Assembly (NCBI GenBank): GCA_034440635.1
Contig: JAOTON010001069.1
Coordinates: forward strand, 1-64,000
From: Lepas anatifera
Lineage: Eukaryota > Arthropoda > Thecostraca > Lepadidae
Length of the DNA: 64,000 nucleotides
Direction of reading: 5' to 3'
Positions 1-64,000 of this stretch are shown piece after piece. The notes beneath the pieces were generated by a model. It saw only the letters and a program-made list of their open reading frames with translations, made no database searches and was not told where the DNA came from. A program made the translations under genes and the position numbers. Each line of letters opens with the position of its first letter. Within the stretch, counting starts at the first letter, position 1.

Positions 1-2066
1 GAGGCCCTGCCAAGAAAAATACCGCGAAGCGGGACTTGAGCATTAAGTCTGCCGGGGAGGAAGGGGTCACTAGGGGTGATTTGTTATCCACACACGGTAA
101 GTTCTGGGGCAAATGAGATATCGATAGGATGGTTTCTGGGCACACAGGATCCTATGGCTATATCGCTTCAAATCGCGTTATGAAGGTGCACATTCACTTT
201 AACAAAATACCAGAACAAACAACATTTTATTTTTCAACAAACACTGCTCGCCATTTGATCACAACAGAGTTCCACAGAGGACTTGATGAACACGCCCGGT
301 CGCTACTAGCGCCCACCTTAGCTCACTGTGCGTGCGTGCATGCGTGCGTGTGCATGTGTGGGTGTGTCGAACGGGGGGGCAGGCGTAGCCGGCAGGTTGT
401 TGTTGTTGTTGTTCCCTCTGGGCCCTCAGCGAGGGCCATAGCCCAGGGCTCCCTGTGGCGGTAGTAGCCACCGGCCAAGGCCGCCACTAGGTCGTCGTCT
501 CGAAGCTGTTGTGGGTCTAGGTGGATTGATCCTGTCAAGCGCAGGCGGGTGCCAGCAAGGGACGGGCACCTCAGGAGGACATGCTCAGGCGTGTCCGCCT
601 CCTCGCGGCAGACTGCGCAGCGCGCGCGGGGCACTGCTTGTCTGGGCACTGCGCGCACTCCGGTGAGGGGTGACGACCGATTCGATTGAGATACTGGAGG
701 AACGGCCCCAGTGGCCGGCCCTCAGCTGGTGTATATCCGTTGCCTTGTCACGGTGCTCTCCGGCGTTGGGGGGCGGCAGGTGACCCCCATTATCCGCTTG
801 TAAAAGCCGTCCGGCCAGTCATCGCTCCACCTCTTAGTGGTGCTGCGGGCCACAGCCTTCGTGATGGTCCCGACGTCGACTGGCACGCTGAGCTGCGGTA
901 GGGCGGAAGCCTCCTTTGCCAGGTTGTTGGCCCTCTCGTTCCCCGCGAGTCCACAGTGGGCGGGAACCCACTGAAGGTGGATTTGTTGGCCGCGGGCTGT
1001 AATGGCGGAGAGAAGCCGCCAGATTTCCTGTCCCGCAGGCGAAGACTGGCCGCGGCACCCCGCCAGGGAGGAGAGCGCCGCCTGGGAGTCTGTGCAGACT
1101 ACCAGTGGCAGCAGTGCCGGGTCGCCCGTCAGCTGGATAAAGTCCTCCAGTGCGGCTTTCAGGGCGTTTAGCTCAGCCCGGGTGCTTGAGCATAGCTCTC
1201 CGGCCGCCGCACGAACTTCTCTGGTGTCACCGGAGGGGAGGACCAGGAGAGCTCCGCCGCCGCCCCGTATAGTGCCCCTCCACGGCGGATCCGTCTGACC
1301 AGATCCACGTGGCTTAGGTAGGTAGGCCGGCCAGGTGTTCCTCGGCCGCCACGCGACCTCACCGCCTCAGGGGCGGCCCGGCGGCCCGTGGGCCGATATC
1401 CAGTGTGATATCAACCCCGTTTCTCGTTGTCCAAGGTGGCGTGGCGACGACCAGGGGCTCCTCCACCTTGACGTCCGCTATGCCAGCCTCTCAGGGCCTC
1501 TCTCCCGGTTTCACGCCAGCCGGATGTGCCCAGTCGTCTCCGGGAGGTAGCCTCGGCGACGTCTCGAAGGGGGTCCCCAGCGGGGAGAGATACGGCCCGG
1601 CACTGCATGCGCGCCGAGAGCACTCGGCGCCTGGAACGGGCCGTTGGGAGTCCTGCTTCCGCCATGAGGGGGTCCGTAGGGGTAGACTGTGCGCAGCCCG
1701 TAACTGCCCGAGCTGCTGCTCCCTGTCCCCTGTCTACTGAGGTCGACATGGGAGTCGGAGGTCGCGGGGAGCCACGCCGCAGCGGCTAATTCTAGGGCTC
1801 GGCGGACGTAGCCGTTGGCTATGGTCCGCAGTTGCTTCTCACGCAGACCCCACGACCGACCGGTGAGCTGGCGGAGTTGCGCAATCCTCGGCTTCACTTT
1901 CTTCCTCAATGCATTGCAGTGTTCCCCAACGTGGAGAAGCCGGTCGAACGTCACACCGAGAAGTTTCAGGTGTGCTTGGCCGGTCACAGGGGTACCGGCG
2001 ACTCTGATCTGGATGTGTCTGGCATCGTGGGCCAAATGGGAGAGCACCAGAGCTTGCGTTGTGCTC
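1..2066 (-). mobile_element. Degenerate I/R1-like LINE, ORF2 C-terminal half
   Basis: Read on the minus strand, the fragment begins in the RT thumb (HLKLLGVTFDRLLHV near 1960-1920). It passes an RNase H start (WIWSDGS at about 1300) and ends with a Cys-His knuckle of the form CAVC..EADTPEHVLLRC (about 640-560). Several frameshifts separate these pieces, so it is dead. Its 5' truncation at about 2066 abuts the 31-bp array, suggesting insertion into that array. The exact 3' end is not defined; a (GTT)n tract lies at 399-411. The RNase H places it with the I/R1 group rather than CR1 or L1. Confidence 0.75.
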
Positions 2067-2076
2067 GGCTGTTTGG

Positions 2077-2332
2077 GGTTACTGACCGGGACTGCTCGGC
2101 TGTTTCGGGTTACTGACCGGGACTGCTCGGCTGTTTCGGGTCACTGACCGGGACTGCTCGGCTGTTTCGGGTTACTGACCGGGACTGCTTGGCTGTTTGG
2201 GGTTACTGACCGGGACTGCTCGGCTGTTTGGGGTTACTGACCGGGATTTTTCGGCTGTTTGGGGTTACTGACCGGGACTGCTCGGCTGCTTGGGGTTACT
2301 GACCGGGACTGCTCGGCTGTTTGCAGTGCCGT
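2077..2332. repeat. 31-bp minisatellite containing the PIGG donor site
   Basis: About eight copies of a 31-bp unit (TTACTGACCGGGACTGCTCG plus GCTGTTTGGGG). On the minus strand each unit reads CAGTCCCG/GTCAGTAA, identical to the exon end and donor used at 2304. The array therefore starts inside the exon and copies its 5' splice site. Confidence 0.9.
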
Positions 2333-2461
2333 GAGCGAGGCCAGCACCGGCGCCGCGTACGTGTGACAGGCGGTGAGGAGAACCGCAACCCAGGAGTAGT
2401 GGTGGGCCACACCCACATAGCCGGCTGACACGTCCACACTGGCCAGACTGTTGGAGTTGCC
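2304..2461 (-). CDS. PIGG: PIGG exon, GNSNSLASVD and following TM
   Basis: Joins MAAFFYM to GNSNSLASVDVSAGYVG, exactly the FFY..GNSN.IATVD.SAGFVG block near the C terminus of PIGG, then VAVLLTACHTYAAPVLASL. The acceptor is TTTTCCGGCAG at 2462. The donor CCCG/GTCAGTAA after 2304 lies inside the first unit of a 31-bp array. It ends in phase 2; one more exon (about 70 codons in relatives) should lie further left and was not found. Confidence 0.88.
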
Positions 2462-5400
2462 CTGCCGGAAAATCGCCGCACGTACCACTACGTACATTAG
2501 CTGCCGACAGTGATACCTACACACCAGTCATTGAGCCCTGCCGGACAGCCGCTTCACCCACACCTGGAGCGGTTACCGAGCCCTGCCGGACAGCCGCTTA
2601 CCCACACCCACACCTGGAGCGGTTACCGAGCCCTGCCGGACAGCCGCTTCACCCACACCTCGAACAGTTACCGAGTCCTGCCGGACAGCCGCTTCACCCA
2701 CACCCACACCTGGAGCGGTTACCGAGCCCTGCCGGACAGCCACTTCACCCACACCTGGAGCGGTTACCGAGCCCTGCCGGACAGCCGCTTCACCCACCAC
2801 CTGGAGCGGTTACCGAGTCCTACGACCACGTTTTACCCACACCTGGAGCGGTTACCTAGCCCTGCCGGACAGCCGCTCCACCCACACCTCGAACAGTTAC
2901 CGAGTCCTGCCGGACAGCCGCTTCACCCACACCCACACCTGGAGCGGTTACCGAGCCCTGCCGGACAGCCGCTTCATCCACACCCACACCTGGAACGGTT
3001 ACCGAGTCCTGCCGGACAGCCGCTTCACCCACACCTGGAGCGGTTACCGAGCCCTGCCGGACAGCCGCTTCACCCAAACACCCACACCTGGAGCGGTTAC
3101 CGAGCCCTGCCGGACAGCCGCTTCACCCACACCCACACCTGGAGCGGTTACCGAGCCCTGCCGGACAGCCGCTTCACCCACACCTGGAGCGGTTACCGAG
3201 CCCTGCCGGACAGCCGTTTCACCCACGCCTGGAGCGGTTACCGAGCCCTGCCGGACAGCCGCTTCACCCACACCTGGAGCGGTTACCGAGCCCTGCCGGA
3301 CAGCCGCTTCACCCACACCTGGAGCGGTTACCGAGTCCTGCCGGACAACCGTTTCACCCACCCGGGTACCATTTCCCGACCCCCCCCCACCCCAACTGAA
3401 CCGACCCAGCACAACACCCACACCTGGAGCGGTTACCGAGCCCTGCCGGACAGCCGCTTCACCCACACCCACACCTGGAGCGGTTACCGAGCCCTGCCGG
3501 ACAACCGCTTCACCCACACCCACACCTGGAGCGGTTACCGAGCCCTGCCGGACAGCCGCTTCACCCACACCCACACCTGGGGCGGTTACCGAGCCTTGCC
3601 GGACAGCCGCTTCACCCACACCCACACCTGGGGCGGTTACCGAGCCCTGCCGGACAGCCGCTTCACCCACACCTGGAGCGGTTACCGAGCCCTGCCGGAC
3701 AGCAGTTTCACCCACACCTGGAGCGGTTACCGAGCCGATACCAAACCACACATGCTGGCTGCCAAGACGTTATAGACCGGTCAAAACACCCACACATACG
3801 GAGGTACTCAACAGGCATCCAGGAAACGTATTTAGAACGAAGAGAAGTTAAGTGAAAGTTAAAGTGGTTATCCATTAGGAAGGCTAGTCGGCCTTCATGT
3901 GTTGGATATCATTGACGTACAACTGCGTCATTTCCACATCATCGAGTCACTGTACGTCTTTTCTGAGTTACTTTTCTGTTTTATCATTATTTCACGCGTG
4001 ACTATCTTCTTGGTCTATTTTTCGCAGCGGTTTTTGAAGCAGTTCACGTTCGGCGCATTCCGTACTGCTTCCGGTAACTCGTTCCAGTATTTTTAACTCG
4101 TATATTGAAAAATGTCTCCTGATTTCGAGCCTCGCTCTTCTGATTTACATTTGTCCTTCCCTCCGCACTACCTCGCCTTCTGCTCCTATGACCGAATTCT
4201 GGGTGGTAGTTGTCTGTTCTTCATTGATTATTTTAAACCATTCATCCTGCTCTACTTTGCTCCTATTTACAAAAAGTCCGTTCGACATTCTAACTCCAAC
4301 GCGTATATATCAGATTTCACATACATGAGTAAGCCTCCTCCTCTCCCCTTTGATGTGTCTTCTCTGTCTTTACGGACGAGTAATTGATACCCGTCAATAT
4401 TCAATAAGCTATCGTCTATTGATGAATTCGTCCAACTTTCCGTCAAAAAGACCAAGTCCGGATTTGACTGTGCTACCATAGCCTTCAACTCATTTTTCTT
4501 ACTTAACACAGATTGGCAATTTGTGTAAAACACAGTTATTATTGATTTTCTATCTTCACTTTCTCCTCCTCTCTGTCCGTCCAAACGATTCTTCTTCCCC
4601 GCTGCCCTACCACAATCTATCTTCCGTTTTTTCCCTCCCCTCTTGCCTTTTTTGTTTTTTTCTTCCGCTTCCTCCCTCCTTTCATCTTCTTTTTTCTTCT
4701 CCTTCTGTCTTTGCCTGGGCGTCAAATCAGGGGAAATGAAAACTTTCTTCCACCCCTCTCTCCTTGCCAGTTTTCTAGCATTGTTGAGTATTGTTTCCCT
4801 CTTTTCTCCATCCTTTACCTTGATTATCAGAGGCCTCGGCTTGCCATCTTCTCTAATCTTACCTGCTCTAAACTTGACCTCTACTTCCTCCTCCTCGACG
4901 TCTACACTTATATTCTCCCACAGATCTTTGACTTTTGCAGCGTCATCCCTGATCCTTGTTTTCGCCTCCTTCTCCTTACTCTCCTCTAATCCGTAAATGA
5001 CAAGGTTTTCGATCCGTTCGTCTCTGTCATTCAGTTCCTCTTTCATTTCTTCCTTTACTTCTTCCTTTGCTTTTGTCAATCCCGTCTCTACCTCCTTAAG
5101 GCTACCTTCACACTGCCCGAGCTTTCTCTCCAAGTTCGCTATCTTCTCCTTCAAGCCCTTGTTTTCCTTCTCCATGGTCCCAACTCTACTCTCCAGCTCC
5201 TTCATTCCTTTATTGAGCTTTCCCATAACTTTTCTACAAATCTTACATAGAAAGCCACTCCAACCGAGCATCTTCTCCGTTTTTAATATCTGGTCGAAAT
5301 AATCCTCACTTAATTCTTCGACGCAGTCCCTGTGCCACCACGTCTCACATAGGCCGCAAGAGATGGTCACTTGCCCCCTCGTGTAATTCAGATCACGTTT

Positions 5401-8400
5401 ACCGCACGGATATTTAGACATAATTGGTAATAGTATCTTCTGACCCAATTCACAGTTAAGTGTTTAAGTTCTTGCTGTATCAATTATTATTTCTCTGAAT
5501 GAGAAAAACAATTCAATGCACTCTATTTAACTTCCTCCCGAAAGACCTTGCCGCCGTTTCACGTGATTCAGAGAAAAAAATCAAGCGCTGCTTTCGATCA
5601 CCGATGAAGTTGAAAATATCTAAGTTTTAAAACTTCGCACGAAAAATCGAATATTTTGTTATCTATTTTCTCAATAGTTAAATGCGATGTCATAAAAACA
5701 TTTAGGTCAACAGATAGGAAATGTAATGCTCTTCCCATAGGATAAATTTTTAACCCCCGCAACCTTCGCACTCCGGTAAAAACCAACCCTTCTTTAGACC
5801 TCTATAAAACACGTCCTTCCCCTCCAGAACTGCACACACTGATTCACTGAAGATTTAATCGTTTCGTGTGAACTAAGGCCCGAGAGACTGTTACGCCGGA
5901 GCCATACACTGCCAGTGCAGCGGCGTCAGTGCAAAGTGGTCACCGTGACCAAGGAGAAATAAACGCTACCGCCCGGCATACCGCGGCCACTTCTCCCAAA
6001 CTTCTACCATATTTGCTTGCTAATAGTTTTAGCTATGCCAAGCACACCATGCTGGGATATACCTAAAACGACATGGGTTTCATGTAATACCCTTTAATGG
6101 GTCGAGAGTAGCTTGATATCCGCGATGGCACGTGCATCAAATGCCATGTTTGGGCCAGGAATTAAATTGTATCCTTAAACAAGCATCTTGACCGGGCTTC
6201 GTGCGTTTTAATTCAGAACATGGTAATTTCTGGGGAACGTAGACATTTTTCATACTATTTCTCAACTGATTACAAGAGTCCGAGTTTCGGTGGTGCATTT
6301 GATATTTTGGGCGGAAACCTCTCACAACCCCCCATTTAGCAAACCAACACAAGGGGTTTTTGTTTGTTTCAGACAACATATAAGCCAAGTTAATAAAAAT
6401 ACTAACAGCGAATTCTCAATGACCTACATAAAAAACATGATTAAAATTGACTAATACGGGATTGTCCATGCTATTCCAAGGTCTGATTGCATATGCCCTG
6501 GCGGGGTACCCACCATGTAGAAGAAGGCGGCCATGCCGGCCCAATGCATGAACAGCGCGATCCTAAGCGGGCTCTGAGGTCGCGCCGCCAGCCACCGCGA
6601 TACCAGGTCCAGCAGGCGACAGCAGAGCGCCCAGGCTGGCAGGTTGTGGGGCCGCACCAGCAGCGCACACAGCAGTCTCCAGCCGACCAGCAGCCTGGCC
6701 AGCGGCTGCCGGTGCCGGCCCAGCGCCGTCCACCACAGCAGGCTGGCGTACAGGCCGCGCGCCGCCCAGCGGCCCACCGCCGGCCACACCGGCGGCGCCG
6801 GCCACAGCCGGCCGTCCGACAGACCGTGCACCAGCACACCGCCCGCGGCCAGCTGCAGCCAGCCCTGCTGCCGCGTGGGGTTGAGGCGGGCCAGAGACAG
6901 CAGACCAGCCAGCCAGCCCACCTGCAGCCAGCCGACGCCGGCCTCCGAGCCCAGCCAGTCGCCGACGTCGGGCAGGTGCAGCCACCGGTCGCCCGTCTGA
7001 TTCCAGCGCCGCAGTACGCCGCCCAGCACGACCACACACAGGCAGACGTCCACCAGGCCACCGGCGCACCGCAGCTGGCGGTACTCCAGGAACAGCAGCG
7101 CCAGCCACAGGCTGGCCGACAGGAAGTACCAGGTCTGGTGTTCCTCCTCTATGAAGCTGGTGGCGGCGAGGCTGACCAGATGGAGAAGGGAGCCGAGCAG
7201 CAGCACGGCGACCAGGGGCTGTCGGCCATACCACATCGCTGTACAGCCGCCATAACTACGGCTACACCACTCATCAGACCGCATCAGGGTCTCACCAAGT
7301 GTTTGCGGATCTCGCGGGTCTAGCCTTTTCGGGTCTCATCTATAATACTGATTTAGATCTTGAAATCATTTTTGCACAATATCATGTATCTAGATAGCAA
7401 AAAGCATAGTTTTAAATTGCATTCTCCATCACACACGGGTCTGGCTAATTATGTCGTGAATAACACCATATGCCCGAGGAAGTGTATATTCGTTGTCCAC
7501 GCTATTGATGTTCATTTAGTTCATGAATAGACGCCAACACTTGCAAAATAACATTAATGGCGTGAAAACGAAATAAATTAAATGAATCCTTACCGTGGGC
7601 CTAATGAACTCGAAAAGTGCGTCCGCTTCTTCAGAGCCCGCAGCTTTTCCTTCCGAAAACACCTGAGCTTGAAAGATTGCCTCCAGGTCGTCGTTTTGAA
7701 AATTACACTTGCCATAGGCACTGTCCTTGTTAATAGTTGGATACATAAGGGCAACAAGTTTATATAATGGATGAGGAAGTGCCTTGAAGAGGCCAGCCTT
7801 AAGGCCTTTTGAGTAGCAGGCAGCCCGACGTTCGAACACGGCCTGTTTGTGTGTGCGCGACCTGCTGGGGCCGGCCCAGGTGACATCAGTGTACACCACA
7901 CGCTTGCCGGAGTCCTGCAGGGCCTGCCAGCGTCTCCGCGCTACTGCCGTCAGAGCAAAGGTCGCTTCGGCGACCACCCGCAGCCAGTTGGCGGCTACCA
8001 AGGCAGCCACTGTAGACTCCAACCAGCTCAGCCGGCCGTCTCCCGGCAGCAGACACAGCAGCAGCAGCGTCGCCACCACACAGCACAGCGCCAACACGCC
8101 GCCCCACTCCGGCACCAACTGCCTCCACGCACTGCCGACGTCCAGCTGCGAGCCCACCAGAGTCTGCCGACCAGCGCAGAAACACAGTGACACCGCTGAC
8201 ACTCACAGCAGCACAGCACTGCCACTGACACAGCAGCACAGCACTGCCACTGACACAGCAGCACAGCGTCACCGACACTCACAGCAGCACAGCGTCACCG
8301 ACACTCACAGCAACACAGCGTCATCGACACTCACAACAGCACAGCGTCACCGACACTCACAACACAGCGTCACCGACACTACAGCAACACAGCGTAACTG

Positions 8401-11400
8401 ACACTCACAGCAGCACAGCGTCACCGACACTCACAACAGCACAGCATCACCGACACTCACAGCAACACGGCGTAACTGACACAGCAGCACAGCGTCACCG
8501 ACACTCACAGCAACACAGCGTCACCGACACTCACAGCAGCACAGCGTCACCGACACTCCAACAGCACAGCATCACCGACACTCACAGCAACACGGCGTCA
8601 CCGACACTCACAACGGCACAGCATCACCGACACTCACAGCAACACGGCGTCACCGACACTCACAGCAACACAGCGTAACTGACACTCACAACAGCACAGC
8701 GTCATCGACACCCACAGCAGCACAGCGTCACCGACACTCACAACAGCACAGCGTCACCGACACTCACAACAGCACAGCGTCACCGACACTCACAACAACA
8801 CAGCGTCACCGACACTCACAACAACACAGCGTCACCGACACTCACAGCAACACAGCATCACCGACACTCACAGCAGCACAGCGTCACCGACACTCACAGC
8901 AGCACAGCGTCACCGACACTCACAACAGCACAGCGTCATCGACACTCACAACAACACAGCGTCACCGACACTCACAACAGTACAGCGTCACCGACACTCA
9001 CAACAACACAGCGTCACCGACACTCACAGCAACACAGCATCACCGACACTACAGCAGCACAGCGTCACCGACACTCACAGCAGCACAGCGTCACCGACAC
9101 TCACAACAGCACAGCGTCATCGACACCCACAGCAGCACAGCGTCACCGACACTCACAGCAACACAGCGTCACCGACACTCACAACAGCACAGCGTCATCG
9201 ACACTCACAGCAACACAGCGTAACTGACACTCACAACAGCACAGCGTCACCGACACTCACAGCAGCACAGCGTCACCGACACTCACAGTAACACAGCGTC
9301 ACCGACACTCACAGCAACACAGCGTCACCGACACTCACAACAGCACAGCGTCATCGACACTCACAGCAGCACAGCGTCACCGACACTCACAACAGCACAG
9401 CGTCATCGACACTCACAACAGCACAGCGTCATCGACACTCACAGCAACACAGTGTAACTGACACTCACAGCAGCACAGCGTCACCGACACTCACAACAGC
9501 ACAGCGTCATCGACACTCACAGCAGCACAGCGTCACCGACACTCACAACAGCACAGCGTCATCGACACTACAGCAACACAGTGTAACTGACACTCACAGC
9601 AGCACAGCGTCACCGACACTCACAGCAGCACAGCGTCACCGACACAAACAACAGCACAGCGTCACCGACACTCACAGCAGCACAGCGTCACCGACACTCA
9701 CAGCAACACAGCGTAACTGACACTCACAGCAGCACAGCGTCACCGACACTCACAGCAGCACAGCGTCACCGACACTCACAGCAACACAGCGTCATCGACA
9801 CTCACAACAGCCAGCATCACCGACACCCCGACAGCGTCCGACCTCGCGACAAGCGTAACTGACACTCAGCAGCACAGCGTCACCGACATCACAGCAACAC
9901 AGCGTAACTGACACTCACAGCAGCACAGCGTCACCGACACTCACAACAGCACAGCATCACCGACACTCACAGCAGCACAGCGTCACCGACACTCACAGCA
10001 ACACAGCGTAACTGACACTCACATCAGCACAGCGATGCCACTGAACCCTCACAGCAACACCACTCACACTCACAGCGTCATCACTGACACAGCAGCGTCA
10101 CTTACACAGCTCATCAAAACAGCACCACTGACACACACAGCGCAGTGTGCATGATCTGGGCGTTGAAACAATGACGTCAGCGTTACTATGTCGCAGGTGT
10201 GCTACACTTAGCCTACAGCCTGAGCCTTTGGGGCAGTCCGTATTTTTTAATGGGTTTGCCAACAAAATTGCTTGGATTTCCTTGAAAGTGACCTTTTTTG
10301 AAGGCCTCTGGTCCTCTTCTACACAGACCTGGTCGAGTTTTCTCCACAGCAAATTTGGAATTTTTTTATTATAAAATTTGAACAAACCTGGGATTCTAGG
10401 GTCTAGGGGACAACCTCTTTCAACAACCGAATAGCCCCGCCTGACAAAGAAAACAACTGCCACGACAACCAAGGGGTCGCCGCTCAGACGGAGAAGATGG
10501 TGTCGGACCACCAGCCAGACCGCAAGGAACCAACTCTTCCCGAGTGCTTCGAAGACCACCCAGCAAGTTTAATCATAAAGTAAAAACAATTCCGAGACAA
10601 TTCTATGCTATGTACAATCCAGGTGGTACCCGGTCGATTTGTCCTGGAACGCCCCGGATAACAGCTGGTGTGACTGGGACTTGAGACAAGCAGGCAGCAG
10701 GGCGCGCTGCCGCTCCCCTCAGGACAGTACCAACCAAGGCAATGATGGCCAGGCCCAGGGTGTTAAGACAAGCAGGCAGCAGGGCGCGCTGCCGCTAACC
10801 TCAGGACTGTACCAACCAAGGCAATGATGGCCAGGCCCAGGGTGTTAAGACAAGCAGGCAGCAGGGCGCGCTGCCGCTCCCCTCAGGACAGTACCAACCA
10901 AGGCAATGATGGCCAGGCCCAGGGTGTTAAGACAAGCAGGCAGCAGGGCGCGCTGCCGCTCCCTCAGGACAGTACCAACCAAGGTAATGATGGCCAGGCC
11001 CAGGGTGTTAAGACAAGCAGGCAGCAGGGCGCGCTGCCGCTCCTCTCAGGACAGTACCAACCAAGGCGATGATGGCCAGGCCCAGGGTGTTAAGACAAGC
11101 AGGCAGCAGGGCGCGCTGCCGCTCCCCTCAGGACTGTACCAACCAAGGCAATGATGGCCAGGCCCAGGGTGTTAAGACAAGCAGGCAGCAGGGCGCGCTG
11201 CCGCTCCCCTCAGGACTGTACCAAACAAGGCGATGATGGCCAGGCCCAGGGTGTTAAGACAAGCAGGCAGCAAGGCGCGCTGCCGCTCCCCTCAGGACAG
11301 TACCAAACAAGGCAATGATGGCCAGGCCTCAGGGTGTTAAGACAAGCAGGCAGCAGGGCGCGCTGCCGCTCCCCTCAGGACTGTACCAACCAAGGCGATG

Positions 11401-14400
11401 ATGGCCAGGCCCAGGGTGTTAAGACAAGCAGGCAGCAGGGCGCGCTGCCGCTCCCCTCAGGACAGTACCAACCAAGGCGATGATGGCCAGGCCCAGGGTG
11501 TTAAGACAAGCAGGCAGCAGGGCGCGCTGCCGCTCCCCTCAGGACAGTACCAACCAAGGCAATGATGGCCAGGCCCAGGGTGTTAAGACAAGCAGGCAGC
11601 AGGGCGCGCTGCCGCTCCTCTCAGGACTGTACCAACCAAGGCGATGATGGCCAGGCCCAGGGTGTTAAGACAAGCAGGCAGCAAGGCGCGCTGCCGCTCC
11701 CCTCAGGACAGTACCAACCAAGGAAATGATGGCCAGGCCCAGGGTGTTAAGACAAGCAGGCAGCAGGGCGCGCTGCCGCTCCCCTCAGGACTGTACCAAC
11801 CAAGGCGATGATGGCCAGGCCCAGGGTGTTAAGACAAGCAGGCAGCAGGGCGCGCTGCCGCTCCCCTCAGGACAGTACCAAACAAGGCAATGATGGCCAG
11901 GCCCAGGGTGTTACGACAAGCAGGCAGCAGGTCGCGCTGCCGATCCTCTCAGGACTGTACCAACCAAGGCAATGATGGCCAGGCCCAGGGTGTTAAGACA
12001 AGCAGGCAGCAGGGCGCGCTGCCGCTCCTCTCAGGACAGTACCAACCAAGGCGATGATGGCCAGGCCCAGGGTGTTAAGACAAGCAGGCAGCAGGGCGCG
12101 CTGCCGCTCCCCTCAGGACTGTACCAACCAAGGCAATGATGGCCAGGCCCAGGGTGTTAAGACAAGCAGGCAGCAGGTCGCGCTGCCGCTCCTCTCAGGA
12201 CTGTACCAACCAAGGCAATAATGGCCAGGCCCAGGGTGTTAAGACAAGCAGGCAGCAAGGGCGCGCTGCCGCTCCCCTCAGGACTGTACCAACCAAGGCA
12301 ATGATGGCCAGGCCCAGGGTGTTAAGACAAGCAGGCAGCAGGGCGCGCTGCCGCTCCCCTCAGGACTGTACCAACCAAGGCAATGATGGCCAGGCCCATG
12401 GTGTTAAGACAAGCAGGCAGCAGGGCGCGCTGCCGCTCCCCTCAGGACTGTACCAACCAAGGTAATAATGGCCAGGCCCAGGTTGTTAAGACAAGCAGGC
12501 AGCAGGTCGCGCTGCCGCTCCTCTCAGGACTGTACCAACCAAGGCAATAATGGCCAGGCCCAGGGTGTTAAGACAAGCAGGCAGCAGGGCGCGCTGCCGC
12601 TCCCCTCAGGACTGTACCAACCAAGGCAATGATGGCCAGGCCCAGGGTGTTAAGACAAGCAGGCAGCAGGGCGCGCTGCCGCTCCCCTCAGGACAGTACC
12701 AACCAAGGCAATGATGGCCAGGCCCAGGGTGTTAAGACAAGCAGGCAGCAGGGCGCGCTGCCGCTCCCCTCAGGACTGTACCAACCAAGGCAATGATGGC
12801 CAGGCCCAGGGTGTTAAGCAAGCAGGCAGCAGAGCGCGCTGCCGCTCCTCTCAGGACTGTACCAACCAAGGCGATGATAGCCAGGCCCAGGGTGTTAAGA
12901 CAAGCAGGCAGCAGGGCGCGCTGCCGCTCCCCTCAGGCCTGTACCAGCCAAGGTAATGATGCCCAGGCCCAGGGTGTTAACACGCGCACTGGAGGGGGGC
13001 CTCGGAGGCCCCCCACCTGTTTTTCCGAGGTGGCCGGAGAACCGCTTGTAGCCGAAAAACGAAACGTGGCCACATTTAACAAAATTTAATAGCGCGTCGA
13101 TTGGTGAAGACTTTTTGAAAATCGGCCGAAAATTTTTTGACTTATAGACTTTCAAAGTCAGACCTGCATTTTGAGATCGCCGTAAACGCGCGGTCGGACC
13201 AGTTAGCTTGCATTGAAGACCGAGTGGTGACGCCATAACGTCATATAAGCGGGATTATATGTCAAGGTCACTTCACATGAAAGTCAAGGTCAAAGGTCAC
13301 AGGTCAAGGCCATATCTGCACTTTCAAGGTCACTGACCACTGTGCGCCCGGCCAAATGACGTTACCCGGTCTGACATATATTATGATATGACGTCATCGG
13401 TAGGGTACCCCAATACAAAGGTCAAGGTCAATAGTCAAGGTCAAAGGTCATTTTGAAAGGTCAATCCTCATTTCCCGTCAAACAGTGGCTACAGTGTTAG
13501 TCAAAGTGTAAATATTTAGTATACCATATGGTGACCTTAAAGGTCAATGACCTTGAATGACCTTGACCCAAAAGTTGTGGGGAAGCCTCTTTGGGACCTC
13601 TTCCCTATGAACCTTGTCTGCCTTTAGCTTATTCCCGTGATTTTCCCGCATAATCACAGCATTTATCAATCGATTCCCAGCATGGCCAATATTTGACCTT
13701 TACGACCTCGTTTGACCTTGAAGATATTGACCTAGGTCAATGAAAATTGGTCATCATGTAGATCACCATAACCCCCACCCACCTACCAAGTGGCGTCTTT
13801 CTAACCCTCTTAGTTTCCGAGGTCTTAGGGGGCTTACCAGGCCCCCTCTCCAGTGCGCGTTAGTGCCAGACCCCCTCCAGTGCGGGTGTTAAGACAAGCA
13901 GGCAGCAGAGCGCGCTGCCGCTCCCCCAGGAGTGTACCAACCAAGGTAATGATGGCCAGGCCCAGGGTCTTAAGACAAGCAGGCAGCAGGGCGCGCTGCC
14001 GCTCCCCCAGGAGTGTACCAACCAAGGTAATGATGGCCAGGCCCAGGGTCTTAAGACAAGCAGGCAGCAGGGCGCGCTGCCGCTCCCCTCAGGACAGTAC
14101 CAACCAAGGAAATGATGGCCAGGCCCAGGGTGTTAAGACAAGCAGGCAGCAGGGCGCGCTGCCGCTCCCTCAGGACAGTACCAACCAAGGAAATGATGGC
14201 CAGGCCCAGGGTGTTAAGACAGGCAGGCAGCAGGGCGCGCTGCCGCTCCTCTCAGGACAGTATCAACCAAGGAAATGATGGCCGGGACCAGCAGCGTGCT
14301 GGCCCAAGGTTTTAAGACAAGCAGGTAGCAGGGCGCGCTGCCGCTCCTCTCAGGACAGTACCAACCAAGGCAATGATGGCCAAGCCCAGCAGCATGGTGA

Positions 14401-15857
14401 CCCAGTCGTGGCCGGATGCCACCGCCAGTAGTTGCGCCTGCAGCCGCCGCACGACACCACCGGCGGCGTCGGTGGCCTCACTGACGCGACCCGCAGCCAG
14501 CAGCGCCTCCGCGCGGCTCAGAGTTGCCGCATAGTCGTCTGTAAACACGCCACATGCGAGAATATCTCAACCACTTGGGAGAGACTCGGAACTGAAGCGT
14601 GAAGCTTCTGAACTGGGCCCAGCTTTAACCCAAGCCCAGGCGACAGGAGGATGCGTTGGCGGATCCAAAACAGGCAGATATAGCAAGGAGCCAGGCCGAG
14701 GTATTGGTGAAGGGGAAGGCGACGAGGGGGAGGAGGAGGAGGAGGAGGTGGAGACCATAAAATTGCCAGCTTCACGGCAGCGGACCAGAGAGCGGGGGGC
14801 ACAAACTATACAGGTCAATCGCAAATAACCAATTTTCGCACACTAATTCCGCGATATTTTCCATTTTAACTGATCTTTGGGCAAAGGAGTACTGTGAGCT
14901 CTGAAGAGCCGCGTACCACATCGCCCCATTTGATTAAGAGTCCCAGTTATACCTGTTTACAGCCTCTAAATACGACTCACCATCAACAACAGCCTCAACA
15001 TATTTGAATGGATCTCAACATACTTGCTCAACATACTCAAAATACTTGGCGTGGATTTCCGAAAATCATTGGGGGTGCCCGAATTTGAAGATGATAAATA
15101 GCCACCATGCAAAGATTAATAGCATGATATGATTTGGTTTTGGCCTTACATCCGCCTTTTGAAGCAAATCAAACCAGTTTAAAGGTCTGAAAATGATAAA
15201 CAATGAAATTCAAAGGAACTTCAATAAGACAACGTTTCATTGGGGGTGCCCGGGCACCCAAGATATATAGATCCACAACCCTGCTGGTATCGCCAGACAC
15301 GGAAAAGTGGAACAATGATTAGTACTGATTCCAACTACCTGTCAAGATCAGCCCAAGCAGCTTAGGGCCGGTCTCAAACTAAATGATACTAGCCATTTAG
15401 CAACCTCTGCCACCATACGGCCGCTCCAGGGCATGCTTTGCCAGCTCACAACAAGGAAATGCCAGCCACTAACAGTTCAGAGAATGGCGGCGCGGGCGTC
15501 ACTGGCCTTGCCGCTGGAGGTGGGTCCGGCGGCGGTAGAGCTGCAGCAGCTGGCAGCCGTTCTGCAGCAGGGCGTGCGCCAGCCGCCGCCCTCCCAGCAG
15601 TCGCACCACCTCACTGATCAGCGCGCCCACACTGTCCGCCGGCGGCGGCACCCCGGCCAGCGCCGCCAGCGTGGGCGCGATGTCCACCTGACGCACCTCC
15701 CCACTCCCGGCCACCTGAAACAGCACAGATACCCGCCTAAAGCACCTCCCCACTCCTCGCCACCTCACACTCCACCCAACTGCTGGCGGGGCGTGTTGAG
15801 GGGAAGGGCACTCGCCCCTCCCTACTGAGTTATTTCTCTTAAAACTTTTTCGCATTT

Positions 15858-15894
<37 letters not shown>

Positions 15895-18800
15895 ACCTCT
15901 TGCTGCTGAGCGAAGCCAGCGCTGACGAAGTGCAGAGCTGTGCGCAGTTCGGCAGCAGATGCTCCACCGTGACTACCCGCGTCGCTCATGCCGTGATCGC
16001 CGCAGACCACCAGAACCGGGGCCGCCGCGGGCTGGTGACAGGCACAGCGTACAGACGGTCGCACCATAGCATAATAGCCAGCCTACTGAGCCCCCCCTCC
16101 CCCTACATCCAGAAACGAGGCCGAGCCATAACACAATTGTCAGTCTACTGAACCCCCCCCCCCACATCCAGAAACGGGGTCTAGCCATAACACAATCACC
16201 AGCCTACTGAGCCCCCACCCCAAACATCCAGAAGCGGGGCCGAACCATAACACAATCGCCAGCCTACTGAGCCCCCTCCCCACACATCCAGAAACGGGGC
16301 CGAACCATGACACAATTGTCAGTCTACTGAGCCCCCCCCAACACAGTCAGAAACAGGGCAGAGCCATGACAAAATCACTAGCCTCCTGACCCCCCCCCCC
16401 CACATCCAGAAATGGGGCCGAGAAATAACACAATCACTAGCCTACTGAGCCCCCCACATCCGGCACTGGGTGCTAGCTTTATGGACGATCTAGATATAGG
16501 CCAGGCTTCGGAGCTCCCACTGCGGTAAAACTCTTTAAAATGATAAGAGTGCAGCCACCAGGTGACTGCAGCGTCACCAGACAGCCGCGGCGGTGTGCTG
16601 CTGCTCACCGGCTGCTGGTTCAGAGCCCTGTACACCTTCTCCATGATGCGACTCATCTCGTCCAGCTTGGCCGGCACCAGGGGACTGGTCGGTCCCGCTA
16701 GGTGGCCAATGTGGTCCAGTCCCACGTAGTGCATCACCAACAGGTCCCAGTCGTCCCGCGCCAGCTCGTCGGCGAGGTGCCGCGTCACGTTATCGTCCAC
16801 CTGTCAGCGGGCAACGTTCCCGTGTAGCTGACAGTGCCTAATGCTACCATGTATCTGACAGCACGTAACGTTACCATCACCCTGACAAAACGCAACACGT
16901 CACCGTGTATCTGACAGTTTGTAAAGTAACCGTGTATCTGGAAGTGCGTTACGTTGCACCTGACACCGCGTTACGTTACAAACCATCTGGGACATTTCAT
17001 CATATACCTAGGTCAGCGTCACGTTACAAATCATATGCGACATGTCATTGTCTGAGTCACTTGATCGTCAACCTGACAGCGAGTCACGTTACAAACCATC
17101 TGGGACATGTCATCGTGTACCGGGTCACTCGATCATCCACCTAACAGCGAGTCACGTTACAAACCATCTGGGACATGTCAAAACACATAAGGCATGCAGA
17201 ACGATGATTTTGTCCTGAAATTGACTACGGACAACTGAATTATATATACATTGTAAACCCTTTGCTGCAATTGATGAATAACTTTTGCTGCTTTGCCAAG
17301 GATTTGCAGGATATAAGCAACAAATCGGGAAAAATCTACCCACGCTTTGGCACCGTGCGGCCTCAAAAAGTTCAGCTTCGCCAAAAAATATGTGCAAAAA
17401 TGGAACCAGCGCGCCAATTCACATCAGGACAGCTGAAGTCGGGAGCAATGCAGTTCTGAAAGTTTTAAAAAGACCCTATCGTGCATGTACCTGATAAGTG
17501 AAGCACTGTCATTCCCAAAAAATATATTTCAAGGTGTGTCTAGCGACACCAAAATGATCCTTCTCAAATACATTGCAGTTCAATCACTTTTCTTTATTTA
17601 CAATAAAAAAGCGTTTGAACGAAATGAATATAAAAGCGGAATATTTCTAATAGTAGCAAGTAAAGGAAAGCTGAACAATCGTAGTTAAACAAATTGGTTG
17701 GATATTTGTGCATCTAAACTTTTGAAAATATTGATTTGTTTAGCTTTGTGAAGGACCAATGACAGATATTTCCAACTTAAGCAATTTATGCAGAAATCAG
17801 TAGGCGTATAGTAAAATGACTGCAAACAGCCGATTGGAAAGTAGATGTTCTTGGCAGGTACGTTTGTTTTAAAAAAATCATGAGTAATTTGGGCATAGTA
17901 TATCGTCCCACATAAGACATAGATGTGACAAAATCTGAATTTTCACTTTCGCATTCTACCCCACACCTTAGAAGCCATGGCAATGCCCATTTGTGATCAA
18001 AACAGTAACACTAGTTAGAACAGCCCGGGCCCCATACCTCCGTATAGTCATTGACGAAGAACGAATGGACGCCCTCGAAGCGGACGAAGCCATCAGGGAA
18101 CAGCTTGAGCCAGGTGTCATCGCCATAGAAGACAGCGCGGCGGCCAGCCAGCCGCAGCTGCCGCAGCAGGCTGTCCTGAGCCAGGCGCTGGCCTTCGTAG
18201 TTGTGCAGCATGTCCAGAAACTCGGGCACAGTGCCAGTGGTCAGTGCCTGAGGGCGGAGCCAGAGCAGCCGTCAGACACTGGTCAGTGCCTGAGGGCGGA
18301 GCCAGAGCAGCCGTCACAGACACTGGTCAGTGCCTGAGGGCGGAGCCAGAGCAGCCGTCACAGACACTGGTCAGTGTCTAGGGCGGAGCCGAGCAGCGTC
18401 ACGACACTGGTGTGCCTGAGGGCGGAGCCGGCCGTCCAAACTGGTCGTGTCTAAGGGGGAGCCAGAGAGCGTCACAGACACTGTCAGGCCTCAGAGCAGA
18501 TAAGACACAGCCGTCACAGACACTGCTCAGCGCCTCAGAGCAGATACGATGCAACCGTCACAGACACTGCTCAGCGCCTCAGAGCAGATACGATGCAACC
18601 GTCACAGACACTGCTCAGCGCCTTAGAGCAGATACAGCCGTACAGATACTGGTCAGTGTCTGGGCGGAGCCGGCAGCCGTGCTGTGGCGGGGGCAGCCGT
18701 CACAGACACTGGTCAGTGTCTAAGGGCAGAGCCAGAACAGCCGTCACAGACACTGGTCAGTGTCTAAGGGCGGAGCCAGAGCAGCCGTCACAGACACTGG

Positions 18801-19890
18801 TCAGTGCCTCAGAGCAGATAAGACACAGCCGTCACAGACACTGCTCAGCGCCTCAGAGCAGATAAGACACAGCCGTCACAGACACTGCTCAGCGCCTCAG
18901 AGCAGATACGACACAGCCGTCACAGACACTGCTCAGCGCCTTAGAGCAGATACGATGCAACCGTCACAGACACTGCTCAGCGCCTCCGGGCGGAAACAGA
19001 ACAGCGGTCACACGCCGCTGCACAGTCAATCTCTGTCCCCAGCAAACGCTGCTTTCTAAACATAAACCTAAAATATCAGGCCTTCCAACGGAGTCAATAC
19101 CCCCAGCAACCTGCGGCAAGTGTCACTGTCAGGGGTCGAGTCTATTTTGCGACTTAAAAAATAGAAGTCAAATATCGCCCAAAATAAATACCATGTTCCA
19201 AAGGTCATGCTGACAAAAATATGCCAACATGGCTCAGACCAGTGAGTATTTCGATCCAGATGGATTGTAATTTCATTCAATATAACCAGTTTCTTACATT
19301 TGCGAATATTGGACACAAAATGCCCGCACTTCTTATTCCCGTTTTAACTTATTGAAAACATTATCTTGAAAGAAGTGATGCCGAAGATAAAGCTAGAGTC
19401 GGATCCGATTTCTAATGGTAGAATTCCGTGCCGAACCCAACAAAGCCCCACAATCCCGGTGTAAAGGCCTTGAAAATAACCAAATGTGGTTACATAGGCA
19501 CCCGTGAAATAACACCGCAGCACTCGTGGGCCTAGTAACACAGAGGAGAATGCTGAGACCATGCTGATAGACTCGACAACACTCGCGGTTTTCACAGACC
19601 ACGCCTCGTTCGTTTTGTTGAGACAAAACCTACACACCTGGAAACATATATGAATGAGAAAGGGCTCGACATCGAGACTGACTGATGCTGGTGCACACAC
19701 AGAGCCCACCTTGACACGTGGCAGGGTGACGGTAGGCGGGTCTGCTAGAGCCACAAACGCTCTCAGATGGCCCAGCTCATCCATCCTGGATAGGAAGGGT
19801 ATCGAGCCGTTGGCCACCAAGTCGGCCCGCAGGGCGTCGATGACCATCCACACGATACGAGGGGTTGCACCTTCATGACCCGTGTCGACC
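2304..19890 (-). CDS. PIGG: PIGG-like GPI ethanolamine phosphate transferase 2, nine of its exons (gene-level entry)
   Basis: PIGG adds ethanolamine phosphate to the second mannose of the GPI anchor in the ER membrane, working with PIGF. Exons on the minus strand, in order: 19890-19710, 18247-18038, 16800-16609, 16031-15897, 15714-15507, 14538-14362, 8195-7594, 7218-6514, 2461-2304. Phases agree at every junction (0,0,0,0,1,1,0,0), which strongly supports the model. The alkaline-phosphatase-fold residues are visible: VIDALR, the PPTVTLPR nucleophile loop, GLDHIGH and GDHGM. A multi-TM region follows, containing EEEHQTWYF, RPHNLP and GNSNSLASVD as in animal PIGG. The N-terminal signal-anchor exon and the last C-terminal exon are not seen; they may lie in 19.9-50 kb and left of the window. 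Introns carry splice-junction-derived minisatellites. Family assignment rests on remembered PIGG motifs, not on an alignment. Confidence 0.9.
2525..3745. repeat. 42-48 bp minisatellite upstream of PIGG exon 2461
   Basis: About 25 copies of a unit built from ACACCTGGAGCGGTTACCGA and GCCCTGCCGGACAGCCGCTT, with a variable CCCACA spacer. One non-repeat patch lies at about 3360-3418. On the minus strand each unit has TCCGGCAG/GGC, matching 11 nt of the real acceptor at 2461. The long forward ORF through the array is a repeat artefact. Confidence 0.9.
4267..5421 (-). CDS. Non-LTR retrotransposon ORF: PHD finger, coiled coil, RNA-binding-like domain and endonuclease start
   Basis: From the ATG at 5421 the protein begins MSKYPCGKRD and has a PHD-like Cys/His cluster (C..CETWWHRDC, then LCKIC). 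A long charged coiled coil follows, roughly residues 70-140. Next is a region like LINE ORF1 RRM domains (RIENLVIYGLEES, KVFISPDLTPRQR), then a KKKEDERREE basic tail. It then passes without a stop into an apurinic endonuclease start (TNCQSVLSKKNEL, DLVFLTESW, RGGGLLMYVKSD). A TAA at 4267-4269 ends it. This is a 3'-truncated CR1-like element sitting in a PIGG intron. Coding density suggests a fairly recent insertion. Confidence 0.8.
   Translation of the reverse strand: MSKYPCGKRDLNYTRGQVTISCGLCETWWHRDCVEELSEDYFDQILKTEKMLGWSGFLCKICRKVMGKLNKGMKELESRVGTMEKENKGLKEKIANLERKLGQCEGSLKEVETGLTKAKEEVKEEMKEELNDRDERIENLVIYGLEESKEKEAKTRIRDDAAKVKDLWENISVDVEEEEVEVKFRAGKIREDGKPRPLIIKVKDGEKRETILNNARKLARREGWKKVFISPDLTPRQRQKEKKKEDERREEAEEKNKKGKRGGKKRKIDCGRAAGKKNRLDGQRGGESEDRKSIITVFYTNCQSVLSKKNELKAMVAQSNPDLVFLTESWTNSSIDDSLLNIDGYQLLVRKDREDTSKGRGGGLLMYVKSDIYALELECRTDFL
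5450..6450. other. PIGG intron, no gene seen
   Basis: AT-rich sequence between the LINE ORF1 and the next PIGG exon. The only ORFs are short and without recognisable motifs. I see no RNA gene or tandem repeat here. Confidence 0.5.
6514..7218 (-). CDS. PIGG: PIGG exon, multi-TM core
   Basis: 235 codons, phase 0 to 0. It contains SFIEEEHQTWYFL, the PIGG/PIGO/PIGN signature, then RRWNQTGDRWLHLPD, many hydrophobic helices and LLVRPHNLPAWAL, ending in MHWAGMAAFFYM. The donor is ATG/GTGGGT. The acceptor is taken as CCGACAG at 7219; a slightly earlier one (GTACAG at 7239) would need a different phase. Base composition is about 70% GC by eye, unlike the flanking introns. Confidence 0.9.
7594..8195 (-). 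CDS. PIGG: PIGG exon, completes TM1 and encodes TM2
   Basis: The start at 8195 (GTGAGTGTCAG/CGGTGTC) continues the TM1 helix as AVSLCFCAG in the required phase. Two hydrophobic stretches follow: GGVLALCCVVATLLLLCLL and VAALVAANWLRVVAEATFAL. A strong donor, ACG/GTAAGG, closes the exon at 7594 in phase 0. However, the last 100 or so codons (7594-7890) are less GC-rich and match nothing I know in PIGG. The true end could be earlier, for example near 7890 at a GTG/GTGTAC site, also phase 0. Confidence 0.75.
8196..10080. repeat. 26-bp minisatellite abutting PIGG exon 8195
   Basis: About 70 copies of a 26-bp unit, CACAGCGTCACCGACACTCA plus CAGCAG, with CA/AA and C/T variants. The exon-junction sequence CAGTGACACCG/CTGACACTCACAGC is the same unit with an extra CTG, which supplies the AG of the acceptor. 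The array therefore begins at the 3' splice site. Confidence 0.92.
10098..10559 (-). other. Unrecognised ORF in PIGG intron
   Basis: An open frame of about 150 codons between two arrays. It is hydrophobic at the start (VVVAVVFFV), then basic. I recognise no domain; it could be chance or the remnant of a mobile element. It does not fit any PIGG segment. Confidence 0.2.
10683..12976. repeat. 82-bp minisatellite, main block
   Basis: About 28 head-to-tail copies of an 82-bp unit. On the minus strand each unit encodes GLAIIALVGTVLRG-like peptide and carries TTGGTTG/GTACTG. That is, each unit is a copy of the last 26 or so bases of PIGG exon 14538-14362 plus its donor and 46 or so bases of intron. 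Units differ by single substitutions and rare indels. Confidence 0.93.
12977..13892. mobile_element. TTAA-flanked MITE (piggyBac-like) inside the 82-bp array
   Basis: Flanked by TTAA on both sides (12977-12980 and 13889-13892). Inverted ends are CACGCGCACTGGAGGGG and its imperfect complement CCCCTCCAGTGCGGGTG. The empty site, GGGTGTTAAGACAAGC, is present in every other array unit, so the insertion boundaries are certain. No transposase is present. The interior is packed with AGGTCA/TGACCT half-sites and relates to copies at 49.2-54.9 kb. Confidence 0.9.
13541..13553. promoter_or_regulatory. Perfect IR1 nuclear-receptor palindrome (ecdysone-response-element consensus)
   Basis: AGGTCAATGACCT is two AGGTCA half-sites inverted with one base between, matching the EcR/USP consensus RGKTCANTGAMCY. 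It lies in a MITE. Many TCAAGGTCA and AGGTCA half-sites surround it (13262-13760). Whether it is bound in vivo cannot be judged from sequence. Confidence 0.5.
13893..14361. repeat. 82-bp minisatellite, exon-proximal block
   Basis: Five to six more copies of the 82-bp unit between the MITE and the exon ending at 14362. The last copy before the exon runs directly through the true donor. One unit (about 14281-14312) carries an unrelated patch. Confidence 0.9.
14362..14538 (-). CDS. PIGG: PIGG exon, stalk helix and start of first C-terminal TM segment
   Basis: Encodes DDYAATLSRAEALLAAG, a helical stalk, then DWVTMLLGLAIIALV, the start of the first TM helix after the luminal domain. The acceptor is GTGTTTACAG at 14539. 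The donor TTGGTTG/GTACTG leaves phase 1, which fits the next exon. The last 26 or so exon bases plus this donor are the core of the 82-bp minisatellite that follows downstream. Confidence 0.85.
14539..15506. other. PIGG intron, unexplained
   Basis: Intron between exons 15714-15507 and 14538-14362. It holds a GA-rich run (about 14715-14750) and AT-rich unique sequence. GGGGGTGCCCG occurs twice (15070 and 15242), as in hAT-like debris. No gene is seen. Confidence 0.4.
15507..15714 (-). CDS. PIGG: PIGG exon, end of catalytic domain
   Basis: Starts VAGSGEVRQVDIAPTLA after GTGCTGTTTCAG and contains PPPADSVGALISEVV, matching the QTDVAATLAI...P.P.DSVG segment of PIGG. The 3' edge is less certain. 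A GC donor, CAAG/GCCAGT, ends the exon in phase 1, and the next exon requires phase 1. The nearby GT (GGCCA/GTGACG) would break frame. A small intervening exon is another possibility. Confidence 0.8.
15690..15771. repeat. Two-copy duplication spanning the PIGG acceptor at 15714
   Basis: GCACCTCCCCACTCC-CGGCCAC at the exon edge is repeated 51 bp upstream in the intron as GCACCTCCCCACTCCTCGCCAC. This looks like the first step of the same process that built the longer arrays at other exons. Confidence 0.7.
15861..15891. repeat. (AG)n microsatellite at a donor site
   Basis: About 15 AG dinucleotides ending at the donor of exon 16031-15897, so the intron begins GTAATT(CT)n on the coding strand. 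Confidence 0.95.
15897..16031 (-). CDS. PIGG: PIGG exon with GDHGM and GSHGG motifs
   Basis: Forty-five codons, phase 0 to 0. VLVVCGDHGMSDAGSHGG supplies the last Asp-His metal pair and the following conserved His. The acceptor is CCTGTCACCAG/CCCGCGG. The donor GAG/GTAATT runs directly into a (CT)n tract on the coding strand. The exon's first bases, CGGCCCCGGTTCTGG, recur in the upstream array at 16055-16460. Confidence 0.92.
16055..16460. repeat. 60-bp array copying the acceptor region of PIGG exon 16031
   Basis: Six to seven units of about 60 bp, each with CCAGAAACGGGGCCGAGCCA, TAACACAATC, CAGCCTACTGAG and a C-run. The true exon edge has CCAGAACCGGGGCCG, then about 38 extra bases including the acceptor, then CCATAGCATAATAGCCAGCC. 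The units are therefore the junction with an internal deletion. Confidence 0.85.
16609..16800 (-). CDS. PIGG: PIGG exon with DNNVTRH and GLDHIGH motifs
   Basis: Sixty-four codons, phase 0 to 0. The exon begins VDDNVTRHL and contains LLVMHYVGLDHIGHLAGP, whose Asp and His are metal ligands of the alkaline phosphatase superfamily, as in PIGG/PIGN/PIGO. The acceptor is CGCTGACAG/GTGGACG and the donor is CCG/GTGAGC. A degenerate array (16801-17172) repeats the acceptor immediately upstream. Confidence 0.92.
16801..17172. repeat. Degenerate array copying the acceptor of PIGG exon 16800
   Basis: Diverged units of 30-75 bp with TCACGTTAC, ATCTGACAG and GTCAACCTGACAGCG. The junction ATCGTCCAC/CTGTCAGCG matches ATCGTCAAC/CTGACAGCG at 17069-17086 at 16 of 18 positions, and again near 17131 (ATCATCCAC/CTAACAGCG). 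Confidence 0.75.
17173..18037. other. PIGG intron, AT-rich, no feature recognised
   Basis: Unique-looking AT-rich intron sequence between exons 18247-18038 and 16800-16609. Only short ORFs are present; no repeat structure or RNA gene is seen. Confidence 0.4.
18038..18247 (-). CDS. PIGG: PIGG exon, luminal catalytic domain part 2
   Basis: Seventy codons, phase 0 to 0. The exon starts ALTTGTVPEF and ends FFVNDYTE, with FYGDDTWLKLFP in the middle; this matches the GDETW.KLFP block of PIGG. The acceptor CCGCCCTCAG/GCACTGACC is repeated many times just upstream in the 42-44 bp array at 18248-19020. The donor is GAG/GTATGG. Confidence 0.92.
18248..19020. repeat. 42-44 bp array copying the acceptor of PIGG exon 18247
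   Basis: About 18 units of GGTCAGTGCCTGAGGGCGGA plus GCCAGAGCAGCCGTCACAGACACT. A derived subtype replaces the middle with CTCAGAGCAGATAAGACA. On the coding strand each early unit reads CCGCCCTCAG/GCACTGACC, identical to the real 3' splice site and the first nine exon bases. Confidence 0.93.
19710..19890 (-). CDS. PIGG: PIGG exon with first metal-binding Asp and nucleophile Thr
   Basis: The exon encodes IVWMVIDALRADLV and then PPTVTLPRVK, the first metal-binding aspartate and the catalytic threonine loop of the GPI-EPT phosphatase-like domain. The acceptor is CCTTTCGCAG before 19890; the donor AAG/GTGGGC follows 19710. The first base completes a codon from an unseen upstream exon and the last codon is complete. 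This is the most 5' exon I can place. No minisatellite adjoins it. Confidence 0.9.
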
Positions 19891-21608
19891 CTGCGAAAGG
19901 CTCAATCAAATGTCACTGGTTGTTTTGTTTTCAAAAAGATTCACTCAATCATTCATTGATGAAAATTTATCGGCGATCTATAAGGTGAAGGGGTACAAAG
20001 CGGTTGGAAAATTCCGGAGAACTGTGTGAAAGAATGCAGTTTTGTTCACACTTTTTTTTGTAAACCAGCTCCCCAGTATGATATCTAAGGCATGGAGGTG
20101 CTACTAATATGTTCCCTGTCCCATGAGATGGAGGCAGGGATTCTAAGTACCTATCATTCATGCCAAAGAGAGCCAAATTTATTCCACAAAGGAGCCGAAA
20201 CATTTATTGGGATTTTTACGCAAATACGTTGCCGTTTCGTTCTTTTTGCAGCCAGTTTGGCTCTCCTGGGCTACCCGGAGCAAAACAAAGTCTGAAAGCC
20301 TTATTTCCAACTTCCCCAGTGGAGAATGTGGCAACAGACGCTTCAGATATATCCACAGTAGGCAGCAGTAGGGCCATTCAGAAGACCTCCCAACAGAGCA
20401 GAGCTGCCTGGAGATAGTAAAACAGGTCCTAGGCCAGTGGAGAAGTGCCTACGTGAGGTTGTTGTGAAATGCCTAAGGAGGAGTAATAGAACCTGGGAAT
20501 AGCAATTGATGTCCCTGAGATACAAAAAGACATTCCCAAAGTAGAACATGAAATTTTCCAGTGGGAACAGGTTAGTCAATTAGCACTAGGTAGTGGGGGA
20601 AAACAGCATCACAGGCATACAGTCAGACCTGTTGGTGACCCAAGAATGGCACTGACCCAAGAATGACTCAATCTGAATGGAACTGAACTTGATTGGCAAA
20701 CTCAACTGAGTGAGTCAAAAGTGTCATTAAGTATATTTGGGCATTGTCTACACATATACAGAAATTTATCAGATCCAGTAACTTCCTTACAGAGCCCACA
20801 ATATGAGTTCAGAGTCAGAATGATGTCAACCAAGATGTGGACACTGTGAATTTACTATTATATAGATTGAGCCAGTCTTGAGCCACTAACAAGATGACCT
20901 ATAGAACAAGGAGAATATATGTAAAAAACTGCACACAGCACCAGTATAATAATTTCTCCTAAAGGCAAGACATGTTAAACCCATCAACACAAATTCTGCC
21001 CTATTCTGAGCATGAATTGAGGAACCATAATAAACTTATAAAGATATACGTACCTTTACTCCAACGGAGATAAAATTTTTACTCTAACAGAGATAAAAAC
21101 TATCACAACAATAAAGACCTGGTTTGTCATCAAACAACAGACAAAAATTGCATGTCCATAACCACACAAATTTGGTCAGAGTATCATGGTTATTTTCCAC
21201 GCACCTTGAATAACATGATAAATTTGACTTGACAAGTGACAGCATTGTTTTAGCAGTTCATATAATTAAAAACACTTAAATATAGCTTAATCATCTCTGG
21301 CATACAATGAGGTCACTAATAACCAAATCATACAGAAGGTGCAAATTGCCTTTTTTGTTTGATAGGAAACTGATGTGATTCACGTGACTTTTCAATTGCT
21401 TGCAACTGATACTCTCAGAATATTTGTGATACTAGTGCCTAGCACTCAATAGTTCTCAATGAAGAAGCTTAATTCCGGTCACCCAATTGAAGTAGCTGTA
21501 CTCTATCTTGCTTTGAGACTGGCACATCTGTAAGTCTGGCTTGCTTTTTTCTCTTAGGATCTTACTCAATCTTCCTGTTTCTACATTAAAAGAAACAACC
21601 AAGTAAGA
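19891..21608. other. No gene recognised (probable PIGG 5' intron)
   Basis: AT-rich sequence upstream of the first placed PIGG exon. No signal-anchor exon, RNA gene or repeat is recognised. The missing N-terminal exon may lie here or beyond. Confidence 0.4.
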
Positions 21609-21616
21609 ATGCTACC

Positions 21617-24600
21617 CAGGGGCGCAGCCAGAGCTTTCATATGGGGGGCACACCAACTTTGAGGGGCACCCCGGGGAAAAAGGGCACTTTTTAACGTAAC
21701 CTAAAAACTTACTATATCATTGTTTACATCATTTTTTGGGCACCTTTGGTTCAATAAAAATGCAAAGAAATCATTGACGGAGAAGGAAAACTCGATTTAA
21801 ACCGAAAAAAGGAACAAAATATCACCAAAATTCCATAGAAGTAGCCAAAACACTACTGTTTTTGGATAGATTTAAGGGCAGCCAACTCATGCAAGTACTT
21901 AACATCAGAGAAATCAGCGGAGCATGTGATATCTGTTACAATGTGCAGGTTAAGGCATATTGGAGTCGACAATTTTTTCTTGTTATGCCCACTGGTTTTG
22001 TCGTGAAGAGTGAGCCCTAGCTGAATGCGGATTAAGTTCCTTGCCTCCCACAATCGCCGTGGGACGAGGAGTAGCATAGTGTCTTTGGAAGAACACATTT
22101 TTGCTCCCGGAAAAATTTGGGAGATACCTTTTGAACGCGTTTATTAAGTTCCATATTCGCAAGTCTCGGTCCCAGTTAAGAGTAAATAAAAGGTGAACAG
22201 GCCGGTGGTTTGGATGGGGATGGTGTGACAGAGCTGAAAATTGTGAAAACTATTTCTTCATCTAAATTAATTAGTAGAAATCCTGGTTTAGGGGACTGTG
22301 CTCTGAGCTCAGGGGCACATGTCTTTTTATCATCCCTTCCCAGAATCCACCAGTATAATAAGCAATTTATATAACCAGAGGTGCCTAGGTATCACAAGCC
22401 GTTTTAGAGATTCCTCATTCCCCGTTATCTCCGTTTTACAAGGGGAGTTTCCATTGTGTTCTTATTCCCCTTCTATTCAAGACCAGCTCTGGAGCCCCCA
22501 AGTGTGGATCAGAGGCCTCCAGAGCAACTTTCCCCATCCCCCCAGTTGTGCCTTCAAGGAATAGACTAGCTCAGTGACCCCGCCCCAAGATGATGGAAGT
22601 TGGCCTTGTGTTCTTATTATCTATCTATTCAAGATCATCTCAGGGGCCCCTGATGTAGATCAGGGCCACAGAGCAGCTCATGTTTCACCCAGGGACTAGA
22701 CTAGCTCATTGGTCCCAGAGATGAGGTCATCAGACTAGCTCAATGGGCCACAGATAGGCTCATAGGGCCTTAAACCAGTTCAATAAGCCCCAGAACAGTT
22801 TAAGGCGCCAGATCACTTCAGGGGGCCTCAAGCCAACTTAAGGGGCTCTCACAAGCTCAGCGCCCGGACCAGCTCAGGGTACCCTCAGAACCTAGATCCG
22901 CTCTTGGGCCCCAGATCAGCTCTTGGGGCCCCAGATCAGTTTAGGGGCCTCAAGTCAGGTCAGGGGGCAAGATCAAGTCAGGGGCACTAATTCAGCTCAG
23001 GAATCCCTCACCAGCTCGGGGCCCAAGCAGTTCAAAAGCCCCAGAGCTGCTCAGGGGACACCAGATCGGCCCATAGGGCACCAGATCAGTCTAGGGGACA
23101 AACGATCAGATCAGAGGTCCCCGACCAGCTCGGGGCCCAGATCTGTTCGGGAATACCAGATCAAGTCAGGAGGCACTTAATCAGCTCAGGAGCCCCATAC
23201 CATCTCAGGGGCCCTCATCAACCCCCTGTGGGCCCAGCTCAGCTCAGGGCCTGGGAGCTGCTCAGGAAATCACGTAATTAACCCAGGAGGCCCGGGTCAG
23301 CTTAAAGGGCATCATATTAGCCATGGGGCAACAGACTAGCTCAGAGGGAATAAGATGGGCTCAGGAGACACACTGATGACTCAGCAGGCTCCAGATCGAC
23401 TCAGGGGGCATTAGTTAAGTTCAGGAGGCAGTATATCTGCTCAGGGTGCACCAGATCGATCAGCACAGGGGGCATGTTCAAGTCAGGGGCACTAAATCAG
23501 CTCAGGGATCCCTCACCAGCTCCGGGCCCAATCAGTTCAAAAGCCCCAGAGCTGCTCAGGGGACACCACATGCCCATAGGGCACCAGATCAGCTCCGGGG
23601 ACAAACAATCAGATCAGTGGTCCCCGACCAGCTCGGGAATAACAGATCAAGTCAGGGGGCACTTAATCAGCTCAGGAGCCCCATACCATCTCAGGGGCCC
23701 TCATCAGCCTCTGTGGGCCCAGCTCAGCTCAGGGCTTTAGATCTGCTCATGAAACCACGTAAGGAGGCCCAGATCAGCTGAAAGGGCACCAGATTACTCA
23801 GGGGGGCATCATATAGGCTCAGGAGGCACCAGATCGACTAAGGGGCATTAGTGCAGCTCAGGTGGCACCAGATCGATCCGCTCGGGGTCCAGATCATCTC
23901 CCAGCCCCCCAGACTATGGCAGGAGCCTAAATCAGCTCAGGGAGCAACATAACAGCTCAGGGGACACAAGGTGGGCTCAGGGCCCACCAAACCAGCTCAG
24001 GGGGAGGGGACCAGACCATCTAAAGAGACATCAATAATCAGTTGAGGGGGCGCCTAATCAGCTGAAGAGGCACCATATTGACTTAGGATACAGAATCAAC
24101 TTGGGGAGGCATGAGATCAGCTCAGGGGCCCGAATCAGCTCAAGGGGCACTATTTCAGCCATCAGGGCACCAAACAAGCTCGGAAGCATTAGACTAACTC
24201 AGAGAGTATTATATAGGTTCAGGAGGCACAACTATTTGCTCAGTAGGGCACTCGATTGACTCAGGGGCACCAGATCAGCTTAGAGGGCAAGTAATCAGCT
24301 CAAGGGCACCAGATCAGCTCAGAGGGCACATGATCAGCTCCAGGGGGCACCAGATGAGCTCCGCCCGTACGATTATTGGCGACGATGAAGCATTATCTGG
24401 AAACGGATTACGTGCCTATACTCTTCCCGGGCGCTTGGAAAGGCGACAGAATGCTTTAGCTGACCAAAAAGGCACTTAATTGTTAAACAATAGTTGAAAT
24501 CGCTAAATGCGGCCTAGTTCCATCTAGGTTCAACGGCGTAGGGCACTAAATTTCGAGCGGCACGGCCCAAAGGGGGTACACCACCTGGCAATCAAAAAGG

Positions 24601-25225
24601 GCACCCGGCACCGATGGGGGCACGTGACCCCTGTGACCCTTGGCTGCGGCCCTGGACAGTAGATAAACTACGGGAAGCATTAAATAAGTTCAGGGGCCCG
24701 GATCAGCTCAAGGGGCACTAAAACAGCTAATAGGGCACCAGGCAAGCTGGGAGGCATCAGACTAACTCAGAGAGCATTATATAGATTCAGAAGGCACAAT
24801 TATTTTCTCAGGGGGGCACCAGATTGACTACGAGGGCATCAGATCAGCTCAGAGGGTACATGATCAGCTCCAGGGTTCAAGACTAGCGCTCAGGGGGCAC
24901 CAGATGAGCTCAAGGGGCACCAGATTAGCTCTGCCCATACGATTATTGGCGACGATGAGGCATTATCTGGAAACGGATTACGTGCCTATACTCTTCCCGG
25001 GTGCTTGGAAAGGCGACAGAATGCCCTAACTGACCAAAAAGGCACTTAATTGTCAAACAATAGCTTAAATCGCTAAATGCAGTCTAGTTCCATCTAGGCT
25101 CAACGACGTAGGGCACTAAATTTCGAGCGGCACGGCCCAAAAAGGGCACACCACCTGGCAATCAAAAGGGCACCCCGGCACCGATGGGGGCACGTGCCCC
25201 CTGTGCCCCCCTGGCTGCGCCCCTG
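21617..25225. mobile_element. Non-autonomous hAT-like element, 3.6 kb
   Basis: Exact terminal inverted repeats CAGGGGCGCAGCCAG and CTGGCTGCGCCCCTG, flanked by the 8-bp target duplication ATGCTACC (21609-21616 and 25226-25233). Both features are typical of hAT. No transposase is recognised. The interior, 22.7-24.35 kb, is a degenerate array of units of about 24 bp around CAGATCAGCTCAGGGGGCAC. A 0.5-kb direct duplication (about 24.13-24.65 and 24.66-25.2 kb) ends it. Confidence 0.85.
22680..24360. repeat. Degenerate 24-bp-scale repeat (AGCTCAGGGGCACCAGATC-like)
   Basis: Dozens of diverged units with GATCAGCTCAGG and GGGGCAC/GGCCCC. Nearby blocks also repeat at higher order: 22.95-23.25 kb resembles 23.47-23.78 kb. 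It lies wholly inside the hAT-like element and has no coding potential. Confidence 0.75.
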
Positions 25226-25233
25226 ATGCTACC

Positions 25234-26053
25234 TAAAGGCCAGGCTTACAGATGTTCAAACTTGACCCATTTCTTTTAACCTGACCTATCCAAAACACAA
25301 ATTTTGTAAGTGAAATGATCCCACCATGGACCATTACTTATGCCTGTGGAATAAGCCTTTGTACATCTTTGAGCCCATGATAGCAATGCTAGAAGCCAAA
25401 TTTTGGTGCGAACCATTGGTCTCAGAATTAGGATGCTCCATTTTTTAAAGGGAGATATGCGAAAAAATTTATTGGCTAGATCAAAACGTCACAAGAAGTT
25501 GTTTCAGAAGTCCTATTCTCATTTTTGTGAATTCGGCCTGCAAATGCCTTAAAATTGCTCTCGAAGTCAACATTTCTAGACGACTTTACCGGTACACCTC
25601 TTACCGATGTAAATGACATACCCCCGGCTAAGGCTATCAAATTCTCTAAAAAAACCGGTCCCATTTTTCCTGAACAGTAACTTGAAAGTTTAAAACTATT
25701 AAATAAAAGTTATTTTAAAAAAGCTACAACCAAAGTTAAAGTTAAAACAAAAATATAGGACTACTTAGAAATCACAATTGACCAATCAGAACGTACGGCC
25801 ACCTCATAGGAGGGTCACATGACCTTTCTGACGCAAAAGTTGTGTCATCCTGGGGCTGAAGCAGAAAACGACTCAAGACCTGAGGTACGAAACGGCTGAA
25901 CACTTGAGTAATTATGTGTTTTTTGTTTCTATGGCAAGCTAATTCATGTTGTATTTTTTAAAGGCTTTGTAAAATTAATTCAAATACAAATACAGGAGAA
26001 CATACATTTTTATTACAAAAAAATACTTTTCAACCTTAAATAGTTTTCGAAAG
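25234..26053. other. No feature recognised
   Basis: AT-rich unique-looking DNA between two transposons. A short minus-strand ORF (25476-25664) has no motif. Confidence 0.4.
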
Positions 26054-26233
26054 TACCGTAAAACGGGGTTATTTGATACAAAATATTCAGCTTTTGTAAT
26101 CATGCGTCGTCCAGAACTTTCTTCACGCTACGCAGAAAGCGCGCGTAGCCATAAAACTGAACCCTATACTCGAGCCGGTCTGCACGGTATAACGTAAGTT
26201 AATATAGCCAGCCATTCTCACGGATCGCCTTAA

Positions 26234-27079
26234 TGCTCGGTAACGACCATCCTGAGCTACTCGAAAAAGTCTTTACATTTCTAAAGGACTCTGGGCTAGA
26301 GAAGTTTCTATAAATCACCCCTCACAGTATATATGATGGAGGGTGCATGGTGCACCCCCAAAGTAGGACTTGCCTATTTTCCAATCATAGATGATCCACC
26401 GCAAAATTTAAGCAATAGTTGTTTAACCTTTAAATGGTTTATCGTAGGCTAAGGATAGGTTATGTTAGGCTAGCTTTGAAATCAGGTTAGGTTAAATAGG
26501 TTAGATTTCTTCACCGCAGTGATACCTTTCACTGCGGGTCTATGCTAACCACACTTATACTCTTACTAACAATCTAACTATCCTCTCACACTTCTTTTCC
26601 TCTGCGCGGCGGCTGCCCAGCCGGAGAGGGGAGCTGCAACCTCACCTCCGGGTTGCAGGGTAAATTCGCGGCACCCTGGCCAGGTGTTTAGCGCACTTTC
26701 TAAAATACGACAATTATTGAGTTAACGGAGGATTTCGAGTAACGTAGACAAGCGGACATCAGTAGCTGACACACAAAATTATAAATTCTAAATTCCAAAT
26801 TCTAAATTTAAGGTCTTCAACCACAGAAATAACCTTCGCACTCTGCGGGTCTTAACTTATTAAAAGACCTCCCTTGGCATGGCTATGCCATTGCCACGAC
26901 CATCCATTCACAAGCTAAAACATCTTGCAACCCATTACTTGAAATAACTCCCATTGCTTTAACAGACTAACGTAGCTTGCCCTCACACAAAATTCTAAAA
27001 TTCTCCCACGCACTCCTTTAGAGGCGGGCAAAGGTGCTATGCACAGAACGCCTAATAAAAAGCCATTGATTGATTGATT
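26234..27079 (+). mobile_element. Younger 5'-truncated LINE copy nested in the LINE
   Basis: Flanked by the 12-bp duplication GGATCGCCTTAA (26222-26233 and 27080-27091). It starts in the ORF2 C-terminus (relative of the NDHPELPDKLFTF segment of the host copy) and includes the same 3' UTR (AGAGGCGGGCAAAGGTGC). It ends in (TTGA)n instead of (TAAC)n. Confidence 0.85.
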
Positions 27080-27091
27080 GGATCGCCTTAA

Positions 27092-28537
27092 CAATGCAAA
27101 CCTGCCAAGCGGAGCTTGGCTGGTTGGTAGTTACGACTCCATCCACCAAAATCTTGCGAAGGAATCTACCTTCAGTCTGGACAAGGCCATCAGCCGAAAG
27201 GTGACAGGCAGCTATGAAATTATCCGGCACCAAAAAGACGTCCTTGTTAAAACCAGCAACGCTGCCTCAACCAAAGCCCTGCTTCATACCAAAACTTTCG
27301 GATCGAAACCGGTGAGTTTCGCCATTCTTAAGTCTCTGAACTTCTACCGGGGCACAATTCGTGCGCCAGAGGCTTCCCACCTCTCTGAAGACGAAATCGA
27401 GCGCAACTTTGATTTTGAGGGCCAAAGTGTGCTCACCATTCAAAGACTCACTCTCCCCAAGCCCACCACCGAAAAAGTCCCTCACCGTAAAGACAATCGC
27501 TTCCTCGTCACCTTCGACACAAAGTGCCGAGATGACTGTGGCCGTGTCAAACTGGGCGACTGTGTCTACCCAGTGAAGCCGTTCTACCCCAATCCCATCA
27601 GGTGTCAAATCTGTCAAAGGTACGGCCACGTTGAGTCCAGCTGTAAAAACCCCGCCCCCGCTGTGGCAAGTGCAGTGCTGCACATCGAACCAAAGACTGC
27701 ACCTCCCTTAGCCTCCTGTGTGCTGCCTGTGGCGGCGCCCATGGGGCTACCGATCCTAAGTGCCCAGCCTGGCTCCGTGAAAAACATGTAAATATGGTGG
27801 CTGAAGACGAAAAGCTCCCCTTCGACCTGGCCCGCAAAAAGTGCGTGAGAGCGAAAAACGCCACTCCCTAACCCAGGCACGTGGTGGCAAGGCCACCGCG
27901 GCAGCCCCCAGCACAGCTGGCCAGGCCACTCCTCAGCTCACCGCCTCCCAAAAGCGTCCCCTTCGCCCCCGATGGAGCCGCTAGTCATGGTACCCCCTTC
28001 GGCTGGCCATCCCCATGTCATGCAAAACACGCACCACAGCACAAACACCTTTTGGCGCAAGTGGACTCCCAACACGGGCTGGACGGACCCCCAGCCAACC
28101 CAGCCTGTTCCACTCCGGGTCTTCCGCCCAAAAGTACCGCCGCCCCCCGTCCCTCACATGTCATCAGGAAGACCTGGACTCCAACCGAATGGCGGCAAAG
28201 CAGCCCTCAGCAGGTGCCTAGCTGTACTGATTTTCCCCCGCTCCCAGCCCCCTCCCACCCAAAAGTCACCGGTGCACCCCTCCCAGGCGCCGCCTACGGC
28301 GGGCGCCGGGACGGAAACACCAGAGTGGCAGCTCCCCCTTCCAGTAAGACAGCTGCCACTCAAACAGAAAAAGTCAGTGTAGCCACCCAAACCGAAACCT
28401 CTCTCACGGACAGCAGCAAAGCTCCTGCCTCTCAAGCACCGACGACCCGCCATTGTGGCTCTCAAACAGACCTGGCATGTCAGTACATGCAATTCCAATT
28501 TGCCAATGATTCCGACACGTCAGGTAGCAACAGCTAA
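27092..28537 (+). pseudogene. LINE ORF1 (Gag-like) with zinc knuckle, frameshifted
   Basis: The first part (to about 27790) encodes a Gag-like protein with CQICQRYGHVESSCK, a C-x2-C-x4-H-x4-C knuckle. Further Cys/His pairs appear only by changing frame at about 27660-27790. A Pro/Ser/Thr-rich tail follows (27881-28537). The start codon is not clear because the nested insertion sits at the 5' end. Confidence 0.7.
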
Positions 28538-28811
28538 CCTGATAGTGAGCTGCCCGGGACCGAGTCTTACCCAAATGCTGACAGCATCTCGGTCACAGAC
28601 TGTAGAAAATAGTTATCTCATGTCGGCCTCCCCCACAGGTTCAGTCTCATCCAAATCCCTCAGGCCCGGCAGCCCCCCCGGTGCCGAGGGAACTCCGGTA
28701 CACCCGGCACTCGTCCCCCGTTTCCACTACCAGCGACACGAGTAGCACACATTCCTATCACCTTCGCCCCCGCCCCCGCAAACCCCCCAGCATCTAAGAC
28801 ATTAAATCACC

Positions 28812-31253
28812 ATGGGTTCAATTCTCCAATGGAACACAAACAGTCTAATTGGGAAATTCCCCTTATTTAAATCAATCTTTGCTGAGAAAAAGCCGGCAGT
28901 AGCAGCACTCCAAGAAACCCTCTTTAATGATAATGATAATAACAAATTCAAAATCTCGGGTTACTCTTGGTACCGCCATAATGTAAACGCTACTGTCCGT
29001 AAAGGAGGCACTGCCATCCTTATTGAAAATAGCATCCCTCACAGCCAAGTGCCTTTGGTTACGCCACTCGACTGTGTCGCTATTAATGTAGAAATTCAGC
29101 ACGTCAAATTGACGGTGATTTCACTGTACATCTCTCCAAGCGATCCTGACCCGTCGGCTCGGGACCTCGCCCAACTTTTGGCACAAATTCCCGGCCCTTT
29201 GCTACTACTTGGAGACTTGAACGGTCATCATCCCTCATGGGGCAGCGCCACCACCACTCGCAGAGGCGAAATCATCTATGACGCAATAGACTCTCAAAAT
29301 CTAGTTATCTAAAATAACGGCGCTCCGACCCACCAAGCAATGCGCGGTGGCCATTCTGACACTGCCATTGACATCTCGTGCTGCTCTAGTAGAATTGCGT
29401 CACTGTTCACCTGGGAAGTCGAAGACAACGCAGGAATGAGCGATCACCTCCCAATAAAAATTGGTATTCCCACAGGCTCAATCGACCATGTTACTCCTTT
29501 TACACCCTCATGGAATCTAAAACGTGCAGACTGGAACAAGTTTGAGGCAGAGGTCAACCTCACACTTGTCACCGGAGGTGACCCCGACTCGGCAGACATT
29601 GACTCGGTACTAAGAGCCATCAGCTCAGCAGCACATTTAGCAATACCAAAAAGTCAAGGCCCTTTTATAATGACCGAACTAAATTACTCCATTAGCAAGT
29701 GTGGAAACACTGCAGTGGGCCCGGATGAAATTCACTACTCGTTCTTCAGGCACCTCAGCCAGGCAGCACTAAAATATCTTCTCTCGGTCATTAACAACAT
29801 GTTTCTTAGCGACTCGTTCCCCACTATGTGGCGGGAGAGTGTCATCATTCCCATTCCAAAACCTGGTAAAGAAAAAACGGACCCTAAAGGTTATCGCCCC
29901 ATTTCGCTTACTAGCTGTGCTAGCAAGCTTGTAGAGCGCATGGTCAACGTAAGACTTCACGAAATTCTCGAAAAGAAACTCGATGCTATGCAATCGGGTT
30001 TCCGGCGCGGGCGAGCCACCACTGACAATCTGATCAAACTGATCAGTGACGTCCAAAATGGCTTTTACAAGAAGCAAGTCACAATTGTTGCATTCTTAGA
30101 TATCAAGTCGGCCTTTGATCGTGTACAAAAAGACGTCCTTTTGTATAAACTCTGTAAACTGGGAGTCCATGGCCGCCTTGCTAGATTCATTGACAACTTT
30201 TTTAGGGACAGAAAATTCAAAGTGCGCTGCGGCACCACCTTTTCCTATCTAACATCTCAAGACCAGGGCACACCCCAGGGTAGCGTTTTATCTCCGACCC
30301 TCTTCCTAGTCATGATCAATGACATTTTTTCCAAAAAGCTACCGCCTGGAGTTAAGTACTCCCTATTTGCAGATGATGTCGCTATTTGGAAATCCACTCC
30401 GGTCGACACCAGGCGGCGCAGTAAATCAGAATTCAAAACCGCGACTACCGAATTGCAGGGTAGTCTCGACGACATCCATGCTTGGTGCAATTCAATGGGT
30501 CTATCACTCTCGGCCGGAAAGTCATCAGTCGTAGTCTTTGCCAGGCCAGGTGTGAGACACGCTGTTCCTCAGCTCCAAATCTCAGGCAAACCCATTGAAT
30601 GCGCGAAAAGCTTCAAATTCTTAGGCGTCATCCTTGATACCCGCCTTAGTTTTAACGAGCATATTACCAAAGTCGTCTCTAGCTGTCAAAAACGAGTCAA
30701 TATCCTCCGCATGCTCGGCGGAACAGAATACGGCGGGGATCGAAAGACCCTGTTCATGCTCTACAAGTCCTTGATCCGGCCCATACTCGAATACAATTCG
30801 TTCGTCTTTGACTCAACGAACAACACTAATAAGCTAAAGCTAGAGCGCATCCAAAACGCAAGTATCCGGGCAGCCACAGGCGCGCTCAGAGAATCCCCCA
30901 TCACCAGCTTGTTAGTGGACAGTGGGCTGTGCCCTCTCCAAACAAGACGCCACTCCCAGCTTATCTCTTACTATATCAAGGTCCAATCTATCGAAAATCA
31001 CCCGGCGAAACAATGTTTCGCCCACCCTGGACGTGTATCAAAAACTAATCGGACAACCTGGCCTCCATTTAAGAATAGAGTAGCTAAGACCCTGGAAACC
31101 CTGAACCTTGCAATCCCAGAAGCCATAGGCAAACCCCCCACTCTCCCGCTTTTGGACTCGCAAACAGCCCAAAGTCGAGTTTCTTTTCACCACACGCAAA
31201 GACAACCTCACCACAGAGTAGATCTCCCAACAATTCTTAGAGTTCCAGTCTAA
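28812..31253 (+). pseudogene. LINE ORF2: AP endonuclease and reverse transcriptase
   Basis: ATG at 28812. Endonuclease motifs: LQWNTNSL, ALQETL, GGTAILI and LLLLGDLNGHHPSWGS, then GMSDHLPI. A single in-frame TAA (29310-29312) interrupts it. The EN-RT linker is shortened near 29660. RT motifs: YRPISLTSCASKLVER, QSGFRRGRATTDNL, AFLDIKSAFDRV, QGTPQGSVLSPTLF and the catalytic YSLFADDVAIW. The stop at 31251 comes from a frameshift; RNase H continues in another frame. Confidence 0.88.
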
Positions 31254-32075
31254 AAACACTGGCAAATCCTTCATTTTCACCGACGGCTCTAAAATAGGCG
31301 AAAAAGTAGGCCTCGACATCTGGGGGCAAAATATTTGCCTCCAAAAACGACTTCCGGACAACTGCTCAATCTTTACTGCCGAGGCTGTCGCCATTATAGA
31401 TACACTAGTCCTGATTAGAACCCTAAATATTAATTCAGCCGTCATCTGTTCAGACTCTAAATCTGTCTTGCAAGCTATCAATAACGTAGTCAACCCCAGC
31501 CATCACGTAATAGCAGACATCCAGAAGGGTATCGACGATATCCCAGATGTCTCCTTTCTTTAAATCCCAGGCCACTGCAAAATTCTCGGTAATGAAAAAG
31601 CGGACGAACAGGCCAAAAATTCTATAGAACTCAGAGAGGTCGCACCTCTCAAATGGTCCGGAGACGATAGCAAAGCTCTCCTCCAGAACCATATCCGGAA
31701 GTACATCCAAAATGACTGGACCACTAACCACAGCGCCCATTTATTCCATATAAAGTCTAACATCGGCTACTGGCCCAGCTCCAACCAAAACAGTCGTCGG
31801 CGTGAGGTCATCCTGACCAGACTCAGAAGCGGACACACCAAATTAAATGCCTATGGGCGTGTAGGTACCTGTGGTACCTGCTCTGCCATGGAAAATCCCT
31901 ACCATATCCTCATCGACTGTCCCCAGCACGACGCCCATAGGCAGCCCATGCTAGATTATTGCCGCATCAGAAACATCCCAGTAAACCTTTCCACTCTTCT
32001 CGGCAATGATCACCCTGAGCTGCCGGACAAGCTCTTTACATTCCAGAAGGCTTCTAGGCTCGAGAGCTTTATCTG
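31220..32075 (+). pseudogene. LINE RNase H and C-terminal Cys-His region
   Basis: Frame-shifted from the RT. It shows IFTDGSK, TAEAVAI, VICSDSKSVL and IPGHCKILGNEKADEQAK, the D-E-D-H pattern of RNase H1. A TAA (31561-31563) stands where a Trp is usual before IPGHC. A zinc-knuckle-like CGTCSAMENPYHILIDC follows (about 31873-31920). Confidence 0.8.
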
Positions 32076-34116
32076 AACGTCTATGGTGGCAGGTATGAAA
32101 AATACCTGCATCCGAATAGCACCCCTCATATTAGAAATAACAATTACACTATAAACGTCCCTCTGACAAATTTAAACAATAGGTGCTTCAAACTAGGCTT
32201 TAACTGTCTGGTCCTAAGGTATGGTAGACTCATAATAGCTCCCACCATAGTAAAAAAAAGTTCAACTAACCAACTAACCCTATCTAACCATCCTTTCATG
32301 TTTGCTAACCAACTAACCCTAACTTAAGGACTACTAACTATACTAACCACATCTAAGACTAACAACTAATCAACTCACACCCCTCCCTGACACTCTATCT
32401 GTTCTATTACCCTTCTCTCTTCCTCTATGCGGCGGCTACCCAGCCAGAGAGGGTGCTGTAACCTCACCTCCTGGTTGCAGGATAAAGACCCGCGGTAACA
32501 TGTCATGGTGCTTGCGGGTGTTTCTAATAACCCAAAATTATTATTTTTCAATGGAGGAACTTGAGTAACGTGAGCAAAACGGTCATTCGATAACAAGGAA
32601 TAAAATTTAAAAAAAACTAATCTTTACGCTGGCAAGCCTCTTCACGTACCCTTTTAAATCCTACCTGCGCCCCAGGCTCGGCATCTCTGCCGTAGCAATC
32701 CCCCTTCCTCGCTAGTGTTGCTACAGTTTGCGACCCATTCCTTGAAATAAGATTCGTCCCTTTGTTCTGCGACATTAAAGTAAACACCCCCTCCCGAATA
32801 ATTCTCCCCCACACTTTAGAGGCGGGCAAAGGTGCCTTGCACAGGACGCCTTATAAAAAATCCCTTAACTAACTAACTAACTAACTAATCATGCGTCGAA
32901 AAGAGCCATATTTCCAATACACTACAAATTATGATTTTGTAGACTATTCCAGTGCTGTCGGAATAGTATATGTGAAAATGTGTGTATATACACAGGCAAC
33001 GTTATTATTTTAATTGAAAGTTGTATCAAATTGCCCCATGGGGTGGGGCAATTCGATATGTTTATGCTCAGGAGGCCATATCTCTAAAATGTGCCTATGT
33101 GGGGGTATTTGATATTCACAGCTGGTTTTTAAAAACACAAAATATACTGTTTAGAAATAACTAGGTTTCAAACTCTTTACTTGAGAGAAATATACCTATT
33201 TCAGGGATATCCACTACAAGGCGACATCGTGGGATACAGAAAACATGTCTTCTGTATCATTGGCGGTCGCAGAGGGGGGGCATTCCAGCCATGGCCTCCT
33301 AAAGCGCAGGAGGGGGGGCAAACTACCTTTTGCCCCCCAAACACCAGAGAAATTTTTGAAAAAAGGTGTTTACACTAGGTCTGTAGAGCAAAAAATATTC
33401 GCTCCCACCCCCCCTCCCCTCCGAGAGCGATCATGTACTTGGAGAAGTAGCTTATACTAGGTCTGTCGAGAGCACTGAAAAAAGGTGTTTACACTTGGTC
33501 TGTAGAGCAAAAACAATTTCGTCCCCCCCCGAGGAGAGGCAGACATGGGTTTGGCCCCCCAAAACTCGGGTCTGCATCCGCCCCTGTTCTGTGTAGGAAG
33601 GCCTCCCAGACTGCACATCCTCTGCAGCATGCTAAAGACGTTCAGTGTTGACATGTAAGTGACGCATTATGGGGCTTTCCTTCCATTTGTACTTCTGTAT
33701 TATATTTTATACTCGTATCAAATAGCCCCACTTTATAAGTCGATATGGATTATATTGATTATATGGACAGGACTCGGGCATAGAATTTCACTGCAACAGT
33801 TTTTTAAAACTGAAGGAATGCTGCTTCGAGGATCTGAAAAAGGATCAGCATGATTTGACTAGTTATGAAGTTAGAGGGGGATTTTTTAGACAAACGGAAA
33901 AAGCAGGTTTTTATCAATTTCGTATTGTTGAGTTTATTAATTTCTCAGCATCAACACAAGCGCAAAGCTTAGGCCACATGTAGCTGTGTTTATTTTGACA
34001 GTATCCTGCGAAAAATTATAACACAGACACAATTTTTGAGTGAGTAATACAACATTTTTGGATCAGGGACATATATCAATTTACCCCAGTCATATCAAAT
34101 AACCTCGTTTTACGGT

Positions 34117-34480
34117 AAGTGATGGGTGAAGGTTTCAGCATTTTATCGGAACTGTTAAACTATCTCGATAATAAGTGAGTGGCCTCCCAAAATGTTGGTG
34201 AAAATTCAAAAATAATTGACAGTTTTGTAATCAAGATTTTTCAAATATCAACAAACCACAATAATACTTTTTCGTGATCTCCCTTTAAGGTAAAAATTGC
34301 ATCATTAATTGTTATAAAATTCAGCTATTTCTCCTGATGTTGAATTCAAACCTGAAAATAATTTAGCGTTAACTGATCCACACCATGGAAAGCATTTACA
34401 GGCTTAGGCTGGTCACAATATCTCCATTGCTATTTATAGAAAACTGAGATGTCCAAACTATCCTGCCATCTGAACCCAGT
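34117..34480. other. No feature recognised
   Basis: Short AT-rich gap between the TA-flanked element and the dispersed repeat family; nothing supportable. Confidence 0.4.
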
Positions 34481-34651
34481 CTGCAAAGTATGGCAGCAGG
34501 CCAGACAAGCCGCACCAGCCATCTAGAATTCTCACACCGCCAGCCACCAAAAATTCGCACCAACCTATCATATTACGAGGGAAAAAACGTGCCCATTCCT
34601 ACCCACACAGTGCAATGCTGTCTCTTTATTAGTTAGTTAAGGACTTTTTCT
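34480..34651 (-). repeat. Dispersed repeat family copy, left part (split by foldback element)
   Basis: Contains TCTGCAAAGTATGGCAGCAG, CACCAGCCATCTAGAATTCT and ATTCGCACCAA, a family that recurs at 42.8-43.1, 44.1-44.4, 47.1-47.9 and 48.06-49.2 kb. The right part resumes at 39781. Confidence 0.75.
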
Positions 34652-34814
34652 GGTAATCATCGGGTAGACGTCTCCGCTCTCCGGCCTTTTCCCTCAAATA
34701 TCCCAGGATCCAGAAATATCCGGAAATAACCCAAGTTTTGTTCAGAACAACCCAATATTGCAATAAATCCCCATTCCTGGAGCAATAATATGCCCAGGAG
34801 GATGCTGGGAAAGG

Positions 34815-36130
34815 CATGTATTGTGCAGAGGCGCACTCAGACGCCTCTGGCGTGCTCAGACTGCCAGAAGGGGGTGAAGTTAGCAAAGGCATGCCAAGAA
34901 GACTGCTGGCAAGAGGACGTGTTGAACACATTCGTGTTCAGACTGCTATGGTGGGGGAAGTATTGTACAGAGGCGTGCTCAGACCAGGGGGGCGGACATG
35001 AGATACTTCTCTAGAATTCTGGGGGTTTTGAAGGTTCCACTTCTGGTTCTAACAGGTTTTTGGCAGCAAAATTTAAAATGTAATTCCAATGGGACTGTTT
35101 GCAGGGGTTTGGGGCACGGGCCAGTGGGAAAATGTAAGTGGTGCTTAAGGGTATATTTTTTATTTTTGGTATGTAAAATTGATCAGGCTATCTTCTGGGT
35201 GCAGCTTTTAGTCTCTAAAGCGCTTTTATAACAAGGAAAATCCACGATGATCTTCATGCTAATTCCTTCAGAATTCTGTTTCAAACGTTTCAATTACCTA
35301 ATCAAAACGCTGCATTCTACCTTATGCTAGCAAAATTAAAGTTATCTTGAACAAAACCCTTCAAAATACTGCCATATCCTCAACGTGCTACCAAATCAGG
35401 CGGTCAGCTGGCTGTCATGTCCGAACCGTATCTATAGGAACCGTGGCTCAGACTGCCAGGAAAGGGGTCGAAGTTAGCAAAGACGTGCCAAGGAGCCTGC
35501 TGACAGGGGATGTGTTGAGCAGAGGCGTGCTCAGACTGTTATGAAGGGAATTTAGTCTACAGATCTCATGCTTAGACTACGATGAAGGGATGCATTGTAC
35601 ATAGATGTGCTCAGAGTGCTGGTTAGGGGATATATAGTACAGAGGCGTACTCAGACTGCTATGGTGGGGTTGTATGGTACAGAGGCATTCTCAGGCTGCC
35701 AGAAAGGGGGGGTGAAGTTAGCAAAAGCGTGCCAAAAAGACTGCTGGCAAGGGGATGTGTTGAACAGAGGCGTGCTCAGACTGCTATGGTGTGGAAGTAT
35801 TGTACAGAAGCGCGCTCAAACTGCCAGAATAGGGGGTTAAGTCAGCAAAGGCGTGCTTAGGAGACTGCTGGAAACGGGATGCATTCCGCAGAGGCGTGCT
35901 CAGACTGCCGTGGAGGGGGTTGGGGTTGAAGGTGGGTAAAGACGTAAACAGGAGACTGCTGGCAAAAGGGTGTATAGTACAGAGGCGTGCTCAGAGTGCT
36001 GGCAAGTGAATATATTGTAAAGACTGCTATGGTGGGCATGTATGATACAGAGGCATGCTCAGTCTGCCAGGAAAGGGGGTGAAGTTAGCAAAGACGTGCC
36101 AAGAAGACTGCTGAAGACTGCGCTGGAAAG
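34815..36130. repeat. Left arm tandem array of foldback element
   Basis: Units of about 43 bp with GAGGCGTGCTCAGACTGC and ATGGTGGGGAAGTATTGTAC, or with CAGAAAGGGGGTGAAGTTAG. A unique patch interrupts it (about 35010-35430). Confidence 0.85.
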
Positions 36131-36300
36131 GGGTCTGGCACTAACGCGCTCTGGAGGGGGCTGTCAGGGCCCCTCCTGAGATCTCGGTAAATAAAAAGCG
36201 TAAAAAACGCCGGTTGGGGGTTGATTGGGGCTATGGTGATCTACATCATAGCCGATTTTCATTGACCTACGTCAATATTTGCAAGGTCAAACAATGTCAT
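36130..36300. mobile_element. Fragment of TTAA-type MITE inside the foldback element
   Basis: CACTAACGCGCTCTGGAGGG, ATGGTGATCTACATCAT and TTGACCTACGTCAATATTTG match, inverted, the right third of the MITE at 12977-13892. The other end and the TTAA flank are not seen. Confidence 0.6.
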
Positions 36301-36806
36301 AGCCGAGTTGGATTTCGATAACGGTACCACCTTCCCTTAAAAATGACACCAGAGGTGAATCTGGGCAAACCGTTGGGCGATGGAGACCTACGAAAAATGT
36401 GAGAACAGTGATTTAAAAGAAAATCAACCAAAATTGGCTCAACGTTGGTACATTTTGAAGCGTTTAAGGGAGCGAGGCATGGCCGGGTTGACCCGCTGGC
36501 TTCACCCTTGATACCTACAGTGCAAATGTTAGCAAGTTCTGCACCCGCAATAGCAACGGCGCTACAATATTCGGCATCCTGCCCATTACCAATGCACATA
36601 CTGCCCCAAACCACACACTGCCGCTTCCCCACAGTGATTATTACTTCACTTGAGCTGCACGATGCACGTGTTTTGTCATTGAAGATGAAAAGAAAGCCTG
36701 TGTTCACCGCTGGGCAATGTATTGTAAGTACATAATCAACCGATAAAAAGAGCCAATGTGTATGAACAATCTCGACGATTACAAAGCCCACAAAATTTTC
36801 TTTCAC
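36297..36806 (-). other. Unrecognised ORF in the centre of the foldback element
   Basis: A 169-codon open frame with several Cys residues. I recognise no transposase or other domain. It could be the remnant of a captured or original coding part, or chance. Confidence 0.25.
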
Positions 36807-36989
36807 AAATAGACTAAAAAAACACTTGACGAAACCTGCATTAAGGCTTTCCCGCTGGGATGGCGTTTTACGCTTCTACGCCGAGTCAAAGTCTTGGCAT
36901 CTTCAGTGAGTGCATCTGCAACACAACAATCATAATCACTTTCACCTAATTTTTGAATGCTGCACGGATAAGAATCAGCTACCCCAATA

Positions 36990-39620
36990 CATGTCCTTGC
37001 CAGCACCCTACTGGCAAGATGCAGCACTCTGAGCATCTCTCTGTACAGTACAATCCCGTTTCCAGCGCTCTGAACACACCTCTTGACAATACATCCGTCA
37101 ATAGCACTCTAGAACACGCCTCTGTAGAATATATCCCTCCGTAGCACTCTGAGCACGCCTCTGTACAAAACATCCCCTTTCAAACACTCCGAATTCACCT
37201 CTGAGCTATACGTCCCATTCAAAGCAATCTGACCATGCCTTTGCACAATACATTCCCTTGCCAGCAATCTCCTTGACACACCTTTGCTAACTTTACATCC
37301 TTCCTGGTAGTCTGAGCACGCCTCTACACAATGCATCCTATTTCCAGGAGTCTCCTGGGCACGCCTTTATCAACTGCACCCCTTCCTAGCAGTCTGAGCA
37401 CGCCTCTGTAATACATCCCCACTATAGCAGTTTGAGCACACCTCTGTACAATGCATCCCCTTAAAAACACTCTGAGCACGCCTCTGTACTATACTTCCTT
37501 ACCATAGCAGTTTGAGCATGCCTCTGTACAATACATCTTTGATCACGCCTCTGTGTTATCCACTCTCTTGATGGCAGTCTCCCATTTACATCTTTATCCA
37601 CCTTCAACCCCCCTCCCCTCCACAGCAGTCTAAACACGCCTATGTACAATACCTTCCCACCATAGCAATCTGAGCACGCCTATGTTCAACACATCCCCTT
37701 GCCAGCAGTCATCTTGGCACGCCTTTGCGAAATTCACTCCCCCTTTCTGGCAGTCTGAGCACGCCTCTGTGCAATACTCCCCACCATAGCAGTCTGAACA
37801 CGCCTATGTTCAACACGTTCCCTTGCCAGCAGTCTTATTGGCACGCCCTTGCTAACTTCACCCCCCTTCTGGCAGTCCGAGCACGCCTCTGCACAATACA
37901 TCCGTCAATAACACTCAGAACACGCCTCTGTAGAATATATCCCTCTGTAGCACTCTGAGCACGCCTCTGTACAAAACATCCCCTTTCAAACACTCCGAAT
38001 TCGCCTCTGAGCTATACGTCCCATTCAAAGCAATCTGACCACGCCTCTGCACAATACATTCCCTTGCCAGCAATCTCCTTGACACACCTTTGCTAACTTC
38101 ACATCCTTCCTGGCAGCCTGAGCACGCCTCTACACAATGCATCCTATTTCCAGGAGTCTCCATGGCACGCCTTTATCAACTGCACCCCTTTCCTAGCAGT
38201 CTGAGCATGTCTCTGTAATACATCCCCACTATAACAGTTTGAGCACACCTCTGTACAATGCATCCCCTTAAAAACACTCTGAGCATGCCTCTGTACTATA
38301 CTTCCTCACCATAGCAGTTTGAGCATGCCTCTGTACAATACATCTTTGATCATGCCTCTGTGCTATCCACTCTCTTGCCGGCAGTCTCCTATTTACATCT
38401 TTATCCACCTACAACCCCCTCCCCTCCACAGCAGTCTGAACACGACTATGTACAATACCTTCCCACCATAGCAGTCTGAGCACGCCTATGTTCAACACGT
38501 CCCCTTGCCAGCAGTCATCTTGGCACGCCTTTGCTAACTTCACCTACCCTTTCTGGCAGTCCGAGCATGCCTCTGTACAATACTTCCCCACCATAGCAGT
38601 CTGAGCACTCCTCTGTACAATACCTCCCCACCATAGCAGTCTGAACACGCCTATGTTCAACACATCCCCTTGCCAGCAGTCTTCTTGGCATGCTTTTGCT
38701 AAATTCACCCCCCTTTCTGGCAGCCAGAGAACGCCTCTGTACCATACAACCCCACCATAGCAGTCTGAGTACGCCGCTGTACTATACATCCCCTAACCAG
38801 CACTCTGAGCACGCCTATGTACAATGCATCCCTTCATCGTAGTCTAAGCATGAGATCTGTAGACTAAATTCCCTTCATAACAGTCTGAGCATGCCTCTGC
38901 TCAACACATCCCCTGTCAGCAGGCTCCTTGGCATGCCTTTGCTAACTTCGACCCCTTTTCTCGCAGTCTGAGCATGCCTCTGTACAATACATCCCCTTCA
39001 TAACAGTCTGAGCACTCCTCTGCTCAACACATCCCGTCAGCAGGCTCCTTGGTACGTCTTTGCTAACTTCGACCCCTTTCCTGGCAGTCTGAGCACGCCT
39101 CTGTACAATACTTCCCCACCATAGCAGTCTGAGCACGCCTCTGTACAATACCTCCCCACCATAGCAGTCCGAACACACCTATGTTCAACCCGCCCCTTTG
39201 CCAGCAGTCATCTTGGCATGCCTTTGCTAACTTCACCCCCGCCCCTTTCTGGCAGTCTCAGCACGCCTCTGTACAATACTTCCCCACCATAGCAGTCTGA
39301 GCACACCTCTGTACAATACCTCCCCACCATAGCAGTCTGAACACGCCTATGTTCAACACGTCCCCTTGCCAGCAGTCTTCTTGGCATGCCTTTGCTAACT
39401 TCACCCCCTTTCTGACAGTCTGAGCACGCCTCTGTACAATACTTCCCCACCATAGCAGCCTGAACACGCCTATGTTCAACATGTCCCCTTGCCAGCAGTC
39501 TTCTTGGCATGCCTTTGCTAACTTCACCCCCCTTTCTGGCAGTCTGAGCACGCCTCTGTACAATACTTCCCCAACATAGCAGTCTGAGCACGCCTCTGTA
39601 CAATACATCCCCTTCCCAGC
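36990..39620. repeat. Right arm tandem array of foldback element
   Basis: About 55 units, inverted relative to the left arm (TAGCAGTCTGAGCACGCCTC plus TGTACAATAC). It also has a higher-order duplication: 37.09-37.56 kb is repeated at 37.90-38.36 kb. Confidence 0.88.
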
Positions 39621-39780
39621 ATCCTCCTGGGCATATCATTGCTCCCGGAATGGGGATTTATTGCAATATTGGGTTGTTTGGAACAAAACTTGGGTTATTT
39701 CCAGATATTTCTGTATCTTGGGATATTTTGGGGAAAAGGCAGGAGAGCGGAGACATCTACCCGATGATTACCCTTTTTCT

Positions 39781-39944
39781 AAGGCCCCCTCCTGTGTCTT
39801 TATAACCATTCAGTCATTATTTGTTTGGTTTTAGTGTCACCTTCCTTGCACCAGTCTCACAAATTCGCCCCAGGTTGATAAAAATTCCCACCACTTACAC
39901 CTTTATCCAAGGGCACTCGCACTGACGCGATCTCGTCAAAAATG
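39781..39944 (-). repeat. Dispersed repeat family copy, right part
   Basis: AAGGCCCCCTCCTGTGTCTT through CTCGTCAAAAATGTCATA continues the family copy broken at 34651. It is cut again at about 39945 by the CR1-like element. Confidence 0.7.
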
Positions 39945-41410
39945 TCATACCTGACAACCCACATCCCCGAGTTTTGTATGAAGCAGCTGATGTGCTGGCA
40001 GCTCCACTGTCAACACTCTTTCGAAAAACTCTTGATGAGGGAGTGCTTCCGCAATCTTGGAAGAGAGGGTCGGTGGTGCCCATTTTTAAGAAGGGTGATC
40101 GCCAGAACGCAAGCAACTACTGGCCTATTAGTATCATGTGCATACCTTGTAGAGTGCTAGAGGCGCTAATCCAGGACCAGTTGATGCAGCATCTATTGCA
40201 GAATGATCTTCTCTCTACCGCTCAGCACGGCTTTCGCCCTCGCGCTCATGCGACTCACAGCTTTTGGAAGTTATTGATGATTGGAGTAGGAGTATCGAGG
40301 CGGGGCAGCCACTAGATGCAGTCTACCTGGATTTTCAGAGGGCTTTTGATTCTGTGCCACATGAAAGACTCCTCTGTAAACTCCAAGGGTATGGTATTGG
40401 TGGTAAGTTGCTGGCTTGGATAGGGAGCTTCTTGCGAGGTAGAGAGCAGCGAGTTGTAGTGGATGGTTGTGAGTCCGACTGGGTGCCTGTGGTGAGTGGG
40501 GTGCCACAGGGCTGCGTGCTTGGCCCTTTGCTGTTTGTAGTGTATGTTAATGATCTGCCTGATGTCTTCCCCTCTGCTCCCAAAGTGTTTGCAGATGATA
40601 CTAAGTTGTACGCCCCACTTAGCTCGACAACCTCTTCACATATACTTCAGACTGATTTAGAACATGCAAGCAAGTGGGCTGAAATCTGGCAGTTGTCATT
40701 CAGCAGGAGTAAATGCACTGTTCTTCATGTTGGAACCAACAACGAGCAGCACACGTATGTTATAGGGGATACCATGCTTGCCCATTCCGTCCAGGAAAGA
40801 GACCTTGGAGTCCTTGTAGATGCAGACCTCAAATTTCGTGCTCAGACTGCTTCTGCGGTGGCAAAGGGGTCGCAAATTCTGGCACTGATTCGGCCATCAT
40901 TTAGTGTCATAAACCGAGTGTCGCTTCCAACACTGTACAAGGTCCTCGTCAGACCTCACCTAGAGTATGGTAACTTAGCCTGGGGACCCTTCAGCAGGGC
41001 GGACCAGAGGAGGGTTGAAAGAGTCCAAAGGCGCGCTACCAGGCTGATCCCCGAGATACGGCACAAATCATACAGCGGGGCTGCAGGACCTGCGACTTCC
41101 CTCCCTGTACTACAGACGGCGCAGGGGTGACATGATCCAAGTCTTTCAGACATTCCACTGTACCATTGATCTCGATCCAACATACTTCTTCCAGCGCGAC
41201 AAGAACTTGCGGATGAGAGGACACGACTGCAAGCTGATCAAACCGTGTGCTGAGTCTAGAATCCGTAGAAATGCATTTGGCACTAGTGTTGTCAATGACT
41301 GGAACGCTCTCCCCATGCAAGTAGTCTCCGCACCGAGTGTCAACTCCTTCAAGACCAGACTCGACAAGCATTGGAACGATATCATGTACTTAGTGCCAGA
41401 CACCGACTAG
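39945..41410 (+). pseudogene. CR1-like LINE reverse transcriptase, 5'-truncated
   Basis: RT motifs: PIFKKGDRQNASNY, AQHGFRPRAHATHS, AVYLDFQRAFDSVPHE, SGVPQGCVLGPLLF and the catalytic VFADDTKLY. The thumb follows (ERDLGVLVDADLKF, LYKVLVRPHLEYGNLAWGP), then RRRRGDMIQVFQ and FGTSVVNDWNALP at the C-terminus. Frame changes occur near 40260 and 41100. The RT signatures and lack of RNase H fit CR1/L2-type elements. The 3' end is not defined. Confidence 0.85.
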
Positions 41411-41849
41411 GTTGCGACACCACTTGTACACGAGCTCGTTGAGACCGGACCCTTACAGGCCTAGAGCCTCCACACGTCTGTATGCTTCAACTTCAACAAC
41501 TTCAACTACTTTGCACACTGGATCCGAACCATGCCAACCCTCCCTTAGCCACAATGTTGAAAGCACTGCTTCCCATCACTTAGGTACTTACCTGTAATGG
41601 CTGAAGCTATTGGGATCAGACACTTTTTTGGGGACAGGGAAATATCCCCTCAAAAATACATAGCAGCCCAATATATATGAAATACTGATCAACTGACAAC
41701 CGACTAGACCTGCCACCGGTTTGGCCATTTGCAAAACTTACTATATTAATTTAACGAGTCTTGAGGGGTGCTGCTTAAAACGCAAGAATCCGGCAATTAC
41801 ATCCTTACCACGGTTCCTATTGACCCCGGTCACGCTCACCAGAGGCGCT

Positions 41850-42135
41850 AGTGCTCCCTCCAAGATGGCCGCGAAAGAGGGACTCCGAAAGGTAAACAAC
41901 GTTAGTGGGGCCTGGGAATAGCATGGTAAGTGGTGAATTATACGTGTTTTATGTTTGGTACGTGGCAGCAGCTTATAACCAGCCACTGCGGAAGGCAGAG
42001 AAGAATCCAAATTCGAAGAGTTTTTGGTCCCAAGGAGCAAAGCTTGCAGTCAGCATCAGGTTGAAGTTTGCTGCCCCCACTTCTTTGCCGGTGGCGATGC
42101 TTGTGTTTGGAAACGCATTTTCCATCGTACATTCA
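41850..42135. repeat. Outer inverted repeat, left copy
   Basis: About 280 bp containing GCGAAAGAGGGACTCCGAAA, GGTGGCGATGCTTGTGTTTG and TTTTCCATCGTACATTCAAA. It pairs, inverted, with 46853-47140, and a diverged relative lies at 55650-55790. Confidence 0.75.
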
Positions 42136-42425
42136 AACTGGAATTTCAGACAGCTTGAAACAAATAAAAGGTGTATATCTACCGAATTATTTCAAGATGT
42201 CAGTTTTCCGGGTTAAAAAGGAATGCAGCCACATGTGGCTGCATTCCTGCAGGCATCTCCGGTGGTGACGCTTGTGTTTGGAAACGCATTTTCCATCGTA
42301 CATTCAAACTGGAATTTCAGACAGCTTGAAACAAATAAAAGGCGTATATCTACCGAATTATTTCAAGATGTCAGTTTTCCGGGCTAAAAGGAATGCAGCC
42401 ACATGTGGCTGCATTCCTGCAGGCG
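42090..42425. repeat. Tandem duplication of about 170 bp
   Basis: GGAAACGCATTTTCCATCGT through AAGGAATGCAGCCACATGTG (42112-42250) is repeated almost exactly at 42279-42420. Each copy ends in the small palindrome GCAGCCACATGTGGCTGC. Confidence 0.85.
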
Positions 42426-43131
42426 GATCCAGGGGGACGGCAAAGTGGGCACATGCCCCATAGGCAGATCCAAGGGGCAAATGGAGTATGTGCCCCCCAC
42501 CATCGACCCTCAGCGCCCCCTGAAATGGCCACGCCCCTGAAAGTTCGCTTCCCACCACCACCCCCCTCCCAGGATACAAAAGTCGGCTCCCACCGATAAG
42601 GTTTTGCTCCCATCCGATAGGGTTTCCCGGTCAAGAATGGTGTGCCGCCCCCGGGAAGGTGTCCCCTGATCGGCAATCCTGGATCCGCCTATGATGACGG
42701 CCCAAGGATTAAGGCTTACTCCTGCTAGAAGCAGGCTTAAGGGAGTGGAAGGAGGCATAAGCGGAACTGGAGATTGCCTCACAGCCAGTCTGCAAAGTAT
42801 GGCAGCATGCCAGACGAGTCGCACCAGCCATCTAAAATTCTCGCACCACCAGCCTCCAAAAATTTGCACCAATCTGCCACATACCAAGGAAAAAATGCAC
42901 CCATTCCTACCCCTACAAAGCAATGCTACCTCAATTATTAGTCAGTTAAGGATTTTTTATAAGGCACCTCCCGTGTCTTAATGGCTATTCAGCCATTATT
43001 TGTTTAGTTTAAGTGTCACTAACCTCGCAAATTCGCACCAGGTTGATAAAGTTCGCACCACTCGGTCCTGTCTCAAAGGGAACTCGCACGGACGAGATCT
43101 CGTCGAAAATGCCATACTTTGCACACTGGCC

Positions 43132-43425
43132 TCACAGCAGCGTACCAGGTGGATGTGAATGGAAGTCAGATGGCTGAAAATGTCTGCAACAGACAGCAGC
43201 ATTTGAGCCTATCTTCATCAAAATTCTCAGTTTCGACTTCCACTGCCTGGACAGCACCTTATCCTGAGGAAATTTGTGAAAGCTGAGACTTGGACACTTT
43301 CTTCGGAAGGACACACACTGAGGAACGCAGCAGTTCTGATTGGATGTAATGGTTATCCGTCTCACCTCCATTTTCCTTGAACTTTCCAAGATTATAACAA
43401 ACAAGAAAATAACGCCAATCTTCAA
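43132..43425 (-). pseudogene. THAP-domain zinc finger fragment, left arm
   Basis: Encodes NQNCCVPQC, LSFHKFPQDKVLSRQWKSKL and AAVCCRHFQPSDF. This fits the THAP C2CH pattern (C-x3-C, conserved Pro and Trp, C-x2-H, Phe). THAP domains occur in P-superfamily transposases and in host factors; in this palindromic repeat a transposon origin is more likely. No catalytic domain is attached. Confidence 0.7.
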
Positions 43426-43848
43426 TATTCACGTCCACCCAACATGAATTACACTTTTTCACAGCAACGAGTTCACCACGACTGAAAATAAACTTTCAAA
43501 ATCTATATCGCGTTCAACAGTGCGCCGGATATGAAGCAGCCTCGCCAGACGTCAGTCCCTCTACTGGCGTTTTCAAAAAAATCCGCCAGGTGCCAACACT
43601 TTCGATGACCGAGGCCAATTGGCCTCGGTCGCCTCGGTCATCGAAAGTGTTGGCACCTGGCGGATTTTTTTGAAAACGCCAGTAGAGGGACTGACGTTTT
43701 GCGCGGCTGCTTCATATCCGGCGCATTTCTAAACAAACTCCTTGGTCCCTACACGGTTCCTATGGTAACGGATTTTCAGTCGTGGTCTACATTTAAAGGC
43801 CTTGGTCGTGGTACACTCGTGAAAGAGCGTGGTTATACGTGACGTTGG

Positions 43849-44105
43849 GTGGACGTGAATATTGAAGACTGGCGTTATTTTCTTGTTTGTTATAATCTTG
43901 GAAAGTTCAAAAAAATGGAGAAGAGACGGATAACCATTAGATCCCATCAGAAATGCTGCGTTCCTCAGTGTTTATCCTTCCGAAGAAAGTGTCGAAGTCT
44001 CAGCTTTCACAAGTTTCCTCAGGATAAGGTGCTGTCCAAGCAGTGGAAGTTGAAACTGAGAATTGGGAAGAAGATAGGCACAAGTGTACAAAGTATGGCA
44101 TTTTC
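43849..44105 (+). pseudogene. THAP-domain fragment, right arm, truncated
   Basis: The mirror copy encodes CCVPQCLSFRRKC and SFHKFPQDKVLSKQWKLKL but breaks into repeat-family sequence before the C-x2-H half, so the finger is incomplete. Confidence 0.65.
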
Positions 44106-45034
44106 GACGAGATCTCGTCGGCGCGAGTGCCCTTGGAGACAGGACCGAGTGGTGCGAGTTTTATCAACCTGGTGCGAATTTGCAAGGTTAGTGACACTTA
44201 AAACAAACAAACAATGGCTGAATGGCTATTAAGACACAGGAGGGGCCTTATAAAAAGCCCTTAATTGACTAATGATTGAGATAGCATTGCATTGCAGGGG
44301 TAGGAATGGGTGCATTTTTTCCCCTGGTATGTGGCATATTGGTGCGAATTTTTGGAGGATGGTGGTGGGAGAATTTTAGATGGCTGGTGCGACTCGTCTG
44401 GCCTGCTGCCATACTTTATAGACTGGCTATGGGGCAATCTCCAGTTCCGCTTATGCCTCCTTCCACTCCCCTTGAGCCTGCTTCTAGCAGGAGTAGGCCT
44501 TTATCCTTCGGCCGTCATCAAAGGCGGATCCAGGATTGCCGATCGCGGGCACCTTCCCGGGAGGCGAGGCGCCATTCTTGACCGAGAAACCCTATCGGAT
44601 GGGAGCAAAACCCTATCGGTGGGAGCCGACTTTCGCATCCTGGGGTGGAGGGGGGTGGGAAGCGAAATTTCAGGGGTGTGGCCATTTCAGGGGGCGCCGA
44701 GGGTCAATGGCGGGGGCACATACTCCCTTTGCCCCTGGATCTGCCTATGCCACATGCCCACTTTGCTGTCCCCTTGGATCCGCCTATGGCTGTATTCCTT
44801 TTTAGCCCGGGAAACTGACATCTTGAAATAATTCGGTAGATATACGCCTTTATTCGTTTCAAGCTGTCTGAAATTTCAGTTTGAACATGAATAAGAGACA
44901 CCTGGATCGGAGACTCGCCGCCTCCGACCGACAGCGCCGATCACTCCGTACTGCGCATGCGCGAAACGACGTACAGGGCGCATCACATCCGAATGCATTA
45001 GTTAGAATGAGGCGTGCGGGGAGGTTGTGTTGAA

Positions 45035-46490
45035 ATCAGTGGCGTAACCAAGGAGGTGGGTCCTAGGGGTCTGCGGACCCCATTGGGCCGATCAGGGGCC
45101 CCAGCGTCAGACTCTGGAGGTCTCCGAGATGCATTCTCAGGAGCCCCGAATCGGCCGCAGGGCTCCCTTCCAAGAGAGTTTATCTCAGGCGGGCCTCAAG
45201 AGTTGTTCTCAGGGCCCCCGAAAGCTATCTCAGGGGCACCGCGAGGGGTTGGTCTTACAGCCTGCGAGAGACGGTCTCAGGGCTCCCCGAAAGTCGGTTC
45301 AGGGGCCCCCGTTAGTCGGTCTCAGGGGCTCCAAGGACCATTTCCGGACCTTTTTCGTTACATGACTACCTTTTTCTACCAACTTGATTATCGCGCCTGT
45401 GTGCGATGTGGAACCATGGGGTAGCCCCCATCGAATACTTATCACAACCGGGTGTCTAAATTCATATTGACCCCACTCCCCGAAATAGAAGGTCCATCGG
45501 CGGACCGTTATTTTAGATCCATAGGGCACTCATATAAGGCTAATTTTTGGCCCCTCCCCTACTTTAGAGGCGGGCAAAGGTGCTTTGCACAGAACGCCTT
45601 ATAAAAAGCCCTTAACTAACTAACCCCTCCCCCGTTTAGCTCTTAGGGGATCCCGGAGACTGGCTCTGGGGCTCTCTGAGACCAACACTTGGTGGCACTC
45701 AATAAGGCTCATTTCGGTCGCTCCACCGATTAGCTCTCAGGGAACTCAGACTGATTCCTGGGGGCCTGTTAGAAGAAAACTGAGGGGTCCCTGATAATAT
45801 CTCGGGGCTCCTGAGATAAGTTCTCGGCAGCACCTCTGGGACTATACATCGCGACCCCAGATTTGCTACGAGTGGGGCGAGGGGGCTGATACTTACTGTC
45901 AGGGGCATCCAGATTAGCTCAGGGTCCCCTGAGGCTGACTCTCGGAGGGTGGGGATGGAAATGATTTCCGACAGCCCTCCGAGACTAATCCTGGGGCGCC
46001 CCCAATTACTCTCGGATTTACAACTAATTCTGGGTCCCAAAACTAGCTTTCAGGGCCCCTTGAAAGGAACTCTTGGCTCCTGAGAAAGACGTCCTTGAGA
46101 CATGGGGGCCCTGAAACTAACACTTGGCAGCACCTATGATAATAATTCTCGGATCCCCATATTAGCTTTCGGAACCCCTGAGAGGAGGTCCCCATAGACC
46201 AAAACGGATGGGCCCTGATAATAACTTGGGTCTCTCGTGATTAAATCTAGGGGGCCCCTGATACTGGCCTTTGGAGCCCCCTGAGAATGACTCGAGGGAC
46301 TCCTGAGGTCAACTCTCGAGGGAGGGTGGTCCTGATACTAATTTTCGGGGTCCCCTGACTGACTCTCGGGGACCCTGATACCGGCTCTCGGGGGGCTTCT
46401 GACACCGGCTCTCGAGTGGGGGGCTGGGGGAGCACTACCCCCAGTCCGAAAGTTATGGGGCAGCCGCATCCGCCCCTCCCCCCCGCTTCA
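45035..46490. repeat. Degenerate 24-bp-scale GC-rich repeat block
   Basis: Diverged units around CTCAGGGGCCCC and GGTCTCAGGGGCTCC, related in style to 22.7-24.35 kb. It begins with CAGTGGCGTAACCAAGGAGG, as hAT-like ends do, but no matching right end is found. Confidence 0.6.
45562..45625 (+). mobile_element. Very short 5'-truncated LINE copy
   Basis: Only the last 64 or so bp of the I-like LINE 3' end (TTTAGAGGCGGGCAAAGGTG to AACTAACTAA), flanked by a CCCCTCCCC duplication. It is the same 3' terminus as at 32815-32885. Confidence 0.75.
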
Positions 46491-46852
46491 CCTATGACAT
46501 CACGTCATCGTGTAATGCAGGGAAATGTGTCTTTTTGGGGGATTCAGTTTGCCACCCTCTCCCCTGTCCCTGACTCCTGTTAAAGGCAATGCCCTGGAAA
46601 ATGAAAAGCGTGATACAGAACATGCTCATCTGTCGGCTGGAACCACGCTGTCTGCAGAGATGTGCTAAATGTGGCCTCGATTTCGACGAGTCGTGGCCGT
46701 TTTCCCCCATTTGACGCGCCTGCGTCCGAGGCGTCCGGCGGCCGGCGCCCTGTATGTCGAAGCTTCCCACTTTTCCCGCTAGGCGGACGACCACTGTCGC
46801 TCACATCAAAGGCGCCGACAGGGAGTCTCCGATCCAGGTATCTCTTATTCAT

Positions 46853-47140
46853 GGTTTGAATGTACGATGGAAAATGCGTTTCCAAACATAAGCGTCGCCA
46901 CCGGCAAAGAAGTGGGGGGTGCAGCAAACTTTAACCTGATCCTGACTACAAACTTTGCTCCTTGGGACCAAAAACTCCTCGAATTTGGGCTCCTCACTGC
47001 CTTCTGCAGCGGCTGGTTATAAGCCACTGCCACATACCAGGCATAAAACACGTATAATTCACCGCTTACCATGCTATTCTCGGGCCGACTAACATTGTTT
47101 ACCTTTCGGAGTCCCTCTTTCGCGGCCATCTTTGGCATTT
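46853..47140. repeat. Outer inverted repeat, right copy
   Basis: Inverted partner of 41850-42135, with the same landmarks in reverse order (GAAAATGCGTTTCCAAACAT, GCAGCGGCTGGTTATAAGCC). Confidence 0.75.
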
Positions 47141-48165
47141 TTGACGAGATCTCGTCGGTGTGAGTGCCCTTGGAGACAGGACCGAGTGGTGAGAATTGTA
47201 TCAACCAAGGTAATAGAAGTATCAACCTGGTGCAAATTTGCGAGGTTAGTGACACTTATAATAAACAAATAATGGCTGAATGGCTATTAAGACACAGGAG
47301 GGGCCTTATAAAAAGCCCTTAATGAACTGACTAATGATCGAGGTAGCATTGCATTGTAGGGGTAGGAATAGTTGCATTTTTTCCCTGGTATGTGGCAGAT
47401 TGGTGCGAATTTTTGGGGATGGTGGTTCGAGAATTTTAGATGGCTGGTGCGACTCGTCTGGCCTGCTGCCATACTTTGCGGACTGGCATGTGGGTAGGAA
47501 TGGGTGCATTTTTCTTCCTGGTATATGGCAGATTGGTGTGAATTTTTGGTGGCTGTCGGTGTGAGAATTTTAGATGGCTGATGCGACCCGTGTGGCCTAC
47601 TGCCATACTTTGCAGACTGGGGTGTGAGGGAGGGGACACTGAAAACCAAATGAATTATGGCTGAATGGTTATCAAGACACAGGAGGGGCCTTAACTAAGA
47701 AGCGAGGTAGCATTGCATCATGTGGGTAGGAATGGGTGTGTTTTTCCCCCTGGTATATGGCAGAGTGATACAATTTTTCATGGCTGGCAGTGCAACAATT
47801 TTTTACAGTTGGTGCGACTCGTCTGGCCTGCTGCCATACTTTGCAGACGGGACTGGTCCCTGCAGTCTATATCATGTTACCTAGCATCAATTTATGCAAA
47901 TCAATAAATATTATTTGCAATGTGTTTTTCCAGGAGTCTCTTGAAACTTACAAGGTCAGGTGTGCATACAGCGTCAGTAAGTAGTGAATTCCAGATAATA
48001 ACATAAAGCACGGAAAAGGCCTTTCTCACAGCAGCCACAATAGGTGCCATAATATATGGTCTTCATCCAGTCTGAGAAGTATGACAGCAGGCCAGACAAG
48101 TCACTCCAGCCATCTAAAATTCTTGCACCACCAGCCACAAAAAATTCACACCAATCTGCCACATA
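47140..48165. repeat. Clustered copies of the dispersed repeat family
   Basis: Three forward partial copies (TTGGTGCGAATTTTTGG, GATGGCTGGTGCGACTCGTC, CTGCTGCCATACTTTGC) at 47.40, 47.52 and 47.76 kb, and one inverted copy at 48.06-48.16 kb that is interrupted by the mariner element and resumes at 49149-49205. Confidence 0.75.
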
Positions 48166-49148
48166 CAGGGTGACCCAAAAAACAGTCATCACCAAAAGTC
48201 AAATAATGTCAGAAGTTTTATTTTGATCATGACCAAATTTCATCCACAGTATGACAAGGCTATGAGCTCAATATCCACCAACTTCCAAGTCTCTGGTGAA
48301 AAAAACTCTGATCATTATTGGCGCTTCAAGATGTGCTCCAAGTGAGCCCCCGCCATTGCAGGCACAGTTGGATCCGGCAGGTCTGTGACAAGCAACACCG
48401 AGCGGTATGTCCAGGCGCTTGGCGAGTTCTGCACAGCACTTGGTTGACAGAGAGGGGTCATTCAGGGCCCTCCAGTGATTCAAACAGGATGGCGCCACCC
48501 CCCACACGTCAAACGAATCACTGGCATGGCTACAGCAGCGTTTCCCTAACCGACTGATCAACTGCAGGTGTGACCCCGAGTGGTCACCGCATTCGCCGGA
48601 CTTGAAACCCCAGATTTTTGTCTGTGGGGGTACCTGAAGGACAGGGTGTATGAAGATAACTCACAAACCATTCCTGCCCTGAAGGCAGCCATAAGAGCGA
48701 TCCCAAAGGAGAATGCGGGCGGGTCATCAAGAACTTCGCCCGCCGGATCCAGCTGTGCCTGCAGCGGTGGAGGCTCATTTGGAGCACATATTGATGCGCC
48801 AATAAAAAGTCGAGTTTTTAAGCCAGAGACTTGAAAGTTGCTGGATGTTAAGCACATAGTCTTGTCATAATGTCGATGAAGTTTGTTTGTGATCAAAATA
48901 AAATTTTGGATGTTATTTTACTTTTGGTGATGACTGTTTTTTTGGTCACCGCCTGCAGCGGCGGGGGGTTCATTTGGAGCACATCTTGAAGCGGCAGTAA
49001 AAATCAGAGTTTTTAAGCCAGAGACTTGAAAGTTGCTGAATGTTGAGCACATAGCCTTGTCATAATGTGGATGAAATTTGGTCATGATCTAAATATAATT
49101 TTGGACGCTATTTTAATTTTGGTGATGACTGTTTTTTGGGTCACCCAG
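48166..49148. mobile_element. Tc1/mariner (IS630)-type element, rearranged
   Basis: Inverted ends CAGGGTGACCCAAAAAACAG and complement of CTGGGTGACCCAAAAAACAG, flanked by TA. The empty site CACATACCAGG exists in relatives of the host repeat. Plus-strand transposase remains: QDGATPHTSNESLAW, DPEWSPHSPDLKP, GYLKDRVYEDN, TIPALKAAIRAIP. The left 270 bp is an inverted second 3' end, and another partial 3' end is repeated at 48.95-49.14 kb. Confidence 0.85.
48470..48830 (+). pseudogene. Mariner-like transposase C-terminal remnant
   Basis: Contains QDGATPH, holding the second catalytic Asp of the DDE/D triad, and WSPHSPDL with the start of the third motif region, followed by GYLKDRVY. Frame breaks are seen at about 48610 and 48710. 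The first catalytic Asp and the N-terminus are absent. Confidence 0.75.
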
Positions 49149-49204
49149 TACCAGGCAAAACATCCATTCCTACCCAAACGGTGCAATGCTACCTCTCTTA
49201 TTTG

Positions 49205-49543
49205 TTAGTTAGTGGCGGACTTGTAGCCCTAGATCATCGATATGAAAAATCCCGGCATATATTTTGTACCACTTGGTGAGTCTATTATGTGGTATAAGTT
49301 TCAATCCGATAGATTCACCCGTTTCTTATGCCACCTTAAACATTTTTGGAGGTGAGGCCACTTGACCTACACTGGTGACCTGACCTGAGATGACTTAAAC
49401 TTAAAATTGTAGGGAAAGGTGCGGAATTGATCAAGGATAAGGTGTGCCAAGTACGGTGGCGCTTGGCGCCGCCGTTTTTTTCGTGCCGCCGGAAAACCCG
49501 AGGGGATGTTCAACCCCACCCTCCTCCCCCACCGGGGCGAGGG
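49205..49543. mobile_element. Partial AGGTCA-rich MITE copy
   Basis: Shares ACCTGACCTGAGATGACTTA, GCCAAGTACGGTGGCGC and the GCCGCC block with the 52-54 kb MITEs. The ends are not clear. Confidence 0.6.
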
Positions 49544-50001
49544 TTAAAGGGAATGTGGCACCTTCATAATGTGATTTTAACTGAGATAGCCAAGTTGTAA
49601 AGCAAGTCGGAAAACCCGGTACTCAATATATCATTTGTCTTGGATTTCGAGATTTCCGTAGAAAAAAGCTTAAACCTTCCTGCAATTTACCCCTCATGTA
49701 CCCTTAGTAGCAGGCCACAGTTGTCATAGCTGTTAGTGTGACGACGTATCCTGACGTCACGGTGAGCATCAGCCAATCGAAACCTTTGCAGCGTTTCGAG
49801 TATGGTAGTGGTTGCCAGGTCATGACATCATCCACAGGCAGATATTTATTTCCTTTCCTAGAGGACCATTTTAAAAATCAAAATATTGAGCTTATTGTAC
49901 ATTTTTCGGATAAATCATGAGTGGTTTCATTATTTTCGGCTAAAAGTACGCCTAATTACACTAAATTCCAGGATTCGACCAAGGTGCCACATTCCCTTTA
50001 A
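49544..50001. mobile_element. TTAA-flanked MITE, 458 bp
   Basis: TTAA at both ends, with inverted termini AGGGAATGTGGCACCTT and AAGGTGCCACATTCCCT. No coding capacity. One end of a related copy (AGGGAATGTGGCACCTTCG) lies at 59035. Confidence 0.85.
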
Positions 50002-50363
50002 GGAATTCCTGGATCTACCCTTGTTAAGTTGTTTATCAATTGAAAGATTTTGATCTTTTTGAATGCTTAATTGCTTCTGTTTTAATTTTGCCTTCAATCA
50101 GCACTTAGCAGCTTGAGTCAGTGAGTTGGCTTTCGTTCACTGTGAAATATTTTATTGGGATTCAAACCGGCAGCCAACCAGCTCTGACTCTGAGCTGACT
50201 CATCAAATCTCATCATTGCAGTACACCAATTCAACCCGGGTATGATTCTCGCGATACTTAGTGAACCTACCCTTTCCGGGCACAGTTGGTTGTTGTGTTG
50301 AGTATTGCTGCTGCTCTCAGGTGCTGCGTGCAGCGTTAGCGGACCTGGTGGGTGACTGTAGTG

Positions 50364-50603
50364 ATGGGACTCCGTCTGGGCTGGAGGGCTGGCGGTCTGC
50401 TGCGGGAGGTGCTGAGCCTCCGTCCGCCGGCCCGCCACCTCTCAGTCACCTTGGCTGCTGAGAGGAAGACCCGCTGGATGCCAACAGCGCCCTCCAAGCT
50501 GTTTCGCGTGCCGCCCCGGCGACAGTTCTCCTCGCCCGAGGAAGCCGAGCTCCACAAAAAGACCTACAATAACTACCGCACGCAGATGAAGTCCCTCATG
50601 TAC
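50364..50603 (+). CDS. MRPS26: MRPS26 exon 1
   Basis: ATG at 50364 with upstream in-frame stop at 50337. It encodes the presequence and the start of the helical region, ending near QMKSLMY. The donor is probably TACG/GTAACC (phase 1), which fits the next acceptor; CTCAT/GTACGG with the acceptor at 50970 would also keep frame. Confidence 0.8.
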
Positions 50604-53600
50604 GGTAACCCGCAGAGGCTGGTGTTCCCTGTGTGTTGTGGCTTGGGTTCCCTGTGGCTTATATTACATTTTTTGCTGGAAGCCCGCTTGTCGATATAAG
50701 CGTCGCTCCCTCTGTTTTGTTTTTTGTTTTTTTATTCACTCGGGATATTTCCCTTTTAGAAACGGGAAACCTAAACCCATTGATGTTATTCTGGGCCTTC
50801 AAGCGAGTTGCAATGAATACAGTGTATGTTGTTTGCTTAGATGTTTTACGGATATATCAACTGATATTATTAGTATGCTTTTTGATAGCTTTGTAGGTAA
50901 TTGGGAAGAAGACCAGGTGCCGCTTGCGTGGAGTGCAGTTGATAGTAAGCCGGCGGTGGTGGTGAGACAGGCAGTATCTGCGCACCAATTGGCAACAGCG
51001 GCAGCTGAGTCGCGCCCAGCCCGGACACCTGCTCTCGCCGGAACAGGAGGAGGCCGAGCACCGCCAACTGATGCAGCTCAACGACGCCGAGAACCGGGGA
51101 ATGGCCCAGCTCCGGCAGCAGCGGTGAGCGCTGTCCCGGCCGCTTGGCCGCTGCGTATGTCGGGTCCCCGCGGATGTCGCAGATGGAGTGGTGCTTGAAA
51201 AGGCTTTGGGAAACTCGTTGGGGAATGCCCAGTGAAAGTCTGTTATTTTTGGTCACCGGGTATAAACATGAGTTGTAGAAGAGTAGCTGCTGTATTGCAT
51301 GTAGGGCCGGTCACCGTCCTGCGTTTCAAACTGATCTCTGACTGTGTGCCGGGCCGAGCACTGTGCTGCGTGTCGGGCCAGTGAGACCACTGTGCTGCGT
51401 GTCGGGCCTCTGAGACCACTGTGCTGCGTGTCGGGCCACTGAGACCAGGGTTGGCAAAATACCGGTAAAAACTAGGTTTATGCCAGCCAGTGGCATAAAC
51501 TGGTAAATACCGGTATTTATAAGGAAAAAGTGGCAAGAAGTGGCAAAAACCTTTAAACTGAAAATGATAAACCAGAAAGACAATTAAAGGTCATAGAACA
51601 GTTGTAAATGTGAAGCAAATGATGGCATTGACATGGTCTCTGGTCAAGAATAGTGTGTAAGCAGGCATTTCTTTCTAGGCATCTCCTCAGGCAGGTACTC
51701 TATTCTAGGTATCATCTTCTAGGCAGGTGCTCAGGTTGTAGGCATCATGGTTCAGAATGCTATGAATAACCAGCTTACGCCCAAAACTCTTGAAAATGTC
51801 AAAAGTGATCAATTCTAATCAGTAGGTACGAGACGTATGTCACTGAAAACGTGGAAAGGTGAGATTAGAAAATCAGCCTTGTTTCAAACATTGCCAAATC
51901 CTACCTTTCTTCTTCTTCAATGACGGGCACTCAGGTTCCAATGTCTGAATATGCGTCTACTTTGAGCCTTTGATATATTTTTGTCCAGTATTAAGAATGG
52001 AAGCTGATTATTCCTTTCATTTTTAAGTAAGCAGTTCGTCGATTTTGCTGACTGAGCAAACAGAACAGTGGCATTTCTGAATGGTACACTTTGAACCCTC
52101 CTCAGGTAGTTGGTGTTCAGAAACGGATAATTTAATGACATTTGATATTCAAGTAAAGCGTTTGACTTTCTCTGCTGTAAAATTCAATTCTAAAGAAGTC
52201 AAGGCTCTTTAGTTGCTTGCTTAACGCGGCATGTCGATTGCTTTCGAGCTCTTATGCTACTGATTATGCAAATCTGAGGAGATAATTAGGAATGTTTCCA
52301 TATCATCGATAATTTTCTGGTCAGAATTCCTTGCCAACTATACTGGACTGGGAAAAATTGGTTGACCCTCTACCACCAACGAAGTATTTTTATGTGCCTA
52401 TCACATTTCATATTCTGACATGGGTAGTCCAAAATCAAAATACAGGCAAGGGCCCATGAAATCATTTCCTAGTTATTCGCTGGGTTAAGTTACGGCAATG
52501 TGAGTAATTTCACTGTACTTTTCTCGCCCTAGTGGGGAGAGGGTGATTGAACACCTCTCGGGTTTTTCCAACGTTGCCGGAAAACAGCGGTGCGAGGCGC
52601 CGCCGTACCTGGCATCACTTATCTTGGACCAAATACGCAACCTCTCCTGAAAATGATATTTGGGGTCATCTCAGGTCAGGTCACCAGGCCGGGTCAAGTG
52701 ACCTCACCTCATAAATTTTGTTAACACGCGCATTGACGGGGGTGGGTACCCCCCCTCGGGTTTTTCGGAGATAGTAGAAAAACGGCGGCGCGTAGCGCCG
52801 TCGTACTTGGCATACCTTTTCCCTCATCATTTTCACAACTTCTGTGAAAATTTTAAGGTTAGGTCATCTCAGGTCAGGTCACCAGTACAGGTCAAGTGAC
52901 CCGACCTCAAAAAATTTTAAGATAGCATAAGTCGGAGCAGGGTGAACTTATCCGATTGAAGCTCATATCACATAATGGCCCCACCAAGTTCTCTAAAATA
53001 TGTTCCGGTATTTTTGATATCGATGACCTAAGGTCAGGTACGAGGCATGACCTCTACATTGGAAATACATGGGAAAATGTTTGTTTACGGAATAACTCAG
53101 TAACGGATGGTGATAGAGCATTTATTTTAGCTGCATTAGACTCGCCTGGGCTTTGCGGTTCTAATGATATGCATTTTATATAACTTGACCATGACCTGAC
53201 CTCAGGTCAGGTCAAATCCTTGATTTGACCTAGCAAGGTCAAATTATGTATCATTCGATTCGGCTTGCTGAGAGGATTCATATAGTTCAAGTCGTTTTGC
53301 TCTATCTTTACTTGTTCAGATGAAATGGCCGAAAAACTGAATTTACATGTTATCCCTATGACGGCATGTTTTGACATCTCGTGACCTTAAATGTGACCTG
53401 ACAAAAAATGGTTCAAATGTTTTCGATGGAGATGTGGATGGGCAGCCCAACGCCGTTTTTCGCTACCTACTGTGGTTCTCGAGATCTTAGGGGGCCCCCG
53501 TCAATGCGAAGGTGGCTCAGGCCCCCGTCAATGCGCGTGTTAAGAATTGCATAAGTCAGGATCTATTGATCTGAAACTTATCACATTATAGACCCACCGG

Positions 53601-56600
53601 GGGCTAGAAAAAATATTTCGGGATTTTTGATGCCACAAATCTAAGGTCAAATACGTGTCATGCATATCCATTGGAAATGCATGTAGAAAACGCAAGTTAG
53701 TCGAAAAATGGCTCTATTTCTGAAGATACCTACGGCTTAAAAGGACTTCTTTTATTGAAAAGGTAGTATCACTCGCTTTGCTGTAATGAGAGGAATTGAA
53801 TGACGCTCCAATATTGGCTCCAAGTTAACCCAGTCTGGCGCCAGATTAAAAAAGTATTCTCAAAACTTTCACTCGCTTGGCTCATCATGACCTCAGTATT
53901 AACATGAGCAAAAACATGTTACTGACATAGTATCCTGATAATTTTTCGTGGCCTATTCAGCGCTTTCGCGTGCTTTTTCGTTCTTTTTTTGCTTCTTCTT
54001 TGAGGAGCCGAGCTCGAGGGGGTGTTCAACACGCGCAGTGACGGGGGCAGGTACCCGCCCCCATGGGTTTTCGGAGACATAACAAAAACGGTGGCGCGCA
54101 GCGCCGCCATACTTGGTATACCTTGTGCCTGATCATTTTTACAACTTTTCCAAATTTTAAGGTTAGGTCATCTCAGTTCAGGTAACCAGTGCAGGTCAGG
54201 TGACCTCACCTAAAAAAAGTTTAAGATAGCATAAGTCAGAACTCAGAACAAAGTAAACTTATCCGGTTGAAACTTGTATCACATAATGACCTCACCATAT
54301 TCTTTAAAACATATTCCGGTATTTTCGATATTGATGACCTAAGGTCAGGTACGAGCCATGACCACGCCATTGGAATGGCACGGGAAAATGTTTTAAATAA
54401 AATAACTTAGTAATAAATGGTGACATAGCTTTTATTATCACGGCGCTAGTTTTGTATCATCCTTGCAGTTCAAATGATATGCATTTAACCTAATTTGACC
54501 TTGACCTGATCTCAGGTCAGGTCAAATTCTAAGTTTGACCTGATTTGACCTAGCAAGGTGATATTACAAATCATTTGATTCGGCTTGCTGCGAGGATTCC
54601 AATGGCCTACATTTTTTGCTCTAACTTTACCAGCTCAGATGTAATGACTGAAAACCTTTATTTACATGTTATCTCTATGGTGGCATGTTTTTACCTATAG
54701 TGACCTAGAATGTGACCTGAAAAAGGTTGATTTTTCTGTAGGGACTTGGATGTACTATCCAACGTCGTTTATTTTTCGCTATCTAGCGTGGTTCTTGAGA
54801 TCTTAGGAGGGCGGGGGTACCCCCTGTCAATGCGAAAGTGGCTCAGACCTCCGTCAATGTGCGTGTTAAACACCCACCCCCCGCCAGTGTGCCAGAAACC
54901 GGTTTTACGACACGATGCCGAGTGTAAAATTCATATTGGAAAATATAGCCGGCGAGTGGAATTATCAAGTAATATTTTGAGTCATGCAGAAAACAAAAAA
55001 ACCTTATAACATCCCTTACCTATTTACAGTATAGGAATGAACTTCCCCGAAAATTGTTCTTAGTTCCATACTTATGATGAGTTCATAAAAACCAGGGCCA
55101 TTGAATTCGGCTGAAAAGGCAACACTTGAAAATTGAGTGGGGAAATAACTAAAAATAACACACAGAATTGAGTGGATCATCCAACTTGTTCAGTTGCGGC
55201 TCCCCACCCAGCGCCATGGGATTTGGAAGTGGGCGAAGGTGGATCTGAGGCACAATGGGGCGGGTGTTAATAATTATTGTGGGTAATTGAAACTCCTAAC
55301 TGCGAAGGGAACGCTTAGAAATCAAATCACAAGATACAATGGAAATACGTACTTTCCGTAGCGTCTTCCTACAAATTGCCGTGTTGCAGCTATCATTTTA
55401 CTTCCTTCATACGACCGCCAGGTGATCAGCAGTTTTCGTCACGTGAACGGGAGACACCTAATTAAAAGGACCCCGTTCAGGCTGCACCACGCGTGGCTAG
55501 TATTTTTGCGCTCCCCACATATCTAAAAATATTATGTTCGAGCTGAGCGTGATCGGGAGCAAGTAGCTGGAAGAAGGAAAAGGAAGCTTTTTGTAATAGA
55601 TTCTTCTAAGGCAAAAATTGCCTATGCAATTTGAAAATGAGGGTTGATGATATGAGCGTCGCCACCAGCAAAAATGAGGGGGCCAGCGAAACTTCAACCT
55701 CATGCGGACAATAAGTTTACCACGTTAGGATAAAAGCTCATCGAATCTGGGCTCCTCGCTGCCTTCCGCACCGGCTGGTTATAAAAAATCCGATATTCTC
55801 CCATTTTGACTGAGATCAGGAATTTTTTTACAAAAAAGGGTCCCATGGCTGGTGGAATAAGAGGAAATGTAGTTTCAACCTAGTTTCCGTAGTCAAAGCT
55901 CAGTATCCCTAGATCCGCGCCCGTTATTTAATATATGCATAACTTGATACGAGCAACATGTCGTGCCTGCTCCCTGGGCTCGTCGTGCTTGCTGTTGAGG
56001 CTGTAGTTTAACAGCCCCTCCAACAGCAAGCGCTGAACGCAGATTACCGGGTGCCGCGTCACACCTCGTAGCATATAGCATGGGAAAATTAAATGATTAC
56101 ATATCCAAATTTTAACAAAAAGAGGCAAAGAAGCGAAGATGAAATGCTTATTTATTGCATTTGAGATAAACTTGATTGCCGTGTATTTTCACAAATTTGT
56201 AAGCGGGCAGTGCCATTAGCAGCAGTTTGACACACGGCCCAAAGGCGAAGGAATTCCTCCATGCCTGTGCGACGTCACTCGGGCGTGAAGGAATCCCTCT
56301 TGAACGTTCCTTTAAGTAAATATATCTTGGTAGTTTAATATATTTAAAGCGTAGGACTTAAATATTCTCTTCTATTGCTGTTAGGCGTCACTACTTTAAA
56401 GTTTCATTGAGGCGTTTATCTATACGTATGCTGGGCCCATTCAAGCATTGATATGCCAATTGATGCTGTATCGTACTTGGTTTCGTATGTTTCAATGGTT
56501 GGTGCTGATTATTTTGCCTTGTGTGGCAAGGAGCGTTCAAACAGAGGGAGCACAAATACATTACCGATACATTATACATGTTTAGGAATCAGTTTAAAGT

Positions 56601-59600
56601 CAATTTCTGTATTGTAATGGGGCTGAAAAGTAACTCCAAAGAAGCCTTCAACCATTTTTTATCTAAGCCATAGGATTTCAAGGTATATTTAAAAATATTG
56701 CTTAGTTCTTGCTGGGTCTTACCAGCGAAAAGTCCAGAAAGACAGCTAAGCGATGAGGAACTCCTATGATGCCGAACAGCGCCGCTGCGCCGTTCAGAAG
56801 GTAGAAGAATGGTAACGTCGATTTGAAGACCTTTTTTAGGCATACGGCCGTAAAAGACGTATATTTTTTGTATTGTCAATAATAATTTACACCTTATTTT
56901 TATTCTTAAAAAATGTGGCAAAAACTGGAAAAAACTGGCAAAAACTAGTTTATGCCAGCCGGTTTTAACCATGGTAAATACCGGTAAAAACCACCCAGTG
57001 GCAAAAACCTGCCAACCCTGACTGAGACCACTGTGCTGCGTGTCGGGCCACTGAGACCACCGTGCGGCGTGTCGGGCCACTGAGACCACTGTGCTGCGTG
57101 TCGGGCCGACCACCGTGCGGCGTTTGAAACCGATCTCTGACTGTGTGTCGGGCCGACAACTGTGCTGCGTGTCGGGCCAGTGAGACCACTCTGCTGCGTG
57201 TACTGTGACCATTTTGCTGCGTGTCTGACCACTGAGATCACTGTGCTTCTTGTCGGGCCACTGAGATCACTGTGCTGCTTGTCGGGCCACTGAGATCACT
57301 GTGCTGCTTGTCGGGCCACTGAGATCACTGTGCTGCTTGTCGGGCCACTGAGATCACTGTGCTGCTTGTCGGGCCACTGAGATCACTGTGCTGCTTGTCG
57401 GGCCACTGAGACCATTGTGCTGTGCTGCAGGCTAGCGGAGCAGGCGGAGGAGATCCGCCGCAGGGTGGAGCGGCAGCACCTGGAGGCGCTGGTGCAGCAG
57501 GAGCGCGACAGGGGAGACGGCTGTCGGCATCATCACCGCCCAGCAGGTGCGGAGGCGCAGCGTCTGTCCTGGACCACCGCAGTCTGGTTCTCTGAGAATG
57601 GTCAAATAACCCTCGGACCTGGGAGCAAATTTGCAAATTTATTGCTCGTCGGTGGGCTGGCACCGAGATTGCTCATAAATGTGAAATAGTCCCGCAAAAC
57701 ACTGTTTCCAAAATGCAGAAAAGCGTCAGAGCTATATCTCAAGGTTCTGAACTGGCTCACGATCGCTGCTTTAGCAGGGCTGGGGAGGGTATGAGGGTGG
57801 TATGAAAACCGTTTCAAGGTATTCCAGGAGCGGCACGCTGTGCTGGTTTTTCAGATGTTTATACTTTATTCCGCAAAAAGACAGATCAGTTTAGTCGTTA
57901 ACACATCGCAAATTACACATACAATATTCATATCCGAGCACTGACGGTGAAATCATATCCAGAAGAGTGTTAAACAAGCAGAAAAAACCAAAAGAAACAA
58001 ATCAAGTTTTCGATACACGAGATCAAGAGATAAATCCTAAAGCAGAGGAACATTCAATCTTTGAGAAGTGTTTCATCGAAAAGTGCATACAGCCCACTTT
58101 TCTGTGTGCTCGTTCAGGCGTCCTTTCCACACAGCCACAATATGTTCAGTTTCCCTATCATTTTTTAATCGACGCAACATATGTTCGACGCTGAGGTTCT
58201 CTTTACTGTTGACAATATCTTTTGCTATTATAATAAAATGGTTCACAAACCTATCCTCAACACCTAAGATAGCTTTCTTTTTGCTTATTGTTAGCGTACC
58301 TAGTCCGTTCAACGAGTTTAGCCAAAGCTGTACTTCATCCCAAAACAGTCTCACGTACCTACACATCCAATATTTATGAATTGTGGTTTCCCGATAAATA
58401 TTGCACCTCATACGCATTTCAGTTTCGGATTTTCCCATTTTGAATAAAAGACAGTTTGTAACTGTTAACTTTGTGACTACTTTGTATTGAATCATTTGAA
58501 GATACACAGAGTCTGTTTCTTTAAATATTCGTGAATATGTTTCAGGCCAATGGATATTGCCTAACTGGGCATCCCAATACCCCTCCCATGTATTACTACT
58601 ATTGCAGAACTTAGAATTTGTGATAAGACTGTAGAAATTTTTAGCACCATTCTTTTGCTTGACAATGAATGCTACATACGGATGAATTACCGGGCCGACT
58701 AGTTTGGTTTTATTACCTTCTCGCCACTCCCTAGGCAGGCTTTGAATAAGACCCAAAAAATTGAGATATGTTGCTTGCACGTTGAATCTATCCTTAAACT
58801 CTTCTAAAGTCAGCATTGCCCCTGTTGTACCATGTACAAGATCATTTAAGTTTTGTACTCCTTTGTGTCGCCAGTGCGGAATTTCGCTCTCTTTAAACTT
58901 TGTGTAATCCGAGTGCCATATACTGCAATTTCCAATGTCACTATTTTCTATTGGGATGGCTGGTGTTATGGTTGCATGGGCTTGAAATGTCTCTTTCCAG
59001 AAGGGGTTGGTACGCTGTGCTAGTTGTCATTGAAGGGAATGTGGCACCTTCGTGGGTTTTGAACTGATATATCAGGCGCGTACAGCTTACGGAGAAACTT
59101 CTGGTGACAGCCTTCCTTTGTCTGGAAGATCACCCTGTACGGAGCAGCAGCTCTTCTTGGCCTACTTCAATTGGTTGTTTTGGTTTTAGGGCGCTTCGAC
59201 TTTTCGGTCATTTCGCGCCCAAGTTTGGTTAGAATACGCTCGGAAGTCAGTAGTAACCACTTAGAATATGACTGACAAGACGCTACTTAGATAAAAGAGA
59301 AACTTCGAGTAACGAAAAAACACTTGGCTCGATCTCAGCTTCTACCTTCAAATATGTCGGAGCCGCACCAAGCTTTGCGGGTGCCCCAGTCCTGTGATGG
59401 CCCAGACCTTCCTCTTTGATGGCGTAGCGGTTGTCCAGTGCTGTGGCTTTGGTGATTTAGCGGTTTTCCGGTTCTGCCAGCTTTGTGGTGCAGTGGTTTT
59501 CCGTCTCTGCGAGTTCTGTGTAGCAGTTGTCCGGTTCTGTGAGTTGGGTTGTGCCGCCATTGTCGGTTCTGCGAGTGTAGTTACGCCGCTGTTGTCGCTT

Positions 59601-60378
59601 CTGTGGGTTGGTTTGTGCCGCCGTTGTTGGTTCTGCGAGTTTAGTTACGCCGCTGTTGTCGCTTCTGTGGGTTGGATTGTGCCGCCGTTGTGGGTTCTGT
59701 GAGTTGGGTTGTGCCGCCGTTGTCGGTTCTGTGAGTTGGGTTGTGCCACCGTTGTGGGTTCTGTGAGTTGGGTTGTGCCGCCGTTGTCGATTCTGTGAGT
59801 TGGGTTGTGCCGCCGTGTCGGTTCTGTGAGTTGGGTTGTGCCGCCGTTGTCGATTCTGTGAGTTGGGTTGTGCCGCCGTGTCGGTTCTGTGAGTTGGGTT
59901 GTGCCGCCGTTGTCGATTCTGTGAGTTGGGTTGTGCCGCCGTTGTGGGTTCTGTGAGTTGGATTGTGCCGCCGTTGTGGGTTCTGTGAGTTGGGTTGTGC
60001 CGCCGTGTCGGTTCTGTGAGTTGGGTTATGCCGCCGTTGTCGGTTCTGTGAGTTGGGTTATGCCGCCGTGTCGGTTCTGTGAGTTGGGTTATGCCGCCGT
60101 GTCGGATCCGTGAGACGGGTTGTGCCGCCGTTGTCGATTCTGTGAGTTGGGTCGTGCCGCCGTTGTCGGTTCTGTGAGTTGGTCTGTGCTGTGTGAGGCG
60201 GTCGTGCCGGCAGTGGTGGTGACACCTGGCTGTCCGGCAGGAGGTGTCGGCCTCCTATATTCCCCGGGAAGGACTACAGGAAGCCATTGAGGCCGCGCTC
60301 GCTTCCCAGACAGACTACAACTTTGCCATCGACGCTCAGGGCAATCGGATAGAGGGTCGGACCACGCCGGCGCCCTGA
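50364..60378 (+). CDS. MRPS26: Mitochondrial ribosomal protein mS26, four exons (gene-level entry)
   Basis: mS26 is a metazoan-specific small-subunit mitoribosome protein. Exons: 50364 to about 50603, about 50967-51123, 57431-57546, 60241-60378. The N-terminus (MGLRLGWRAGGLLREVLSLR, then RPPARHL) looks like a mitochondrial targeting peptide. A KTRWMPTAPSKLFRVPPRR stretch and the YNNYRTQMKSL helix match the family start. The middle is a long charged helix (EHRQLMQLNDAENRGMAQLR, LAEQAEEIRRRVERQHLEAL). The C-terminus IPREGLQEAIEAAL...DYNFAID matches FITRENLEARVEAALD..NYNWAI of vertebrates. An in-frame TAG at 50337 precedes the start. Exon 3 has one extra base. Assignment is from family motifs by eye. 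Confidence 0.88.
50967..51123 (+). CDS. MRPS26: MRPS26 exon 2
   Basis: Encodes RQYLRTNWQQRQLSRAQPG and EHRQLMQLNDAENRGMAQL. The donor CAGCAGCG/GTGAGC after 51123 is strong and gives phase 2. The start is either 50967 (GGTGAG/AC) or 50971 (GACAG/GC), depending on the exon 1 donor; neither has a good pyrimidine tract. Confidence 0.8.
51340..51445. repeat. 29-bp array, left part (MRPS26 intron 2)
   Basis: Units CTGTGCTGCGTGTCGGGCCA plus CTGAGACCA. The array is split by the hAT element and resumes at 57021. Confidence 0.9.
52721..53543. mobile_element. TTAA-flanked AGGTCA-rich MITE, 823 bp, inserted in a relative
   Basis: TTAA at 52721 and 53540. Termini are CACGCGCATTGACGGGGG and CCCCCGTCAATGCGCGTG. 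Sequence on both sides belongs to another copy of the same family, so it jumped into a TTAA within its own kind. Many AGGTCA/TGACCT half-sites are present. Confidence 0.88.
54025..54868. mobile_element. Second MITE copy of the same family
   Basis: Termini CACGCGCAGTGACGGGGG and CCTCCGTCAATGTGCGTG. The right flank is TTAA and the left is TCAA (mutated). The interior aligns by eye to 52721-53543 over most of its length. Confidence 0.8.
57021..57425. repeat. 29-bp array, right part, up to MRPS26 exon 3
   Basis: About 14 units; the later ones carry CTGCTTGTCGGGCCACTGAGATCACTGTG without change. It ends a few bases before the acceptor of exon 3 (57430), which itself reads like a partial unit (ATTGTGCTGTGCTGCAG). 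Confidence 0.9.
57431..57546 (+). CDS. MRPS26: MRPS26 exon 3, with apparent +1 frameshift
   Basis: Begins after GTGCTGTGCTGCAG with LAEQAEEIRRRVERQHLEAL in the phase left by exon 2. Its end, ETAVGIITAQQ/GTGCGG, joins exon 4 in phase 0. The 116-bp length is one base too long for both phases to hold. The break maps at or near the GGGG at 57511-57514. A sequencing or assembly indel in the homopolymer is likelier than a dead gene, since exon 4 is intact. Confidence 0.82.
58073..59010 (-). pseudogene. Tx1/L1-like LINE ORF2 C-terminal fragment
   Basis: Open from about 59010 to 58073 on the minus strand. NPFWKETFQAH is near the start, then YSRIFKETDSVYLQMIQYKV, a degenerate knuckle (C.IYRETTIHKYWMC), VRLFWDEVQLWL and a long C-terminal helix region. 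This is the layout of the C-terminal part of L1/Tx1-type ORF2. It is 5'-truncated and sits in MRPS26 intron 3. Confidence 0.78.
59500..60190. repeat. 31-33 bp minisatellite upstream of MRPS26 exon 4
   Basis: Units GTTCTGTGAGTTGGGTTGTG plus CCGCCGTTGTCG, more than 20 copies, diverged at the left. It stops about 50 bp before the exon 4 acceptor. Confidence 0.92.
60241..60378 (+). CDS. MRPS26: MRPS26 exon 4, C-terminus
   Basis: After GGCTGTCCGGCAG, it encodes EVSASYIPREGLQEAIEAAL, then DYNFAIDAQGNRIEGRTTPAP and TGA. This is the most conserved part of mS26. Confidence 0.88.
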   Translation, partial: EVSASYIPREGLQEAIEAALASQTDYNFAIDAQGNRIEGRTTPAP

Positions 60379-61131
60379 CTCCCGCTCTTCCCCGGAGTAT
60401 CGGCTGCCCCCTGCCCGAGGGCAGAGCCCGCGCCCCTGACTCGGCTCCTGCTCTAGGACTAGGGCTCGCCCTTGAGACCGGTCTCAGTCGCCGGCACCGT
60501 GTCGGACGAACTGTCTGTCTGACGGGAGGGCGTTCCGTCTGACCGCTGTGGAGCCGTAGTGAGCCGCCGCAGTGTACACCGTTCCACCGGCGGGTTGAGT
60601 TTCCCTGTGCTTAGCTTCTCCCCTCTCTCAAGAGCGGGCCAGCTGGCCAGGAAAATTACGGCGATTCAACGGCCATCGACGTGTTACCGGCTGTTCTAAA
60701 CGGTCGGATATTTTATACAGTGAGAGAGTAGAACAATACAGGTGAAGTGTGCGCTGTTGGCTGTATTGTGGGAGTCTCGCGGCAGCACCTCGCCGGTGCA
60801 GTGGTGACGTCACTGGGAAGCCGGACAAGTGCCGGGTACAAGGTCTGGGCAGAAGCCCGAGCGGGCCGCTCAGCGTCGGTACTGACCCGACGGTCGGCGC
60901 CCATGGCTGCGTAACTGCGAAGTTCATCTACTTCTTAATGGAGTACGAATGCTTTAATTCAAGCGGTTTCTTTACAACACCGCGCATTTTCCAAAATTTT
61001 TGCCTTTCATGTCATTATCCTGTCCCCAAACATCGGAGTTTCGACTGGTCGGAGCGCGCGGCCGTGCTTGGAGTGTTGCTATCGGCGGGCGTTATCTATT
61101 GTACGGCGTCAGTATCGCGCCGTCCGCGGCG
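60379..61131. other. Spacer between MRPS26 and the next gene
   Basis: Contains the MRPS26 3' UTR and presumably the promoter of the downstream gene. No TATA box or other element can be called with confidence. Confidence 0.4.
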
Positions 61132-62386
61132 ATGCTGTGGTGGCTGCTGCCTGCTGCTGCTGCGGTGGCTCTGCTGCTGGGCCGGCTGCTGCGGCCCGGC
61201 CCGCCGCCGCGCTGCGAAGTCTACCGCCGGCCGGGCCCGCTGTACCTGCCGAAGCTGGCGGCGGTGTGGCTGCTGCTGACTGGGCGCCGTCTCTGTGCCT
61301 CCGGCCGGCGGTTACGGAGTGAGGTCCGGCTCTGTCGCACAGATAGAGCGGCCGCTGCCGCTGGCCGATAACCCGCTGGCGGCCGACGCCGTTCTGGTGC
61401 AGGGCGCCGCCGCTGACGGCTGCTGGCTGGTGGCGGCGGCGGCGCGCCGGCCCAGCCGCGTCGTCAACGCCATTCTAGTGGTGTCGGTGCCGGCCACGGG
61501 CACGCTGCTGCTGCCGCACCATCCCGACACCACGCTGACTGGCGGCCAACACGAGCACGGCGCCGAGGGGCTGCGCATCACGCCGGAGGTGGCGCTGCGC
61601 CGCTGGAGGGTGCAGTACCGCGGCCCGATGCGCCGCTGCCGGGACGGCGCCACCGTCGACGTCAGCATGGACCTCACCTACCGCTCCCAGCTGGACTGTT
61701 TCGACTTCGACGCCGACATGGCGGTGGCTGCCGTGGCGGGCGCCATGGCACGGGAGCCGTGGAGCCGGCAGTGGTTCCGCCGGCTGCGGGACGCCCACCA
61801 GACCCACTACGAGCAGATCGGCACTACCAGCGGCACGGTGACGGTGGACGGCATGCCGCACCAGCTGAGCGTGACGGGAATGCGCGACCACAGCTACGCC
61901 ACTAGCCGCGACTGGCGTCTGCTGCACCGGTACGGTCTGCACACGCTGGTGCTGCAGGACGGGACGCGCGCTCAGGTGGGCGTGGTCTGCCAGCCGTGCA
62001 CCTTCTCCCGCCTGGAGCTGGGCTACGTGTACGGGCCGGACGGCCGGCTGGAGCCGCTGCAGTGGTGTGACCTGCAGCTGTGGCAGCAGGGCGAGGACGG
62101 CCGGCCGCCGCGCCACTACGGCTTCAGTTTCGCCGCCGGGAACCGCGTGTACCGGGCACTGACGCGGGTGCGGGAGTCGCATACCGTCTACATCGGGCCG
62201 CAGTGGGAGGCTCTCGTGCTGGAGCGGGTGTGCAGCTACACGGTGAACGGTGTGGACGGCTGCGGAGTCTCGGGTGGTACTATAGGCACCACGGCGGCCC
62301 GCCGCGCCAACTGGCCAGCTAACGCCTCCGCCATACCACCAATATACGTTAACCACAATATTGTTTCATGCGACAAGTACGCGTGA
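61132..62386 (+). CDS. Uncharacterised AttH/CrtC-like (DUF7064/DUF7065-type) protein, N-terminal membrane anchor
   Basis: ATG at 61132 gives a hydrophobic anchor (MLWWLLPAAAAVALLLGRLL), then CEVYRRPGPLYLPKL. The main domain follows from about 61301: GGYGVRSGSVAQIERPLPL, then RDAHQTHYEQIG, MRDHSYATSRDWRLLHRYGL and VGVVCQPCTFSRLELGYV. The DHSYGxRDW block is characteristic of this animal/bacterial lipocalin-like family, whose biochemical role is unknown to me. Length 1255 bp is one base over a multiple of three: the anchor frame and the domain frame differ by +1, switching between 61262 and 61300. A sequence indel is the simplest reason. Stop TGA at 62384. GC is very high, like the PIGG exons. 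Confidence 0.75.
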
Positions 62387-62884
62387 TCTCTGCACTCACT
62401 TCATAAAGTGTTTCCCACTCGGTCATCTATGTACTCCGTCTGCCAGCAAGACAGAATCCCCTTCCGACCAGGCGTAGGTACCAGCTCGTGGTCGGCACGA
62501 CGAACCAAACTCCACGGCCGATGTGTTGGGTTATTTATTCATTGCTAGTAAAAACATCACCGCAACATTTGCACTATGAAGTACGACAGACGATCCCTCT
62601 TTATTGAGCCGACAATGATGCCGTTCGCTGCCACCCGCGCACAACCCCGGGCGAAATCACGGGCGGCGAATCGTGCTGCGATCAAATGGCGGTGCATAAC
62701 AAGGCCGCCTCAGCAAACTCGTCACGTTCGAATACACAAATGCATGTGCCGTTAGCACGGCGATCGAACACCAGCAATCTATAGCAAAGCTCACAACGCT
62801 CGTCCAAAACGATCAAAACCGGGATTATACGATGATTATCGGCCGCAGTATCTGCGCCAGCCTCTATATCCTTTCTGCTCTGAT
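62387..62884. other. Intergenic, no feature recognised
   Basis: Convergent spacer after the DUF7064/7065-type gene; presumably includes its 3' UTR. Confidence 0.4.
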
Positions 62885-63345
62885 CCGTTAGTGGGAGTGC
62901 CAGGACTGGGAGCCCGAGTGGCGCAGAGCCAGGGTTCGGTGGCGCAGAGCCAGAGCTCGAATGGCAGAGCCGGAGCCCGAGTGGCGCAGGGCAGCCGGAC
63001 TGGCGACCATCTGCAGGCGCATCGGCGCAGCTGCCGCCGCCCCTCCCATATCGGGTCCCGGTCACCGGGGCACACTGATGGCTCCCTGCCGCCGCCCCTC
63101 CCATGTCGGGTCCCGGTCACCGGGGCACACTGATGGCTCCCTGCCGTCGCCCCTCCCATGTCGGGTCCCGGTCACCGGGGCACACTGATAACTCCTTGCC
63201 GCCGCCCCTCCCATATCGGGTCCCGGTCACCGGGGCACACTGATGGCTCCCTGCCGCCGCCCCTCCCATATCGGGTCCCGATCACCGGGGCACACTGATG
63301 GCTCCCTGCCGCCGCCCCTCCCATATCGGGTCCCGGTCACCGGGC
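62885..63345. repeat. Approximately 60-bp minisatellite between convergent genes
   Basis: Six units of CTGATGGCTCCCTGCCGCCG, CCCCTCCCATATCGGGTCCC and GGTCACCGGGGCACA. A shorter AGCCCGAGTGGCGCAGAGCC repeat (62911-62990) precedes them. Confidence 0.9.
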
Positions 63346-63790
63346 ATTCCGTTGCCTCACCTGCTGAACCATAGTCAAGATCGGCATCACTATCTGCACC
63401 TTTAAATCACCGGTATGTGGAACAGAGCAACACCGTGATAGAGCAATACGTTGTGGTTGAGAGACATAGCTCCAGCAAATACTCAAATCAATCAAGTCCA
63501 GGACGTTGGATGGGTTTTCGGTGCCGAGAGCGGTGCGCATACGTCTGATTGGGAGGCAAACGTGTGACAACACGGCCTCTGCTCAGCATCACACCGTACA
63601 GGATGCAACCGTGCTCTCTCTGCAGTGCGCACCCTCTACCTCCCTTCGATTTGTAGACAGTTCATTGGAGCCCGGGTCGGCGTGGGGACGGGGCTCTCGG
63701 TCGGACGTACCGAATCAGCTCTGCACGGCGCCGCCGCGGCAACATTAGCACAGTACAATCATCGTGTCTCTCTCCGCAGCGACCAGCCCG

Positions 63791-64000
63791 CTACAGGCCC
63801 GTCCACGAGTCGCTTTCCCCGTCGAACACCACGAAGAACCCCATTATGGTAAGAAACATGATGATGTTGCCAGTGAAGACCAGGGCGCAGGCGCCCCACT
63901 GGATCACGCTGTTGGCGTGCGCCAGCACCAGCGGCAGGCCAAACGCTGAGATAACGATGCCGGCTGTCAGGAAGACGGACAGCTCTGTACAGGAGTTGCT
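63791..64000 (-). CDS. LEPROT: LEPROT/VPS55-like protein, last exon (partial)
   Basis: The minus strand reads [20 protein letters not shown], then [27 protein letters not shown] and [17 protein letters not shown] with a TAG at 63791-63793. This is the C-terminal half of the four-TM LEPROT/LEPROTL1/Vps55 family (relatives have SSACRELA, TGIVVSAFG, WGACGLVLAGN and FLTIQGFF at these places), which acts in endosome-to-lysosome sorting and receptor surface levels. Two TM helices are present; the first half is outside the window. Confidence 0.92.

Follow-up and report, generated by a model that had tools for sequence, protein, structure and literature searches.

The closest described systems are the mirages of amphioxus, minisatellite-like tandem repeats that span exon-intron borders in Adh3, troponin C, the globins BflGb6 and BflGb9, and PGBD5 (passages of PMC3087553 and PMC3902484). 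According to those passages, mirages are found at 5' and 3' boundaries, have units of 10-72 bp (Adh3) up to ~160 bp, keep the AG or GT in many, not all, copies, and vary in length between haplotypes, and RT-PCR suggested that splicing is undisturbed (PMC3087553; PMC3902484). The polyubiquitin gene UBC has tandem dual-specific AGGT sites, and its units are whole coding monomers that are variably spliced (PMC10809524). Here we consider repeat arrays in the genome of the barnacle Lepas anatifera that are built on exon-intron borders. These border arrays are real, well supported and present in several genes of one genome; since the structure has already been described as the amphioxus mirage, the kind is not new, but the lineage is.

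The window, the whole stretch of DNA that was analysed, is 64,000 nucleotides long and is contig C1009:1-64000 of an assembly of 1.044 Gb in 2126 contigs. On its minus strand lies PIGG (Pfam PF01663 and PF19316), for which the top protein match, from Amphibalanus amphitrite, has 51% identity over 99%; the PIGG composite gave no hit in the PDB. The exons were set by homology, reading frame and GT/AG, with uncertainty over the donors of E and G and over the acceptor of exon H, and the exon frames match those of homologues except for single-base breaks. Such breaks, judged against homologues, are seen in MRPS26 exon 3 (window ~57512), LEPROTL1 (C1009 ~64061) and the PIGG last exon (C933 259977-260027), and suggest assembly indel noise. 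Exon I (GNSNSLASVD...TAEQSR), identified by Pfam PF19316 and homology, is at 2304..2461 on the minus strand, and the N-terminal exon, also on the minus strand, is at 41593..41686 (tblastn match 41597-41686; donor read by eye). Intron 1 is therefore 19891-41592. It contains arrays away from its edges: with the N-terminal exon at 41597-41686, degenerate arrays at ~24.2 kb and 35.5-39.6 kb are far from the ends of intron 1. The last exon of PIGG was located on another contig, C933.

A preliminary description of this DNA had placed seven arrays at PIGG exon edges, and all seven lie there, the arrays as found by TRF and the edges as given by the exon models; an eighth edge, 15714, has just two copies, also as claimed. 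All of these arrays are on the minus strand, and in what follows a slash marks the junction. At the donor 2304 a 31-bp unit, repeated 8.5 times (2062..2323), consists of the last 20 exon nt plus GTCAGTAACCC of the intron. The acceptor 2461 has a ~45-bp x 25 array (2461..3736), with TCCGGCAG/GGC in the unit and ~3 exon nt, and the acceptor 8195 has a 26-bp x ~70 array (8195..10116). The 82-bp array of the donor 14362 is in two parts, a proximal one (13884..14404) whose unit is 28 exon nt (AIIALV) plus the donor, and a distal one of 28 copies (10684..12980); between them is an inserted element (12981..13883, no strand assigned) that has inverted ends CGCGCACTGGAG and related stretches on contig C933. 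At the acceptor 15714 there are two copies of the acceptor plus 28 exon nt (15694..15765), recognised by the junction and exon-only tests described below. The acceptor 16031 has a 59-bp x 6.6 array (16031..16455) with exon letters like CGGCCCCGGTTCTGG in the unit, the acceptor 16800 a degenerate 27/68-bp array (16800..17180) with a unit like CTGTCAG/GTGGACGATAACGTGAC (VDDNVT), and the acceptor 18247 a 44-bp array of 17 copies (18238..19012) with the unit CTCCGCCCTCAG/GCACTGACCA (ALTT). A microsatellite, (AG)15 at window 15861-15891, lies a few intron bases from the donor of exon D.

Do the units contain the neighbouring junction? For each edge, 20 intron plus 20 exon nt were scored against the edge's own array minus the proximal unit, with 3000 random 40-mers of the window, taken outside arrays, as the null. 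The scores of 75 (2304), 26 (2461), 48 (8195), 75 (14362), 34 (15714), 35 (16800) and 61 (18247) were each equalled by 0/3000, and the score of 21 at 16031 has p=0.0107. The central claim of the preliminary description, that the unit contains the junction beside it, is thus borne out: the similarity exceeds that of all the random sequence at seven of the eight edges, with 16031 at p=0.011. The margin at 2461 is thin, 26 versus a null maximum of 25, and the unrelated junction of MRPS26 exon 4 (CTGTCCGGCAG/G) scores 30 on the 2461 array, above PIGG's own 26, which makes 2461 the least specific edge. In a stricter, exon-only test, 30 exon nt were set against 2532 other exonic windows. No control reached the score (0/2532) at 2304, 14362, 15714, 16031 or 16800, though with 16 nt the result at 16031 is weaker (0.056). 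At 8195 the score is reached by 1.9% of controls (p 0.019) and at 18247, where the unit has just 10-13 exon nt, by 8%; at 2461, where the unit holds the acceptor and ~3 exon nt, it is reached by 59%, and the edge fails this test.

Many copies keep the splice dinucleotide. With the true site excluded, it is found in 7/7 extra copies at 2304, 32/33 at 14362, 16/16 at 18247, 6/6 at 16800, 22/23 at 2461 and 1/1 at 15714, a total of 84; with the true site included, GT is present in 8/8 copies at 2304 and 33/34 at 14362, and AG in 23/24 at 2461. The dozens of decoy splice sites that had been proposed for the gene are therefore there at these six edges, but not at 8195, where AG is clear in 3/68 copies (the true one included), partial in 8 and absent from 57, nor at 16031, where AG is in register in 0/6 intronic copies.

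How closely do the arrays follow splice edges? After merging, the contig has 22 arrays with a period of 12 or more, no fewer than 2.5 copies and a score of 80 or above; 25 splice edges were used, 18 from PIGG, six from MRPS26 and one from LEPROTL1. An array end lies within 75 bp of 10 of the 25 edges, versus 0.93 expected (binomial 9.6e-9), and within 15 bp of seven, versus 0.40 expected. A Fisher combination over eight intronic arrays, a set outside which the intron 1 arrays fall, gives 8e-8. A cruder shift test, in which positions inside arrays are also scored as hits, gives P=0.17, 0.12 and 0.05 at 15, 35 and 75 bp. Over the whole contig, 10/22 arrays are at a splice edge and 12/22 are elsewhere. 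Four of the 12 (10684, 17018, 18694 and 51342) are extensions of an edge array or have the same unit as one, and the remaining eight are at 24238, 35497, 37023, 37882, 38197, 38418, 45265 and 63031; intron 1 of PIGG accounts for six of these eight. The concentration at exon edges that had been described holds for the edges, well above expectation, but it is tempered by the 12 arrays off edges and by the weak shift test.

Is the pattern a gene-specific quirk or a genome-wide habit, the two possibilities raised at the outset? At the last exon of PIGG, on C933, a ~46 bp unit made of 8 intron and ~38 exon letters occurs 25 times, counting the exon's own copy; AG is present in 25/25 copies and AGGT is aligned in 20/25, and the first 40 exon nt score 74 versus a null maximum of 27. 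Two further arrays were noticed on this contig. A GC-rich 39/78-bp array (C933:259040-259812) lies just beyond the end of the PIGG last exon, at a coding border with no known splice site, and a 29-bp x 40 array lies just before the acceptor of what is, by eye, the probable last coding exon of a plus-strand coiled-coil gene (L007 ~2050-2200; C933 ~257.1 kb). None of the ten C933 open frames scanned with Pfam gave a match at E 0.01.

Just past the window edge is a gene that we take to be LEPROTL1, from its match to the human sequence (tblastn E 5.7e-37). It has 34-bp units ending TGTTTTGTTGCAG/G that abut the acceptor 64198, and its junction scores 38 (0/3000). In MRPS26, identified by Pfam PF14943, TRF found two arrays on the plus strand: a 29-bp array (51342..57422) that stops 10 bp before the exon 3 acceptor (57433) and is split by a ~5.6 kb insert, and a 32-bp x 21 array (59526..60189) that lies 51 bp before the exon 4 acceptor (60241). 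The junction p values are 0.057 and 0.30, the junction being absent from the second unit, and in the exon-only test neither unit has exon letters. The insert (window 51448-57020) has the ends CAGGGTTGGCA and TGCCAACCCTG, with ACTGAGAC on both sides; by eye it is hAT-like, and its apparent target duplication is indistinguishable from the repeat unit. The window also has, at 61280-62383, an open frame whose product is DUF7064-like; PF23212 is present in some relatives of this product. The frame and a protein from a short assembled contig are 98% identical over 87%, and proteins of Pollicipes and Amphibalanus match it at 62% identity (88% covered).

The CCT chaperonin genes were sampled through the best 30 of 54 exon matches, which comprise 69,277 unique bases, 91 covered match edges and 9 arrays. 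Five of the nine arrays are at match edges, all of them acceptors, and the other four are not at an edge; the placement P is 0.008 at 20 bp, 0.053 at 60 bp and 0.127 at 100 bp. At C624 there are 12 copies (its own included, some with small indels) of the acceptor plus the DNA for VGDGTTSVIVLT, which contains the GDGTTSV motif, and at C112 the unit joins the acceptor to DGRLLAGAGACEM. With the exon letters by themselves the score is 60 at both C624 and C112, against null maxima of 41 and 35 from a null without the tested exons. Acceptor letters are repeated at C1922 (junction score 41, 0/3000) and C1578a (31, 1/3000), and the array at C1578b merely abuts its edge (score 15, reached by 52% of the null); the units of these three have no significant exon part by the exon-letter test. 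With an array at just 5/91 CCT match edges, PIGG is unusually dense. It seems clear, then, that the array habit is present in several unrelated genes, with exon letters in PIGG and two CCT genes and acceptor letters in LEPROTL1 and two more CCT edges. The choice between quirk and habit thus leans towards a habit of several genes, namely LEPROTL1, PIGG with its last exon on C933, and CCT, the count being limited to these loci.

Which came first, the exon letters or their intronic copies? The columns of ALTT(G) at 18247 and VD.NVT at 16800 show little or no variation among six animals, with proteins from barnacle, insect, Daphnia, annelid and priapulid, and PVLV at 16031 is common to PIGG here and in Amphibalanus. 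The CCT motif GDGTTSV is conserved in the family. For some units, then, the exon letters that are repeated code for residues conserved among animals, which makes the exon the older and the copies in the intron its derivatives. At 2304, 8195, 14362 and 15714 the repeated peptide is too poorly conserved to show polarity.

What process accounts for these arrays? The preliminary description proposed that exon-intron borders had been duplicated in tandem again and again and that the extras had stayed in the intron, and the junction tests and conserved exon letters make this the best reading. We think it quite probable that the arrays are mirage-type minisatellites, that is, border segments that were duplicated in tandem, expanded, and tolerated by outermost-site splicing, in several unrelated genes. 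A short segment across the border would be duplicated in tandem, and the copies would expand and homogenise like any minisatellite, by slippage or unequal exchange. Splicing would stay at the outermost, exon-proximal site, as homology and the reading frames suggest; the extra copies would then fall in the intron, where they would be nearly neutral, and the transcript would stay readable. GC-rich exon edges probably seed arrays oftener than AT-rich introns do, and arrays within exons may be purged by selection, the edges being where seeding and tolerance would meet. The GC content is 0.63-0.67 in exons, 0.48-0.68 in the PIGG and CCT edge arrays, 0.44 in the other PIGG and MRPS26 introns, and 0.38-0.64 in the four non-edge CCT arrays. 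The 16800 array, at just 0.48, counts against GC seeding.

One would think that such a process would treat the two ends of an intron alike. The edges with arrays, however, are 14 acceptors (seven of PIGG, MRPS26 exon 3, LEPROTL1 and five of CCT) versus 2 donors (p=0.004), or 11 versus 2 (p=0.022) without MRPS26 exon 3, C1578a and C1578b. This acceptor bias is unpredicted by a symmetric neutral model and unexplained by GC seeding. It would be expected if duplication were coupled to splicing or transcription, with 3' splice sites as mutation hotspots (through R-loops or lariat handling) and introns copying their own ends. The same idea would accommodate the units at 2461, C1922, C1578a and LEPROTL1, which are acceptor letters with little or no exon and for which exon GC alone is an insufficient explanation. 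Against it, arrays also occur off splice sites and just past the PIGG last exon (C933:259040-259812), and the edge arrays mostly have an exon-like GC that fits seeding by composition; we regard coupled duplication as unlikely. A related issue is how the true acceptor is chosen. Over the 60 bases before the AG, the true site and the nearest decoy are 97% identical at C624, 97% at C112, 94% at 18247 and 87% at the PIGG last exon, and 68% at 16800, 66% at 8195 and 44% at 15714; at 2461, LEPROTL1 and C1922 a simple scan for a decoy upstream copy found none. At C624, C112 and 18247 the two sites also share most of the first exon bases, so that short-range sequence hardly distinguishes them. Where true and decoy acceptors are nearly identical, the choice must rest farther off, probably in the downstream exon. 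A more sweeping proposal is that in this barnacle lineage 3' splice sites are genome-wide tandem-duplication hotspots tied to splicing or transcription, that introns grow by copying acceptors, and that at the best-kept arrays, where the nearest decoy matches 94-97% of the 60 bases upstream, the spliceosome must pick the last of many acceptors by exon definition alone. This too seems improbable to us.

It might also be supposed that the arrays are what is left of introns born when coding sequence was duplicated in tandem in the genome, a route proposed in the amphioxus globin paper (PMC3087553), and the true acceptors at 16800, 15714, the PIGG last exon and CCT C624 do read AG/GT. Yet it is mostly one intron end that is repeated, and the introns also contain inserted elements and a good deal of other sequence; we give such an origin very little credence. 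Least credible of all, to the point that we would be surprised to find it correct, is that these are ordinary intronic minisatellites that happen to lie near exons, or an assembly artefact. The weak shift test and the apparent indel noise of the assembly, in MRPS26 exon 3, LEPROTL1 and the PIGG last exon, might be cited for it, but chance is contradicted by the junction, exon-only, placement, PIGG last exon and CCT tests. As to artefact, the copies are not identical to one another, and insertions interrupt two of the arrays. Moreover, C933:262772-272736 overlaps window 1-9997, with ~98% identity in two non-array flanks and 95.4% over the whole overlap, and this contig end also has the arrays of 2304, 2461 and 8195; as C933 comes from the same assembly, its support is not fully independent. 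C933 ends inside the 26-bp array, and the overlapping ends probably represent two haplotypes, at a point where the repeat broke the assembly. The 2304 array has 8 copies in each, and the lengths of the 2461 array are 1204 versus ~1095 bp, yet a probe gives 25 copies in both, and assembly noise may be responsible.

How, then, do mirage-type arrays in a barnacle compare with the systems described elsewhere? Among the matches listed from the open-licence literature we found no such arrays reported for barnacles or any other arthropod, a result with little bearing on subscription journals, and the passages matched by term in two barnacle genome papers (PMC8917513; PMC11331182) leave them unmentioned. 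Like UBC, the barnacle has repeat units with AG/GT, as at the PIGG last exon, but its units are fragments left in introns. In intron gain by tandem genomic duplication, as presented in PMC4974935, the duplication likewise spans a splice-competent AGGT region; in the barnacle, by contrast, existing introns are lengthened, and no new intron is shown. The arrays offer a concrete route for intron lengthening and a supply of ready-made splice sites, and at CCT C624, CCT C112 and PIGG 18247 they amount to a natural experiment on splice-site choice.

The likeness to amphioxus mirages is closer. Barnacle units span the exon-intron boundary, with exon letters clear at five of the eight window edges, the PIGG last exon, and CCT C624 and C112, the others being weaker or acceptor-only; both types of boundary are hit, and many units, not all, keep the AG or GT. 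The differences are that the host is an arthropod, that copies number up to ~70 versus 3-6 in BflGb6, and that the arrays, which are biased to acceptors, are at 9 of ~20 edges of one gene, PIGG, and in several unrelated genes. Mirages, described in a few genes of amphioxus, thereby gain a second and distantly related animal lineage.
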